Notes under the pieces: model-generated
Seen by the model: only the letters and a program-made list of their open reading frames with translations
The model's database searches: none
What the model was told of the DNA's origin: nothing
Made by a program: the position numbers and the translations under genes
Assembly (NCBI GenBank): GCA_942159475.1
Contig: OW804095.1
Coordinates: 61,408,773 to 61,472,772, forward strand
Direction of reading: 5' to 3'
DNA from: Sthenelais limicola
Taxonomy: Eukaryota > Annelida > Polychaeta > Phyllodocida > Sigalionidae
Length of the DNA stretch: 64,000 bases
Shown: one piece after another, positions 1 through 64,000 of the stretch
Position numbering within the stretch: position 1 is the stretch's first letter
Layout: every line of letters begins with the position of its first letter

Positions 1-441
1 TGGCAGTTCTGTGATACCTTTCGAGCGCCACATTTTCAACATGGCGTCTGCAGCATTATGCTTCACATTGTATCCTATTACCCACTTTCGAAATTGATCC
101 TCTAGTGACTCAACTTCCTCCTTCTCTTCATCATCTGACACGTCAAACTCAAAATTGTCTATGTCCAGCCAAATATTTCTAATTTCTTCGTCAGTCTCAT
201 TCTCAGGGTCATTTTCATCGTCATTCTCAAGCTCATTTTCACACTCATCTTCACTCAACGTATCATCAAATGTCTTTTCAGACGATGACGACTGTTCAGT
301 AGATGTGGTCAAGTCATTATTGCATAAATTCTCCAGAGAATAACGGGGCCGACACATACTTTCACTCTTCTTTGTACTTTTGTACTTCTCCTTAGCCCAC
401 ACTGCCTTTGAACGCCTACGCTTAAGAGCCGCAGCATCCAT
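1..441 (-). CDS. N-terminal part of a transposon-type protein, runs off the left edge
   Basis: An open frame of 147 codons begins at the ATG whose first base is 441 and reads without a stop to the window edge. The start is basic (Lys/Arg-rich, residues 6-30). A long acidic stretch of Glu, Asp and Asn follows (about residues 60-115). The last 30 residues read like the helical segment with a W..gyN..H.aaD.mL pattern followed by LP, which I associate with uncharacterised transposase-domain-containing proteins of animals (family memory, not checked). No catalytic region is inside the window. A host gene with an acidic linker is possible. The frame is clearly coding-like; the assignment is tentative. 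Confidence 0.55.
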   Translation of the reverse strand, partial: MDAAALKRRRSKAVWAKEKYKSTKKSESMCRPRYSLENLCNNDLTTSTEQSSSSEKTFDDTLSEDECENELENDDENDPENETDEEIRNIWLDIDNFEFDVSDDEEKEEVESLEDQFRKWVIGYNVKHNAADAMLKMWRSKGITELP

Positions 442-3336
442 CACTAACCGACCCTACGACATATAAAATATCAACTACTTGTAACTATATGTCAAAATAT
501 ATATCCTTTCCCCGGACAATTTACTCTGTCCTTGTGCGGGATGCGGAGCAGATTGCTCATTCATTGCATATGTAATCTATCTTATACTGACTAGAATTGG
601 TGCAATGTTGAACTATATATCTTCTTAAATTTGCCTAGGAGCATCATAGATATAATGTAACATCTTAATTCTTAATTGTGACTTTTTTGGTGTATGTACA
701 CTATGGAGGAGAGAGCTATAGCGTCTGACAGACGAACCTCATGCTATGTGGCTTATACGCTTATTTATCCTTAATTATCCTATCGCATATCCCATTAATG
801 AAATCGCAGATACAATTGAACCAACTCATTTAAGTCTAATGTCAAGGCGAAAATGGGTCGCCCCGATGAATGCACAATATATTCTGTGCTTATGTCAGCA
901 CCATGCATACTCCCGACTCCCGCATGTCCATACATTTGCTGTCATGTGTCCGAATTTGCTGTCATGTGACCTGACTACACAAAGCAATTACCCGTCAATC
1001 ACCCAGATAATTGACCACCAAAATGTCATTCAAAATCACTTAAAATTGAGAATATTGACCTCATTTATCAACAGAAAAATGGATAATTTGTCTTCTTGCA
1101 AAACTATATGAATATCAAACGTAGGAACAAGGGTGCATGTGCATTCTATTTTTCCGCTGCAATGTCGTCAACATTGTACAGGAGCAGCACCCAGTTGTGA
1201 CTCGCTCTTTAGATATATATATATATATGTTATTTATATATGTCAAGTTGATCGAAAATTAGTCATCTTCAGAAATTTGTTCAGTCCTATTTTGTTGAAC
1301 GTCCTAGCGAAAATAAAAGTTTGGGCAAGTGTCATATTAGTGCCTTCCAGATTAACATACATGTTGAAGCTATATAGCTACGATTGATTGTCACGCCCAG
1401 TCGGTAGAATAAGTTAACTACACGTCTACACCAACTTAGCGGTGAAGGCTCAGCGGCTTGCCCATCTAAGTTGAAGTTAACGTTCTACTCTATCATAAGG
1501 ATGGGCTGACGCAATAGCCTCTTTTGCAACTAATTAAGTTAACCTATATACGCATCGAGCGCCCCTGCCACTCACTAATTTTAGTGACCTAGTTTCAAAG
1601 GACACTCTTAAGTATATGCCCTAATTTGTGCTTCAACCATTTCAGTTATAGGCTCGATGAGTATTAATTTAACATATTTAGCCAAGTCATACATGGGACT
1701 CCAGTCGGACATTTCCTGCGCTATATATATGTGGCATTTGTTTTGCTCAACGTAGCATACTCTCATATGAACTTCAACGTACACACAACTATATGTAATG
1801 GCGATGGATGCCAGTGTATTGAGGGTTTAGAATATTATCTAATTTGTTTGAGAGACAATTATAGGAAACAAATTTGCCAATTAGATGAATACCAAGTATT
1901 ACCATGTTTCTAAAGACCATGGCTAGCTAGGCCATTATAGTTGCAGCACATACATCGCCGCTCTCTGACGTATGTAAGATAAGAAATTACAGCGGGCATG
2001 ATGGGATGACAATGTTATCTTAATAACACTATAATACTTTCAGCGGGCTCCCATAACTAGTATGACAGGCTATATATATTATACAAGGGGCGGATCCAAC
2101 ATTTTCAAAAGGAGGGGGGCGCGCTTTCAACTTTTATTTTAAAGAACACAGTTATATATTCTATTCTAATTATGCAATGCTTTAAATATTTAGAGACAGG
2201 GATGGAATTAGGCCCCAGCAGCCGGCGATTTTCGCTGGCTAGAATCGCCCTAATCGCCCGCCATAATAGCCACAAATATCAATGTATGAATAGCCAGAAA
2301 CATAGACTGACACATATATCATTTCCCTCTCAATTTTGGTTTCATTCCTTGTCATTACGAACCGTTAGAAACTCGTTAGGATCGTTAGCAAACTATGTTC
2401 GAATTTTGTTCTGCAATTATGTTTTGAACATGTATACAATATGCTATATAATTCTATAGTCTAGAAACACTTTGATTAAGTGAGCCAGATCAGTTGGGCC
2501 CCTGAATGAGTAACTCCTTACGAACAAAGAACATCTTGTCATTCATTTGTTCTGGGTACCTCTCCTAATAGACCCTTTCTTAACTATAACTTTGCGGGTC
2601 CCTCAGTGTATGATATGAAAGGGGCGTGTCTGGGGAAATGGTATAATAAGAAAGTGAGAATGTTAGAACTCTTGGAAGCTATTCTATCTACGATATGTAT
2701 ATCCTGTTGTTATACTATGCGATAGGACAGTTGTCAGGCTTGATACAGGCCAACTAAAGTCATTGTGCCCATAGGACAACATCGAGGCGCACTGACCGAA
2801 AACTTCCTAAAATGTGTTCTAACTTCCAAAAAATAATTTTTGTATCAGCCTCTAATGATACTTCTAGCATAGAATTGTATCCATCCCTATGTACCCGCCT
2901 ATGTGATGTCAACAGGGAGCAATTTTACAACAGTGCCTGACATGTGTTTGTGTTTAGATTGGCCCATGTCAACAAATGAACTTGCTTGTGTTTTTGTTTT
3001 TGTTTTGATACATTCATACATTCACTCGTACAGTTAGCCTATAAGTGTAATTGGTATGTATACGGTATCTGATAGTCATAATCATCAGTTGTTATGATAT
3101 GATTTGGAATGTAGTTATTGATATACATCATATGCACCCTCCAAGGGAACATAATGGCACTGACCACCACTACAGTGACTTGTGACCAGCCAGTGTCTGT
3201 GTAGACTTGCCACTATCATACCTTACATGCATAGATACATGTATAGATACATCTATAGATACATACAGGTACACACGTCTGGACACAAGTAGAGTATATG
3301 TTTGTGATCTATATATAAATACATAGATATATGTAT
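442..3336. other. AT-rich non-coding stretch
   Basis: I see no supportable gene here. Short open frames on both strands lack recognisable domains. The sequence is rich in TATA/ATAT runs. Around 680-860 there is weak similarity, in the same orientation, to 21660-21830 (shared phrases near a GTACAC.ATGGAG start and a CATATCCCA.TAATGAAATCG stretch), suggesting a diverged dispersed repeat. Confidence 0.5.
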
Positions 3337-3490
3337 ACATGTATACATTCAATTCAACATATTCTTTATGTGTACCTGGTGTACCTAAAGGGGATATGCA
3401 AACAGGAAACTCATATCAAATGGCACACAGAGAAGAAGAAAATAATTAAGAAACCCAGGCACAAGGCACTCCTACTAGGAAGAGAGGAGA
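3337..3490 (+). repeat. Diverged direct repeat, left copy flanking the LTR element
   Basis: This stretch is about 75-80% similar by eye to 20694-20850 in the same orientation. Shared anchors are TTATGTGTACCTGGT, AGGAAACTCATATCAA and CTACTAGGAA. One copy lies about 115 bp outside the left LTR and the other about 50 bp outside the right LTR. It is not part of the LTR. Confidence 0.65.
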
Positions 3491-3684
3491 GTGGAGGGGA
3501 CACATACACTATAGTGGAGTGATGGAGCGGTGGAGGGTCAGCCAGCGGTAGGACAGTGCCCGTGTCTATGTATGTCAATGTCAATGTATGTCTATGTATG
3601 TCAACGTTGATTCTAGTTGATCTCGCTAGCTTGTGTAGTAATAACTCGAGTAAAGCATAGGTCCACGTTTGGAGAGCTATAGCT

Positions 3685-3690
3685 TTTATT
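3685..3690 (-). terminator. Poly(A) signal in the 3' LTR
   Basis: The minus strand reads AATAAA inside CCCAATAAAAGC, downstream of the TATA-like box of the same LTR. This is the expected polyadenylation signal for element transcripts. Confidence 0.55.
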
Positions 3691-3927
3691 GGGTCCAATC
3701 ACGAAACATGTCAATCAGTCAATATCTTAGGTGCCCCGGTGAACCATAGTCAGATCGCGCAGTCTAGGTAAGTCTATTCAGTAAAACTTCCAAGTCCAGT
3801 CCACTCAGTCCAATCAGTACAGTCTCTCTATGTCTTCATACTGTCAGTGTTGTCGAGCAGTAGGTCAATCGTAGTGTATTCGTTCAGTAACAGGTTGGAG
3901 TCTGAGAGTGACAGGACTTGGGGTTTA

Positions 3928-3934
3928 TTTTATA
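3928..3934 (-). promoter_or_regulatory. TATA-like box in the LTR
   Basis: The minus strand reads TATAAAA, about 240 nt upstream of an AATAAA signal in the same LTR. The same box is in the other LTR near 20450, where it would drive the whole minus-strand element. Confidence 0.5.
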
Positions 3935-4120
3935 TTATCAGAGTTTCCTCATTTTAACTGGGCATTGCAGCAATGTTCTAGAACATTCTAGCAACCCCCT
4001 GGTACCATTGCCTTAGAATTACTTAGTATGGAAGGAATAGAACGATGACTTGCATCATTCCAAAAGCGCAGAGACGAGCTCGTGAGCGACTCATCTCTGA
4101 TGCAATCTACCTTAAATCTA

Positions 4121-4936
4121 TGGAGGGGCAGGTCTGGCGCAATACCCTGACTCATGTCATCATGAGGGGGCAATGCCTCAGTACCGCGCCCTAGTGCGAT
4201 AACGGATAACAAACTGACTGACTATGGCCAAATACAATTAATACATTTAAATACTTTATTTAGGCACCTTAATTACTCAATATCATAGATCAATAAATTA
4301 ACTCATCATACCAAAACTTCTTAAATTATCTTTTGTACATTAACATCCTCCCCCGCAAGGAAGAATGGCTGTCCCAGCCACAAGCATGGAACCACTTATA
4401 AAAACGAGTTAAATATCACACCGTTGAACAAATCACATTTCTGGGAGTTCACCGCGACTCGGGTCTCCCGAATAGTAGAAAAATATAAATAATCTCTTTA
4501 AAATCACCACAACAATATAATTTCTTTTATAAAAATATATCAATAATCACAACTCTAAGTATCCGTCGAACAATCAAGTACACATTATCACATATGAACA
4601 TTCGCTTCTTTCAGAGATATATTAGATAAGAAGAGAGTCCCAACTGGTCATAAAAATATAAAATATCAAAAGTTTGATGCTGTCTTTTTCTCCTGCCTGG
4701 TGGCGTATAAATATATATAAATAGTCAAAAACATCCAAAAGTCTCTTTTTGATCGATCCGGTCCACACGTGGATCTGGTGGTGCCATCTGGCGACAAAAG
4801 TTCACAAATACTCATCCGTTTCTGTCCTGGCCGGATAACTCGGACAGGGTTCAAAGAAACTTAAAATTTTTGGAAGACGCGATAAGAATACAGTTTTTAC
4901 TTGTCTGTAGAAGGGTCTGGGGCTGGATCTCCTGCT
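4121..4936 (-). other. Non-coding 3' segment of the LTR element
   Basis: This lies between the CD20-like gene and the 3' LTR. It holds no convincing ORF. It is AT-rich with an A-rich stretch around 4480-4660. Confidence 0.5.
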
Positions 4937-5404
4937 TCAAACTTTTCCACCGGTCTTGGAAGAACGGCAGAGTTCGACTGCCGTAGTGGCGATCACCGCC
5001 GTATTCAGCAAGACGAGCACAATGGCCAGGCTGAATAACGGGGCCCACAGGGCGTATAGTTCTCTAAGGTCCAGATCGACACTTTGGTTGTGGACAATCA
5101 GGATTGCCACGAAGTTTCTTCCGTAGATCCACAGCGAGCCCACCCCGGCCACGCTCAAACTGATGGTACCTGCTACCACTGCCGCAGCCATCACGCTTCG
5201 ACCGCCAATTCTTCCAGCGTGGATCACCAGACATCCGGTCAAGGAAAACAAGAGACCAGCCCAGTATCCACAGGCCGACAAGAGGGCCATGGAGATATAT
5301 CCATGTCTCGCATCATTGGCTATTTGCCAGACCATCATTGCCTCAGCAAAAATGCAAATTGCTATGCCTGTCCCTGCAAGGCACGTCATCTTGATGGAGC
5401 ACAT
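4937..5404 (-). CDS. Four-helix membrane protein, CD20/MS4A-like, carried by the LTR element
   Basis: The 155-aa frame from ATG 5404 is intact; the same frame stays open upstream to 5512 without another ATG, so a spliced or longer N-terminus is possible (a TAG/AAG acceptor-like site is at about 5513-5515). Four hydrophobic segments lie at about residues 5-26, 34-63, 71-95 and 117-145. A short polar loop follows helix 1 and a longer one, with an N-glycosylation site (NQS), precedes helix 4. Helix 2 contains GYWAGLLFSLTGCL, which resembles the second-helix signature of MS4A/CD20 proteins (fWgg.ffi.sG.l). Those are cell-surface ion-flux or signalling tetraspans in animals. Unlike gag, pol and env, this frame has no stop or shift. 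It lies last before the 3' LTR, an accessory-gene position. The family call is by eye; another 4TM family (claudin- or TM4SF-like) is possible. Confidence 0.7.
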   Translation of the reverse strand: MCSIKMTCLAGTGIAICIFAEAMMVWQIANDARHGYISMALLSACGYWAGLLFSLTGCLVIHAGRIGGRSVMAAAVVAGTISLSVAGVGSLWIYGRNFVAILIVHNQSVDLDLRELYALWAPLFSLAIVLVLLNTAVIATTAVELCRSSKTGGKV

Positions 5405-5440
5405 GTTGCGTCTTCTGGGTTCAATTCCTGAAACATCCAC

Positions 5441-6138
5441 CAGGGGAAAGTCAAACCGGAAGTCGCCCTCAGGACTCGACTCAGTAAATTTGGTTTGTAA
5501 TGTTACTCTCTTCTAAACCTTAAAATACATGTCAGTCGACAGGATACATTCTAACAATATTCTAAATTCTACTCAAGGTGAACCTTGAAAAACATCTAAA
5601 AATTTCTAATCCACAAAACCGTAATAGATCGCAAACAATTTTGCTCTCGCTCTGTCTCTGCAAATGTTTTCATTTCTTCGCCGCCATCTTGTTTCCGGTT
5701 CACGGATAACTAACTAATCAAAACACACGTGGATAAATATAGTTCACACAACACTTCAAACTCATTGATTAAATACGGCACACAGTTCTTCTGGAGTCTA
5801 CTCAAGACATCTCTTCTTTAAATAATCACATCGGAGGTTTTCGTCTGGATGGATTCAGTTCATTAGTGCATGGCGATGATTCTGATTTGGCGGTGGTTTA
5901 CAGCGATGATCGGGGACCGAGTAGCTTTCAGGTAACTTTTCTTTTCACAACTTTTATAAACATTGATGCCTGGGCCTTTTCAGAATTTGAAAACTTTCAA
6001 AATTATATCAAGGCAATTAATTTTTCGAATCCTTAAATAATTTGGAATAATTAGTTAATTATAAATTTCTTTCCCAAAAATGGAATAATGATTTTTCCTG
6101 AATAATTATACTTGGTCCTCACCCCAAAATTGGATTGG
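5441..6138 (-). other. Spacer between the CD20-like and RING-like genes
   Basis: Apart from the possible N-terminal extension of the membrane gene up to 5512, no gene is seen. A TTTCAG/GAATTG acceptor-like site on the minus strand near 5419-5424 could serve a subgenomic spliced message. Confidence 0.4.
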
Positions 6139-7227
6139 TCACCAAGTGTTCTTTTTCTTCCATTTTGGAAGAACATCCAAGATGGGTGCTCCTAGAGGTA
6201 TGTATACTTCTAGGTGCCCTGGAGGGATCATTACTTTAGGGATGTCCTCAGGTCTACATCCCAGGGGCACTGGAGGGGGCCCATTGGGAGCAAATCTTGG
6301 GATCCCATTTAATGAACGGATCCACTCCTTTCGTACTTGCTGGTCCCGATTTAAAACTTTGCTTGTGAACGCAGCAATGCCCGAGGGCAAGGCCGTGTCG
6401 CAAAATAAACAACATGGACTGGGGACCTGGTCCCGGAGGTAACATCCCCGGTGGACCACCATCCCACAGCACGGGTACCGAGCTCCATCTTTCTCAAAAG
6501 TAGCCTTTTGTTTTTTTCGGCCTAAAGTAAATCTTAATTTTGAGTAAAAAGGTTCTCTGCACAAATGGCAAGAGTACTTTTGTCCATACACTCTGGCCAG
6601 GGCTATGCCTCTAGCCGTTCTTAACGTATTCAGAAGTGCAAAATAATCAAAACGAGTGTAGGGGCTGTCCGAGCGAGACATAGCTCTGAGCAGATCTTGT
6701 CTGGTCAGGTCACACACCCCGTCCAATGCTTTTATTATCATTAGGACTGGGCAGCCTGCCCGCCGGCCTGGAAGCCAGACCTGCTTCAGAGTCAGTGTGT
6801 CCGCCATGGTGACCAACACCTGCGTCAACATTTCCAAGTCTCACTTAGCCAATTGCCTAAAAATAGCAGGAATGTACTGCTTATTTAATACATACATTAT
6901 AAACAAAGACCAAAGGTTCCCTTCCTGCCCACTGGTCATCAGTTTTCCCAATTTTCTAATTGCTTTTTTATCGCTACTGGTTGTCATTGCCCCGATCACC
7001 CTTCTGTACATTTCAGGTGTCAGCATGTTGGGGAGGAGTCTGTATGTCCCTCCCTCTTGTCCTCTCATCGCGGCTCCTACGAAGTTCAATCTCTTCGTCA
7101 CGTTGTATGAAATTGGAACCGTGGTGAAACTTCCTATCACCCCGAACAACTTCACTATGGTGTTCGGCGCTGGCTGGTGGCGCAACCGCCATCTCATTGC
7201 TTGAATCATCTCCTTCGTCTTCGTCAT
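6139..7227 (-). pseudogene. Accessory ORF with a C-terminal RING-like zinc motif, one in-frame stop
   Basis: The frame starts at ATG 7227 and reads 128 codons to a TGA at 6841-6843. It then continues in the same frame for 233 more codons to 6139. The second part contains CHLC, then after about 30 residues CC.....H..C, then about nine residues later CC..C, a spacing like a degenerate RING or PHD finger. The basic segment between the first two cysteine pairs (GRKKQK) is typical of a long loop. The rest matches nothing I recognise. In position, between env and the 3' membrane gene, it looks like an accessory gene. RING proteins are often E3 ubiquitin ligases, but zinc binding here is only inferred. 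The single TGA could be decay or read through. Confidence 0.55.
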
Positions 7228-8256
7228 CTTGGGATCGCATTTCTACATCCCCCTCGGCATCCTCCTCCGGTTCCTCGACTTCAGGTCAACCGGCTGCGAC
7301 CTGGTCAAAACAGATTAAACAATCAGAGGTAGATTTCAGGCAACACCTCACAGTCAAACATACAGTGGTCTTCCACCACACAATATCTCGATGTCAGTGC
7401 AATTTAACCATCAAAAACGTAATTGGTCATTAATATCAAATCATGAATTGTCTTTTATTGCTCAAGAAACATTTCCCAATTACTGTCATCTATTATTCCC
7501 ATCTATCATCGATTTTTCTTTTTAATATCTCATTTCACAACCTTTCAATTAAATCCTAGTCCCTTTTCTCTCAATTATTTTCCTTAAAAGTTCTGCAAAG
7601 TCAAGTTCTCCAATTTTCTTTTTAGAAAGTCCTTACTGACCTTTCCAAACTAATAAATCTCTCTCTGTTTGGTCCTTTCCTTGGCTAGCGCCTTTGTTTA
7701 TTATTTTCCTATTCGCAAATGGGCACTAGTAAAGTTTGTATCTGTGCCGCCTCATCAGACTTACAAGCCTGTTGACACGTTACATTTATTTAACGAGCGC
7801 TCTGTAACTCCCTGAGCGCATGCTTCCATTAGTTACTCTAATTTTGTGGCCTAGCCTTCATGTTTTGCTACTTTGGGGCGAACTCGCCCTTATCTTAATT
7901 GCTGGGTCATGGCTGAGGGGACGTTGAGTCGCGTGTTAAGATTGTAATCTAATCTGTTGACTCTAGTCACTCGCCCCGGCCTTATCCTAATTTGTCTAAA
8001 CAAATCTTCTCGGCTAAACATGTTGATTGTACATCTGTCCTTAGCAGGACTCTTGAGCTCCTTGTTCATAAATAATTTTTCCCCTAAATGTTATAACAAT
8101 ACTAATAATCAACAATTGACCCTTCAACAATGCATTTTTTGCTCCTAAATGACCATTGTTATGCTAATTTCTTAATTGCCCATTGTTCTTTGTCTCTGCC
8201 TTAATTAATAATTAATTTTCTTTTGTCTTTCAATTTTCTCAAAATACCTTATATTT
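7228..8256 (-). other. Non-coding spacer between env and the RING-like gene
   Basis: This is T-rich on the plus strand (7440-7680 and 8090-8250), with no convincing ORF. The minus strand has several A-rich runs. Confidence 0.5.
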
Positions 8257-11136
8257 TTAGTTGAACGTTGCTCCGTTCGCTGGATCGGGTGCTGAATGTG
8301 TGTTTACACTGGATCGAACCTGATTAGTTCCCTCCCCAAAATCCTCCCCCACAAGGATTGGCTCGGCCCCCGAGCCACAAGCCGAAATAGGTTTGTTTGA
8401 CTCAGGGTAAGTTGATATACCTGCCGATGTCACCACGGGCTGATTACGGGTTGGGTCATAGGTTGACATAGGGGCTGCAAAGCCACCCCATATGTCCGCC
8501 AAAGTTGGATTTTTAGGGTATGTCATGTTTGGGTGTCTTCGATTAAGACAAGGGGTCAACTCTGGGCTATCTCTATATCTTTCCATTCTGGACTGTACCA
8601 CCTGTATCCAGGTGCATCTTGGTCTTAGCATTACCGCATAATACACATCTCCCGACTCAATTAATGATCTTATTCTTTTACCCTGATACAGTGGTACTAC
8701 GATCGTTTTCGCTGTTTCAACCAATATTTCTGCATTTCCTCTAGAATACTTGAATTCCCCGGGAACATCTAAGAAAACTTTGGACTTTCTACAACCGTTG
8801 GACACATGAGCAATGCGGATCCGAGGAATAGATTTGAACGTCACATGTCGAGGCAGATCGAAAATCTCCCCGATCACCAATGACTCAGAAATTCTCATGT
8901 TGCTGAATCTAAGTATCATATCGGTATTACCGCCAATCTTATCTTCCTCATCAAATGATATACATCTGTTAATCAGTTTGGTAGGCATCCAAATCATGCC
9001 TCTTCTTACCAGTTTCTTTATCTGTTTACAACCTTTCTTTCCGAATTTAAAAATAAAAATCATAACCACCAATAACATCCAAGCTACGAATAGTTTGTCC
9101 ATATGGGTTAAATTTTCTAAAATGCCCAATTCTGTTTCTGAATTCATACCGGGCGCCTGTGCGTCGCCCTCCTTTCTAAGAGTTAAATATTTGTTTATGT
9201 TAGCTACCGTGGCAGCTCTCGCTCCTGTGGCCCCTAGCACTAGCAGTGCTAGTTGCCTTACCTTCCATGACAGTCTAATGACCATCACCACGCTAAATAT
9301 TGTCAGTATAAGATTAATTAGCCGATACAGGAAGTCTGAGGACGCTGGTCTAGTGTCATACCAACCCCAACGTATTCCTGAGAAATGCGGAGCTTTCATT
9401 CTGGCGACGAGCTTCAACTCGTGCGCGAAGTCAAAGAGATTGGCTGTGTAATTCTTGCCAAATTTCTTTCTTAATTTTTCCAAATGTTGTGTTATGTTTG
9501 GAATAAATACCGTAACATGGAGTTTTGATTCAAAGGATAATTTCTCAGTTGGATTTGGAATATCAAAAGCATGTAACACCGGTAGGTTAACACTGTGGAT
9601 TACTCTAACCATTGACAAGTTAGAACACTGCCCACTCACGCCTGTAATGGAGTATGGCCCCACTTTTAGGTTGCAACCGCAAGGCAGTTCCACTGTACAT
9701 ATAGAGGTGTTATTGAGTTATGTCAGAGGTGTTATTGACATCTCAACTTGACCGAAAGGTGTAACCTGAATGTTACATAGATTCCAAACCATCGTTGCGT
9801 TGTCCCAGTACAGGGCCAAAATGCAGGATGGGGAGGAGAATAGTTTGAAAGGAATAGCGAATGGACACAATACCAATCCCTGATGGCTGCATCTAGCCAA
9901 GGTTTTGGACGAAATTTCGGCATATTCCCCTGTAAGATAGTTTATTGCTAAATAGTCTGGTAGATCCGATGTTACTGAATACCCTGTTACATTACCGTGT
10001 GCTCCTGGCAATGGAATTTGGAAAGCTTTCACCGCATAAAGATCATATGAAGCGGGTGCCGCTGCTACCGGTATGCTAAGTCGTATAAATAGATTTGATT
10101 CCAAAAATATAAATGATTTCAACATATCTTTATAGTAGACTGCCAAGTCCTTGAATACTAGATTTAAACCCTTGCTCTCCAGTGTCTCCGACATACGTTG
10201 CAAAGCTGATTCAAGTTCTTCAGGAGGTATCAAGACAGATGTAACTCGGCCTGCCTGGAGTGATTGCACCCCCATTATGAAATGGCTTAAAGCGCTATCA
10301 TACTGAGTAAGGAGACCTAGTTTAAGTTGGCGCTGAGACAGTGCCGCCTGAAAATATTGTAACCAAAGAATGTCGGAAGCTGAGTTTTCAACTCTATTTA
10401 GAATTGCTTTATATCTAACATATAAATCATTAGTAGCTTCCTCCAATTCTTTAATCTCCTCCCCCTGATCTATTGATTCCTCAGCTAGTTGCTGTACTTT
10501 ACTTGATGAAGCATTTACAAACTTCACGAAGACACGAGTATTATTGTTCATAGTATCCGATAGATAGTTAGTATGGTTGTAAAGGTCAAAAATTGCATCT
10601 CTAGCGTTGTCCACATCTTGTAATCTAGCTAGTTCCATCCCAATGGCTATGTTCCCCACTACCTTAATTGGGTCCTTGCTTGTTCTCTTTCCCCTTTTCT
10701 GATTATCTGGTAATAATTTCTGTAAGGCCCGTTCCCCTGCTTTTACCCGAAATTTCACTCTTATTAACGTTCGATCTAACTGATCGATCATTGGTTGAAG
10801 GGCATTGCACATCATACGACCAAAGGTTGGAATTCTCATCGAATGGTGTGCGTCATAATAATCTTGGCCGCTTCTGTTACTTTCGTGATCAGGACCCCCC
10901 GGGACCCAATCCCAATCTTTCATACATAAAGATGTATGGAAATGATACCGTCTAGCCTTATTTTTAGGTCTTTCTACCACAAAAGTTAAATCCACAAATT
11001 CATTTTTTCCCAGTAATATATCCCTGGTTCTCACCAGTACAACCCCAGCACCCTGTCGAATCAGGTAATTTGATGGTTTGTAGGCCAAACTGGTACAAAT
11101 GATCTTTAAAAGAGAATATACCAATACTTTTTTCAC
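8257..11136 (-). pseudogene. env: env-like fusion glycoprotein gene (errantivirus/baculovirus F type), one in-frame stop
   Basis: Two segments in one frame, 11136-9718 and 9717-8257, are separated only by a TAA at 9718-9720. The first has a hydrophobic N-terminus, a furin-like RGKR at residues 148-151 followed by a moderately hydrophobic stretch, N-glycosylation sites, helical heptads (about 210-260) and the LIPPEEL and SDLPDYLAI motifs I associate with F/gypsy Env proteins. The second starts with a Cys-rich ELPCGCNL motif, has a membrane segment at about residues 118-142, another at about 198-216, and then a tail of about 260 residues, much longer than usual. Such proteins mediate membrane fusion. 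There is no ATG: a TAG lies directly upstream at 11137-11139 and the frame opens after an AG, so the leader is probably spliced on. The TAA lies within two near-copies of a CAATAACACCTCT phrase. Confidence 0.85.
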
Positions 11137-11294
11137 CTATCCCATCAATACCTTTGAAACACATACAAGCAATCAAATTCAAAACTTCTCAATCAATCAA
11201 AATATCAACAAAAATGACAAAAGTAAAAACTCCTTGAGTATTCTGGCAGTGTATGTCCATGATAGCTAAATTAACTTAACGTTTCATTACTCAC

Positions 11295-11342
11295 CATCAA
11301 CAGCGAGGCAAAAAGCCTGTAGAAGAATTCTATCAGCTTCAT
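11295..11342 (-). other. Candidate spliced leader exon for env
   Basis: The minus strand has an ATG at 11342 followed by 16 codons encoding a hydrophobic, signal-like peptide. It ends at a strong donor, GTGAGT (11294-11289). The env frame opens at 11136 directly after an AG (11138-11137), in the same phase (0). The implied intron is 158 nt. This would supply the start codon env lacks. It is inferred from splice consensus only. Confidence 0.4.
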
Positions 11343-12561
11343 GATAGTTTCTTGTCAGAGTTCTGGATATCGGTTCGGTTGTCATGTTCGGTGGTCAGCA
11401 TCAGCAGAAACGCCCAAAGGTGACCACTGTCCAGTTTTGACTCCCTTTTATATCCCTTTTTATCTCCCTTTATTAGTTTCCCTCTGATAGGTGTTTAGAA
11501 TGGTGATTTTTCTAGAACATGTGACATTTCTAAGACTAAAATCTAAGGGCCACACCCTTTTTTACCCTAATATGGCGGTGGATCTTAACGTGTCCCCGCG
11601 CGTCACCGGATAACTATCCCGTGCGCTAATCTCATTCGTTCTCCTATTCTGGATCTGATTCTAATTTCCAATCAGCTTTGAGCGAGTTAATTCTTGGATT
11701 TCTCATTACAATATTTCATCATGTTTTGCTCCCCCTACCGACATAGGAAAGTTTTTCCTAAGATTTCCTGGAATTTTGCAAGAGGTGGCCTGCCCCTTAT
11801 ATGGGTTTTGTGACTTACGTTTCACCGCAATGGAACTTATCATGGTTCTTCAGCAGCGTTTCCCAAGCCTATTTCGACCCTTCCAGAAATTCTTCAGTAC
11901 AGGAGATGATGAAATCACCAAAATTTCTCTGTTCATATCCAATTCCTAAATTCTCAGTCATCTTTTACTTAGGTTTTCTCTAATTCAACACTTATTTATT
12001 TCTTCATTTCCTATTGTTAATGCATTATTTCAACCGGGGATTCTCCCTCCTACCTTCCTAAAACTCGTTTTAGTTTTCGTTTGCAAGATTCACCATACGT
12101 TCCAGAATTTAAATCGACGTTCCCAATACCCTATTTATTAATTCTTTCCTAGCTAAATTATGCACACCATTTAAAATAAGTTTTCTCCAGCCTCCTGTGT
12201 TGATCAGACGTGGGGACTGTTACGAGAAATCCTACAAAACTCAAACATTGCATACTATATTGGACTAGAAGTCTTTTGATTGAACTTTTTTTCTTTTTTT
12301 TTTTTTTAAAACATTTTCATTCCGGCCCTGTGGTAGACATAACCACAAGACTTTCTGGAGATTCACTAAATCATCGATTTTTACCGAACTTGAGGCACAC
12401 ATAGCCCCAACACGATTCTGGAGATACCCAAATTATCTCATCGAGCCACATACCCTTATTTTCCCCTCAGGGTGAGAGGGCGCCACCTCGAGCGTCCAAG
12501 CTTCGCACCCACGCGCTGGATTCGTTATCCGGCAGGATGTTGTGAAACTCTCGATGTGAAC
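11343..12561 (-). other. Non-coding spacer between pol and env
   Basis: There is no gene-like frame. The plus strand has a T-run at 12291-12307. The sequence is otherwise mixed AT-rich, and a TTAA MITE follows directly. Confidence 0.5.
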
Positions 12562-13133
12562 TTAACCCATTCAAGGCGGGGGCAGATTCCACATATTTTG
12601 CCTAGCTGACGGGGCCCTTTTCCCCCTTTTTGGGCTTCAGGACGGGTGTCTAACATGAGGATTAAGGTTTAAAACCATTTTAAGAATATTTTCTTTTGAT
12701 AATATGTGTCATATGTACATCATTTAACAGATGTAAACAGTAATTGATCATATTTTTCCATAATTTCTAGAATTTGGTCTTCAATAATTAAAATAATGGG
12801 TCCCAATTGGATTCAATATGGCGACAACCTTGCTCCAAATTCACTTTCCAGCATTTATGTATGTTAGTTATGACGTCACCATTATTGTCTCCATGACAAC
12901 ATACCAATAAAAATATTTCTAATGTGTTTGTAAATATATATTTTAAATTTCAGCAAAATCCATTAATTTTTTATTAAGTTATGCCCCCTTCAATTTATAT
13001 AAAAATTGAATGCCTTGAGGCATTCACCCGCCCCCTAGGCCAACTTGCAATGAATGCCTTGAGGCATTCTCCCGCCCACTAGGCCAACTTGCAATGAATG
13101 CCTTGAGGCATTCTCCCGCCCTGAATGGGTTAA
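12562..13133 (+). mobile_element. piggyBac-like MITE with TTAA target duplications, nested in the LTR element
   Basis: TTAA lies at both outer edges (12562-12565 and 13130-13133). Inside them CCCATTCAAGGCGGG at the left pairs with CCCATTCAGGGCGGG (reverse complement of the right end). Near the right end, three copies of a roughly 35-bp unit each contain the palindrome TGCCTTGAGGCA. It is about 90% similar to 30184-30756. CCC/GGG ends plus TTAA are the hallmarks of piggyBac-class elements. No coding capacity. Confidence 0.88.
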
Positions 13134-13508
13134 AAGCTCTTAAGTCTCAAATATTCATATTTCAGGATTATTTTATCCTCTTTTGCAAACATAAGATTAT
13201 AATTAATTCCATATTACCTTAGGTAGGGATACACTCATTTTATAACTTCAAGACAACTTTCATAACTTTTCACCTTATTTCCCAAGTATTTTGCTGATTC
13301 TCATATCTTTTTCTCGCTCGCTCTTTTCTAAATTTCATTCCCTCTGGGATTCCTTATGTAATTTCATTTCCCATTTCGCTTGTTTCTAGTACTCATATCT
13401 GAGTCATTTCTCCTGAACCTGATTCTTGATCAAGATTACTCTCGATCTACTTTTACTTGAACATTGACTTGCACTTAATTTTCTAAAACCATCATAACTT
13501 CCTCTTTT
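13134..13508 (-). other. Non-coding tail downstream of pol
   Basis: No open frame of note is present between the pol stop and the MITE. The plus strand is T/C-rich. Confidence 0.45.
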
Positions 13509-16500
13509 CTATTGCGACATACTAACTTTCTCTAGGTTGTAGATGGGACTGGATGTGATCCAGCCCAAATCGATATACATATTTCTCAGCAATCTTGGAA
13601 CAGGTCTTGCTTCCAAGGTTCGATCAAGATATCTTTCTTTCGCTGCCTCATTTAGGCAAGTCTCTTCTACCCATTGCACTGACTTATCTTTGAATTTAAT
13701 TCTGAATCTTAAGCCTTGATCTTTAATTCTGACAATATCCAGAATATCAGTTATTTCATAATACTTAGGATCGCCGTTATCCTTAATTTTGGTTGCTCTA
13801 GGTATTTCATCACCCAACGCGTCATCCTCCTTATTAGGGATGTCCAGCGTTGCTTCCTCCTCGTCTGACTCCTCCTCTATTGGAGCGTCATTGGAGGGGG
13901 TTTCCACGGGTGGGTCTGGGAAATCAGCGTCTTCCAACTGCGTTGGGTCATTAAATGGTCCGGCTAGCGGATTCCACTTACAAATGTTCTGATTTCTGAC
14001 TTTCCCTACCTTGAGTCTGTCAATCATTATAGGCTTTGTCAGAATCTTTCCATCCTTTATTCTCTTAAGAATGACAGTTTTTTCTGTGACGAAACAAATT
14101 ATCAAATATGGTCCCTGGTAGATACTGTATCATTTTAACTTCTGTTTTCCTGGCTTCGGTACACGAGGCCAATAAAGATATACCACGTCCCCCATTTGTA
14201 AATCTGGGCAGAACGCTTTCTTATCGTATCTATCCTTCATAAGTTCTTGATTCTTTTCCAATATCTGCTTCGCCACTTTTTCAGCCTCCTGAGTCTGGAG
14301 AATTTCAGTGAATACTTCTCTTCTTGATCTGGGATCTTCCAAGGCATCCACCAATCTTGTTTCCATCGGTAATAGGGCTTCCCTACCGAATAAAAGAAGG
14401 AACGGACTACATCAATTCGCTTCGGCTGGGGAAATGTTGATAATGTAGTTTATCAACGATAAACATTCATCCCAATCATTCTGTTCATCTGAAACAAGAA
14501 ATCTTAACTTATCCAGGACGTTTTTGTTGCATCTCTCGACCAACCCCAAAGCTTTCGGGTTTAAAGAGGTTATGAAAGAATGCTTTATTCCTGCTCTCTG
14601 GCAGAAATCCGCAAAGGCTTCACTTCTGAAAAGTGAACCTTTATCAGATATTATTCTCTTGACCGCACCGTATTTCAGCATTACATGGTTGAAAAAGTTC
14701 TTAATCAGTGTGTCTGCCATTAAATCAGGGACTGGGATGGATATCACAAACCGACTATAATATCGCAAATATTTATGATATGCTTCATTCCCGTCTTCTG
14801 ACTGGCAAATTTTCCAACGCATCCATGTTGACGGTCTCCCAAGGGTGAGTCGCCGGATCTCGCGTGACCATTGGCGCTCGTATTGGTCTGGTCATCACAG
14901 GCATCACAAAATTCTCTAGCATCCCTATATAAAGATTTCCAAAAATACTTTCTTCTCAAAATTGGGATTAATTTACTCGGTCCCACATGAGCCATAATTT
15001 CATTCTCATGATAGAGCGATAGAAGCATAGGCACGATCTTTTTTGGTACAACTAACTGAGCTGAGTTCTGAACCCCATGTCTAGATGTCGTAGGGAATCT
15101 AAACAACAGATTTTCATACAGAAAATAGTCAGGCTCATATCGCAAAATTGCTCTGGCTTGCTCCTCATTACTTGGTAGCGAACCATCGCGTAAGTAAACC
15201 ATTATGGGACCCGTGAATGGGTCCTCTTCCTGGCTTTTTGCCAAGACAGACGCGTCCGTAGCCAAAGGCTTGAACTCGGACATCTGTATATTTTCTGGCT
15301 TCTTCTATACCAATTTCTTACACTTCTTATTAACCTTTTGCTTTGGGCAAGTTGTTATTGCATGTACTGGCAACAAGTCAGATAGTGGGGTGGGGTCTGG
15401 ATCTGAATTATACTTTATTCGTGATAGAGAATCTGGGACTTGATTCTGTTCGCCCTTAATATGGCGAATCGTGAAATCAAACCCTCTCAAGAGCATGATC
15501 CATCTTGCAAACTTCCCTTTAGGCTTGTCGTTTTTCAACAGAGAACACAGCGCTGAATGATCAGTATAAAGAATGAATTTTCTTCCTTCTAAATATACTC
15601 GAAAGTTTTTTACCGACCACACCACGGCCAGAAGTTCCTGCTCTATTGTGCTCCAATGAGATTCCACTTCAGAGAGCGTTTTGGCCGCGAATGCTACTGG
15701 TCTTTTCTTTCCTTCTTTGTCCATTTGTGACAAGGTTGCGCCAAGACCTACGGAACTTGCATCACATTCAAGAATGAACTCTTTCTCGAAGTCTGGAAAC
15801 GCTAGCATAACGTTCCCATTTATTAATGCTGATTTCAAATCCTCAAATGCCAATTCTTGCGGTTCATCCCAAATCCACGCCTGTTCTTTCTTTAGCAGCA
15901 TGGTTAGGGGTTTAGATCGTACTGCATAGTCATTTATGAACTTCCTGTAATACCCAACAATTCCTAGAAATCGCTGGATGTCCAGTCGCTTCACTGGGAC
16001 TGCTATATTTCTCAACGGGGCTATATTATCCTCATGTGGAGCTATGCCGTCCGCTGAAAGTGTGTGACCCAGAAACTTAATTTTGTCTCTACACATCACG
16101 CACTTAGAAGGCTTCAATTTAAGATTGGCTTCTCTTAACCGCAAGAAAACTTCCTCCAGGTCTTTTAGGTGTTGATCAAAATTAGTACTAAATACACAAA
16201 TATCGTCCAAATATACCAAACATGTTTTGTATTTCAATCCTGCAAGAACCATATCCATTAGTAGTTGGAAAGGTCTCGGACTGTTAGTCATACCCATGGG
16301 TAGTTTCGTGTATCTATACTTTGTACCTGAGGAGGTTATGAACGCTGTTTTATCACGATCCTCCTCACATATATCGACCTGGAAAAATCCAGACTGTAGG
16401 TCGAGGCATGAGAAAATTGTTGGAGCCTCTTGACCTATACAATCCAACACATCATCTATTCTTGGAATATTCAAAAACTGAGGTTCCGTGACGTCATTTA

Positions 16501-17685
16501 ATCCGCTAAAATCACAGACTAACCTCCATTGGCGATCACCCCCTGACATAGTTGTTCTTTTACCAGCTCGTCCATCATCTCTCTCATGATAGGAGATTGA
16601 CGGTATGGTAACTTGTGTACCACTTCATATTCAGATTTTAATTTTATCTTATGCTCTAAAACATTGGTGGAACCTAATATGCCATCTTGCCCCACGAAAA
16701 CATCACAATACTGAGTACACAGTTTGTTTAATTTGTTCTTTTGCTCTTGTGAAATAGTCGACTCTTTTATATTGACCTCTGGTGTAAAAACACTCTGTTC
16801 ACTCTCTTTTGCCTCTTCAGTTGTTTCCTGAGACGCACATACCCTAGATTTTACTTCCACAAAGCCATCTTGGGCTACCCACCCAATTTGGGTGCGTGCC
16901 TGGATGTCTAGTGGGAACATCGTATAATTCATAATTCTTACCGGTATCGCGTTCCCCTTGACACTAGCCACGCTTCTAGCAGCTATTAGGCCCTCCCCCA
17001 AGGCATCATCCTTGGCGTCGAACCATACCTCACGTCCATTGGGAAAAACATTCTCGCCCTCGATTTTACCTTTCATTATTACCTCCGTCATAGGTGGTAT
17101 TGTTATATCCTTCTGAGAACACACCATAGCAATCTGATCATCCTTTGTGGCACAACCTTCGTAACTTATTTGCAATTCATGTTCCATGAGGAAATCTCTC
17201 TCAATGATCAAGTCTAAACCAAAAAACAATTCCGGCCAAATAGTTACTTTTATGTGATATCTTTTCTGTGCCATATCAAGCTTCATTGAACATGGACCAT
17301 ACCCCTGTATCAACCTCCCATCTGCCAACACACATTTCTTTATTGGCATGACGGTCATGGGCGGCTTATCCGCGTCAAGACTATTATACATTTTTTCACT
17401 CATGACAGATATAGAGGCTCCCGTGTCTACCAATGTCGACAGTTTTGTTCCGTACATAGAAGCATCAATAGAATGCTGCTCCTTGTCGATTGGTATCGAG
17501 AAATAATCCCACGAATTATTTACATAGCAGACATCGGTTAACAAATGGGGTTGACCCTCAATTCTAATTCCCTTATTGCTAGGTTTGTTTCTAATTACTT
17601 CTGGGCTCAATATTTCCTTCCCTTTGCCTTTCTTTTGCTCTCTCCCCTCAATATGCCCCAATGAAGGGAGAGACTCTAGTTTGGG
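13509..17685 (-). pseudogene. pol: pol: protease, reverse transcriptase, RNase H, integrase, chromodomain (broken)
   Basis: Entered by -1 frameshift at 17679-17685. The aspartic protease shows DTGAS near 17413-17427. RT has CDFSGLN, a KLPMGMTNSP stretch and the catalytic YLDD at 16202-16213. RNase H shows ECDASS, EQELLAVVW and YTDHSAL. Integrase has an HHCC finger (paired His near 15020, FCDAC near 14905) and a core around 14400-14860. A chromodomain-like ILDIV...FRIKFKDKSVQWVEE lies at about 13625-13763. Damage: about 20 residues between protease and RT are missing and the frame shifts near 16519-16549; there are in-frame stops at 15305-15307 (TAG), 14412-14414 (TGA) and 14130-14132 (TGA); integrase shifts frame between about 14910 and 14820. 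The chromodomain would direct integration to particular chromatin, as in chromoviruses. Confidence 0.92.
17676..17685 (-). promoter_or_regulatory. -1 ribosomal frameshift site at the gag-pol junction
   Basis: In the gag frame the minus strand reads C CCA AAC directly followed by the TAG stop, an X XXY YYZ slippery heptamer (CCCAAAC). A slip of -1 gives CCC AAA CTA and enters exactly the frame that is open into protease; that frame is closed by a TAA just upstream (17686-17688). I did not fold a downstream pseudoknot. Confidence 0.8.
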
Positions 17686-18887
17686 TTATCCGTGACAAAA
17701 TAGGGCCCCTGATTTGTATCATTTTCCTGTGTATTCCCAGGATCATACTCAATCGCACCTACTTGTTTTCTCTGATTGGGCATACCATTTCCCCCCTGGG
17801 GTCCCTTATTCTGTCTCTGAGCATGACATTCATTCTGATAGTGACCATAGTTTTGACAATTAAAGCACTTAACTTGAGACTTGTTGTAGTTCGAAGGTCC
17901 ACCGTTCTGCTGCTGCCCATTGCCATTCCATCGCTGCTGATTGCCTCCTCTGCCTTGTCCGCTTCTGTTATGACGGCTGCCTCTGTAGCCCTGGAACTGC
18001 TGGCCATTGTTATACTGGCTCGGACCGTCCTGTGACCATTGCTGGTGGTTGTTCGGCTGAGGCCATCGGTTGTTTTGTTGAGGCCACTGGTTGTTTTGTT
18101 GAGGCCACTGTTGATATCCATTCTGTTGTGGCCCCTGTTGTTGGTTGCCCTTGTGGTAACCATTGTGTTGTTGGCCACTTTGGTAGTTGTTCTGTGACGG
18201 CGGTTGATTGTTATTATAATCCCATCTTTGAGGCTGTCTCTGATTCTGGCCCTGGTTCTGGTTCTGCCCATTATTACCGTTGTACGCCACAACTGGTGTA
18301 GGGATTGCTGCTATGGGCGTATTCTGTGCTTTGACGGCTGCCTCCATTCTAGCTATGTTCTTCTCTAAAGTCTTCTCCATCGACTTTTCCATGGCTCTCT
18401 GTACTTTTTTCAGATCTCCTGCGGTCACTGTACCTGTGGACATGCTTTCCTCTCTCTGAAGTAAATATTCCATCATCTGGTTCAGCGTGAGAGCCTGTCT
18501 GTTTATCAATATGGCCCGATATTTAGGCTTTATCATTCTGCTCTGGAACGATCGTATGAACTGCAGGATGGTTTCTCCCTCCGTCATGTTGACTTGTTTC
18601 ATCGCCCGTCTATCCATGTCTGACAAATGTTCGAATCTTGCCAAAAAGGATATCTTCAGTGCGTCCTAATTGTCATAGGGATCTGGGTTTTCCATCATTT
18701 GCAGCCATTCTCTTGCTGATCCTCCCAGATATGATGCAAAATGTGGGCAAAATGCGTTTATGTTGTTAGGATAGAGCCGTCTCGCCAATGCTGAGCAGTC
18801 TTCCAAGAATAGTCTTGGGTCCTCGCCTTCCAATTCTGAGAACTTGGGCAGGGATAACAAAGTTTGGACTCTCTCTAGATCCGCCAT
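17676..18887 (-). pseudogene. gag: gag: capsid and CCHC nucleocapsid, one in-frame stop
   Basis: The ATG at 18887 has a good context (CCCATGGCG). The first 73 codons carry the capsid-type pattern FLEDC..LARRLYP and REWLQMM. A TAG at 18666-18668 then interrupts, and the frame continues for 329 codons to 17676. The later part has a conserved capsid C-half (about 18640-18450), a helical stretch, then a region of about 130 residues almost entirely Gln, Asn, Gly and Trp with repeated QWPQQNN. One zinc knuckle, CFNCQNYGHYQNEC, fits CX2CX4HX4C at about 17826-17867. Gag packages the element RNA. The long N/Q-rich linker is unusual and prion-like in composition. The stop is a single nonsense change in an otherwise clean frame. 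Confidence 0.88.
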
Positions 18888-18899
18888 GGGTAACTCTTG

Positions 18900-19937
18900 T
18901 TAAAACCCTTGTTGTATGTTCTCGTCTTGGTCTTGCTGTTGATTATCGCCGTGCTCTTCTTGTTCTTCAACTTCGTTTTCTACCTCTCCTTCTTCTTCTT
19001 CTTCTTCTTGACTCGCACCTGAGACGTTTTCTATATCACTTTCTGTGTCAGATGACTCTTCCCCCGGGTCACTATCTTCGTGTAGAGGTTGTTGAGGGCC
19101 CTGTATAATCCCTTGTTCCACCAGTGGTATATTATTCGGCAGTGGAACGTTATCCGGTGCCTGTTCTCCTGGTTGTACTTGTTCTACGGGTCCGTCCCCG
19201 TCTTGTTGTTGTCGGGCCTCTGGAGCAGGTAGTCCGTTACGCTGATCTTCTAACGCTACTGCGTTCAGGTTATTCTCCAGCTCTCTCTGAAGACGCTGTT
19301 GTTCTCCTCTCCGTTCAGCTTCCTCACGGAACTCTGCTTCTTCTGCAAGTCTGGCAAGTTCTAAAGCTTGAGCTGTTCTCTCGTTTTGTAGTCTGAGCTG
19401 ATCTAATTGATCTAGGTCGTCCTGGTTGAGGACGTCTCTTAATTCCTGGTTTATTTTGTCTGGTAGCTCCGCGTCTGCCAGATTTGCAGCTCCCAATTCT
19501 TGGAGTGGCTCAGGCTCGTTTTCCTCTGTATCATCAACTGGTTGGATTAATACTTCGTCGTCTGTATTTAATCGATCGTCTGCTGACAAGTACTCGTCCT
19601 CTACCAGTATTTCTGTATCGTTACTATCGTCACTACTGTCCTCGTTGACCAATGTCTCGTCGTCGTCTAGGATTTCTTCCTCTAGATCTGCTTCAGGCAA
19701 TGCGCGTGCACCTTCCTGATTAATTAATTCGTTTCTCAAATGTAAATTTCCACCTGGTTCAGTTGCAACTAGCAACTCACCTTGTCTTCCTAGCTGCCCC
19801 TCTTCCTCTGCCCGTCTGGTCAATTGAGGAGGTGTTTCTGGAATGTCTGTGTCCTGATCTTTGAAACCTCCTCTGGTAGTGCAGCTAAGTCTAAAATTTG
19901 CTCTGTTCTGAGGTCTCTTATCCTGACCCTGCGCCAT
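18900..19937 (-). CDS. Acidic coiled-coil ORF preceding gag in the LTR element
   Basis: An intact 345-codon frame runs from ATG 19937 to TAA 18900-18902. Its residues are dominated by Glu, Asp and Gln. Acidic runs lie near residues 85-145 and 275-335, and a Leu/Glu/Arg-rich heptad region (about 165-230) predicts a coiled coil. It is in the same frame as gag, and gag's own ATG is only 12 nt beyond its stop. So it may be a separate upstream protein, an N-terminal gag extension cut by a nonsense codon, or translated by termination-reinitiation. No known domain was recognised. The gag ATG has the better initiation context. Confidence 0.6.
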   Translation of the reverse strand: MAQGQDKRPQNRANFRLSCTTRGGFKDQDTDIPETPPQLTRRAEEEGQLGRQGELLVATEPGGNLHLRNELINQEGARALPEADLEEEILDDDETLVNEDSSDDSNDTEILVEDEYLSADDRLNTDDEVLIQPVDDTEENEPEPLQELGAANLADAELPDKINQELRDVLNQDDLDQLDQLRLQNERTAQALELARLAEEAEFREEAERRGEQQRLQRELENNLNAVALEDQRNGLPAPEARQQQDGDGPVEQVQPGEQAPDNVPLPNNIPLVEQGIIQGPQQPLHEDSDPGEESSDTESDIENVSGASQEEEEEEGEVENEVEEQEEHGDNQQQDQDENIQQGF

Positions 19938-20124
19938 TCAGCATAATGAAACAGATGAACTCCATTCCAAGTTCTCCAGCCGCGGGTTCTACCACCATAT
20001 GTAAATGTCTATCTCGATTGCTGGGGAGCGGGTAGACAGACACTTCATGAATTACCTCTATGTTGGTTTCAATAGGGAGTTAAGCAATCACAGGTAATGG
20101 CTAAAGTAGATTCTCGTGGATCGT
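19938..20124 (-). other. 5' leader of the LTR element
   Basis: This is 187 nt between the 5' LTR and the first ATG. A primer-binding site starting with TGG next to the LTR edge is expected but not seen, so the primer tRNA or the exact LTR edge remains unknown. Confidence 0.5.
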
Positions 20125-20643
20125 GTTGATTCTAGTTGATCTCGCTAGCTTGTGTAGTAATAACTCGAGTAAAGCATAGGTCCACGTTTGGAGAGCTGAA
20201 TATAGCTTTTATTGGGTCCAATCACGAAACATGTCAATCAGTCAATATCTTAGGTGCCCCGGTGAACCATAGTCAGATCGCGCAGTCTAGGTAAGTCTAT
20301 TCAGTAAAACTTCCAAGTCCAGTCCACTCAGTCCAATCAGTACAGTCTCTCTATGTCTTCATACTGTCAGTGTTGTCGAGCAGTAGGTCAATTGTAGTGT
20401 ATTCATTCAGTAACAGGTTGGAGTCTGAGAGTGACAGGACTTGGGGTTTATTTTATATTATCAGAGTTTCCTCATTTTAACTGGGCATTGCAGCAATGTT
20501 CTAGAACATTCTAGCAACCCCCTGGTACCATTGCCTTAGAATTACTTAGTATGGAAGGAATAGAACGATGACTTGCATCATTCCGGAAGCACAGAGACGA
20601 GCTCTTGAGCGACTCATCTCTGATGCAATGTACCTTAAATCTA
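20125..20643 (-). repeat. 5' LTR
   Basis: This partner of 3606-4120 has a 4-bp insertion and about seven base differences. On the minus strand it would supply the promoter (TATA-like box near 20450) for all element genes. Confidence 0.88.
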
Positions 20644-20693
20644 ATCGGTGAAGAATGATGCCACAGACAGCACTGCGGTCAGTTCTACCTATG

Positions 20694-20850
20694 TATACAC
20701 TCCATTCAATTGAACCTATTGCTTATGTGTACCTGGTCTACCTAACGCTTATATACAAATAGGAAACTCATATCAATTCACACACAGAGAATTTACGAAG
20801 CAGATAAGTAATAAACCCAAACACAAGGCAGCTTCTACTAGGAAAATTGA
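20694..20850 (+). repeat. Diverged direct repeat, right copy flanking the LTR element
   Basis: Partner of 3337-3490; see that entry for the shared anchors. It starts about 50 bp beyond the right LTR. Confidence 0.65.
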
Positions 20851-22530
20851 ATCTGATAGATATGTCAATTAAGCCAGTGAGGAGAGGCTGGCCAGGTATA
20901 TACTGTGGTTAACTCCGGACTATAGCGCCAACACTAGCTATCCGACTGGCACATATATATATAGCCACGTGTAAATTATCGCTGGCGTAGTTAATTGTGT
21001 ACTGATCACATATGGTTACGGTAGGGGAATAGGGTTGATGTATAGATTGATTTGTGGCTTGCCAAATTGGTTAAAAAATGGACACTCCGAAGTCAGTTCA
21101 AAAGGGGCAATTAGCCGGCATTATAATTGTGTTATATATTTTGACTGCTTCCATCGTTAGTCCCAACATGGCCATCTCACGCTTATAAGTCATATAGGGA
21201 CAATTACGTCTCTGTAACTAATTTTAGATCGAACCTCTTTCAAGTCTTTTTAGAACTATAGTCGCCACTTAATGTTGCCAAAGCACACCATGCTTGACTA
21301 ATCTTGATTTCACAAATAATGGAGTTAATTGAATTGAACTGTCAATAAAGATGTACATTAATTTCCCATTCCATAATCATGCGCTATCGCTTATATTGGG
21401 TGAGTGTACCTCTGCCACTCCTCTGCCACTATCTTTATCGGCCTGCATAAGGTATTTTGTCCCAACCTGGTATCAATATGACCCATTTGCTGGGATGAAT
21501 TGATGTGATTAGGACCATGAAATTAGAAATTATGCTACTTTATGTAAGGTAGATAGACATGACTATTTGTGTAACCAATAGTTGATAGGGAAACGCATTC
21601 ATTCTTTCTCAATGAAGATGATATGCAGTATAATAACCTATGGACCGCATCCGCACATTGGCAAAGTACACCATGGAGAGAGACACAGCATAGAGAGCGT
21701 CCCATCTTATACGCTGCATGTGCCTTAAGTAGATATAATTAACTATATATCCTTAGACCAACTTTGTACATATCCCACTAATGAAATCGTACTGAAATTG
21801 TCTTAAAAGGGGTGTTTAAAACCACTCCATAACTCAATTAAACATTGTAAATGACCAAAATTGACGCTCTAAATAACGTCTCCATTGCACCATGTCAGCT
21901 GAGTGAAACATTTTCCGAAATAATAGAAGCGGTACACATGAGGCAAAAATGGTACTAAATGAGGCAAAATGATGCTGCAATTAGCACATGTGCTACTGCA
22001 GGCACGTACTGGGCTATATGTCCGCTCAGACACAATTATCGCTGCCAAAGATGTCTAATTGATTGATGATTAGAAATATTCATTTAAGCTAGCAATATGT
22101 ATCTATGTCTGATTTTGAGATAAACCAAAGAAATCATTTGGGATATGGTATGTCAAGGAGCGCGCCCGTATACCACGAGCACCCGTTATAAATGGCCAAT
22201 ACACAGGGTAGGTACGGAATAGCTTTTCGGTAGTGCGATTGGGGCCTATTTTAGGTCGGGATGCAGGATTTAAAAGGGTCAATACGCGATTGGGGAAAGG
22301 GGTTCAGATCCAGATTTAATTTTTCCAGGTAGGGATTGCAAATAGGAAAACGAGATTGCAAATTGAAAACGTACGGGATTCGGGAATTGCATGGGGCTTA
22401 TAAAAAATGTGAAACGGGATTCAAGAGGGGGTCTTAATTCTCTACCCTGTGTAGAGTTGTACGGCAAGGCAGAATTGCCACAATACAATTACATGTGATG
22501 TCACACATTGTTAAAAAATGCAGTACTCAC

Positions 22531-22930
22531 TGTTGAGGAATATGGCTGCGCCGTGGATTGTCCCTTTATGATGTCTGCGCTGATTATTAGCTGAAGGAGG
22601 ACAGGATGGGGCAGTAGAAAGATATATGTATACTTGGACTCTTCCTAGCTGACACGATCCATGCAGGAACCTGTTGTGTTGATGGATGCAAGAAGATAGA
22701 GTTAGTCAGTATATATAATGTAAATGGCAAAATGCGAGTAAATGACAAGTAAAGTAAAAGACTATATATATAATTCAGATGATGATTTAGTAGTATACTC
22801 ACAAAAATCATGCAGACAAGTTGGCAAGTTAAGATGCGTCTTTCTTGGTGATATAGCTTCTCGATCGTGTGCAGTGTACATGCAAAGATTTGCTTCGGGC
22901 GCCAACTTAAACTGACCCTCAACCGTCAGG
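22531..22930 (-). other. Possible two-exon transcript fragment
   Basis: On the minus strand a segment ending at 22803 is followed by GTGAGT. A second segment, 22670-22531, is preceded by ACACAACAG and followed by GTGAGT. The spacing and the strong donors look exon-like. Joined, they give no long reading frame, so this would be 5' UTR or a non-coding RNA. The support is splice consensus only. Confidence 0.2.
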
Positions 22931-25382
22931 TCCTACAGTTTTTATACTTCATTTTGACGCCTTTTTCCCAACACTCCACACAACGCATATACGATATAGC
23001 CAATCACGAGAAGGAACATCCTCCAGTGTTAATTGATAGACAAAGGTCATTAGTTGTTCCACCCCGACTGGACGAACACCCCACTACCTTTGTACCGCCC
23101 CTCAACTGGCCCATTCATGTCAATCAACTGTCACCCCTATGGAACTGACCATGCAATCCTTTACGAAGTGAATGGGTATATACCTATGATCGAGCATTTT
23201 GAAATAGTAAAGACAGCTAGACATATGATTATATAATAGATATATTAAACAAAATTTATGAATGCAATGTATTAATGTCAAAAAGATACAGACGTACAGT
23301 CATGTCCATACGATTGTCAATCAACTTGCTCGATCGTATTATGTTGAACTAAATTAATTTTCACACGAGCACATTATTAATCATATACATGTCCACTTTT
23401 TAAACAGTCTAAAAAGCCCCATATGAATAGTAATGCTCTCGGATTGCAACACATATATATATATGCATCATCTAAATTAAGAGTTAGATATAACCTCAAT
23501 GCGCAGGTATAAGAAGCAGCTCAATTGTCACGCATGCAAGTGCCAAAGTCCATGTGTCCTGATCGGAGGATGTGGGGGAATTTCGCGCCCCCCCCTGCCC
23601 CCGCCCCCAATCTGGGTGAATTTCCCTTACTTTACAGGCATATAAGTTAAAAAAGTAATTATAAATGTCCCAAAGTATACAAGCATGTGTGCACTACATG
23701 CCAAAGTGAAAATCCCTTCGCAGAGAAGCACGAGAAATATAGATAGATTTGACACGGCTTTAATTATAATTATACGTTCTAGCAAGGGACACAATTATAA
23801 CTAATATCGCTATATAGGAGTAATATAGGGTTGGATGTCTGGGAGCTATAGCTATAGGGGTTAAGGACATATATGTAATGAAGTACTCAAACAAAATCAA
23901 TATAAGGATATCTGGGGTGTGAATGAGTGACTGGAATTGGTCACATTATGTTAAATTGGTCCTGTTCTTTTCCATATGTAACATCTGCATGCACATGTGC
24001 CGCTTAATTCTTTTGGCATATAGTGGGCATGGATGCATGCTTTTTAAAATTCTCCACTAAAAGAGCGAGGCCGGGTGTTTGCTGTGGTCAAACTCCATCC
24101 TATCTCTAGTGGAAGCATATGAGACCGGTGAGAGATCGCGGGCCGAGAGAGAAGCTGTGCTCATGCAGTCTACCCCTCGAGATCTCCTTCACCATGGTTT
24201 ATCAGGCAACGACGTGTATATATATAGACCCATGTAACAATCAATAATTAATCGACTCGATCTAGATCTAGAAACATAAAGCCCATCTTGCATTGACACT
24301 TTCGAAATGATCCTATTAGCTATTAAGACAATACTGGATATCAAATGCACCATTTAAAGAGGATTGTTTTCACTTTTCTGAAGGAGAGTACAGGCCTGCC
24401 CTATAATTGCTAAAAGTAATTGCCAATGGGTAGAAGATTACGTACCTGATTCTATATTTCCCATAAGATAGGGAAAATTTGTTGGAAATGTTATTTGTAT
24501 TTATGTTAATGTCCTGTCAACCTTTGGACCCATGAGTTGCTCAAGTTGCTTAATTGTTGCGATCAACGATGAAAACATGCAGCTGTTTTAATAATACACA
24601 ACACCCCACTCGTCCCTTAAGAATTCCTCTATTTTCGAAATCACATGTTTTTGGGGGAAATAGTTGTGTAAAGACCCATCAGCCAGCTATATGCCTATAT
24701 ATGGGACCGATATACACAAGCCAGCTATATAGCTGCATTTAGCCACGGATCATTGCAACGACCGACAATTAGTGGAGCAAAAGGTTGACAGGGCATTACC
24801 AAATAGTATTAGAATTTCATTGCTTTAAAGTGCGTCTTATGGGAACTATAGAATCCCGTATTTTATACCGATTGGCATTACATATATCCTCTCCAATTAA
24901 AGGTGTTCCATAAATTTGGTCAACTTTGACTGGCATCCCTCGAGTATATGTATATTTGATGGGCGGATCGAGGTGGAAGATCTGTTGGCAGATCGGCTCC
25001 TGTCCATTTCATTTAATTGTACTAATCAAGTTGAATACAAATGTTTATATATAGTCAAAGTCAAATGTGTTGAGATAAAAATAAAAATGCATATATGCCA
25101 TGTTCCAATAGGATGTATATTATGGGGAGATTTGTACTTTTACATTATTAATTAGCAGTAATTGCATATAGGCATGTTTTTTCGCTGTGGCAAAATAAGC
25201 AAGAAATATTTCCGCCACACACAAATTCTTATCTATCACCATAATAATTCATTTGAACATCAGCTCGTACAAGTGCAAATTGTTTTCTCTATATTGAATT
25301 GCAATTAAAGAATTGTTTAATGTTTAATAGTCTTAGTTAAATTCAAGTAAGTCACTTTAAAGTGTAGAGATTTTATTTGTCT

Positions 25383-27704
25383 GAAGAAGAATTGCAATTG
25401 TGATGGCAGAGTGCATGGCCCATATTACGCATCACCCGCTGGGAATTCCCTAAGATTTGCCATTACTTCATCTTGGACCGCCGTGACATTGTTCTATCCC
25501 TATAAAATGTCAACGGCTATAATTCCTTCCTTGGTCAACCGGCCGGCTAGTTATAAGTAGCTTGACTGAAGACTATAGGTGCATACATAGGCTGCATGAA
25601 ATTCTGTGTCGGTAGCTCCATTCATTAATTAATGGATACAACAGGCGGTGCAGTGTGTCATCGATCACCAGTTAGCTCGATACATAACCGCTCCCTTTAC
25701 CGATGCTGCATGCGTGGCATGGTGCTAATTCCCTCACTAATTAATGACGAACAGGAACTATAGAGATATGCTTATTGCGCTAGCTAGCAGAACTCTATTT
25801 TTGCCGTTGGACGCAACATATACAAATATATGTTTGACAAACAACTTAACTGAAATGTTGGACTTTTATGGTCACAGATATCTATAGCTGTTAGTGTATG
25901 CATGGGCCAAACATAAGTTGATTAGTTCAGTTGTTACATTTCGGTACGTAAAGCCAAACAACAGATGAACACAAAGACCAATTAGCTATAGCCGGGGCAC
26001 TTCAATTGAATACAAATTGTATTAGCATCAATCAAACATAGATTAACGCATCTTATAATTTGAAAATATAGATACATTGACTTTTTACAATTAATTGTCT
26101 ACTTCATAGGAAAGTCGTATATATGAATAATTATAGATCGAGATGCAATGCAACTTTGTGACTTAGGATGTGTGGCGTGAGCACACTCCTCAGACACATA
26201 TACATGGAGACGGTTACATTGACATGGTGGGGATTGGTTTAACCAAAGACTGATAGTGATCCATGCAGTCGTCATTGTGGCGAGTATGGGCTATGTGTGC
26301 TGATTAGAGAGATATGTATGACATATATCATTACTATCATATCATTAAAGTTTGTTTTGATTCTTGCCATAATTGTTTTTTGCTGACCTATTTTGTGTTT
26401 TGGAGTCTTTGGCTCTTGTTATATGTGTTGATGTCAAAAGAGCAAGATTAAAATGAAGTTGTTCACCAGGGTTATTATGAGATATGAGGGAGGTAGATCG
26501 AGGGAGAGGTTGGTTAGAAAAGTTATATATTTGAAAAATGAATGGGTACAATATTTGGTGATGCATAGCGAGTGGGGTGAGTAAAAATATGATTTATACT
26601 GAAGACATAGTGAGGAACGTCATATGATGATGCATGCAGGGATGCAATGGTTGGGTCATTATACGATCTATATATGACATGTACTGCATGCATGGGCCAT
26701 ATGTGTCTTTGTTTACTAACATTGCATGCGCAGCCAATGTACTAATGGACATTTCATATGTGGGGCCTACATTTAATGGATAGATACAGTGCATGCCTAT
26801 ATATGATTGATTAATTGTATATTAGTGGATAATCGAAATTATATTGTGTACATTGGCCATATACAGAAAGCCAACAGCTAGGCTGCCACAGCGAGTTCAC
26901 AATTTAATTTGACCGTTAAATGGATATATATAGCGGGCATGCAAGGACACGCGGCCCGCTGCCATATCTCCTAACGCAGCCATTTCATCAATATATGAGA
27001 CCTGCCAACAATCAAAGTCACTATATCTATAGCTGCTTAATGTAACTCTAATGTCAGATATTAACGTTAAAGAGAGAAATATTGACAAATTCGATGTGCA
27101 CATTGTCAGACACAAATGGATATATATGGTGTGACTGATATCCAGTGTATGCAGCTGCATGAGCGATAGATCCAAACGATTTAATTTAGAGATATATATG
27201 TCATCCCGCGGAAGGCGGTGATGCAGTCCATCGGTACCCAGACGATAATAAGAGGGAATGAAAGTAGTTAGACTATATATATGATATTGTATACAAACAT
27301 GCACTAACTAATAAAGAATATCAGTATCTACTATATACACATTTCCTGAAAACACGTACATAAATGCATGTATGGAAATAGGATTGAGCAGGGTCAACTC
27401 ATGCAGGGTCGAAAAAGGTCAATATGCAGGGGGAGATTAAAATAAATGACGATTTTTTATTAGATCATGCAGTACGTTGATATAGTTTCCTGACTTTTCA
27501 ATTATATGGGATTTGGTGGAACGTATATGGATTATAGGTTATGTATTGGAGCAAGTATTGGTGGAATGTATATGCATTAGCTTTTGTATTGGAGCAATTA
27601 AGTATAAACGCAATTAATGCCCGACTCAATGCAACATACCAGAGGATTATTGTACTGAGAGACGCATATGCAGTGAGCACGCATGCACTCACTCGCTCTG
27701 TACG
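25383..27704. repeat. 2.3-kb tandem duplication, copy 1
   Basis: This copy begins GAAGAAGAATTGCAATTG and is repeated 2325 bp to the right with only a few base differences noticed by eye (for example ATATGGATTATAGG here against ATATGCATTATAGG in copy 2). It has no recognisable gene; the same meaningless short frames occur in both copies. Confidence 0.95.
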
Positions 27705-27707
27705 TAC

Positions 27708-30029
27708 GAAGAAGAATTGCAATTGTGATGGCAGAGTGCATGGCCCATATTACGCATCACCCGCTGGGAATTCCCTAAGATTTGCCATTACTTCATCTTG
27801 GACCGCCGTGACATTGTTCTATCCCTATAAAATGTCAACGGCTATAATTCCTTCCTTGGTCAACCGGCCGGCTAGTTATAAGTAGCTTGACTGAAGACTA
27901 TAGGTGCATACATAGGCTGCATGAAATTCTGTGTCGGTAGCTCCATTCATTAATTAATGGATACAACAGGCGGTGCAGTGTGTCATCGATCACCAGTTAG
28001 CTCGATACATAACCGCTCCCTTTACCGATGCTGCATGCGTGGCATGGTGCTAATTCCCTCACTAATTAATGACGAACAGGAACTATAGAGATATGCTTAT
28101 TGCGCTAGCTAGCAGAACTCTATTTTTGCCGTTGGACGCAACATATACAAATATATGTTTGACAAACAACTTAACTGAAATGTTGGACTTTTATGGTCAC
28201 AGATATCTATAGCTGTTAGTGTATGCATGGGCCAAACATAAGTTGATTAGTTCAGTTGTTACATTTCGGTACGTAAAGCCAAACAACAGATGAACACAAA
28301 GACCAATTAGCTATAGCCGGGGCACTTCAATTGAATACAAATTGTATTAGCATCAATCAAACATAGATTAACGCATCTTATAATTTGAAAATATAGATAC
28401 ATCGACTTTTTACAATTAATTGTCTACTTCATAGGAAAGTCGTATATATGAATAATTATAGATCGAGATGCAATGCAACTTTGTGACTTAGGATGTGTGG
28501 CGTGAGCACACTCCTCAGACACATATACATGGAGACGGTTACATTGACATGGTGGGGATTGGTTTAACCAAAGACTGATAGTGATCCATGCAGTCGTCAT
28601 TGTGGCGAGTATGGGCTATGTGTGCTGATTAGAGAGATATGTATGACATATATCATTACTATCATATCATTAAAGTTTGTTTTGATTCTTGCCATAATTG
28701 TTTTTTGCTGACCTATTTTGTGTTTTGGAGTCTTTGGCTCTTGTTATATGTGTTGATGTCAAAAGAGCAAGATTAAAATGAAGTTGTTCACCAGGGTTAT
28801 TATGAGATATGAGGGAGGTAGATCGAGGGAGAGGTTGGTTAGAAAAGTTATATATTTGAAAAATGAATGGGTACAATATTTGGTGATGCATAGCGAGTGG
28901 GGTGAGTAAAAATATGATTTATACTGAAGACATAGTGAGGAACGTCATATGATGATGCATGCAGGGATGCAATGGTTGGGTCATTATACGATCTATATAT
29001 GACATGTACTGCATGCATGGGCCATATGTGTCTTTGTTTACTAACATTGCATGCGCAGCCAATGTACTAATGGACATTTCATATGTGGGGCCTACATTTA
29101 ATGGATAGATACAGTGCATGCCTATATATGATTGATTAATTGTATATTAGTGGATAATCGAAATTATATTGTGTACATTGGCCATATACAGAAAGCCAAC
29201 AGCTAGGCTGCCACAGCGAGTTCACAATTTAATTTGACCGTTAAATGGATATATATAGCGGGCATGCAAGGACACGCGGCCCGCTGCCATATCTCCTAAC
29301 GCAGCCATTTCATCAATATATGAGACCTGCCAACAATCAAAGTCACTATATCTATAGCTGCTTAATGTAACTCTAATGTCAGATATTAACGTTAAAGAGA
29401 GAAATATTGACAAATTCGATGTGCACATTGTCAGACACAAATGGATATATATGGTGTGACTGATATCCAGTGTATGCAGCTGCATGAGCGATAGATCCAA
29501 ACGATTTAATTTAGAGATATATATGTCATCCCGCGGAAGGCGGCGATGCAGTCCATCGGTACCCAGACGATAATAAGAGGGAATGAAAGTAGTTAGACTA
29601 TATATATGATATTGTATACAAACATGCACTAACTAATAAAGAATATCAGTATCTACTATATACACATTTCCTGAAAACACGTACATAAATGCATGTATGG
29701 AAATAGGATTGAGCAGGGTCAACTCATGCAGGGTCGAAAAAGGTCAATATGCAGGGGGAGATTAAAATAAATGACGATTTTTTATTAGATCATGCAGTAC
29801 GTTGATATAGTTTCCTGACTTTTCAATTATATGGGATTTGGTGGAACGTATATGCATTATAGGTTATGTATTGGAGCAAGTATTGGTGGAATGTATATGC
29901 ATTAGCTTTTGTATTGGAGCAATTAAGTATAAACGCAATTAATGCCCGACTCAATGCAACATACCAGAGGATTATTGTACTGAGAGACGCATATGCAGTG
30001 AGCACGCATGCACTCACTCGCTCTGTACG
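27708..30029. repeat. 2.3-kb tandem duplication, copy 2
   Basis: This directly follows copy 1 after a three-base TAC junction and ends at CTCTGTACG. No terminal TG/CA or target duplication is seen, so this is a plain tandem duplication (real or an assembly artefact) and not an LTR pair. Confidence 0.95.
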
Positions 30030-30183
30030 GCTAACGTCACCATGCAGGCAGGCACCCGCGCCGTTTTCAGGGGGATATGGGTCAAGTTCATTTAATGGGT
30101 GTTGACAATTGTAAAAAAACAAGACAACACGTCTTGTCGGAAGTGGCCAAAATAAAATAAGGGGGAAAGAGGGGATCATGAGT

Positions 30184-30756
30184 TTAACCCATTGAGGACG
30201 GAGGCAGTTTACACATATTTTGCCTGGCTGACGGGGGCCCTTTTCCCCTTTTTTGGGCTTCAGGACGGGTGTTTAACATGAGGTTTGGGGTTTAAAAACA
30301 CTTTAAGAATATTTTCATCAAATAATATGTGTCATATGTACATCGTTTAATAGGTGTAAACAGTTATTGATCATATTTTTTCATAATTTCTAGAATTTGG
30401 ACTTCAATAATTAAAATAATGGGTCTCAATTGGGTGCAATATGGTGGCAACCTTGCTCCAAATTCACTTTCCAGCATTTACGTATGTTAGTTATGACGTC
30501 ATCATTATTGTCTCCATGACAACATACCTATAAAAATATTTCTAGTATGTTTGTATACATATATTTTAAATTTCATCAAAATCTGTTCATTTTTTATTAA
30601 GTTATGCCCCCTTCAATTTATATAAAAAGTTGATGCCTTGAGGCATCACCCCGTCCACTGAGCCAAATTATGTGTGATGCCTTGAGGCATCAGCCCGTCC
30701 ACTAAGCCATTTTGATGTTGATGCCTTGAGGCATCAGCCCGTCCTCAATGGGTTAA
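30184..30756 (+). mobile_element. piggyBac-like MITE, second copy
   Basis: TTAA at 30184-30187 and 30753-30756 bracket perfect terminal inverted repeats CCCATTGAGGACGG / CCGTCCTCAATGGG. Three units near the right end contain TGCCTTGAGGCA palindromes. It is about 90% similar to 12562-13133 and in the same orientation. Its termini match each other perfectly, so it may be the younger copy. Confidence 0.9.
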
Positions 30757-33041
30757 GTGCCGCTCTGCGAGAGGTCAATTGGTACGAATTGACTGAGGTA
30801 CCCGGCATCTCGATTTTGATAGCGCGCTCTATAGACCCTTTTCAGCTGACGTCATCAACAGCTAATCTGTGCGCGGGAACTCAACTGGAGGCAAAACTGA
30901 GCGCGCACACGCTACTCACTGCCTCCACAACACTGGAAATGCCTTAGCTCACTGTTTTAATAGTCGTTCATGTAGATTGAATCATATCAATGCTATTACT
31001 TGAAATTGCACCCACAGACTGAGACAGGATGATAAGAAATACATTGTGGTATATGAGGTTCTGCTTTGAAGGGTGTCAGTGAGTGTTGTGTGAGATATAT
31101 TGGAGTATATCAAGCTATATCCCGGGCTATGTCACTGCAGGGCACAAGCATGAAGCCTAGTGTGAGTGTACGGCAGGGAGTGGCTTGGTGCCCCGGTGAC
31201 AAATAGCTCTCCCTCCCAGCAACTCAACCAGCACACATGTACACATGTCTCAGTGTATCCTCCCCCTGTATACACTTCAGTATTTTCGTTTTCTAAAGTG
31301 GGTAAAACATCTAACTTAATCAAGTAAAACTCTGGCTATACCTCCTATAGGATATCATATTTGATCTTTTGTACATGCCCAGATAATACACAACTATACC
31401 CGATGTGCATGATTGCATGTCTTACCTAGTTTTGACCTGAACATTTTGACCTGATTCTGACCTGGTGCTTTACTAGTGGAAATCGTAAACAGTTGTGAGG
31501 CTCAAACTTGATTTTTCAATGCTCTATGGACCTGATTTATAAATGCAGTTCTCATGCTCTCCAAGATGCACTATTTATCAGGTTATAAAACACAGTTTTT
31601 AAGCTCTCAAAAATGCGCTACTAACCAGGTTATAAAATGCATTAGTGATGCACTCAGTGACACAGTTTCATCACCATTTTCCGGGTATGTTTAGAATGCC
31701 AATGATAAGTTTTTATTAGCTGACAATGAGGAAATCATACTAAATATTTATTGAATTTAGTGACTTTGTGTCTATACATTCCATTGCTTTGGTCATCCTT
31801 TCCTCCATATTAAGTATCCAATATAAGATGTTTATATAGATGAATGTAGTCAGCAGTGTTTGTGTGTGAGCACTTGAATGAGGATTGAGAGCTGGGCCAA
31901 GACCCCATAACTTATGTACTCATTTATGGTGGGGTGTTTTGATAAGAACCTTTTGAAAAAAAACCCGATAAATTATTACAGCTGATGTATGTAAGGGTAT
32001 AACATACAGTAAATGAAGGTGAATATATATGGTATCTAAATATAATATTAGAGTATTACCAGCGTTTCCATTGTCAAAGAAATTGTAAAAGCAACTAGGT
32101 CTTCAGACCCGCCACCTGGTGGGAACAGTACCAGTAACAGTCATGCGACCTGGTGAGAACGAATGGCACAATGGTAAGAATAATGGTTTGCACCATGTAT
32201 TGAGAATGATTGGTGGCATTCAAGCCTTAATTAAGGGAAACAATGATATATTGTTTCATGCCTAAATTATAATAAGTATGTTACAAAAGGGTCTGGTCGG
32301 CATAAAAGGTATCTTTTAAGATCCTGCCACATATCACTCATAACATTAGAACTCCTCCAATTCTGTCAAACATCATTATAACTGTTTTTCTATGCCCTAA
32401 TATAATGGCAACACATGAAAACAATTATTGTCACAGATCATGCCTTTTTCTGTGATGATGTTAAATGTTAATTAACAACCAATAAACATGTTGGTGGGGG
32501 GAGAAGAATCATGGTATGCCTGGTTTGCCGGTGTGGGTGATGTGGTTGGTGTTCAAGGAATGGGATAAACCCTTGTCTTGTACTGGTTGTTATTTATTTA
32601 ATCACAAGCTTTCGCCGCTAATTGGGCTACATCAGGTGTCCAATAAACATATCAATCAATCAATTTTTACAAAAAAGGTGTGCCTCCTCTATGAAACAAA
32701 CCTTAGATCTTCCTGAGGGGCCCCTAAATAATTTAACAAAAGTGTGTGTACCAACCAAAAGACGATCTATTGCGAGAGAATACATAGATGTGCAGTGTTA
32801 GAGGAAAATGAGTCACAACTGGCAAAAATTAATGATAAGTGTTCATGGGCACTGTTATTTTACTAGTGATTGACCATCAAGAAATATCGCTAACAATTTT
32901 CTCATGCATAAGAAATATTTATTAGATGTCCTAATGTTAATCATCAATGGAATCAGAGTAATCTCATCTTTTCAAATATGTTGATACCTCAAAATCCATT
33001 TTTTGCGGCTTGTGACTCATTTTTCTGTGACGCATCCCATG
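30757..33041. other. Non-coding stretch
   Basis: A slightly GC-richer patch at 30770-30960 contains TGACGTCATC (a CRE-like palindrome) and GCGCGC motifs, but I see no following gene. The rest is AT-rich. A TCACAAGCTTTCG...GGCTACATCAGG phrase near 32601-32637 recalls repeats seen near Penelope-like elements, but no GIY-YIG or RT coding is present. Confidence 0.4.
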
Positions 33042-34566
33042 TATGAGTAATTCTCCCAAACGATTGATTTCAGGTGGCCAATTCTTTAAAAAAAAGTAAA
33101 ATCTGTAGAATAATTGTTGGCACACATATAGCCTGAAATCTTTTTGCAGGGAATATCAGCATTATGCAGACAAAGTTTGGGAAGGCTGGGACAAATATTT
33201 CGATTCCTACACCTATGCTTCAGATACCTTTCTTTTTTGCCTAAATATTATTTTGCCTTTTTTGGCCATATTTAACCCAATTCATCAACAACTTAATGTA
33301 AGATTGAAGGGAATTACCGCGAAATTCGGCTAGCAAAATCAAATGAAAAGTCAGAGCTAGAGAATCTATGTTGCCCAGCAAAACAGTGCCTGGATGTGTC
33401 CCTTGTGACTACCGTTTTGTCCAAATATCCCTTTTTTAGTTTTATACACTTTCTGTGTCAATATAGAAGGATCTCTTTATTTCTAATATCTATGGCGTAA
33501 CGGCGACGCTATATGGTGTAACGGCAACATCACTACACAAGCTCTCCTCAATTTCATACATGCTCTCCTATTCCACATACTTATCAGATATAAACGATAA
33601 TAACGGCACAAATACAGCAAGTCTACATAGCAATGAAAGTGCCTTACTGGGCGCATCATAACTGTGTCATTGCACCTGGTCAGTAGTGCATCGTTGGGAG
33701 CATCAGAAGTTGTGCATGTATAAATCGGGTCCATAGAGAATTTTGTATTTATTTGAGAATCTGAGATAATAATCTCTATATCCTACATTTCTTAATAGTT
33801 CTATCACAAATAAAAGTTCAAAACGAATTCGCGCACACAACTACCATAAAATTATACATCACAATGAAGCCACAATATGTCACAATACCTGGCACTGCTC
33901 ACTCACGGCCTGGCATTCACACTCACTGTCGCGCATCTGACATTCCATTCTCTGACACTCATACTCACTCTCTTACACGTCAAGTCAAAGAAACCCCTAT
34001 ACACAAAGCTAAACGATGATATACTTCTCACACTGATATATAATTCCTCCTTTTATAATTCCCACCCCGTTCAACCTATGAAATAAGCCTTTGTGTCGCC
34101 GTTACGTCATAATTATTAGAAATAAAAGAGACCCTCCTAATTTGAGACGGTAATTGTATAGAAATAAAACGGATATTTTTACAGAAATCTTTTCAAACTT
34201 TGGTTGCAACCAGGTCCTATTTGAACAGCTAACATCGATTCCCTGGCTGTGATTTTGTCATTTGATACTGCTGGCAAAATTACTGGGTATATTTCACGTC
34301 GAAGTTTCACTATATTCTCCAATCACTTCCTTCCCTTATCTAGTTACTAATCAATTTGAGTGAAAAAATCGCTAACGTCTCACCTTATCTTGGTCACTAG
34401 CTACTTTTATGAGCTCACTACTCTAGCACTCCCCCCCTCGCATTATTAGCAGACACCCAACTCTCCTATACGCCTCAGTACCCGTGTAGGCCTTCCGCCA
34501 CCCTACCTGGGTATAGGACTTACGGCACCTGTCCCCAGCAGTAATCTGCAAAAAGGGACCTTGAAC

Positions 34567-37416
34567 ATGGCCCTAACTAAGGGTTTATCTATATGCCACC
34601 TAAACACTCGAAGCATAGCAGGGAAATTCGATCTCTTCAAGCAAGAACTGCTACTACTCAAACCTGCAATAATGACATTATCTGAAACTTGGCTACACCC
34701 GAACATCACTGATAACGAGCTCTCAATACCTGGCTACTCGCTCTGTCGTCTGGACAGATCTTGGACGCTACCTGATAACCCCTCACCTAAGAAGGGTGGT
34801 GGGGTAGCATTCTTTATCAACTCAAACATTGACTTCTCATCAATTGATAATTTGAACACAAGCTCTCCTGATGTGGAATGTGCTTGGATCAGATTGAATA
34901 TTATGAACACTAAACCCATTTTCATAGGCTCTCTCTATAGACCACCCTCCGGAAGCACACAGAACCTTATCAGTTACCTTACTGAGTCGTTAAATCAGAT
35001 CTCATTGACCAAAAAAGCAGAAATATTCCTTTTAGGCGACTTCAATATCAATTATAATGACAACTCCTCGAATGATAAAAAACAACTGAAATCACTTCAA
35101 ACTGAATTCAACTTAAAACAAATTATCTCAAGCCCTACTAGATACCACCTTAACAGGGAGAATTTGCTCCTGGGAACCATTATAGATCATATCTACACTA
35201 ACTCCGAAATTATACATGACTCAGGGCTAATCAACCTCAACCTCAGTGACCACGAATTAATCTACCTTACAAGAAAAAAATCTAAAATCAAAATAGAAAA
35301 AACTGTGAAATGGTCTAGACCTCTTAAGAACCTAAACGTTAGAGAATTCACCCACAGACTAAGAGTAGAATACCCATGGGAAACATTCCACAATATCCAA
35401 TGCCCGATCAGAGCTTGGAAATTAATCATCAGCAGGATTACCCTACTGTTGGATAGAATGGCCCCCCTGAAAAAAACCCAAATCAGGATAAGCAACGACC
35501 CATGGATAACCCCTGAGATTATAGAGAAATTGAAAGACAAAAATCGTGCCAGAAAAAAGGCTACCAAGTCTAAAAGTCCCCATGATTGGGAGAATGCCAA
35601 GACACTGAATAAACAAGCAAAAACTGCGCTCTTTAATGCTAAAAAAAACTTCATAACAAATGAACTAAATCACGCAAACAGAGATCCCAAAAAGTTCTGG
35701 GAACTAATAAACTCGATTTCGCACAACAATAACAGATCAACAACTATCAATCTAACTGATGCATCAAATGATCCAATCCCACAAGACAAACTGCCCAATT
35801 ATATTAATACGTACTTCGCCACAATTGCCTCAAACCTCACGGAAGGCATGTCCCCTGACTGGCGCCCCCAGACGCAACCAGCTCTAAGTTCCCTTCAGCA
35901 GATTTCGACTACAGAAACTGAAGTTGAAACCCTGCTTAAGAAAATAGACCCTAATAAATCATCTTCAATTGAACACCTTCCCAACTCCATCCTTAAACCG
36001 GCCCTTCTCAAAATTTGTAAAGAATTCACCTACTGTATCAACCTCTCCTTTACCTCAGCCACCTTCCCAGATGATTGGAAACTAGCCAAAATAATACCCC
36101 TTTTCAAGAGTGGAAATCCCAACAAAATAAATAATTACAGACCCATAGCCCTTCTACCCACACCAAGCAAAATCATCGAAAAAATAGTCCACGACAGAAT
36201 ATACCAATACCTGTTAATGTACGACATTCTTGACACACACCAGTTCGGCTTCAGACCTGGGCGATCTACGGTAGATGCCATTGGTAAATTCGCAGATGAG
36301 GTATTATGGAGCCTAGACCAAAACATAGACACTCTTGTTTCATTCATAGACTTTAGAAAGGCTTTTGACCTTGTGAACCACTCTATTCTGATATCCAAAC
36401 TAAATATAGGCATCAACGGGCCACTTCTAAACTGGTGCAGATCGTACCTCCAGAACAGGAAGCAGATGACAATAGTAAACAATAACCTCTCTGATATGGC
36501 ACCCACTACAACAGGAGTCCCTCAGGGTTCTATTATAGGACCCCTGATGTTCATCATCTTTATCAATGACATTACATCCAACATTAGAATCACTAAAATA
36601 TCACTATACGCAGACAACACCCTAATCTACTCCCATGGCAAGGATCTCGACTTACTTTACACTAACATGCAAAACTCAATTGACTCTCTCCACACTTGGT
36701 GTACTAATAACCTATTTCTGGTTAATGCGACAAAATCAAATACAATGTTCATCTCAAGGTCAAACCAAAACAGGAAATTGTGTAAATCAAAAGCAATACT
36801 CTATCATGGCAATCAACTGAAACAAGTACCTACATACAAGTACCTAGGTTTCCTAATCGACGATAAAATGAACTTTCGGCCTCACATGAACCAATCAATC
36901 AAAACAATTGCCCATAAAACTCACCATCTGCATAAAATAAGGAAGTATATAAACTCTCAAACGGCACTACAAATTTATAAGACTAAGATTCTACCATATT
37001 TTGACTACTGCGATGTAATCATACACAACGCCAATCCCCAGTTATTGCAAAAACTTCAGAGGCTACAAAATAAGTCGCTGAAAATAGCCATGAATCTGCC
37101 CTTTGATACACCCACCCTCCAACTACATACACAAGCCAGAGTCCCTCTTCTTGAGAACAGAAGGAAAACACATTTACGAGCACTTGCCTATAGAAAATCC
37201 AAAATCCCGGAATTGGTAAACAACCCAACAAGGCCCACTAGGGGTAATGAGGGGATTACCCTCAAAACCCCCAGATTTCTCACTAAGTATGGTCGCAACT
37301 CATTACAGATCAAATGTGCTCACTCATGGAATGAGCTTTCAGCTAGACAGCGTGGAATAGGTACCATCGAAGCTTTTAAGTCGAACCAGAGAATCTGGCT
37401 TCAATCATTATTTTAA
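34567..37416 (+). CDS. LINE ORF: apurinic-type endonuclease plus reverse transcriptase, RT box mutated
   Basis: The frame is uninterrupted (949 codons from ATG 34567; a TAG closes it upstream at 34447-34449). Residues about 5-225 form the APE endonuclease, with HLNTRSI, SETWL, GDFNIN and the terminal SDHELI. RT motifs follow at about 505-760: PLFKSGN, NYRPIALL, QFGFRPGRST, DFRKAFD, GVPQGSIIGP and the palm box. The C-terminus is basic and helical. The palm box reads YADN where YADD is expected: codon AAC at 36616-36618, one G-to-A change from GAC. The second Asp binds a catalytic metal in this family, so the enzyme is predicted dead despite the clean frame. The product would nick target DNA and copy its own RNA there. 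Confidence 0.93.
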   Translation: MALTKGLSICHLNTRSIAGKFDLFKQELLLLKPAIMTLSETWLHPNITDNELSIPGYSLCRLDRSWTLPDNPSPKKGGGVAFFINSNIDFSSIDNLNTSSPDVECAWIRLNIMNTKPIFIGSLYRPPSGSTQNLISYLTESLNQISLTKKAEIFLLGDFNINYNDNSSNDKKQLKSLQTEFNLKQIISSPTRYHLNRENLLLGTIIDHIYTNSEIIHDSGLINLNLSDHELIYLTRKKSKIKIEKTVKWSRPLKNLNVREFTHRLRVEYPWETFHNIQCPIRAWKLIISRITLLLDRMAPLKKTQIRISNDPWITPEIIEKLKDKNRARKKATKSKSPHDWENAKTLNKQAKTALFNAKKNFITNELNHANRDPKKFWELINSISHNNNRSTTINLTDASNDPIPQDKLPNYINTYFATIASNLTEGMSPDWRPQTQPALSSLQQISTTETEVETLLKKIDPNKSSSIEHLPNSILKPALLKICKEFTYCINLSFTSATFPDDWKLAKIIPLFKSGNPNKINNYRPIALLPTPSKIIEKIVHDRIYQYLLMYDILDTHQFGFRPGRSTVDAIGKFADEVLWSLDQNIDTLVSFIDFRKAFDLVNHSILISKLNIGINGPLLNWCRSYLQNRKQMTIVNNNLSDMAPTTTGVPQGSIIGPLMFIIFINDITSNIRITKISLYADNTLIYSHGKDLDLLYTNMQNSIDSLHTWCTNNLFLVNATKSNTMFISRSNQNRKLCKSKAILYHGNQLKQVPTYKYLGFLIDDKMNFRPHMNQSIKTIAHKTHHLHKIRKYINSQTALQIYKTKILPYFDYCDVIIHNANPQLLQKLQRLQNKSLKIAMNLPFDTPTLQLHTQARVPLLENRRKTHLRALAYRKSKIPELVNNPTRPTRGNEGITLKTPRFLTKYGRNSLQIKCAHSWNELSARQRGIGTIEAFKSNQRIWLQSLF

Positions 37417-37464
37417 AGTATCAGTTTAACATTAACATTCATAGTACCCCTTAGCTACATACAC

Positions 37465-37874
37465 AGAGCACTAACACTCAGAGATAGTGGCAAAGTGACT
37501 CCTCACCTGCTCTTTATCCTATCCTATGATCCACAAAGAACTGTCCCTTCCCTCCGTTACCTCACGTCCCCCAATACTCACTCGATGTAATCGATCCAAC
37601 ATATTGTCCATATTGTAAATTGTAAATAAGGATCATGAACCTCGAGAGCACTAACACTCTGAGTCAGTGGCAAAGTCTCATCCCAGCTGATCCTTTTCAC
37701 CTATATTTTAAACTTGAATTATTGTTTTATGTAAGGACACTAACACTCCGAGACAGTGGCAAAGTGATCCTCTTCTATCCTTTTACCTCTGTAAATCGCT
37801 TAATCGTGCATAATGAACCTTGATCAGTATTTTAAACCGGACGCTACCACTCCGAGTCAGTGGCAAAGTGATTC
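37465..37874 (+). repeat. Four spaced copies of a motif of about 36 bp in the LINE 3' UTR
   Basis: Copies start near 37465, 37646, 37735 and 37838. Each reads roughly R-G-CACTAACACTC-GAG-CAGTGGCAAAGT with small differences, spaced about 90-180 bp apart. They lie between the ORF stop and the poly(A) tail, so they belong to the LINE. Confidence 0.8.
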
Positions 37875-38281
37875 AGTATTTAACCATATACACTCTAAAA
37901 TTTCTCCCGAAATAGCTGTTCATTTGTAACATATCCTGTACATTGTGCACAAATGTTTGTACACCTGGGGCCTGTGAAAAACCCAAATTCGGGATTTTGC
38001 TAACCCAGTATAAATAAAAGTTTAAAAAAAAAAAAATATTATTTGATAAAACTGGTTTAATATGGCCGAAATTAGGCAGAAAAATAGGCAAAAACGGACG
38101 TTTCTGAAGCATAGGTGTAGGAATCGAAATATTTGCGAGAGCCTTCCCAAACTTTGTCTGCATTATGCTGACATTCCTTGCTATATGTATGTCGAAGATT
38201 GTAGAGATTCAATGAATTTTATTTTTTCTAAAAATATGGCCTCCTGAAATCAAATGCTGCCCGCTTGGGAGAATTACTCAT

Positions 38282-39104
38282 AACTATTATTTATTATATA
38301 CGCGTTGCCGTTCAAACAACGTATTGTAGAGTTGTATACGCTGTGTGCGTATACAACTCCACGCTCTGAGTTGTGTTGTATACAACTCCACGCTCTGAGT
38401 GCCAAGCCGAAGGGTCTTATGACAGCGCAAAAATGAATTAATAAACTAAAATCCTTTGATCATTATCAATGCCTACCTTTTTTCAAACCATTACTTTATT
38501 TTGAATAGATTTAAAGCTGTGAAAGTGTCTAAAATTGATTTGGAACTGTGAGCTAGTTTTCTCAAAGTTTCCCTTCGCCCCAAGGCTGGTACAACAGCGT
38601 GGTGCATATATAGTAGTAGGCCTACTAAAAACAAAAGCATGATCATGTATCTTATAAGGTTGCAATTTGATAATATTTCTACAAAATATACATTGTTTTC
38701 TCTTATATAAAGCATATATAATAAATCAGATAAATCACTTGTGGGTCTTCGTCGCTTGGAATATCGCACTCGTTGCAACCGCGCAACACACTCAGCCTTT
38801 CTGGAATATCATGGCTCGAAGTAAATACAACACTGTAGTATACTTTCAAAGACACATTAAAGACACAACGCTGAGTTACAGTATAGCATTTATTTGACTT
38901 GGGGTACTTCACATTTGCGACATCGTATATCAAGATATTAAGCAATGTATGATACAATTCTTGAGATGGAATTTGACAAGTTAAGAATTACAATGGTAGT
39001 CATGGCAACCTGAGACATGAGAGTTTGTAATAATTAGATATCAGGAAAGTTATACATGATATAATACTGCTTGTAGTATTCGATTTAACATGTTGTGATA
39101 ATAA
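38282..39104. other. Non-coding stretch with a perfect hairpin
   Basis: At 38329-38359 a 13-bp perfect inverted repeat (GAGTTGTATACGC / GCGTATACAACTC) flanks a TGTGT loop. Its right arm begins a 23-bp direct repeat (38349-38371 and 38378-38400). No gene is seen in the rest. Confidence 0.7.
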
Positions 39105-39802
39105 GTCTAGCTTGTAGATAAGTCAATTTCAGTTGAATTAACTGTAATAAAGAGGCCAATGCGTAGCAAATTTAATTATCAGAAATACGAGAGAGTGCAT
39201 GGTGCACTGAGTTCTTGTAAAGTTTCTGGGAGTTAATATGTGCAGGCATACATCTATTTATGGCGCTATTGATAGAACTTGACTGCCGCCCCTGTTTGGC
39301 TATTCAGTGCACCACCCGGACCGGTGCTGGTTTTACTCACTCCAACTACAGCCAGCACTCAACTCGGACTTACCCTCACTACACACACACTTTGTTTTTT
39401 GGCTAAGACTTTACAATGGTTGGCACAGTTGTCCGCAATTGTAGGGGTTGTAAGAACAAACATGTTCACCCCTGGGGCATAAAGTGTGTTTATGTGCTGG
39501 CTGGCAAAGCCAAGGCTATGGAAATGGGACAATCTGAAGATAAGTATCTTGATTTCTTACCTGCCATACCGGCGCCCAGTCCTTCGGATCAGGAGGTGGC
39601 AGGGGAAGCAGATGAGAATACCGCGGACTTACCCCCTCTCATTGTTACTAAAACGGAGCCTGTGGATGTCTAGCTTGTAGATAAGTCAATTTCAGTTGAA
39701 TTAACTGTAATAAAGAGGCCAATGCGTAGCAAATTTAATTATCAGAAATACGAGAGAGTGCATGGTGCACTGAGTTCTTGTAAAGTTTCTGGGAGTTAAT
39801 AT
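39105..39802 (+). mobile_element. Miniature element with identical 135-bp direct terminal repeats
   Basis: 39105-39239 and 39668-39802 are identical by eye (GTCTAGCTTGTAG ... GGGAGTTAATAT) and each contains an AATAAA. The interior of 428 bp carries one 85-aa ORF whose stop lies in the first bases of the second repeat. This resembles a TRIM/SMART-type LTR element. TG...CA ends, primer site and target duplication were not found, so a simple segmental duplication is the alternative. Confidence 0.6.
39416..39673 (+). CDS. 85-aa protein with a C-x2-C-x5-H-x2-P-x-G-x2-C motif
   Basis: ATG 39416 follows a short leader. Residues 9-24 read CRGCKNKHVHPWGIKC, a compact zinc-binding-like motif. The rest is acidic and Pro/Ser-rich, ending in KTEPVDV. 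A Lys-Thr-Glu-Pro tail recalls a SUMO-type motif (VKTEP-like), but this is only a resemblance. The ORF lies inside the 135-bp direct repeats, and its last codon and stop are provided by the right repeat. It could be a gag-like remnant of a miniature LTR element or an independent small gene. I do not recognise the family. Confidence 0.5.
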   Translation: MVGTVVRNCRGCKNKHVHPWGIKCVYVLAGKAKAMEMGQSEDKYLDFLPAIPAPSPSDQEVAGEADENTADLPPLIVTKTEPVDV

Positions 39803-41073
39803 AAGCAAAAACTGCATCGGAGGCCCATGTACCATGAAGCCTAATGTCTGTAAGAGATGCGTCAAGCGCACAGGGGGTAAGGGAGATCCTATCTGGGCCC
39901 TCCGGTAATAGGTAGGACTGGTTAGGCAAAACACATATTTATCTTTTATTTTTAAGCGTTAACGAATTTTCCGCTGAATACCGCGGTAGGCGAATCACAC
40001 GGGGGGGGGGGGGGGGGGGTGCGGGGTTGTCACCATTGATCTGTAAAATCACATATGCATGGAAATCAACAGTTAGATGTAAAGTAGATTCAAGCGTTGA
40101 TCGTGGTACACCGTTTTACCGTCTTAAATCAGAGGCTGTAAAATTATATTGTTGTTGCATACGAAGATGAGGTAATGGGAATTGAGTCAAGGATAATCAG
40201 TGTAGTATAGTATAGATAATATAGTGAAACAACAAATGGAAAGATTAACATACCATCTAGGGTAATTTAATGTAAGACTATTGTCTGCATTGTTCCTATT
40301 ATACTAAATCATATCAAAACGTAATAGGTATAGACTCATTCGAATTCCCTAGCATAACTTGAGTGAATAACACATGGTTAGGTATAATTGATAAGCTACT
40401 AACTATATGTTCACTGTCATTGATGTAGTGTGTAGCTATACATGTATCTATTGTATTTCAATATTATAAGACATACGTAACATTGTCTGGTACCAATAAA
40501 CTGCATGCATGCAGTTATACTTCGACAATATAATGTATAACACAATACAGGAACTAGTAAAGATGTTCATGTCATTTCTTATGTTGGACCGAAACCCCCG
40601 CAAACAGACGCACATGGTTTTTTTCCCCTTCGAATGAAGACACATTCTGTAAAATTGTAAATAATATTATTTATACAGTACTTTGTACGTTGGGTTGAAA
40701 AATGATAATTCGTGTCCGTATAATCATGTCCTTAATTCAAATGATTAACGGTGGGGGGGGGGGGGATAATAAATAATGAAAATATACCTATTAAATTTTT
40801 TTATGCAACCACGTGATTTTGAAGCATTAATGTTCGTCCAGTCCAGGGGAATGCATTAATGCATTGTCCCTCTGTAATATCCTATGTAAACCCCAAAACA
40901 GACGCACATGGTTTTCTTTAATTCTCTTGGAATGAAGACACATTCTGTAAAATTATAAATAAAGTTTACAGTACTTCGTACGTTGCATTGAAAAATAATA
41001 GTTTGTGTCCGTATAATCATGCCCTTAATTAATTCAAATGGTTATGTTTTTAATGTTGTTTGTTCAAATGTTT
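39803..41073. other. Region 3' of the homeobox gene, with poly-G and a duplicated segment
   Basis: There is no gene. A run of 19 G lies at 40001-40019 and one of 13 G at 40753-40765. Segments 40578-40750 and 40879-41041 are about 80% similar direct copies. The minus-strand homeobox transcript would read through here as 3' UTR. Confidence 0.55.
40578..41041. repeat. Tandem pair of segments of about 165 bp in the homeobox 3' UTR
   Basis: Copy 1 (40578-40750) and copy 2 (40879-41041) share CAGACGCACATGGTTTT, GAATGAAGACACATTCTGTAA and GTGTCCGTATAATCATG in the same order. Copy 2 ends 33 nt from the homeobox stop codon. Confidence 0.85.
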
Positions 41074-44000
41074 TTAATCTTTATCTTCTTCACTTTCATC
41101 GCCCTCGATGTGGGCAAACCCTGGTCGTCGAGCCATGAAGAGACCCATGAAGCCGATACTCTGAATGTGTTCTCTAGCCTTCTGCCGGAGCATAGCAATG
41201 CTTGTCTGGCGTCGGTCTTCTGTATTGCCGCTTGCCGCTGAGGACGTCATAGCCTCCAATTCCCTATGAGTAGCCAGAAGCGGCGGTGGGAGTGTGGGAG
41301 GAAGGACTGATATGAGAGGAGAGGCTTTACTACTATTGCCTTGCCCGTCCAGGCGTTTGTGAGCAAAGGATAATGAGCTAGAGCCGGTCTTCTCTCGCAG
41401 CTTTTCTTGCTTTCTCCACTTTGCGCGTCTGTTCTGGAACCAGACCTGTGTGAGAGGAAGTTCATGGTAAATACGTATCTGTTGTCATGAATAAATTACC
41501 ATACAATGGTATCAAGAAAAACGCAAAACATTCCCTTATGTGAGGTACACAACAGAACTATAATAGTTATGTGGGTACACTAACATATTTTTCCTTTGAT
41601 TTGTTCCGTTATTTTTTGCTAGGGTTCTATTATGTGATTAAGTAAATCGCCGAAAGACACATGTCATCACCTCCCTTCAACCCGGAAAAATCTATCATGT
41701 AATTTGTTATTCAACTCCGCGTCCACATTATTTGATACAGAATTATCGATATCCTAGATTAAATAAACTCACTTAATCCAGTTTGATAGGGGTAATTGCC
41801 AATTCTATAAACAAAATCTAAGGCGAAACTCGGAACTATGAAAGATGACACTTCCTAAAGTGCTCGGCGTGTGTTCATAGGCTCACTTCTGCAAATCGTT
41901 CGCCATCGATTTCGTTTGGAAGCAGCAGACGACAAATTGGGAAATCAAGACGCACAAACAAAGTGGCTGGTGAAAGACCATGCGATCGCACCTCCCTCGT
42001 AAACAGACCACTAACCATGATTCAATATCAATTAATCTTAGATGAAGTCGTAAAAGCTCAACGTGTACCTAAGCGAAAAACGAAACAGAGGACTATAAAT
42101 CAGGTGAAACGAGACGACGCTTGTATCTTGACATAGGGGTCGTTGGGAGGCGGTTTGTTTGATCGCCACGCCGGCTGTGCCTTCCCACCACAGGACCGTC
42201 GCCATGGAACTGGCCATACGCGGTCAGGAGAAAGTGAGACAAGAGGAACTGACCCCACGGCTTATGATCCTTTTGTGATAGAGTTATTGCTATAACATCT
42301 GTATCTTTCTCAGCATCTGCAAACTGGCTTGTTGCCACAAACCGTCAACGAATGTCTACTAATTCTATCATTGCATCCAGCGCAGTACTGGATGGGTCTT
42401 TGTTCCAATGGCTCTTCTCCTTGCTACAAATTAAATATTGTTCCATCTCTATTATACCTTCCGTGTGGCCACAATAAAGAAGGCTAGAAGAAAATTCGTC
42501 TAATATACTTTAAACACTTTATGCAGGCGTCTTTTATACCGTACATGTATATGGAATTCTATCTGGTTAATTTTTAAAAAAAATCTTCTGACAATGTATT
42601 CCCTCTTCCCTCGTATACTGACTATGTGCCGCGTATAATCGAGACTGTATTCGTATTCCATCGAAAATGGTAAAATATCCGATTTTCTGCAGGAAATCGT
42701 GGAATAAAAGTAACAAAACCATAATGTGATGTAGGCCTACTCGGTGAACAATATATAATATTAGCCTCGTAAGCCCAGAAGCAACTCGGCCTACGGCCTC
42801 TTTCCTTTTGGGATTACTCGGCGAATATAGTCCACCTTGTACGCCACACTATGGTATTCTTACTAGTACTTTTCCCATATAAAACTGATAAAAACATGTT
42901 GACGCTTTGAATTTTCGACAAGTTAAAGGATTCGAAATGCATTCGTGATAGTTGACCCGGGTCGGTGAATGTATCCGCCAACTAAAGTCTTCCTCCCTGG
43001 AATCAAGGGGAAGTGTTTTGGAAAACATCCTACAAATGCTAAGTTAAAAAAATCAAAGAAAGGAAAAGCTAAATCCTGTGGAAAACGCGTGTGTCAAGGA
43101 GAAAGCGTTGCCGATGATCTCACATACCGATTAGGCCCACGCAGACTCGTGGATAAGTTCTGCGTCGTTCCCAGTACAGCGCCTGAACTCGCATTTGGTG
43201 CGACCCAAGTCTCAAACGCAAGTAGTATATCGAAATGGTACAACGTATAAGGCATAAACATGAATGATTTAAGTGGGTATACGTAAACGTATTGGTAAAT
43301 TATTCCAGGGATTATTAGCTATTAACTGTTCAATTAAAAAAAAAATCAAAAATCAAAATTTGAAACAAATCCAATATATTCCTGATTCCTGTAAACGAGT
43401 TACTGTAAACGTATTTATTTTCGCGCAGATAAATTTTCGCGCACTAGGTATTTTTGGCACCTTTTCGCACGGATTTAAATTCGCGCAGCAAGGAAGTCTC
43501 ACACCTTGTTCATGCAATAACTATACCTTTCGCGCAGGCTTTATTTTCACGCACGTAGGTGGGTGCGCGAAAATAGCGAATTTCGGAGCGAATTTCTGGA
43601 GTAACACCTTGTTTCATTCTCTATTAATATCGTTGAGGTCCTGGAGTGGTGTGGAATATAAATATTTCCATTCTGCTTCTTCTATTTAAAAACCCCTTTG
43701 TCTCCTAAGACATATATACGCATACTGTCCCTGGAATACACGCTTTATTTTTCAAAAGTTCTGTATACCTGTATTTACTTCGGATCATCTCTTGGCCATT
43801 CATATAGAAACAATAGGCCTAGATATTAAAGGAGGAGATTTTGTCTCCTTTATATTCGACCCTTTTTAAAACTAACTACCACATCTTGGCCTACTCTGAC
43901 ATATACTTGGTTAGTGGTTAGGAGTAGGAGCAGCACTTTGTTCATAGAGAAGATTAGTTTTACTACTGAGTGCCAAGGCGGATATTTTCTAGGAAGAGGG

Positions 44001-45963
44001 CTGGGGACGGAATAATAAATTAGATCCGGATATTATTTCTGGCTAAAATTTGAATTTCCCCCTCAGTCAGTATGTTTACTACCAATGTGATAGACAGAAA
44101 TATTTGTATCTTTTAAAAATAATTATGAGATATCTTATTCCCTTTATATGGCTCTGGGAGGGTAATATTGTAGTAAAACATTAAATCGCAGAAGGGAAAC
44201 GGGATATACTTGCAATCCACTATTGGGGGTATATAGATATTAGCAAAACGAATAATTAAGGTGATATAACCAAGAAGACGATGTCTGCTATCCTTACTGA
44301 TATAGTCATTCTGAGTTAGGCCAAACAAAATAATAGGTGTGTTTCCGATTTATCTGGCTGAAAACTAGGTAGGGGGGTGGTTAGCCGAACCATCAACCCT
44401 ATACGTTGCTACTGTGTACGCGTGAATAGGCAGCTAGGGGGTGGTAACCTTTTTTTTTTTATCTTTTTTTTTTTAGAAAACCACCTCTCAGGAACTGATA
44501 AAATTGTCTTTTTTATAACAATAGTTGTTCTAAACATGGGAAATGTGCTTTTTGACAGTTGTGGGTTCGGAAAACCTGTTTTCCTGGTTTGATACGCTTT
44601 TTGGTCAGAAAATCCAACAAAAGTAAGATATGGTGGGGGAAAAAATCAGGTACCGTATGTTAAACTATTTTCTAGGTAGGGTAAGGTTTTTCTAGGTAGG
44701 GGGGGGGGGGGGGTAAATCGGAAACAATCTCATGTTTGTCTCTCGGTTAAGATCGACCGACTTTGTTCTAAATTGTATCTCCCACACCAATCTCGGGACT
44801 ATAGGTTCTAGATAATATAGTAGGACTTCCACCATATTACCGCAATTCAAATACATGTGTATATTATTTTAATTATTAATTTGTTACACATCACTGCATG
44901 CATGCATGGTCTCTACCACACTCTCAAGCCGTTTGTTATAAGATTAGAAAACGATGCAACCTCCCAATTTGTTCTTTTGCGACACTAGCAATTCGAAGGA
45001 CTTTCTGACTAAAGCATCTGGAAACGAAATGGACGGAACGCGTGCGACGAAAACCACACCAAGTGTCATACTAACGAGAATAGCTGTTTCTGTCATGCAG
45101 AAAAATGAGTGTTCCTCTCACATGTCTTTTTAACGTCGACCGCATTAATACATGCACCAGGTAGCATATCAAACTCATTTTTTCTCATGTAACACAATAT
45201 ATAAGAACGTATGCAACAGTATACCAATGCGAACAAAAGACATGTATTCAGCTATTGGACTAACCTGAACTCTGGCCTCGGTGAGACTGAGTCGGATGGC
45301 GAGCGCCTCTCGCATGAATATATCCGGATAGTGAGTGGTTTGAAAGGCGCGCTCTAACTCATCTATCTGCCACGAGAGGAAGTTTGTCCTCATCCTCATG
45401 CGACGACTCCTCTTTTGTTGCGCAACTTTTTGCTCTACAAAAGAAAAAAACAGTAATGTTACTTTCACAATTGTTAGGATTATGCTCATATTTTGTCATT
45501 TAGAAACTTGGCGTTTTATTTTTGGGTAAAACAAATTATTAATATGACTGTCGTTTTTGCTATCATTATTGTTTCGTCGTTTCGTTTTCAAATCCTTAAT
45601 AATATTTTGTTCAATGATAGAATCTCAGATTATAGTATATCATTTTCCATTTGGACGAGTGATAAAGAGCTTAGTTTCAACCCCAATTCGCCCCTGAACT
45701 GTTACTTTGTCTTGCGATCCTACAGATAGAAAATAACAGGAAAGATCTAATTAAACGGATTAAGTTACGGGATGCGATAATTATGATGAAATTTTGCTGA
45801 GGGACTTACCGTCAGAAGTATTGTTTTCAACATGATGCACAGTTTCAAACTCAATATCCTTCATTTGTTTGGATTTTAAACTACAGTCGATTGGCTTCTG
45901 AATGTCCAAACTAAGAATGCGATCGATTCCAAATGTAAGAACTGCTTTGCCTCCTGCGTCCAT
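41074..45963 (-). CDS. Paired-class (Q50) homeobox transcription factor, three exons
   Basis: Exons: 45963-45810 (51 codons plus one base), 45434-45265 (donor GTTAGT) and 41445-41074; phases 1 and 0 match across both introns. Predicted length is 231 aa. The N-terminus carries an eh1-like FGIDRIL (Groucho-binding motif type). The homeodomain (about residues 63-122) has F8, L16, [12 protein letters not shown] in helix 2 and [15 protein letters not shown] in helix 3, with Gln at position 50. The second intron falls between residues 46 and 47, the common Paired-like position. The C-terminus has an OAR-like [16 protein letters not shown], ...HYPD.FMREALA... and RKQE point to Shox or Uncx relatives, but I cannot decide between them, so no symbol is given. 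It would bind TAAT-type palindromes in the nucleus. Confidence 0.92.
42969..43250 (+). CDS. Unrecognised 93-aa ORF inside the homeobox gene's large intron
   Basis: ATG 42969 to TAA 43248-43250, on the strand opposite to the homeobox gene. The first half is Lys-rich ([11 protein letters not shown]) with four Cys; the second half is mixed. Codons look ordinary and are not dominated by low complexity. No family is recognised, and no splice sites or poly(A) signal were tied to it. It could be a retrocopy fragment, an exon of another gene or chance. Confidence 0.25.
   Translation: MYPPTKVFLPGIKGKCFGKHPTNAKLKKSKKGKAKSCGKRVCQGESVADDLTYRLGPRRLVDKFCVVPSTAPELAFGATQVSNASSISKWYNV
43401..43590 (+). repeat. 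CGCGAAAATAAAT-type palindromic MITE, copy 1
   Basis: Starts TACTGTAAACG and contains TTATTTTCGCGC at one side and GTGCGCGAAAATAG at the other. It is an inverted copy of 47971-48194. The right terminus is lost or diverged. Confidence 0.75.
44340..44726. mobile_element. Small element with 13-bp perfect terminal inverted repeats
   Basis: TGTTTCCGATTTA at 44340-44352 is matched by its exact reverse complement at 44714-44726. The interior contains three CTAGGTAGGG phrases and poly-T and poly-G runs, and no conserved coding. No target duplication is evident. It lies in the large homeobox intron. Confidence 0.6.
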
Positions 45964-47970
45964 CCTAAATAGATTGTCTTATAACGGATTTTTGCGACTA
46001 AATTGCAAGTGTCTGATAGCCACCACAGCTCCAACAATTGTCGCTGTTTTACAATTCGAATCTAGGATATTGTACGCGAGAGAGGAATGGTCACTTTGGA
46101 ATTTGTAAGATCACATGTGAGAGAACGCCATGACGTGACATGTTTGATTAACATAAATTATCATTCATTTAGACATCGGTTGGGAAAACCACGGTTTGTG
46201 AGAGTAATACTCTATATTTATTTGATCTCCACACAGACGTTTGACATTAGTGCTATAAATTCCCCAAACTGGTAAAGACGAATAGCTATAAGTTATAAAT
46301 TCTCTTTCAAATGATAATTTCGTTTCATAAGAAATATGAATGCATCCTATTCACCATAATTTTATAAGTTTATATTAGATCTGGGGAAAAGAGCAACAGC
46401 GCTGTATTATAAGCTGTAGTAAGAACCTGTCAATATTATAAATGACCAGCGGAAAATTCCCCAATTATTACACGTGTGTCTTTATAATAAATTTAACGCC
46501 TTATAACTATATAAACAGACCAACTTATATAATGTTGTAACACCTAAAGGTGTTCATAAACATTAATCGGGGGCTAGCAATTCTTCTCACTAAATGCCCT
46601 TGGAGTATTGACAACTTGTCAGCGATTTCCACTTCCAGCGCGCAGATTTGATTTACCCATCACGGAATCTGCTCCGCTCAAGGTTTACCCTTGCCCTGCA
46701 TGTGTTCCAATGCGCGCCTCTTTTTACCCATAGGCCTATGGCATTCATGCTCATTTCAATAAATTATTCCGATCCCATCCCAATATCTTTATTCCAGGGA
46801 TTACACTATACAAATGTCAATTATGTAAGAATTTTTTTTTAAATGTTTTTATTGGCCATTTACAAAAAATACGCAGAATTTCTTTTAGCATGCATACCCT
46901 CTGTATAATTATGTATACAGGATAAAATACAAAATGTATCGTACCATATATATTCTCTATTTTTTTTATATTATTCTCTATTATATTATCATATAATATA
47001 TACCGACATTTAAAATGTGTCATTGAACTTTGAAAACAATTCAAGACTCAGTTATCGCACACAGTTTGACTAAAGAATCGGTCACAAATAGACAAACTCA
47101 GCAGAAAATCAAAATGAAATATCAACACGATAGAACTTCATTATCAATAATTATCAATTTGATATGGAAGGACAGTAAATTGAATGACAAGCAACCCTTG
47201 CAAGGAAAGACATCACCCATTATGTGAGATCCCGCCCCTATTGAATTATTCACGATCTCAATCAGTTTATTCTAAATAAGTTTCCTGACTGTCCCACCCC
47301 TGCTTTGAAAACCCATCCCATCCCACTGATCATTTACCTATTAAGTCTCTGGCCGCGCCTCCAACATCCACCCCACTTTCCCTATTCCCACCCCAACCCC
47401 CATGCACGTCCACCTCCTCCACTCCTTGACACTGGAGGAACCGCTGAGAACACAGTTCAGTTTGTTCACCTGCGTACCAGGAAAGGCGGTCTCGCTTTAC
47501 AGCAGCGTTCACATTGATTACGTGCAAATTGCTGCATTTACCATCACTGATGTTGCTGATTTGATTTTGTGCCCACACCATGAGCGTCCTTGTCCCTCCT
47601 CCGACGTTTGTTATGGCACTTGCCCCATGCTAGTGTTAGGGGTATAAATCTTATTTCGTTCTCAAGGTGTTATAATGTGATCCCGTGATAAAATACTTTG
47701 ATAACGATGCGCCTGTGCTATGCGTCTAAGGTCGACAAGGGAGGGTTGAACCATGCGTGGTTTTTTTTTACTTTTCTATTTATTTTGTTTAAAACAGACA
47801 TAAATCAACATAGATATATTGCTAGAGTCCCACATTTTCCCAACCTCCCAAAGCAGGGCAGATTCTACTAATCTAGAAAACGAAAGGAGTAAAGCTCTGT
47901 ACTGGAGGATGACATTTTCCATAAATTAGAGACAGGTTTAATCGCTAGCGCATAGGAACCAACAAAGACA
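45964..47970. other. Upstream region of the homeobox gene, non-coding
   Basis: This holds the homeobox 5' UTR and promoter (minus strand), though I could not fix a start site. Further right the sequence is AT-rich. Short frames on both strands at 47300-47650 have no recognisable domain. Confidence 0.4.
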
Positions 47971-48194
47971 TATACTGTAAAAATAACGTATTAATGTTCG
48001 CGCAGTATTTATATTCGCTATTTTCGCACACCCACCTTAGTGCGCGAAAATAAATCCTGTGTGAAAGGCATAATTATTGCATAAACAAGATGTAAGACTT
48101 CCTTGCTGCGCGAATTTAAATCCGCACGGAAAGGTGTCAACGTACTTAATGCGCGAAAATTTATCTGCGCGAAAATAAATCCGTTTACAGTATA
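47971..48194 (-). mobile_element. CGCGAAAATAAAT-type palindromic MITE, copy 2
   Basis: Ends TACTGTAAA / TTTACAGTA with TA on both sides (47971-47972 and 48193-48194), so a Tc1/mariner-type TA insertion. The subterminal TTCGCGC/GCGCGAA blocks recur several times. It is in opposite orientation to the 43401-43590 copy. Confidence 0.75.
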
Positions 48195-48526
48195 CAAAAA
48201 AAATACTTGCATTTATTTGCATGCATGTTTCCACATTTTCGATAAATGTATGTTACAACTATAATTGTCACCCAAGACGTATACATTAAATCAGAAGTAC
48301 GCAATCATCACCAACCATTAGAATTAGACAATATTTTTATTTAACAAAATGCTAATTATATAAGCTTATGAGATATGTAGGATGTTGGATACAAGGATGA
48401 ACTAACTGGGACATTTACTTTGGTATATATATTGTTTTTTTATGATTGATACACTTCCTATTTTTTGGCCGGGAACAGCCTGGTACTAAAAGTTCTGCTC
48501 AGGACATATTTCGAATCCACGTCAGC

Positions 48527-51500
48527 TCATCGCTGTCTTCGGACCCAACGACGCCTGCGTGGTCGTGGCGGAGGAGTTGGTCTTATGACTACATTACCTA
48601 TTTAAAGATTAAAATAATTAGTACATTTTATATAATAAATTTACTTTAATTATATAATGTATTGACTGTGGTGTGTAATGGGGTATACTTTAGTCAACTG
48701 AACTTAGTGTGATGTGATAAGTTGTTATATTAAGGAAATGGATGTTGAATGGTCGACTGGAGCCCAGAACCATCTAACATAATATAATGTTCCGTTACTA
48801 TAATATTATTACTAGCTTAAGGGATTTACCACGATACACATTTATTTTCATACTTTCCTTAACTAATTCAAGGTAATCTGATTTTATCATTTTATACGCG
48901 TTTCTTTACCAATTACAAGGGTGTGCATATTAGTTGGGTCATCTGGAGCACTTCTGTGACCGTTGAGAGTATAGGTTCGTTTCTCAATGGATTTGTCATC
49001 TATGAAGGCTAAATAAAAAATATAGCCGGGGTGTACCGGCAGAAAGTGCGGGCTAACTCCGTGAGAGCCCCAAATCCAAAATGGCCGCCCTTGATCAATC
49101 GGAGAATTATTTTTTCAATGGTTTGGCCTACAATATTGTTCAATATATGGTTATTAGGGTTTTGGGGGTCAAGGAATTCATATTTGAAATTAGTTTGACG
49201 ATTTGACCTTTATTTGACCTTGAAATCCAAAATGGTGGCCCCGGACCATTCAGAGAACTATTTTTTCAATGGTTTGGTCTACAATACTGTTCAATATATG
49301 GTTATTAGGGTTTTGGGGGTGAGGGAATTCATATTTGAAATGACTTTAATAATTTGACCTTGATCTGACCTTGATTTGACCTTCCAAGTCCAAGATTACC
49401 TCTCTGGACTATTCAGAGAATTATTTTTTCAATGCTTCAGCCTACAATACTGGTCAGTATTATGGTTATTAGGGTATTGGGGGTCAGGGAATTCATATTT
49501 GACATTAGTCTGATGATTTGACCTTGATTTGACCTTGAAATTCAAGATGACAACCATGCAACATTTAGAGAATTATTTTTAAATATAATTTTTTAACTAT
49601 ATTGGCCTGATCTATTGACAAAAAAGTTTGTGTTTCTTTTTTTGTATTCTTTTGATCTCACAAGCAAACTAATAACATATCTACCAATATAGAGCCAGAA
49701 ATTGTTAAGAGACATGTTCTTATTCATTCTTATTCATAACTGTTTGAGAAAAATTGTTGTGCAAGGGGAACTATCAGAAGACATCAAGTTGAACATTGAC
49801 ATTTTGCGCAATGTACTCACTGAGACTCAAGGAGCTCTACATGAGGCACACAATAATCTGCAGGATGATGATGACATAAAGAAGCTGATTCACAAAGTTT
49901 ATGAGAAACCTGGCACAGACATGGGAGATTTCTGGGTCTCTTTCCTGGAAATGACCGATCCTCTTGTCCAAAATATTGATGCATGTCACACACATAATCT
50001 CTCAGAATACCTATCATCAACATATGATATGTTGCCTGGACTGATAGCATATAACAACCATGACTATGGTAGGTGGTTGCCAGATTATTGGGCAATGCTC
50101 TCTCTGCTCTCAGAAGAGCAAATGTCCTTTTTCAAGAATCACTTCACACAGTCAATGACAGGACTTGCCTACTCATGTCAGCCATTGTCAGCCATTTGCA
50201 TGTGACCATGTATGTGCCCCATCTGGTGCACCCATGAAGCTGGTGCAGATGGAGAGGTCTGGACTGGCAGCTCTGGTAGACCTTGCAGAGGGGTCTGGTC
50301 TGATTCAACTTGAGTCAGCCCTTGAGGGGCGTGTGACTGAAGAGTGCCTATTGATGTACAATGTAGATGGCTCAATGTGGAAAACAAGTAAATCTAATTT
50401 GTTACAGCTATTTACCCTAGACCCAGTTGCTGAGAAACCAAAGAATCACATCAGCCTTGTGGATATGGGGTTCATCTGGCGGTTAGCTACCCCAACACCT
50501 GAGGACCGAGAGGCTAGGAAGAGGGATGGCTCAAATTATCGGTGGAGTGACTATTTACATAAAATTTGTGCTATCATCTTCTCACACCAAACTGATGCAC
50601 ACCTTGTCATCCTAGTCAATGACAAATATGACCTTCCCTTCAGTATCAAGGATGATGAGCATGATCGACGGGCAGCCAAACATAAACACATACCAAATGT
50701 TTTTCCCAAGCCAGGAGACATATTCCCAAGGCCGGTTGAGTTCAGCAAAATCATGCTCAATTCAGCAAACAAGGTTAGACTACAAAAGCTTGTGATGAAA
50801 CACATGAAAACACAAGTTGGTCGCATAGCAGGTAGTGTTATATAATGTAAGGGTGAGACATCAACCAATCTGAGCACACGTGTGACAAGCAGGGACTACG
50901 GATATAAGCATCCAGAGGCAGATACAATGCTGCTCTCTGCCTATGCCAAGCTGAGAACTGAGAACCACACAGAAGCAGTGGTAATTGACAGTGAGGACAC
51001 TGACGTCTATGTCAAAGCAGCTTATGTATCGCATAAACTAGCTGGTGATCTTCTGATTAAGTCCAAGCATCACTTCATCAATTGCCAAACTATGCTTACA
51101 GACGATGTGGCAAAAATCATCATACCTCTCCATGTGATCACTGGCAGCGACCACACATCAGGCTTCTATGGGCATGGGAAAAAGCGATTGCTGCAGAAGA
51201 TAATTGATGATACTGAGGCAAGAGAGCTCCTGGTAGAAGTAGGAGAGTGTTTGGAGTTACAGGACAAAGTAAAAGCAGATATGAAAGCTTTTGTCCTCTC
51301 CAAAGTCTATGGAGAGAGGATTGATGTTACTTGTGGGTAGGCCAGAGCTTCAAAGTGGCACAAGCTGAAAAACAAGAGTACAGTCCCACCTGATGATGAC
51401 ACATTAAACCACCATGTGGAAAGGACAAACTACATTGCATATTGCCAGCTCAATTATAACTTACTAATGCATCCATCCCCGATTGGTCATGGTTGGGAAA

Positions 51501-54392
51501 TCCTGAATGGCAAGTGCCGACCAGTACGCCACACACTGCCATCCTTGCCTCTACAGCTCAAACCAAGTGACCATCTAGATTACAGCAGTGATGAGAGTGT
51601 TAGCGATAGTGACAGTGATTTTGGGCACTCAACAGATTCAGATGATGAATAGCAGTCTAATAGAATGTAAGAATTATTAAATTGTATTTCTATTCAAAGA
51701 TTTTTGTTCATCTCATGAAATTGATCGTTAGATTGTACTAGTCATCAAGGTAATATGACAATCTTGACAAACAAGATATTTGTGAGCTGAAAGTCAGTGG
51801 CCATCTTGGATTTAAAGGACAAATCATCAAACTAATGTTGAGTATGAATTCCCTGACCCCACAAACCCTAATAACCATGGACCAGTATCATAGGCCAAAC
51901 CATTGAAAAAATTATTCTCTGAATGTTGCATGGTGTTCAACTTGCATTTCAAGGTCAAATCAAGGTCAAATCATCAAACTAATTTCAAATATGAATTCCC
52001 TGACCCCCAAAACCCTTGTAACCATAACACTGACCAGTGTTGTAGGCTGAAGCATTGAAAAAATAATTCTCTGAATAGTCCAGATAGGTAATCTTGGACT
52101 TGGAAGGTCAAATCAAGGTCAGATCAAGGTCAAATTATTAAAGTCATTTCAAATATGAATTCCCTCACCCCCAAAACCCTAATAACCATATATTGAACAG
52201 TATTGTAGACCAAACCATTGAAAAAATAGTTCTCTGAATGGTCCGGGGCCACCATTTTGGATTTCAAGGTCAAATAAAGGTCAAATCGTCAAACTAATTT
52301 CAAATATGAATTCCTTGACCCCCAAAACCCTAATAACCATATATTGTAGGCCAAACCATTGAAAAAATAATTCTCCGATTGATCAAGGGCGGCCATTTTG
52401 GATTTGGGGCTCTCACGGAGTTAGCCCGCACTTTCTGCCGGTACACCCCGGCTATATTTTTTATTTAGCCTTCATAGATGACAAATCCATTGAGAAACGA
52501 ACCTATACTCTCAACGGTCACAGAAGTGCTCCAGATGACCCAAAAATAGGGTAAAATCGATAATATAAATAGGTCCGGATCAACTCACGTAATCTGTTTA
52601 CTTCGTTTCTAAGGGTGGCCATAGAGTTTTCCATCCTATCTGTCTTCATTTTGAGACTATTAAGCTCATTTGTTCGAGCTCGGATTTCCACCCTTGCTTC
52701 ATCCAGCATCCTTCTGAGAGCGGCATTTGAACTCTCCAGATTTCCCAATCTATGCCCTTGCCTTTCATTTGCGGTGAGTAGTCGCGTATTGTACCTATCC
52801 ATGAAGGAATGCAGTGTGCTGTTCTGCACAAGAAGCGAGTCCTGAACCGTGTTACACTTCTACATGCAAGAGGGGAAAAACTTGTTTTAAATTCCGTACT
52901 AACAATTTTTGGATTGAAATAATTATAAACAAATGAAGGACCGTTTAGTTGGACCCTTCCTAGTTACATATATGATCTCCGCAGATATATAGACCCCATC
53001 GCCTGACGTCCATTCGTTTTCTTCTTTTTTTCAACAACCAGATAGGAATATTATTAGTTTTCTGACAATAGATAATATGACCCTAGATAAAATAAGAGAT
53101 ATTAAGAGCAAATATGATAGTATATACCAGCTTCAAGCATGGAGGAATCACGGAAATCACTGCATATACAGAGGCAACAAATCTGGAATTTTCAAGAAAA
53201 TAAAAATTATAGCCTAAATTGAAAAAAAGTAGTTTAACCCGCCGATCGATGGCTGGAATCTTGAAAGGCATTTATTCTGGGTAATGGTATACATACAACT
53301 GCACGTGAAGATAAAAATGAATGACAAGTACTGAAGGTATATAATATATAGACTACGATTAAAAAGTCTTGCTACATGATGTTGAGGTTGTATTTGTGTA
53401 AACTGATTCAGGCTGATGTGTAAAAGTTGCGACTATTATTGTGTTTTATATCACGATCTGGGGTTGTATACCCATTATATTCTATCTTATTATTCCATTG
53501 CGGAAGTATAATGACTAGCTGGTTTTAATTAATTTTGATCCCCTGGCCAAAAATACAAAACAAAAATTGAATGTATATAGAACGGTGTGTATACCTAGTG
53601 ATATTAAGATCTGACTAAATATGTTATGGATTATGAATATAGAAATATACAGATCTCTGTTTATTGAACTGTCTTTTTGACTACCTAGATGTATAGTGAT
53701 TTAGGAGCCGAAGCAACTGATCGCAGGGAGGGAAGTTCCAGTCACTTTAACGACGTTGATGACCACGTATAAAGATGGAGGCCAGCCGGGAACAACTCGT
53801 TCCTCCGTGAGCGCCTCGCCAGTGCAGACCTAAACGCCTCACAGACAGTATATTTGATTTTTTAAAAATATTATTGTATCTGCCTTATGGATGATAAAGT
53901 ATCACTATTCTGCCAACCCCTTGTTATGTCTTGCTTACGACGGCCAACATGCAACTGATTGTAGCTATGTATATTTTTCATGAATTGATATTTGTGAAAT
54001 GAAACGTATCTCATTTGTGATATTTTGTCAAATAAAATCTATTTTTTTTAAATAATGATAGAAACAAGAAAAGGCGATATTATATTAAAAGTACTGACAC
54101 ATATTTCAAGACAGATTTTGGAATAATGCACAAATTTATTACCAACCTGCATTAACTTTGATACATTGCTGGGAGCTGGGGTCTTGTCAAAAACAGCCCA
54201 TTCAACCTTCAGATTTATTTCATCCAGTCTGTCTTGGATTATTTTCCGAAGGATCCGGTCTTCCGTGTCAAGATCATTTTTCAATTCTTCAATATCATTT
54301 TGGATCTCCTGGAAGCCAACCCTGACTTCAGCACAAGTGTGTAATTGTGTGATTATAAAAACGCAAATAGAAAAAAGAAGCCTTGAATGCAT
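48527..54392 (-). CDS. Predicted secreted coiled-coil protein, three exons
   Basis: Exon 1 is 54392-54147 (82 codons, donor GTTGGT). Exon 2 is 52859-52589 (acceptor GCATGTAG, donor GTGAGT). Exon 3 is 48597-48527 (acceptor TTTAAATAG, stop TGA). Phases 0 and 1 agree, giving 195 aa. Residues 1-21 look like a signal peptide with a hydrophobic core (LLFSICVFIITQL) ending near TCA. Residues 25-65 and about 85-170 are charged heptad-like coiled coil (NDIEELKNDL, LNSLKMKTDRMENSM). Exon 3 supplies an Arg/Pro-rich tail. I recognise no family. The second intron (48598-52588) holds the 3.6-kb transposon. Exon 3 is the least certain. Additional exons may be missed. Confidence 0.55.
48934..52543 (+). mobile_element. 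3.6-kb DNA transposon with long, internally repeated inverted ends
   Basis: The ends TTGGGTCATCTGGAGC / GCTCCAGATGACCCAA are exact inverses. The inverted repeats run inward about 620-740 bp (48934 to about 49560, and about 51800-52543). Each arm holds about four units of roughly 125-155 bp built on AATTATTTTTTCAATGG...GGTTATTAGGGTTTTGGGGGTCA...TTTGACCTTG. One gene, now broken, fills the centre. A TAG triplet sits directly outside the left end and three bases beyond the right end, but no clean target duplication was found. Confidence 0.88.
49702..51652 (+). pseudogene. Transposon gene with FEN/XPG/PIN-like nuclease motifs, broken
   Basis: Three reading pieces cover one protein: 49702-50205, then a shift to 50165-51652 with in-frame stops TAA (50843-50845) and TAG (51338-51340). 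The N-part has FWVSFLEM and YDMLPGLIAYNNHDYGRWLPDYW, shared with a widespread uncharacterised animal protein family (memory). The later part has, in order, an Asp in LVDMGFIW, VNDKYDLPF, HPEADTMLL, DSEDTDVYV and TGSDHTSGFYGHGKK. This is the order of acidic metal-binding residues plus helix-hairpin motif in FEN1/XPG (PIN-like) 5' nucleases: D, D, E-A-D, D.D, G.D. The C-terminus has PPDDDTLNHHVERTNYIAY and an acidic Ser/Asp tail. Lying alone inside long inverted repeats, it would be the element's own protein. The nuclease reading is my inference. Confidence 0.75.
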
Positions 54393-56378
54393 TTTGTGAC
54401 AATTTATGCGACATAAAGAAGGCGGTGTGTGGCATATGAAGTAATCTGTTCTCTGTTCGATTCTCCTGTCCATATTGGTGTGGATTTCCATGCATCAGTT
54501 GCAATAGGACACCGTATAGTGTAAATACTGGGGGTTACTAATAAGTATCATGTCAGTGGGTGAAGATATTGGAAAATATCAGTAGGGAGAATATCCTTTG
54601 AAATGCTTGGCCTAGACGAACCACGTTTCGAAAGTTTGCGTTACATATATGCTTTAAAAAAGTAAAGTTTAAAAGCATAATTTCATTTTTATGGTCTTTG
54701 AGAATACATGCTATATATGATGTATGATCCCCTAAGTATTGATGTACATCCTGTATCCATTCTGTCATCTTGTACCGTACCGGATGCCAAACTAACCCTA
54801 TCTTTGACCTCTTTTCAGGCCCGGTTTCGCTCGCATAGGGATTCCATGAAAGGGTTCTAAATAATTGCTATTGATACCATTTAGAAATAATTAAAATCAT
54901 GTAAATGGAAAAACATGTATTTATTTCCATATTAGTGGACACTAACATTATGATGAAATAAGCCATAATGAGACGCTTTGCGAAATAATATACCCCATAA
55001 CAAACTAAATTATGACTAAAACCACTGTTTTTATGATCAGTCACATCGCTGTATTGATGAGGCCCATCATTCATATTATAGAGTATGCATTTATAATAGA
55101 CCGATATTAAGAAATTTAGAAAAATGGAAAATCCCCCCAAAAATATAAAACTGTTAACACAAGGGACCCGATTTAAAAGTCATTAGAAATGTAAGAGCCT
55201 CGATGGCAGGTTAAGTTGAATAAAACCTTTAAAAACAAAAAAAGAAATAAGTTACATTCAATAGGGAAAATATTCATTTGTTATAACAGTAAATTTCCAT
55301 CACCGAGTGCCAATTCTTAAGGACATAGTAGAAAAAAACATGGATTTCTTTTAGAAATAAAATAATCATAATCACGTGTGTTCAGATGGATCTCACGAGA
55401 AAAGTGTGAACAATACAAACTATCATTAATTTTCAGCTTTCTTCATCTCTATACCTTTCATTTTGATGCTCTTTGGAAACCCTTATTCGAATGGATTTAT
55501 TCAGTAGGACACTGAATAAACGCCGGGCGTTGAATGAAAGCCTAGTGCAAAGTCAGCTAAAGTCTCCTTACTTAAAGTGACACTTCTCACTGTTCTGGCC
55601 TTCATTCACGAGTAACGGAATTTCTACTCAATTTTCTGGTATCTGGTACGTCTACTAATCCTTGGTGATATCAAAACTATGTAATCCATAGTTTATGAGA
55701 TATTTGGTCAAAATAGTGAGTAAATTCATTTCCGATTGCCAGCCAAAATCCAAAGTGCCAGTTGGGTTGGCATCTGGAGTAAGGTCAGGGCCCCACGTCA
55801 CCCCAGTCTAGGCCCAAAGTTGAGAGAGTCCCTTCAAACGAAGGGAAAGCCTCTCGCCTCAAACCGCAAAGTGCCATCATAATTCCATTAAGACTGCAAA
55901 ATGTCATTATATTCCCATTAAAACGCAGAGTCTTATATTAGGCGAGGAGACCGACTAGCGAAGCAGGCTGACATACCATTCTTATCTGATCTGAGGGTTT
56001 GGACCTAGAGTGACCCATCTATTTTCGGGCGTGGTCACTGATACAGGATGGTCAATAAAATGGAAATTAGTTTCATTCATGTCCAATTGGGGCATGGGGG
56101 CAGCACCTTATGGTGACTAAACCTTTTCCTCTAGGATTTGAAATGAGTAGAGGCTTCTGACCCATTCATTGCACACAAATGAAAACACAATGTGAGTACT
56201 CGATACTTCATAGCCACTTCATAGCCTGTTTTTTTTTCTAGGCATCCCCTCTGAAAATGTTAATAAAAATATTATAAATTGGATTATCCTCCAGGTGAAA
56301 GCCCTCATTCATCCACAGGCAGAATCTTTTTCACAATGAAGAAGTATGCCTTTTGGCAACTTTATATGATTTGAAGTT
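54393..56378. other. Non-coding stretch
   Basis: No gene is supported. A 60-bp phrase at 55513-55577 recurs at 60256-60308. The rest is AT-rich; 55760-55980 is slightly richer in C/T. Confidence 0.45.
55513..55577 (+). repeat. Dispersed repeat with an AACGCCGGGCGTT palindrome, copy 1
   Basis: GAATAAACGCCGGGCGTTGA is followed by AAGTC...TCTCCTTACTTAA; the same order recurs at 60256-60308. The centre is a near-perfect hairpin with a single central G. Confidence 0.7.
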
Positions 56379-58358
56379 AAGACTGGATATCCAATCAGAA
56401 ACTCGAACGATTGTAACAGGATTCGCATCGGTACCGCGGAAAACAAAGTTGTTCAATTTGCGGACGATCTCACTGTCATCGCCAATAACGAGACCTCCCT
56501 GATAAACATGATCAAGATAATAGAAGATTTCAGTAAAGCGTCGGGTCTAGTCCTCAATATAGATAAAACGAGAGGATTCAATATCGGAAATGCCCCGATG
56601 TACACGCAAAAAGCCAAAGAGATTCGTTGGGTCAACTGCATGAAGGTGTTGGGTATTACAATTGTTCACCCCCCTAACACAAGTACCCAAAACGACAAGA
56701 ATTTCGAAGAGGTCAGAGTAAAAGTAAAAAACTGCATTGCCCATTGGTCAAAGAGGGACATATCCCTTAAAGGTAGAGTGGTGGTTGCAAACGTCTTGAT
56801 CTTGCCATTATTTATGTATGCCGCGGCCAACATCTGTACAGAAGACCGCATTGTGACAGAGTTTCAAAAAATGATTGAAGACTTCTTATGGAGGAATAAG
56901 AAACATAAAGTCGCAAGAAAATATTTGTGTAAGAGCGCGGAGGAGGGCGGGCTTAACCTGCACGACCTGCGCTCAAAGGTAGCAACTTCAAAGATGATGT
57001 GGCTTAAAAGATTAATCCTAGATAAAGGGGCCAAATGGTCAGCTTTCTTCGAAGCGGCCGTGGGCCAGGACATTCAAGCAGCCCTAGAGGCCAGGTCGGT
57101 AATGAAGTCCACAGGGTCTGATTTTTACGATGAAACTTTAAAACTATGGTCGAGATTTTATGTATCTAATGAACCTGTTACCAAAAAAGAAATACTGAGC
57201 GAAAAAATTTGGAACAATAGAATTCTAAAACTTGAAAATAAGAACACCAACTGGGAGGTGTGGAAAAGGAAAGGTTTATATTGCATTGACGACCTAATTT
57301 TGAACGACAAAATCAAGAGTATCCATGAGTTTAAAGCCGAAAATGATGTGAAGATTACCTTTGTTGAGAGGTTTCTCTTGAGGGACTCGATCCCCCAAAA
57401 TTGGTGGACCACGATCATTAATGATACCGTCTCCGACTATAGACCCGAACTGGTTTGTAGGTTCAGAGGCGAAGCGGTGAATATTCTGGCCGCCACCGCT
57501 AGAGAATTATACAACGCTATCAGGGGCGCTATTTTATACAGTGAGGACAGAAATGTAAAATGGGTATCAATGTTCAGGGACAAAGGCATAGATATCACAC
57601 AAGTCAGTTCTAAGATCTGGTACAACATTCCTTATACGTGCACGAAGAATGTACGGCTGCAGTCATTCCAATTCTTAGTAGTCAATAGGCTAATCGTTTG
57701 TAACAAGTATCTGAAGGACATCCATGTCAAGTTGTTCCCGGACTGCAATTACTGTGATGAATGCGACACTGTATTCCACTTCTTTATTGACTGTAAAACT
57801 GTGAATGAGTTTTGGCTATCGTTGGTTAACTGGGCCGCTCGCAATGAGGCCTTTAATAGAGAGCTAGTTGACGAACTCAATGCGGCGCACATACTACTGG
57901 GTATCCCATGCCAAGAGCCTAGTAGTAAAAGGTTAAACTTCATTCTCATTAAAGCCAAGTTTTTTATTTATAAAAAGAGGTTGTTTTATAATAACGAAAT
58001 CTGTTTCTTTGAATTCCTCAGAGATGTCAAGTCGGCCCTGAGAGCCCTCAAGGACAGCGCCGTATACGGCCAGTCCCACGTCAACGAATTTAAGTTGTGG
58101 GAGCATTTCTATTATAACTTGTAATGTCCGATTCGTGCTGTGTAACCAAACGATCCCCCCATGTCCTAGAACATGACGAGTGCACTTGATTTTAGTTTGT
58201 ATCTTGCCCTGTAACTTGTTTCTAACCCTGTTGATTTGTTTTGTTTTACCTCTAGAGCGTTTGTAAAAGCAAAATTGTATACCGCTCTGCATCTGAAATC
58301 ATGTCTACCTCATGAATAAAGACCCGGTGTTGGGAAAAAAAAAAAGACTGGATATCCA
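56379..58358 (+). mobile_element. 5'-truncated L1/Tx1-like LINE with a 15-bp target-site duplication
   Basis: AAGACTGGATATCCA at 56379-56393 recurs at 58344-58358, directly after an A run (58335-58345). The insert begins inside the RT domain, so the 5' half of the element was never copied. The 3' UTR is about 210 bp with an AATAAA near 58314. Confidence 0.88.
56394..58124 (+). pseudogene. C-terminal part of a LINE ORF2 (RT palm onward)
   Basis: The open frame enters just upstream of the RT catalytic box QFADDL (about 56454-56471) and runs to TAA 58122-58124, about 575 codons with no stop. After the palm come the thumb-like NIDKTRGFNIG and LGITIV motifs, the SLKGRVVVANVLILP block and a C-terminal CCHC cluster (CNYCDECDTVFHFFIDC) typical of L1/Tx1 ORF2 ends, where it binds RNA. 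The endonuclease and RT fingers are missing because of 5' truncation, so it is not functional. The frame itself is clean, which suggests a fairly young insertion. Confidence 0.9.
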
Positions 58359-59825
58359 CCTTAGTGGACTTGCATCTACGGCCAAAGGTAGAAAGATTTC
58401 CCTCCCTTGGAGGCAGTTAAAAGATGAGCTTACTGAGAAAATTAACAGCCTGAACTAAACGTGAAACGCTCAATTCCGACTTCGATTTTCTTTTTTTTTA
58501 GAAAAACCAAAAACTATCATTAATTGTTTTCATCTCCCAGAAAATGTTGGACTTGTGAAAATTAATATTGGAAATAAGGATTTAAGATAATTTCAAAATA
58601 TCATGTATAGACCTATTTGATAAGGTTGGATTCAGCTGAAAGAATTGTCATTGTTGTTAAAATTTGGGTATCCATATAATATAAAGCTAGAGCGATTTCT
58701 AGGAAAGGAGGTAGAAAAGAAATGGTAGAAAGAAGGTTTTCTTTGTCCGGAATGTTCTCGGAATTTGTTGTTTTACATACCACTTTACTCATCTTTAGAG
58801 GTCTCGTCCCCCTCTCTGGATGTCGTCGTTTGTGGTTTGTGAAGGTATTTGGTGTGGAAATGTGATTTTGAAGCCTTTTTTAAATCGGGATAACCACACT
58901 CTATTTATAGCCTGGGAAAGCCCCTGTGAGATACTACGTCATTTCCCACAACCTAAGTCCAGGGGGACCGAGGGGGAGCATGAGGAAGAGGGGAGGGAGA
59001 GTGTGTGTGTGTGTGGGGGGGGGGTCGGAGAGGGGAGGGGGAGCATGAATTTCTAATCAAACTTGATCATATAATTGAAAATGTTTCTACCAAGAAAAGA
59101 GGGAGAGGGGGAAGTGTGGGGAGAGAGAGTGACCCTTTTTCTCCTTTATGTAACTGTATGCTTAATGGGAAATAAAAGCTCTATAATGATAGGCCTAATA
59201 ATGAGGAAGAGGGGAGGGAGATGGAGGAGGCAGAGGCGGTGAGGAATCAGAGATGGGGTTGGGAGAGAAAAACAGGTATGAAAGACAGAGAAAAGGCGGA
59301 GGGAAAAGAGAGAGAAGTGTGGGAAAAGAGGGGGCTACTGACCGTCCAGAGGACGGGTACTTTACTAGTTCATTTATATAATGATGATTTTTGAAAATAG
59401 ATTTTAATATCGATTTTTTTCGTTTTCAGTAGTTAATTCCCTTTATTTCTTCATTAATTTAGTTATATTCAAGATACAATTCTCATTTATGTTAGGCTAC
59501 GTTTCAACAGTATCTCGACGCCATTTTATTTTGGATTTTATATAAAAAGGAAGAGTGAGAAGAGAAGTATAAATCTACACAAATTCTTTCGCACAGTGAA
59601 AAAGGTGCCTATTCGTGTGGACTTTGCTTCATTTCATGGTAGGCTACGATATAGCAAAGCCAACTCCCAGAATGCAACAATTAGCAATCATCGTTTTATA
59701 TTTTTTTTATCAGTTTACCGTTAGATTTTCGTGTAAGCTGTATGGTGTATCCATTATCAGTTATATGTTTTTTGTCATTTTTTTAACATCCTGTTACCTA
59801 GGTGGAAACGACTGTCACTCGCTAA
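58359..59825. other. Purine-rich non-coding stretch
   Basis: No gene. GA/GGA-rich runs at about 58960-59050 and 59100-59340 resemble simple repeats. Confidence 0.45.
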
Positions 59826-60080
59826 TTCATAAAAAGTCAAAAGTTTCTTTAAAGTCAAAAGTTTCTTAAAAGTCAAAAGTTTCTTAAAGTCAAAAGATTT
59901 GCAAAAGTGGAAAGTAACGTAAAAGTTGAAAGTTTGTCAAAAGTTTCTTAAAGTTGAAAGTTTCTTTAAGAAAAAAAAATGAAAAAGTTGAGAAAAAGTG
60001 GAAAGTTTCGCAAAAAGTTGAAAGTTGCATACAAGTAAAAAATGTTTGGTAAAAGTCAAAATGTTTGGTAAAAGTCAAAC
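59826..60080 (+). repeat. Imperfect A-rich tandem repeat
   Basis: About fifteen loose copies of AAAGTCAAAAGTTTCTTA-type units (AAGTTGAAAGTTT, AAGTGGAAAGT) follow one another. Long frames on the minus strand here are products of the repeat. Confidence 0.8.
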
Positions 60081-60255
60081 GTGGTGAAACAATCTGACAT
60101 TTTACCTATTTCCAAATTTCAAACTTTCAAATTTTTCGAAATTGTAGATTATAGAAATCGAAAAATTATAAATTATTTCCATTTTTGAGTAAATATAATA
60201 TCATCCTTCCAATCGCCCAACGCCCACTGATCCTTCTTTGAAAAACACCGAGCCG

Positions 60256-60336
60256 TGAATAAACGCCGGGCGTTGAATGAAAGCCTTGTGTAAAGTCTCC
60301 TTACTTAATTAGCACTGGGGGGGGGGGGGGGGGGTC
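60256..60336 (+). repeat. Dispersed AACGCCGGGCGTT repeat, copy 2, plus a 20-G tract
   Basis: 60256-60308 repeats 55513-55577. It is followed at 60317-60336 by 20 G in a row, a potential G-quadruplex or slippage site. Confidence 0.7.
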
Positions 60337-61925
60337 ATTTAAGGAAATACGGTACCGGTGCATCATTTAAAAATTCTTACCACTAAAATAATTTTGATAC
60401 AATTGTACCAACGCTTTCGGTTAATGTTCAGTAAGTAGTATATTATAGGGACACATGGATACCCAAACCTAAACCTGGGCTAGGACCCTATGGATACCCT
60501 AACTTAGAATCATTGATCTATGCATAATTAAGATAACCGTACGGTACTTTTTATGATTATAACCTACGTTATCTGGGCTGCGGACGATGGAGGCCCGGGA
60601 CGTTGGGACCCGGACGGTGGGGCCCCCGCCGTCAAAAACTGTCATGTGTATTTATTTTCAGTATTTTTTATGTCATAGATTTTTTTATCTTTTTTTTTTT
60701 GGGGGGGGGGGATATTTTATATTTATAAGTCCAATATTACTCCCATAGCTAGGGGGAAGCCCCTTCTCAGACATTTGGGTCGATCGGATCCTAGGGCCCC
60801 CGTCGCTATAGGGCCCCAGCCGCACATTCAAAACAACCGAATATTATGGGGAATCTGAAATGGACTTAGGTTATTATTGTTGCGCGCATAGCTTCGGATC
60901 TTTATGCTATTGGATGGTGCGTCGGGTCAGGGTGAATATATTTAGCTAGTAGTCGTATGCATTCGAATATAATTGGACTTCTGGGTCTTGATTCTCATGA
61001 TGTTCAATACAGTACAGTATTAAGAGATAGGCGGCTATATTGTATAGAGAGTCATGGTTGTATATAGTAGTTGTAGGTTTCCAGTATGAACAACACAACA
61101 CGAAGAGTTTTTAGTACGCCACTACTTGTGTATTGTATCTTATCCTGTACATAGATGCTAGGTTGATAATCCCTTCCCATGGTAGTATATATATTGAGCC
61201 ATATGAGAGATCTTATGGGACTCCTTCCCTGGACTCTAGAGTGGATGTTACTTGTTACTCATTGCTTATTGTTATTCCTATTGTCTCTTCTTACATATGA
61301 CATGTTCCCCGTATATATACCCAGGTGGTGAGTGTCGGGTATCCCCATTGGTGGACCCTTATCCTATGATACCTTCCCTCCCTCTGGCCCCTCCCATCCC
61401 CTGGCGCATGCCTTAGTCAACGTCAAATATCCTACCCTACTACCCATCCTACTGCCCTCTTGTGTTAACCACGGTTACTACATTATCTGTGTCGGACAGT
61501 AGGGCTCAGGCACATTCAAAACAACAGAAAAATACGGGCTGTTTCCCCATATATCTACTACTGTTATCATAATGTATCAAAATCCCTATCGAAATCAGAT
61601 TACATATATCTGAATAGGCCTAAATACAAAATAAATGATAAAAAAAATCGTCATTCCCCCTTATGTAAATTGACCCAGATTTACGCATCAACCAAAGGCT
61701 AGGCAGAACCGCAAAGGGGTTCTCTACCACAAAGCGGGCCGCCAATTACGACATGAGCGCTACATTACGACAATGACGTCACACTGTTTATGGGATCTTC
61801 CCCCATGGCCATGAGACTCCACAAATGCCAATCTTCCCCCATAGGCCTGTCCATCACCCCTGACCCCTCAACGATCTCCACCACCACCACTCCACCAGAG
61901 GTTGTGCCACTGTACACAGAAGAAT
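60337..61925. other. Non-coding stretch
   Basis: No gene is supported. A GC-rich patch at 60575-60650 and a T11-G10 run at about 60690-60712 stand out. Confidence 0.4.
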
Positions 61926-62400
61926 ATCTCTCTCACTCTCTCTCTCTCTCTCTCACTCTCTCTCTCTCTCACTCTCTCACTCTCTCTCTCTCTCTCTACT
62001 ACCTCAGTACCATACCTGTTACCAACAGGAGGAGAGGTGAAGGGGGGGGATATAAAGGGGAGGGAGACCAACTTTTTTCGACCAACTTTTTTTTCCAGAC
62101 CCAACTTTTTTTTCCAACCAACTTTTTTTTCCGACCAACTATTTTTTTTCCGACCAACCATTTTTCCGACCAACTTTTTTTTCGACCCAACTTTTTTTTC
62201 CGTTTTTTTTTCCGACCAACTTTTTTTCCGACCAACTATTTTTACGACCAACTTTTTTTTACAATTTTTTTTCGACCCAACTTTTTTTTACGACCAACTG
62301 TTTTTTCAACCAACTATTTTTATGACCCAACTATTTATTTTACGACCAACTATTTTTTCTACAAACTTTTTACAACCAACCTTTTTTAAAGATTTTTTTT
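61926..62400 (+). repeat. CT microsatellite followed by a CGACCAAC-T8 minisatellite
   Basis: 61926-62003 is (CT)n with CA interruptions. 62066-62400 is about 18 copies of a 14-20-bp unit CCGACCAACTTTTTTTT that varies mainly in T-run length and in one base before GACC. Long frames here on both strands are repeat artefacts. Confidence 0.92.
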
Positions 62401-62734
62401 ACGAATAAAAGGGGAGGGAGAGCAAGGGAGGTAGTTGGGGAGGGGGAGGAGAAGGAAAATTTAGAGGTGTGTGTGTGTGGGGGGGGGGGCAGTGCTTTTT
62501 TTCCCATGAAACTCTTATACCAGTCATTTTCATCTCTCCTCTCCCTCTCTTCTCCTCTCCCTCTCTCTGTCTGTGTTTGGATTCGTATAAGAAGTAGAAA
62601 CACAACTGCCTCTACAATCCAAGTGCCGAAGGCACTTGTAAACATTAAACTTTCTGACATCAGCTATGGGTACATATGGGTAAAATTCGACACAATTGAC
62701 ACGCAACACGGCCGCTAAATCACGGGGGACACGG

Positions 62735-62990
62735 CGACACGGTCCCCTTAACGTGCGACACACACAGCTTCCAAAAAGCTGATAAAATTTGACACACGAC
62801 ATTCAGAAATGTATTAAAAATTGACATGAGACACAGTGATTTATTTAACAGGTGACACACAACATTGTATCGACTGTTAGTATTAATTAATGTATTGCTT
62901 AAAAAGTGACACGAGACATCGTTGAATTGTTTTAAAAAGTGACATGGGACATGGAAAAAATTCTTATTGTGCGACACTCAGACACAGTCA
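62735..62990. repeat. Diverged tandem repeat of TGACAC-GACAT units
   Basis: Units of about 40-55 bp, each with GTGACAC/GACAT plus AAAAA (for example AAAAAGTGACACGAGACAT and AAAAAGTGACATGGGACAT), occur about six times. Confidence 0.7.
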
Positions 62991-63600
62991 TAAAAAATGG
63001 GACCCATATATACCCCTTCAGCTACATCTGTCAGGCAATGTCAAACTTTCTTCCACTTTTTTCCCTTAAAATGCCAAACACAAATAGCAACAATAGTTCA
63101 CAATTTCACAATTAAATTGCTTATTTCACAATTATTTTGCAAAATTTTGCAATTTCACAATTAAATTGCTTATTTCCCTACCGTATGTCTGAAAGGATTC
63201 GACCATGTTAAACAAATATATCATAATCATTTTTGGTGACAAATTAAATAATTGTCAAAGGTTATTCCCGACAAAGGTTATTCCTAACGTCTAAGGCCTG
63301 GGCCCCCGCCTGGGCCCCAACGTCAGGGGCCCCAACGTCAGGGGGGCCCAAAGTTCAGAGAACGTGCGCGCGGACCGCGAGCTACAGTACCGCCATCTCT
63401 GGAGGTAGGACCAAGCCAAATTTCGTCGGTGTTGTATCGGGTAGGCCCATAGGCCTATAGCAGACTTCCAAATTTAAATAGTTAAAATGAACGGTAAAAC
63501 CACCAATATGAAAAAAAAGATATATAATTCTTATCTGATTTGCATAAGTGCTGTATTAATTACTGTCCTTACAGATATTCCCGAGGTGACATCCCGGTTC

Positions 63601-63725
63601 TATAAATAGATCTGGGGATTCCCTGAGTATTACTTTTGCAGCACTACTTTTGCCGTTTTTCAGTAAGGTAAACCCCAACAAGCCGTCAGAGAGTCAGCTT
63701 GGAAGGTGTGTAAGGTACGGTAAGT
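63601..63725 (+). promoter_or_regulatory. Candidate TATA promoter, non-coding first exon and 5' splice site
   Basis: TATAAATA at 63601-63608 is followed about 25-30 bp later by a pyrimidine-flanked start region (GAGTATTACTTTTGCAGC). A strong donor GTAAGT sits at 63720-63725. The intervening 90 nt have no ATG, so this would be a 5' UTR exon of a gene extending right of the window. Confidence 0.4.
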
Positions 63726-64000
63726 ACATTTTCTGAGTTTTCTTCTCTGTCCCTTAGCTTATTGTATGGAAGAATGCTGATATTCCGTACAGTCTAAATC
63801 AGGCTACTTTCTTTGACTAATTTTAAAAGAAATATATTAAATCCTGAGCTGTAGCTTGATTTGCCTTGGCTTTGATGTGATTCCCAGGCAGGGGTGTCCC
63901 GGAAACAAAGAATTCGCAAACGGTAGGCTTACCCGAGTCGCTCAAAGCGAAAACAACACTGGAGATGCTGATGTCATGTTTGGTGCTTACACCCCAGACT

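What the first reader, a model, noticed from the sequence alone, without database searches (positions are those of the whole stretch)
4937..5404. LTR retroelement carries an intact CD20/MS4A-like four-helix membrane gene
Between the env and RING-like genes and the 3' LTR lies a clean 155-aa frame with four membrane segments and a helix-2 signature like MS4A/CD20. This is the usual position of accessory genes. It has no stop although neighbouring element genes do. If the family call holds, it is a host-type membrane gene captured by a Ty3/gypsy element, perhaps modifying the cell surface during virus-like egress. Seen: frame, TM pattern, position. Known: MS4A are cell-surface tetraspans. Inferred: capture and role.
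Basis: partly seen in the sequence, partly recalled or inferred. Interest (0 to 1): 0.85.

Follow-up and report, generated by a model that had tools for sequence, protein, structure and literature searches.

The report
Swappable CD20-like gene in retroelement
A virus-like jumping element in this animal genome carries a small four-helix membrane protein gene resembling the CD20 family, kept intact by selection and exchanged as a unit between otherwise near-identical copies.

Summary
The ORF is real, but on the minus strand (5404 to 4937). It lies inside a Ty3/gypsy element (LTRs 3606-4120 and 20125-20643, Baculo_F-type env), between a RING-like gene and the 3' LTR. It is no one-copy accident: of 68 matches in the host genome, 41 are near full length, none of the 41 with an internal stop, and 37 of 41 have an env upstream. 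Three gene-bearing elements have identical LTR pairs. C versus C' alleles give dN/dS about 0.08. Of the env hits listed, 0 of 28 full-length ones at 31-50% identity have it, so one gain is likeliest. The CD20 resemblance is remote but specific: all 5 alleles match Pfam CD20 best, all below its cut-off (13.6-23.9 of 27.9 bits); 7 of 7 PDB matches are MS4A proteins; a reversed control gave none. Unexpectedly, the gene is an exchangeable cassette: B and C elements are 97-99% identical on both sides yet carry proteins 49% identical, and allele B sits on three backbones. Capture from a host is plausible, unproven. Function (a plasma-membrane organiser acting on host surface proteins) is inferred.

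The parts
4937..5404 (-). CD20-like four-helix membrane protein gene, 155 aa, with stop codon (allele A)
   Evidence: Open frame; 41 near-full-length relatives in the genome without internal stop; Pfam CD20 E=0.067, 13.7 bits, below the 27.9-bit cut-off
3606..4120 (-). 3' LTR
   Evidence: Paired with 20125-20643, 97.9% identity over 519 columns; 7 mismatches of 515
20125..20643 (-). 5' LTR
6139..7227 (-). RING-like gene, in two frames here (7227-6841, 6837-6139); one frame of 423 aa in L066 and L068
Evidence: weak sub-threshold C1 match for the second frame; no Pfam match at E<=0.05 for 4 long copies.
8257..11136 (-). env, in two frames here (11136-9718, 9693-8257)
   Evidence: First frame matches Baculo_F PF12259, E=4.9e-7, 29.2 bits, cut-off 24.1; about 970-aa open frames in other copies
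13509..17661 (-). pol region: protease-like, RT, RNase H, integrase, over several frames
   Evidence: Pfam RVT_1, RT_RNaseH, Integrase_H2C2 and rve over cut-off; protease matches below cut-off
17676..19937 (-). gag region, two frames (19937-18900, 18644-17676)
   Evidence: zinc knuckle below cut-off in the second frame; no match in the first

Best explanation
It is a genuine accessory gene of an env-bearing Ty3/gypsy (errantivirus-like) element, encoding a minimal CD20-like four-helix membrane protein. Shown: it lies inside the LTRs; it follows nearly all full-length env hits of one env clade and none of the listed distant ones; its sequence evolves under purifying selection; gene plus a short 3' flank has been replaced as a unit between near-identical backbones. 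Inferred: that clade acquired it once from an animal-type CD20-like gene; it is made from a subgenomic RNA; it sits in the plasma membrane with both ends inside; and, like vertebrate MS4A proteins, it organises or redirects other surface proteins, most likely host receptors or restriction factors, during particle exit or to keep out rival elements. Exchange of divergent alleles on a near-constant env suggests that the partner under pressure is a host or rival protein rather than the element's own Env. My odds: accessory gene 0.97, cassette exchange 0.9, CD20 homology 0.8, stated function 0.35.
For: 41 of 41 near-full-length copies stop-free; 37 of 41 with env upstream, and gene present after 38 of 40 env hits at >=66% identity versus 0 of 28 at 31-50%; identical LTR pairs in three gene-bearing elements; dN/dS 0.08-0.17 in unsaturated comparisons C/C', A/D and B/B; Pfam CD20 top hit for 5 of 5 alleles; 7 of 7 PDB matches are CD20 or FceRI-beta with a clean reversed control; hhalign to host CD20-like gene E=7e-4 versus 0.42 reversed; cassette exchange.
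Against: All 5 alleles are below the Pfam cut-off; the best PDB E-value is 0.03; the model could not be used for a fold test and Foldseek gave no significant match; no cysteine in the third loop; a 2010 study found no clear MS4A genes in invertebrates and suspected convergence (PMC2826416, passages). Env and gene counts rest on capped lists (89 of 771 env candidates scored). No expression, location or partner data. Loss in other env clades instead of one gain is not excluded.
Confidence: 0.6

Rival explanations
1. It works as a small viral membrane protein of another sort, a viroporin or fusion helper (functional analogue of FAST or sORF2 proteins) assisting release or cell-to-cell transfer, and the CD20 resemblance is convergent.
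For: Small helical membrane proteins are known in LTR elements (sORF2, PMC11952523, passages); CD20 similarity is concentrated around helices 2 and 3; convergence was argued for invertebrate CD20-like genes.
Against: Only MS4A proteins are found in the PDB and only CD20 for all alleles in Pfam, not with the reversed control; sORF2 has one membrane segment and a myristoylation start that is absent here. The element already carries a fusion-type env.
Confidence: 0.2
2. The gene is an ordinary accessory gene and the allele exchange is a neutral by-product of template switching between co-packaged RNAs, without selection for diversity.
For: Conserved short sequences at both edges in the B, C and C' pieces compared would favour switching there; recombination between retroviral RNAs is well known (recalled).
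Against: One allele on three backbones, and three pairs (B/C, A/D, C/C') in which identity falls at this gene. No test for selection on the exchange itself was run, and the exchange was not compared with gag, pol or env across copies.
Confidence: 0.4
3. Passive passenger: a chance ORF or a host fragment carried along without function.
For: Frames this long arise in 9 of 1000 shuffles of the interval.
Against: 41 of 41 near-full-length copies open over alleles 43-80% identical; dN/dS near 0.08 for C versus C'.
Confidence: 0.02

Closest known systems
CD20-like family, Pfam PF04103 (MS4A1/CD20, MS4A2/FceRI-beta)
   Same: Four hydrophobic segments, helix-2 stretch and order of segments; the only family matched by all 5 alleles and the only PDB matches.
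   Different: All alleles below the Pfam cut-off; very short tails; no cysteine in the third loop, where CD20 has a disulfide (recalled); encoded by a retroelement.
Errantivirus-like Ty3/gypsy elements with Baculo_F env
   Same: LTRs, gag-pol order, Baculo_F env match.
   Different: A long RING-like gene and, in one clade, a CD20-like gene downstream of env.
sORF2 of Drosophila MDG1-group elements (PMC11952523, passages)
   Same: Small membrane protein encoded by a Ty3/gypsy element as an accessory gene.
   Different: sORF2 has one membrane segment and a myristoylation motif, and serves elements lacking env; this protein has four segments, starts Met-Cys and accompanies an env.
Extra ORF3s of bdelloid rotifer LTR elements (PMC5408684, abstract and passages)
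   Same: Modular 3' genes exchanged between elements.
   Different: Those are env-like, GDSL esterase, DEDDy exonuclease or short two-helix ORFs, shared between element classes; here alleles of one gene are exchanged between near-identical copies.

Membership tests
CD20-like (PF04103) | Match over Pfam's curated cut-off (27.9 bits) | tested here: not met
   13.6-23.9 bits for 5 of 5 alleles; no element copy over the cut-off in the genome search
CD20-like (PF04103) | Sequence match specific to the family | tested here: met
   Only family matching 5 of 5 alleles; 7 of 7 PDB matches; none with reversed alignment
CD20-like (PF04103) | Four membrane helices | tested here: inconclusive
   Four hydropathy segments in 4 of 5 alleles, three in D; four helices in a low-confidence model
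CD20-like (PF04103) | CD20 fold | tested here: inconclusive
   Single-sequence model pLDDT 60.8; Foldseek best E 1.2, not MS4A
CD20-like (PF04103) | Disulfide-bearing loop between helices 3 and 4 (a CD20 feature, recalled; not in every MS4A protein) | tested here: not met
   No Cys between columns 59 and 141 in any of 5 alleles
Ty3/gypsy (Metaviridae) element with env | LTR pair, RT, RNase H, integrase | tested here: met
Ty3/gypsy (Metaviridae) element with env | Baculo_F-type env | tested here: met
   29.2 bits, cut-off 24.1
Ty3/gypsy (Metaviridae) element with env | Position of its RT in a phylogeny of Ty3/gypsy lineages | not tested
   No tree of RT was built
FAST/sORF2-like fusion proteins | One membrane segment and N-myristoylation motif (per PMC11952523) | tested here: not met
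   Three or four segments; all 5 alleles start Met-Cys
Tetraspanin, claudin or TM4SF | Pfam match to those families | tested here: not met
   No such family among matches at E<=1 for 5 alleles

The most novel reading that the evidence does not exclude
A retroelement lineage keeps a pool of divergent CD20-like surface-organiser alleles and swaps them between otherwise near-identical genomes, as a variable module in conflict with host surface proteins or with sibling elements (an exclusion or self-recognition system for retroelements).
Probability: 0.3. Interest if true: 0.9.

Novelty: new variant of a known kind. Interest (0 to 1): 0.72.

Why it matters
Accessory genes of LTR elements outside vertebrate retroviruses are seldom characterised. 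A selected, exchangeable CD20-like gene gives a testable handle on how env-bearing retroelements manage the host cell surface and compete with each other. It also bears on whether CD20-type proteins exist outside jawed vertebrates: a CD20-like gene over the Pfam cut-off lies elsewhere in this genome, which looks invertebrate to me although the organism was not identified.

Tried and rejected
Chance ORF or one-copy insertion: rejected on copies and dN/dS. Recent capture from this host: not supported; the host CD20-like gene L044 aligns with the profile over 41 columns only, and a genome search with it returned 3 matches, none in the element. Intron evidence for capture through RNA: inconclusive; candidate host exons L043 and L045 have splice-like edges but L044 is one open frame. 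Relatives elsewhere: profile search of the protein collection scored 7999 candidates, none at E<=1; viral contigs, none of 51 pattern matches confirmed; animal genomes other than this one could not be searched. Structure: the single-sequence model was too weak; Foldseek top rows were designed bundles and DgkA. Remnants in env families lacking the gene: none in 13 of 19 downstream loci, best E 0.18 on the opposite strand. LTR pair of the C' copy: not found in the pieces fetched. The organism was not identified (marker search, unanswered). In one search many pairs of distant alleles have saturated dS; I quote only C/C', A/D and within-B values, though C' versus B or D pairs gave higher ratios (0.31-0.44) at dS 1.2-1.6. 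Papers: eight searches were answered and their listings showed no CD20-like or MS4A gene in a retroelement; I saw passages of PMC11952523, PMC5408684, PMC2826416, PMC12440569 and PMC11673190 and the outline with abstract of PMC5408684, no whole text.

Full report
What is there. The frame is real but on the minus strand, 5404 down to 4937. The element runs on the minus strand too: 5' LTR 20125-20643, gag, pol with RT, RNase H and integrase, env with a Baculo_F match over its cut-off, a RING-like gene, the membrane gene, and the 3' LTR 3606-4120. In this copy env and the RING-like gene are each split into two frames, while the membrane gene is open. The LTRs differ at 7 of 515 aligned sites.

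Not an accident. Searching the host genome (1.13 Gb, unnamed) with the 167-aa translation from an upstream GTG gave 68 matches. By my count 41 span at least 134 residues and none of the 41 has a stop inside. By identity and frame length they are allele A (the window, 1), D (1), B type (14) and C or C' type (25); I fetched sequence for 24 of the 41. The other 27 are partial, several with stops, among them decayed relatives such as L048, L050, L052 and L054. A same-strand env lies 1.5-8 kb upstream in 37 of 41. In the other direction, a match to the gene follows 38 of 40 full-length env hits with at least 66% identity to the window env, 1 of 6 at 55-63%, 0 of 2 at 48-50% and 0 of 26 at 31-35%. 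I listed frames in 12 downstream regions: the 8 of env-only families (L055, L057, L058, L059, L060, L062, L064, L065) show the RING-like gene, whole or split, and no membrane gene; L066, L068 and L069 (B, C, C') show the RING-like gene then the membrane gene; L070 (D) shows the membrane gene without env. A profile search of all 19 downstream regions found the gene in 6 and no remnant in 13. One gain in one clade is the simplest reading; loss elsewhere is not excluded.

Recent movement and selection. LTR pairs are identical over 698, 700 and 697 bases in three gene-bearing elements (B, C, B) and 828 bases in one without the gene; the pair of the C' copy was not found. Of 24 ORFs long enough, 21 were distinct. 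NG86 gives dN/dS near 0.08 for C versus C' (dS about 1.2-1.5), 0.16 for A versus D and 0.11-0.17 within B; other distant pairs are saturated or give 0.13-0.44.

CD20 resemblance. Pfam CD20 is the only match of the window protein (E=0.067) and the only family matched by all 5 alleles, best 4.9e-5; all five lie below the cut-off, at 13.6-23.9 of 27.9 bits, and allele B also matched CitMHS at 0.013. The 5-sequence profile against PDB sequences returned seven at E<=10, all CD20 or FceRI-beta, best E 0.032. The same alignment reversed returned none, and no CD20 in Pfam. Against a host gene that is CD20-like over the cut-off (L044, E=1.5e-9) the profile aligns over the helix-2 stretch with E 7e-4; reversed 0.42. 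The third loop has no cysteine and the fold could not be tested. I therefore call it CD20-like and do not file it as a member. Zuccolo and colleagues (PMC2826416, passages) found no clear MS4A genes in invertebrates and thought short helix matches might be convergent; that remains possible.

The exchange. The B and C elements compared (L066, L068) are 97.3% identical over 3.2 kb from the env end to just before the ATG, and 99.4% over the last 1.06 kb to the LTR end. Through the ORF they are 49-56% identical in DNA and 49% in protein. The shared right-hand sequence begins 207-208 bases past the stop in all 8 B copies and 137-138 in all 10 C copies read; in C' it was found in 3 of 4 (142-158). 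A and D show the same: 88-99% before the gene, 51-70% in windows over the ORF, 44-58% for some 370 bases beyond, then 78-97% to the LTR end. C versus C' falls from 83-97% to 72-79% at the ORF, and past it the two differ. In a tree of about 290 bases upstream of the gene from 22 copies, B alleles fall on three backbones: the main group beside C copy L014, L024 beside C copy L009 (99.6%), and L025 with C' copies L019 and L021; supports are 0.89-0.91. L024 and L009 also share a right-flank variant, and so do L025 and L028. The ORF tree groups all B copies together with full support. So gene and short 3' flank moved as a unit, more than once. Its presence in many separate copies argues against an assembly error.

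How it may work. Shown: a conserved element gene under constraint. Inferred: a membrane organiser like MS4A proteins, which I recall to modulate surface receptors. Helix 2 and the third loop are the most conserved segments, the C-tail the least. The RING-like gene is nearly identical between the B and C elements, and many B and C copies have equal env match scores, so the alleles do not seem to track Env; a host or rival partner is likelier. Neutral recombination is a serious rival and I did not test selection on the exchange.

Novelty. Listings of eight literature searches and the passages read showed extra ORFs in rotifer elements (PMC5408684) and sORF2 in Drosophila elements (PMC11952523), but no CD20-like accessory gene. 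Subscription papers and preprints are largely outside that library.

Noticed in passing
6139-7227 and loci L055-L069: A RING-like gene follows env in all 11 env-bearing downstream regions whose frames I listed (whole or split); four long copies have no Pfam match at E<=0.05. It may be an older core accessory gene of these elements.
   Followed up: partly
L049 (G000 C2:38278992-38279384): In-frame chimera of allele B (front) and allele C (back) lacking the middle of the membrane gene, a 145-aa open frame.
   Followed up: no
L044 (G000 C2:10366000-10372500), frame 2808-5009: 733-aa open frame with an N-terminal CD20-like domain over the Pfam cut-off, not part of the element.
   Followed up: partly
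26897-27304 and 29222-29629: Two nearly identical 135-aa minus-strand frames 2.3 kb apart, a duplication.
   Followed up: no
34561-37416 and 56508-58124: Frames that read like LINE-type endonuclease/reverse transcriptase ORFs, by eye only.
   Followed up: no
13007-13138: 44-base tandem repeat, about three copies, between pol and env inside the element.
   Followed up: no
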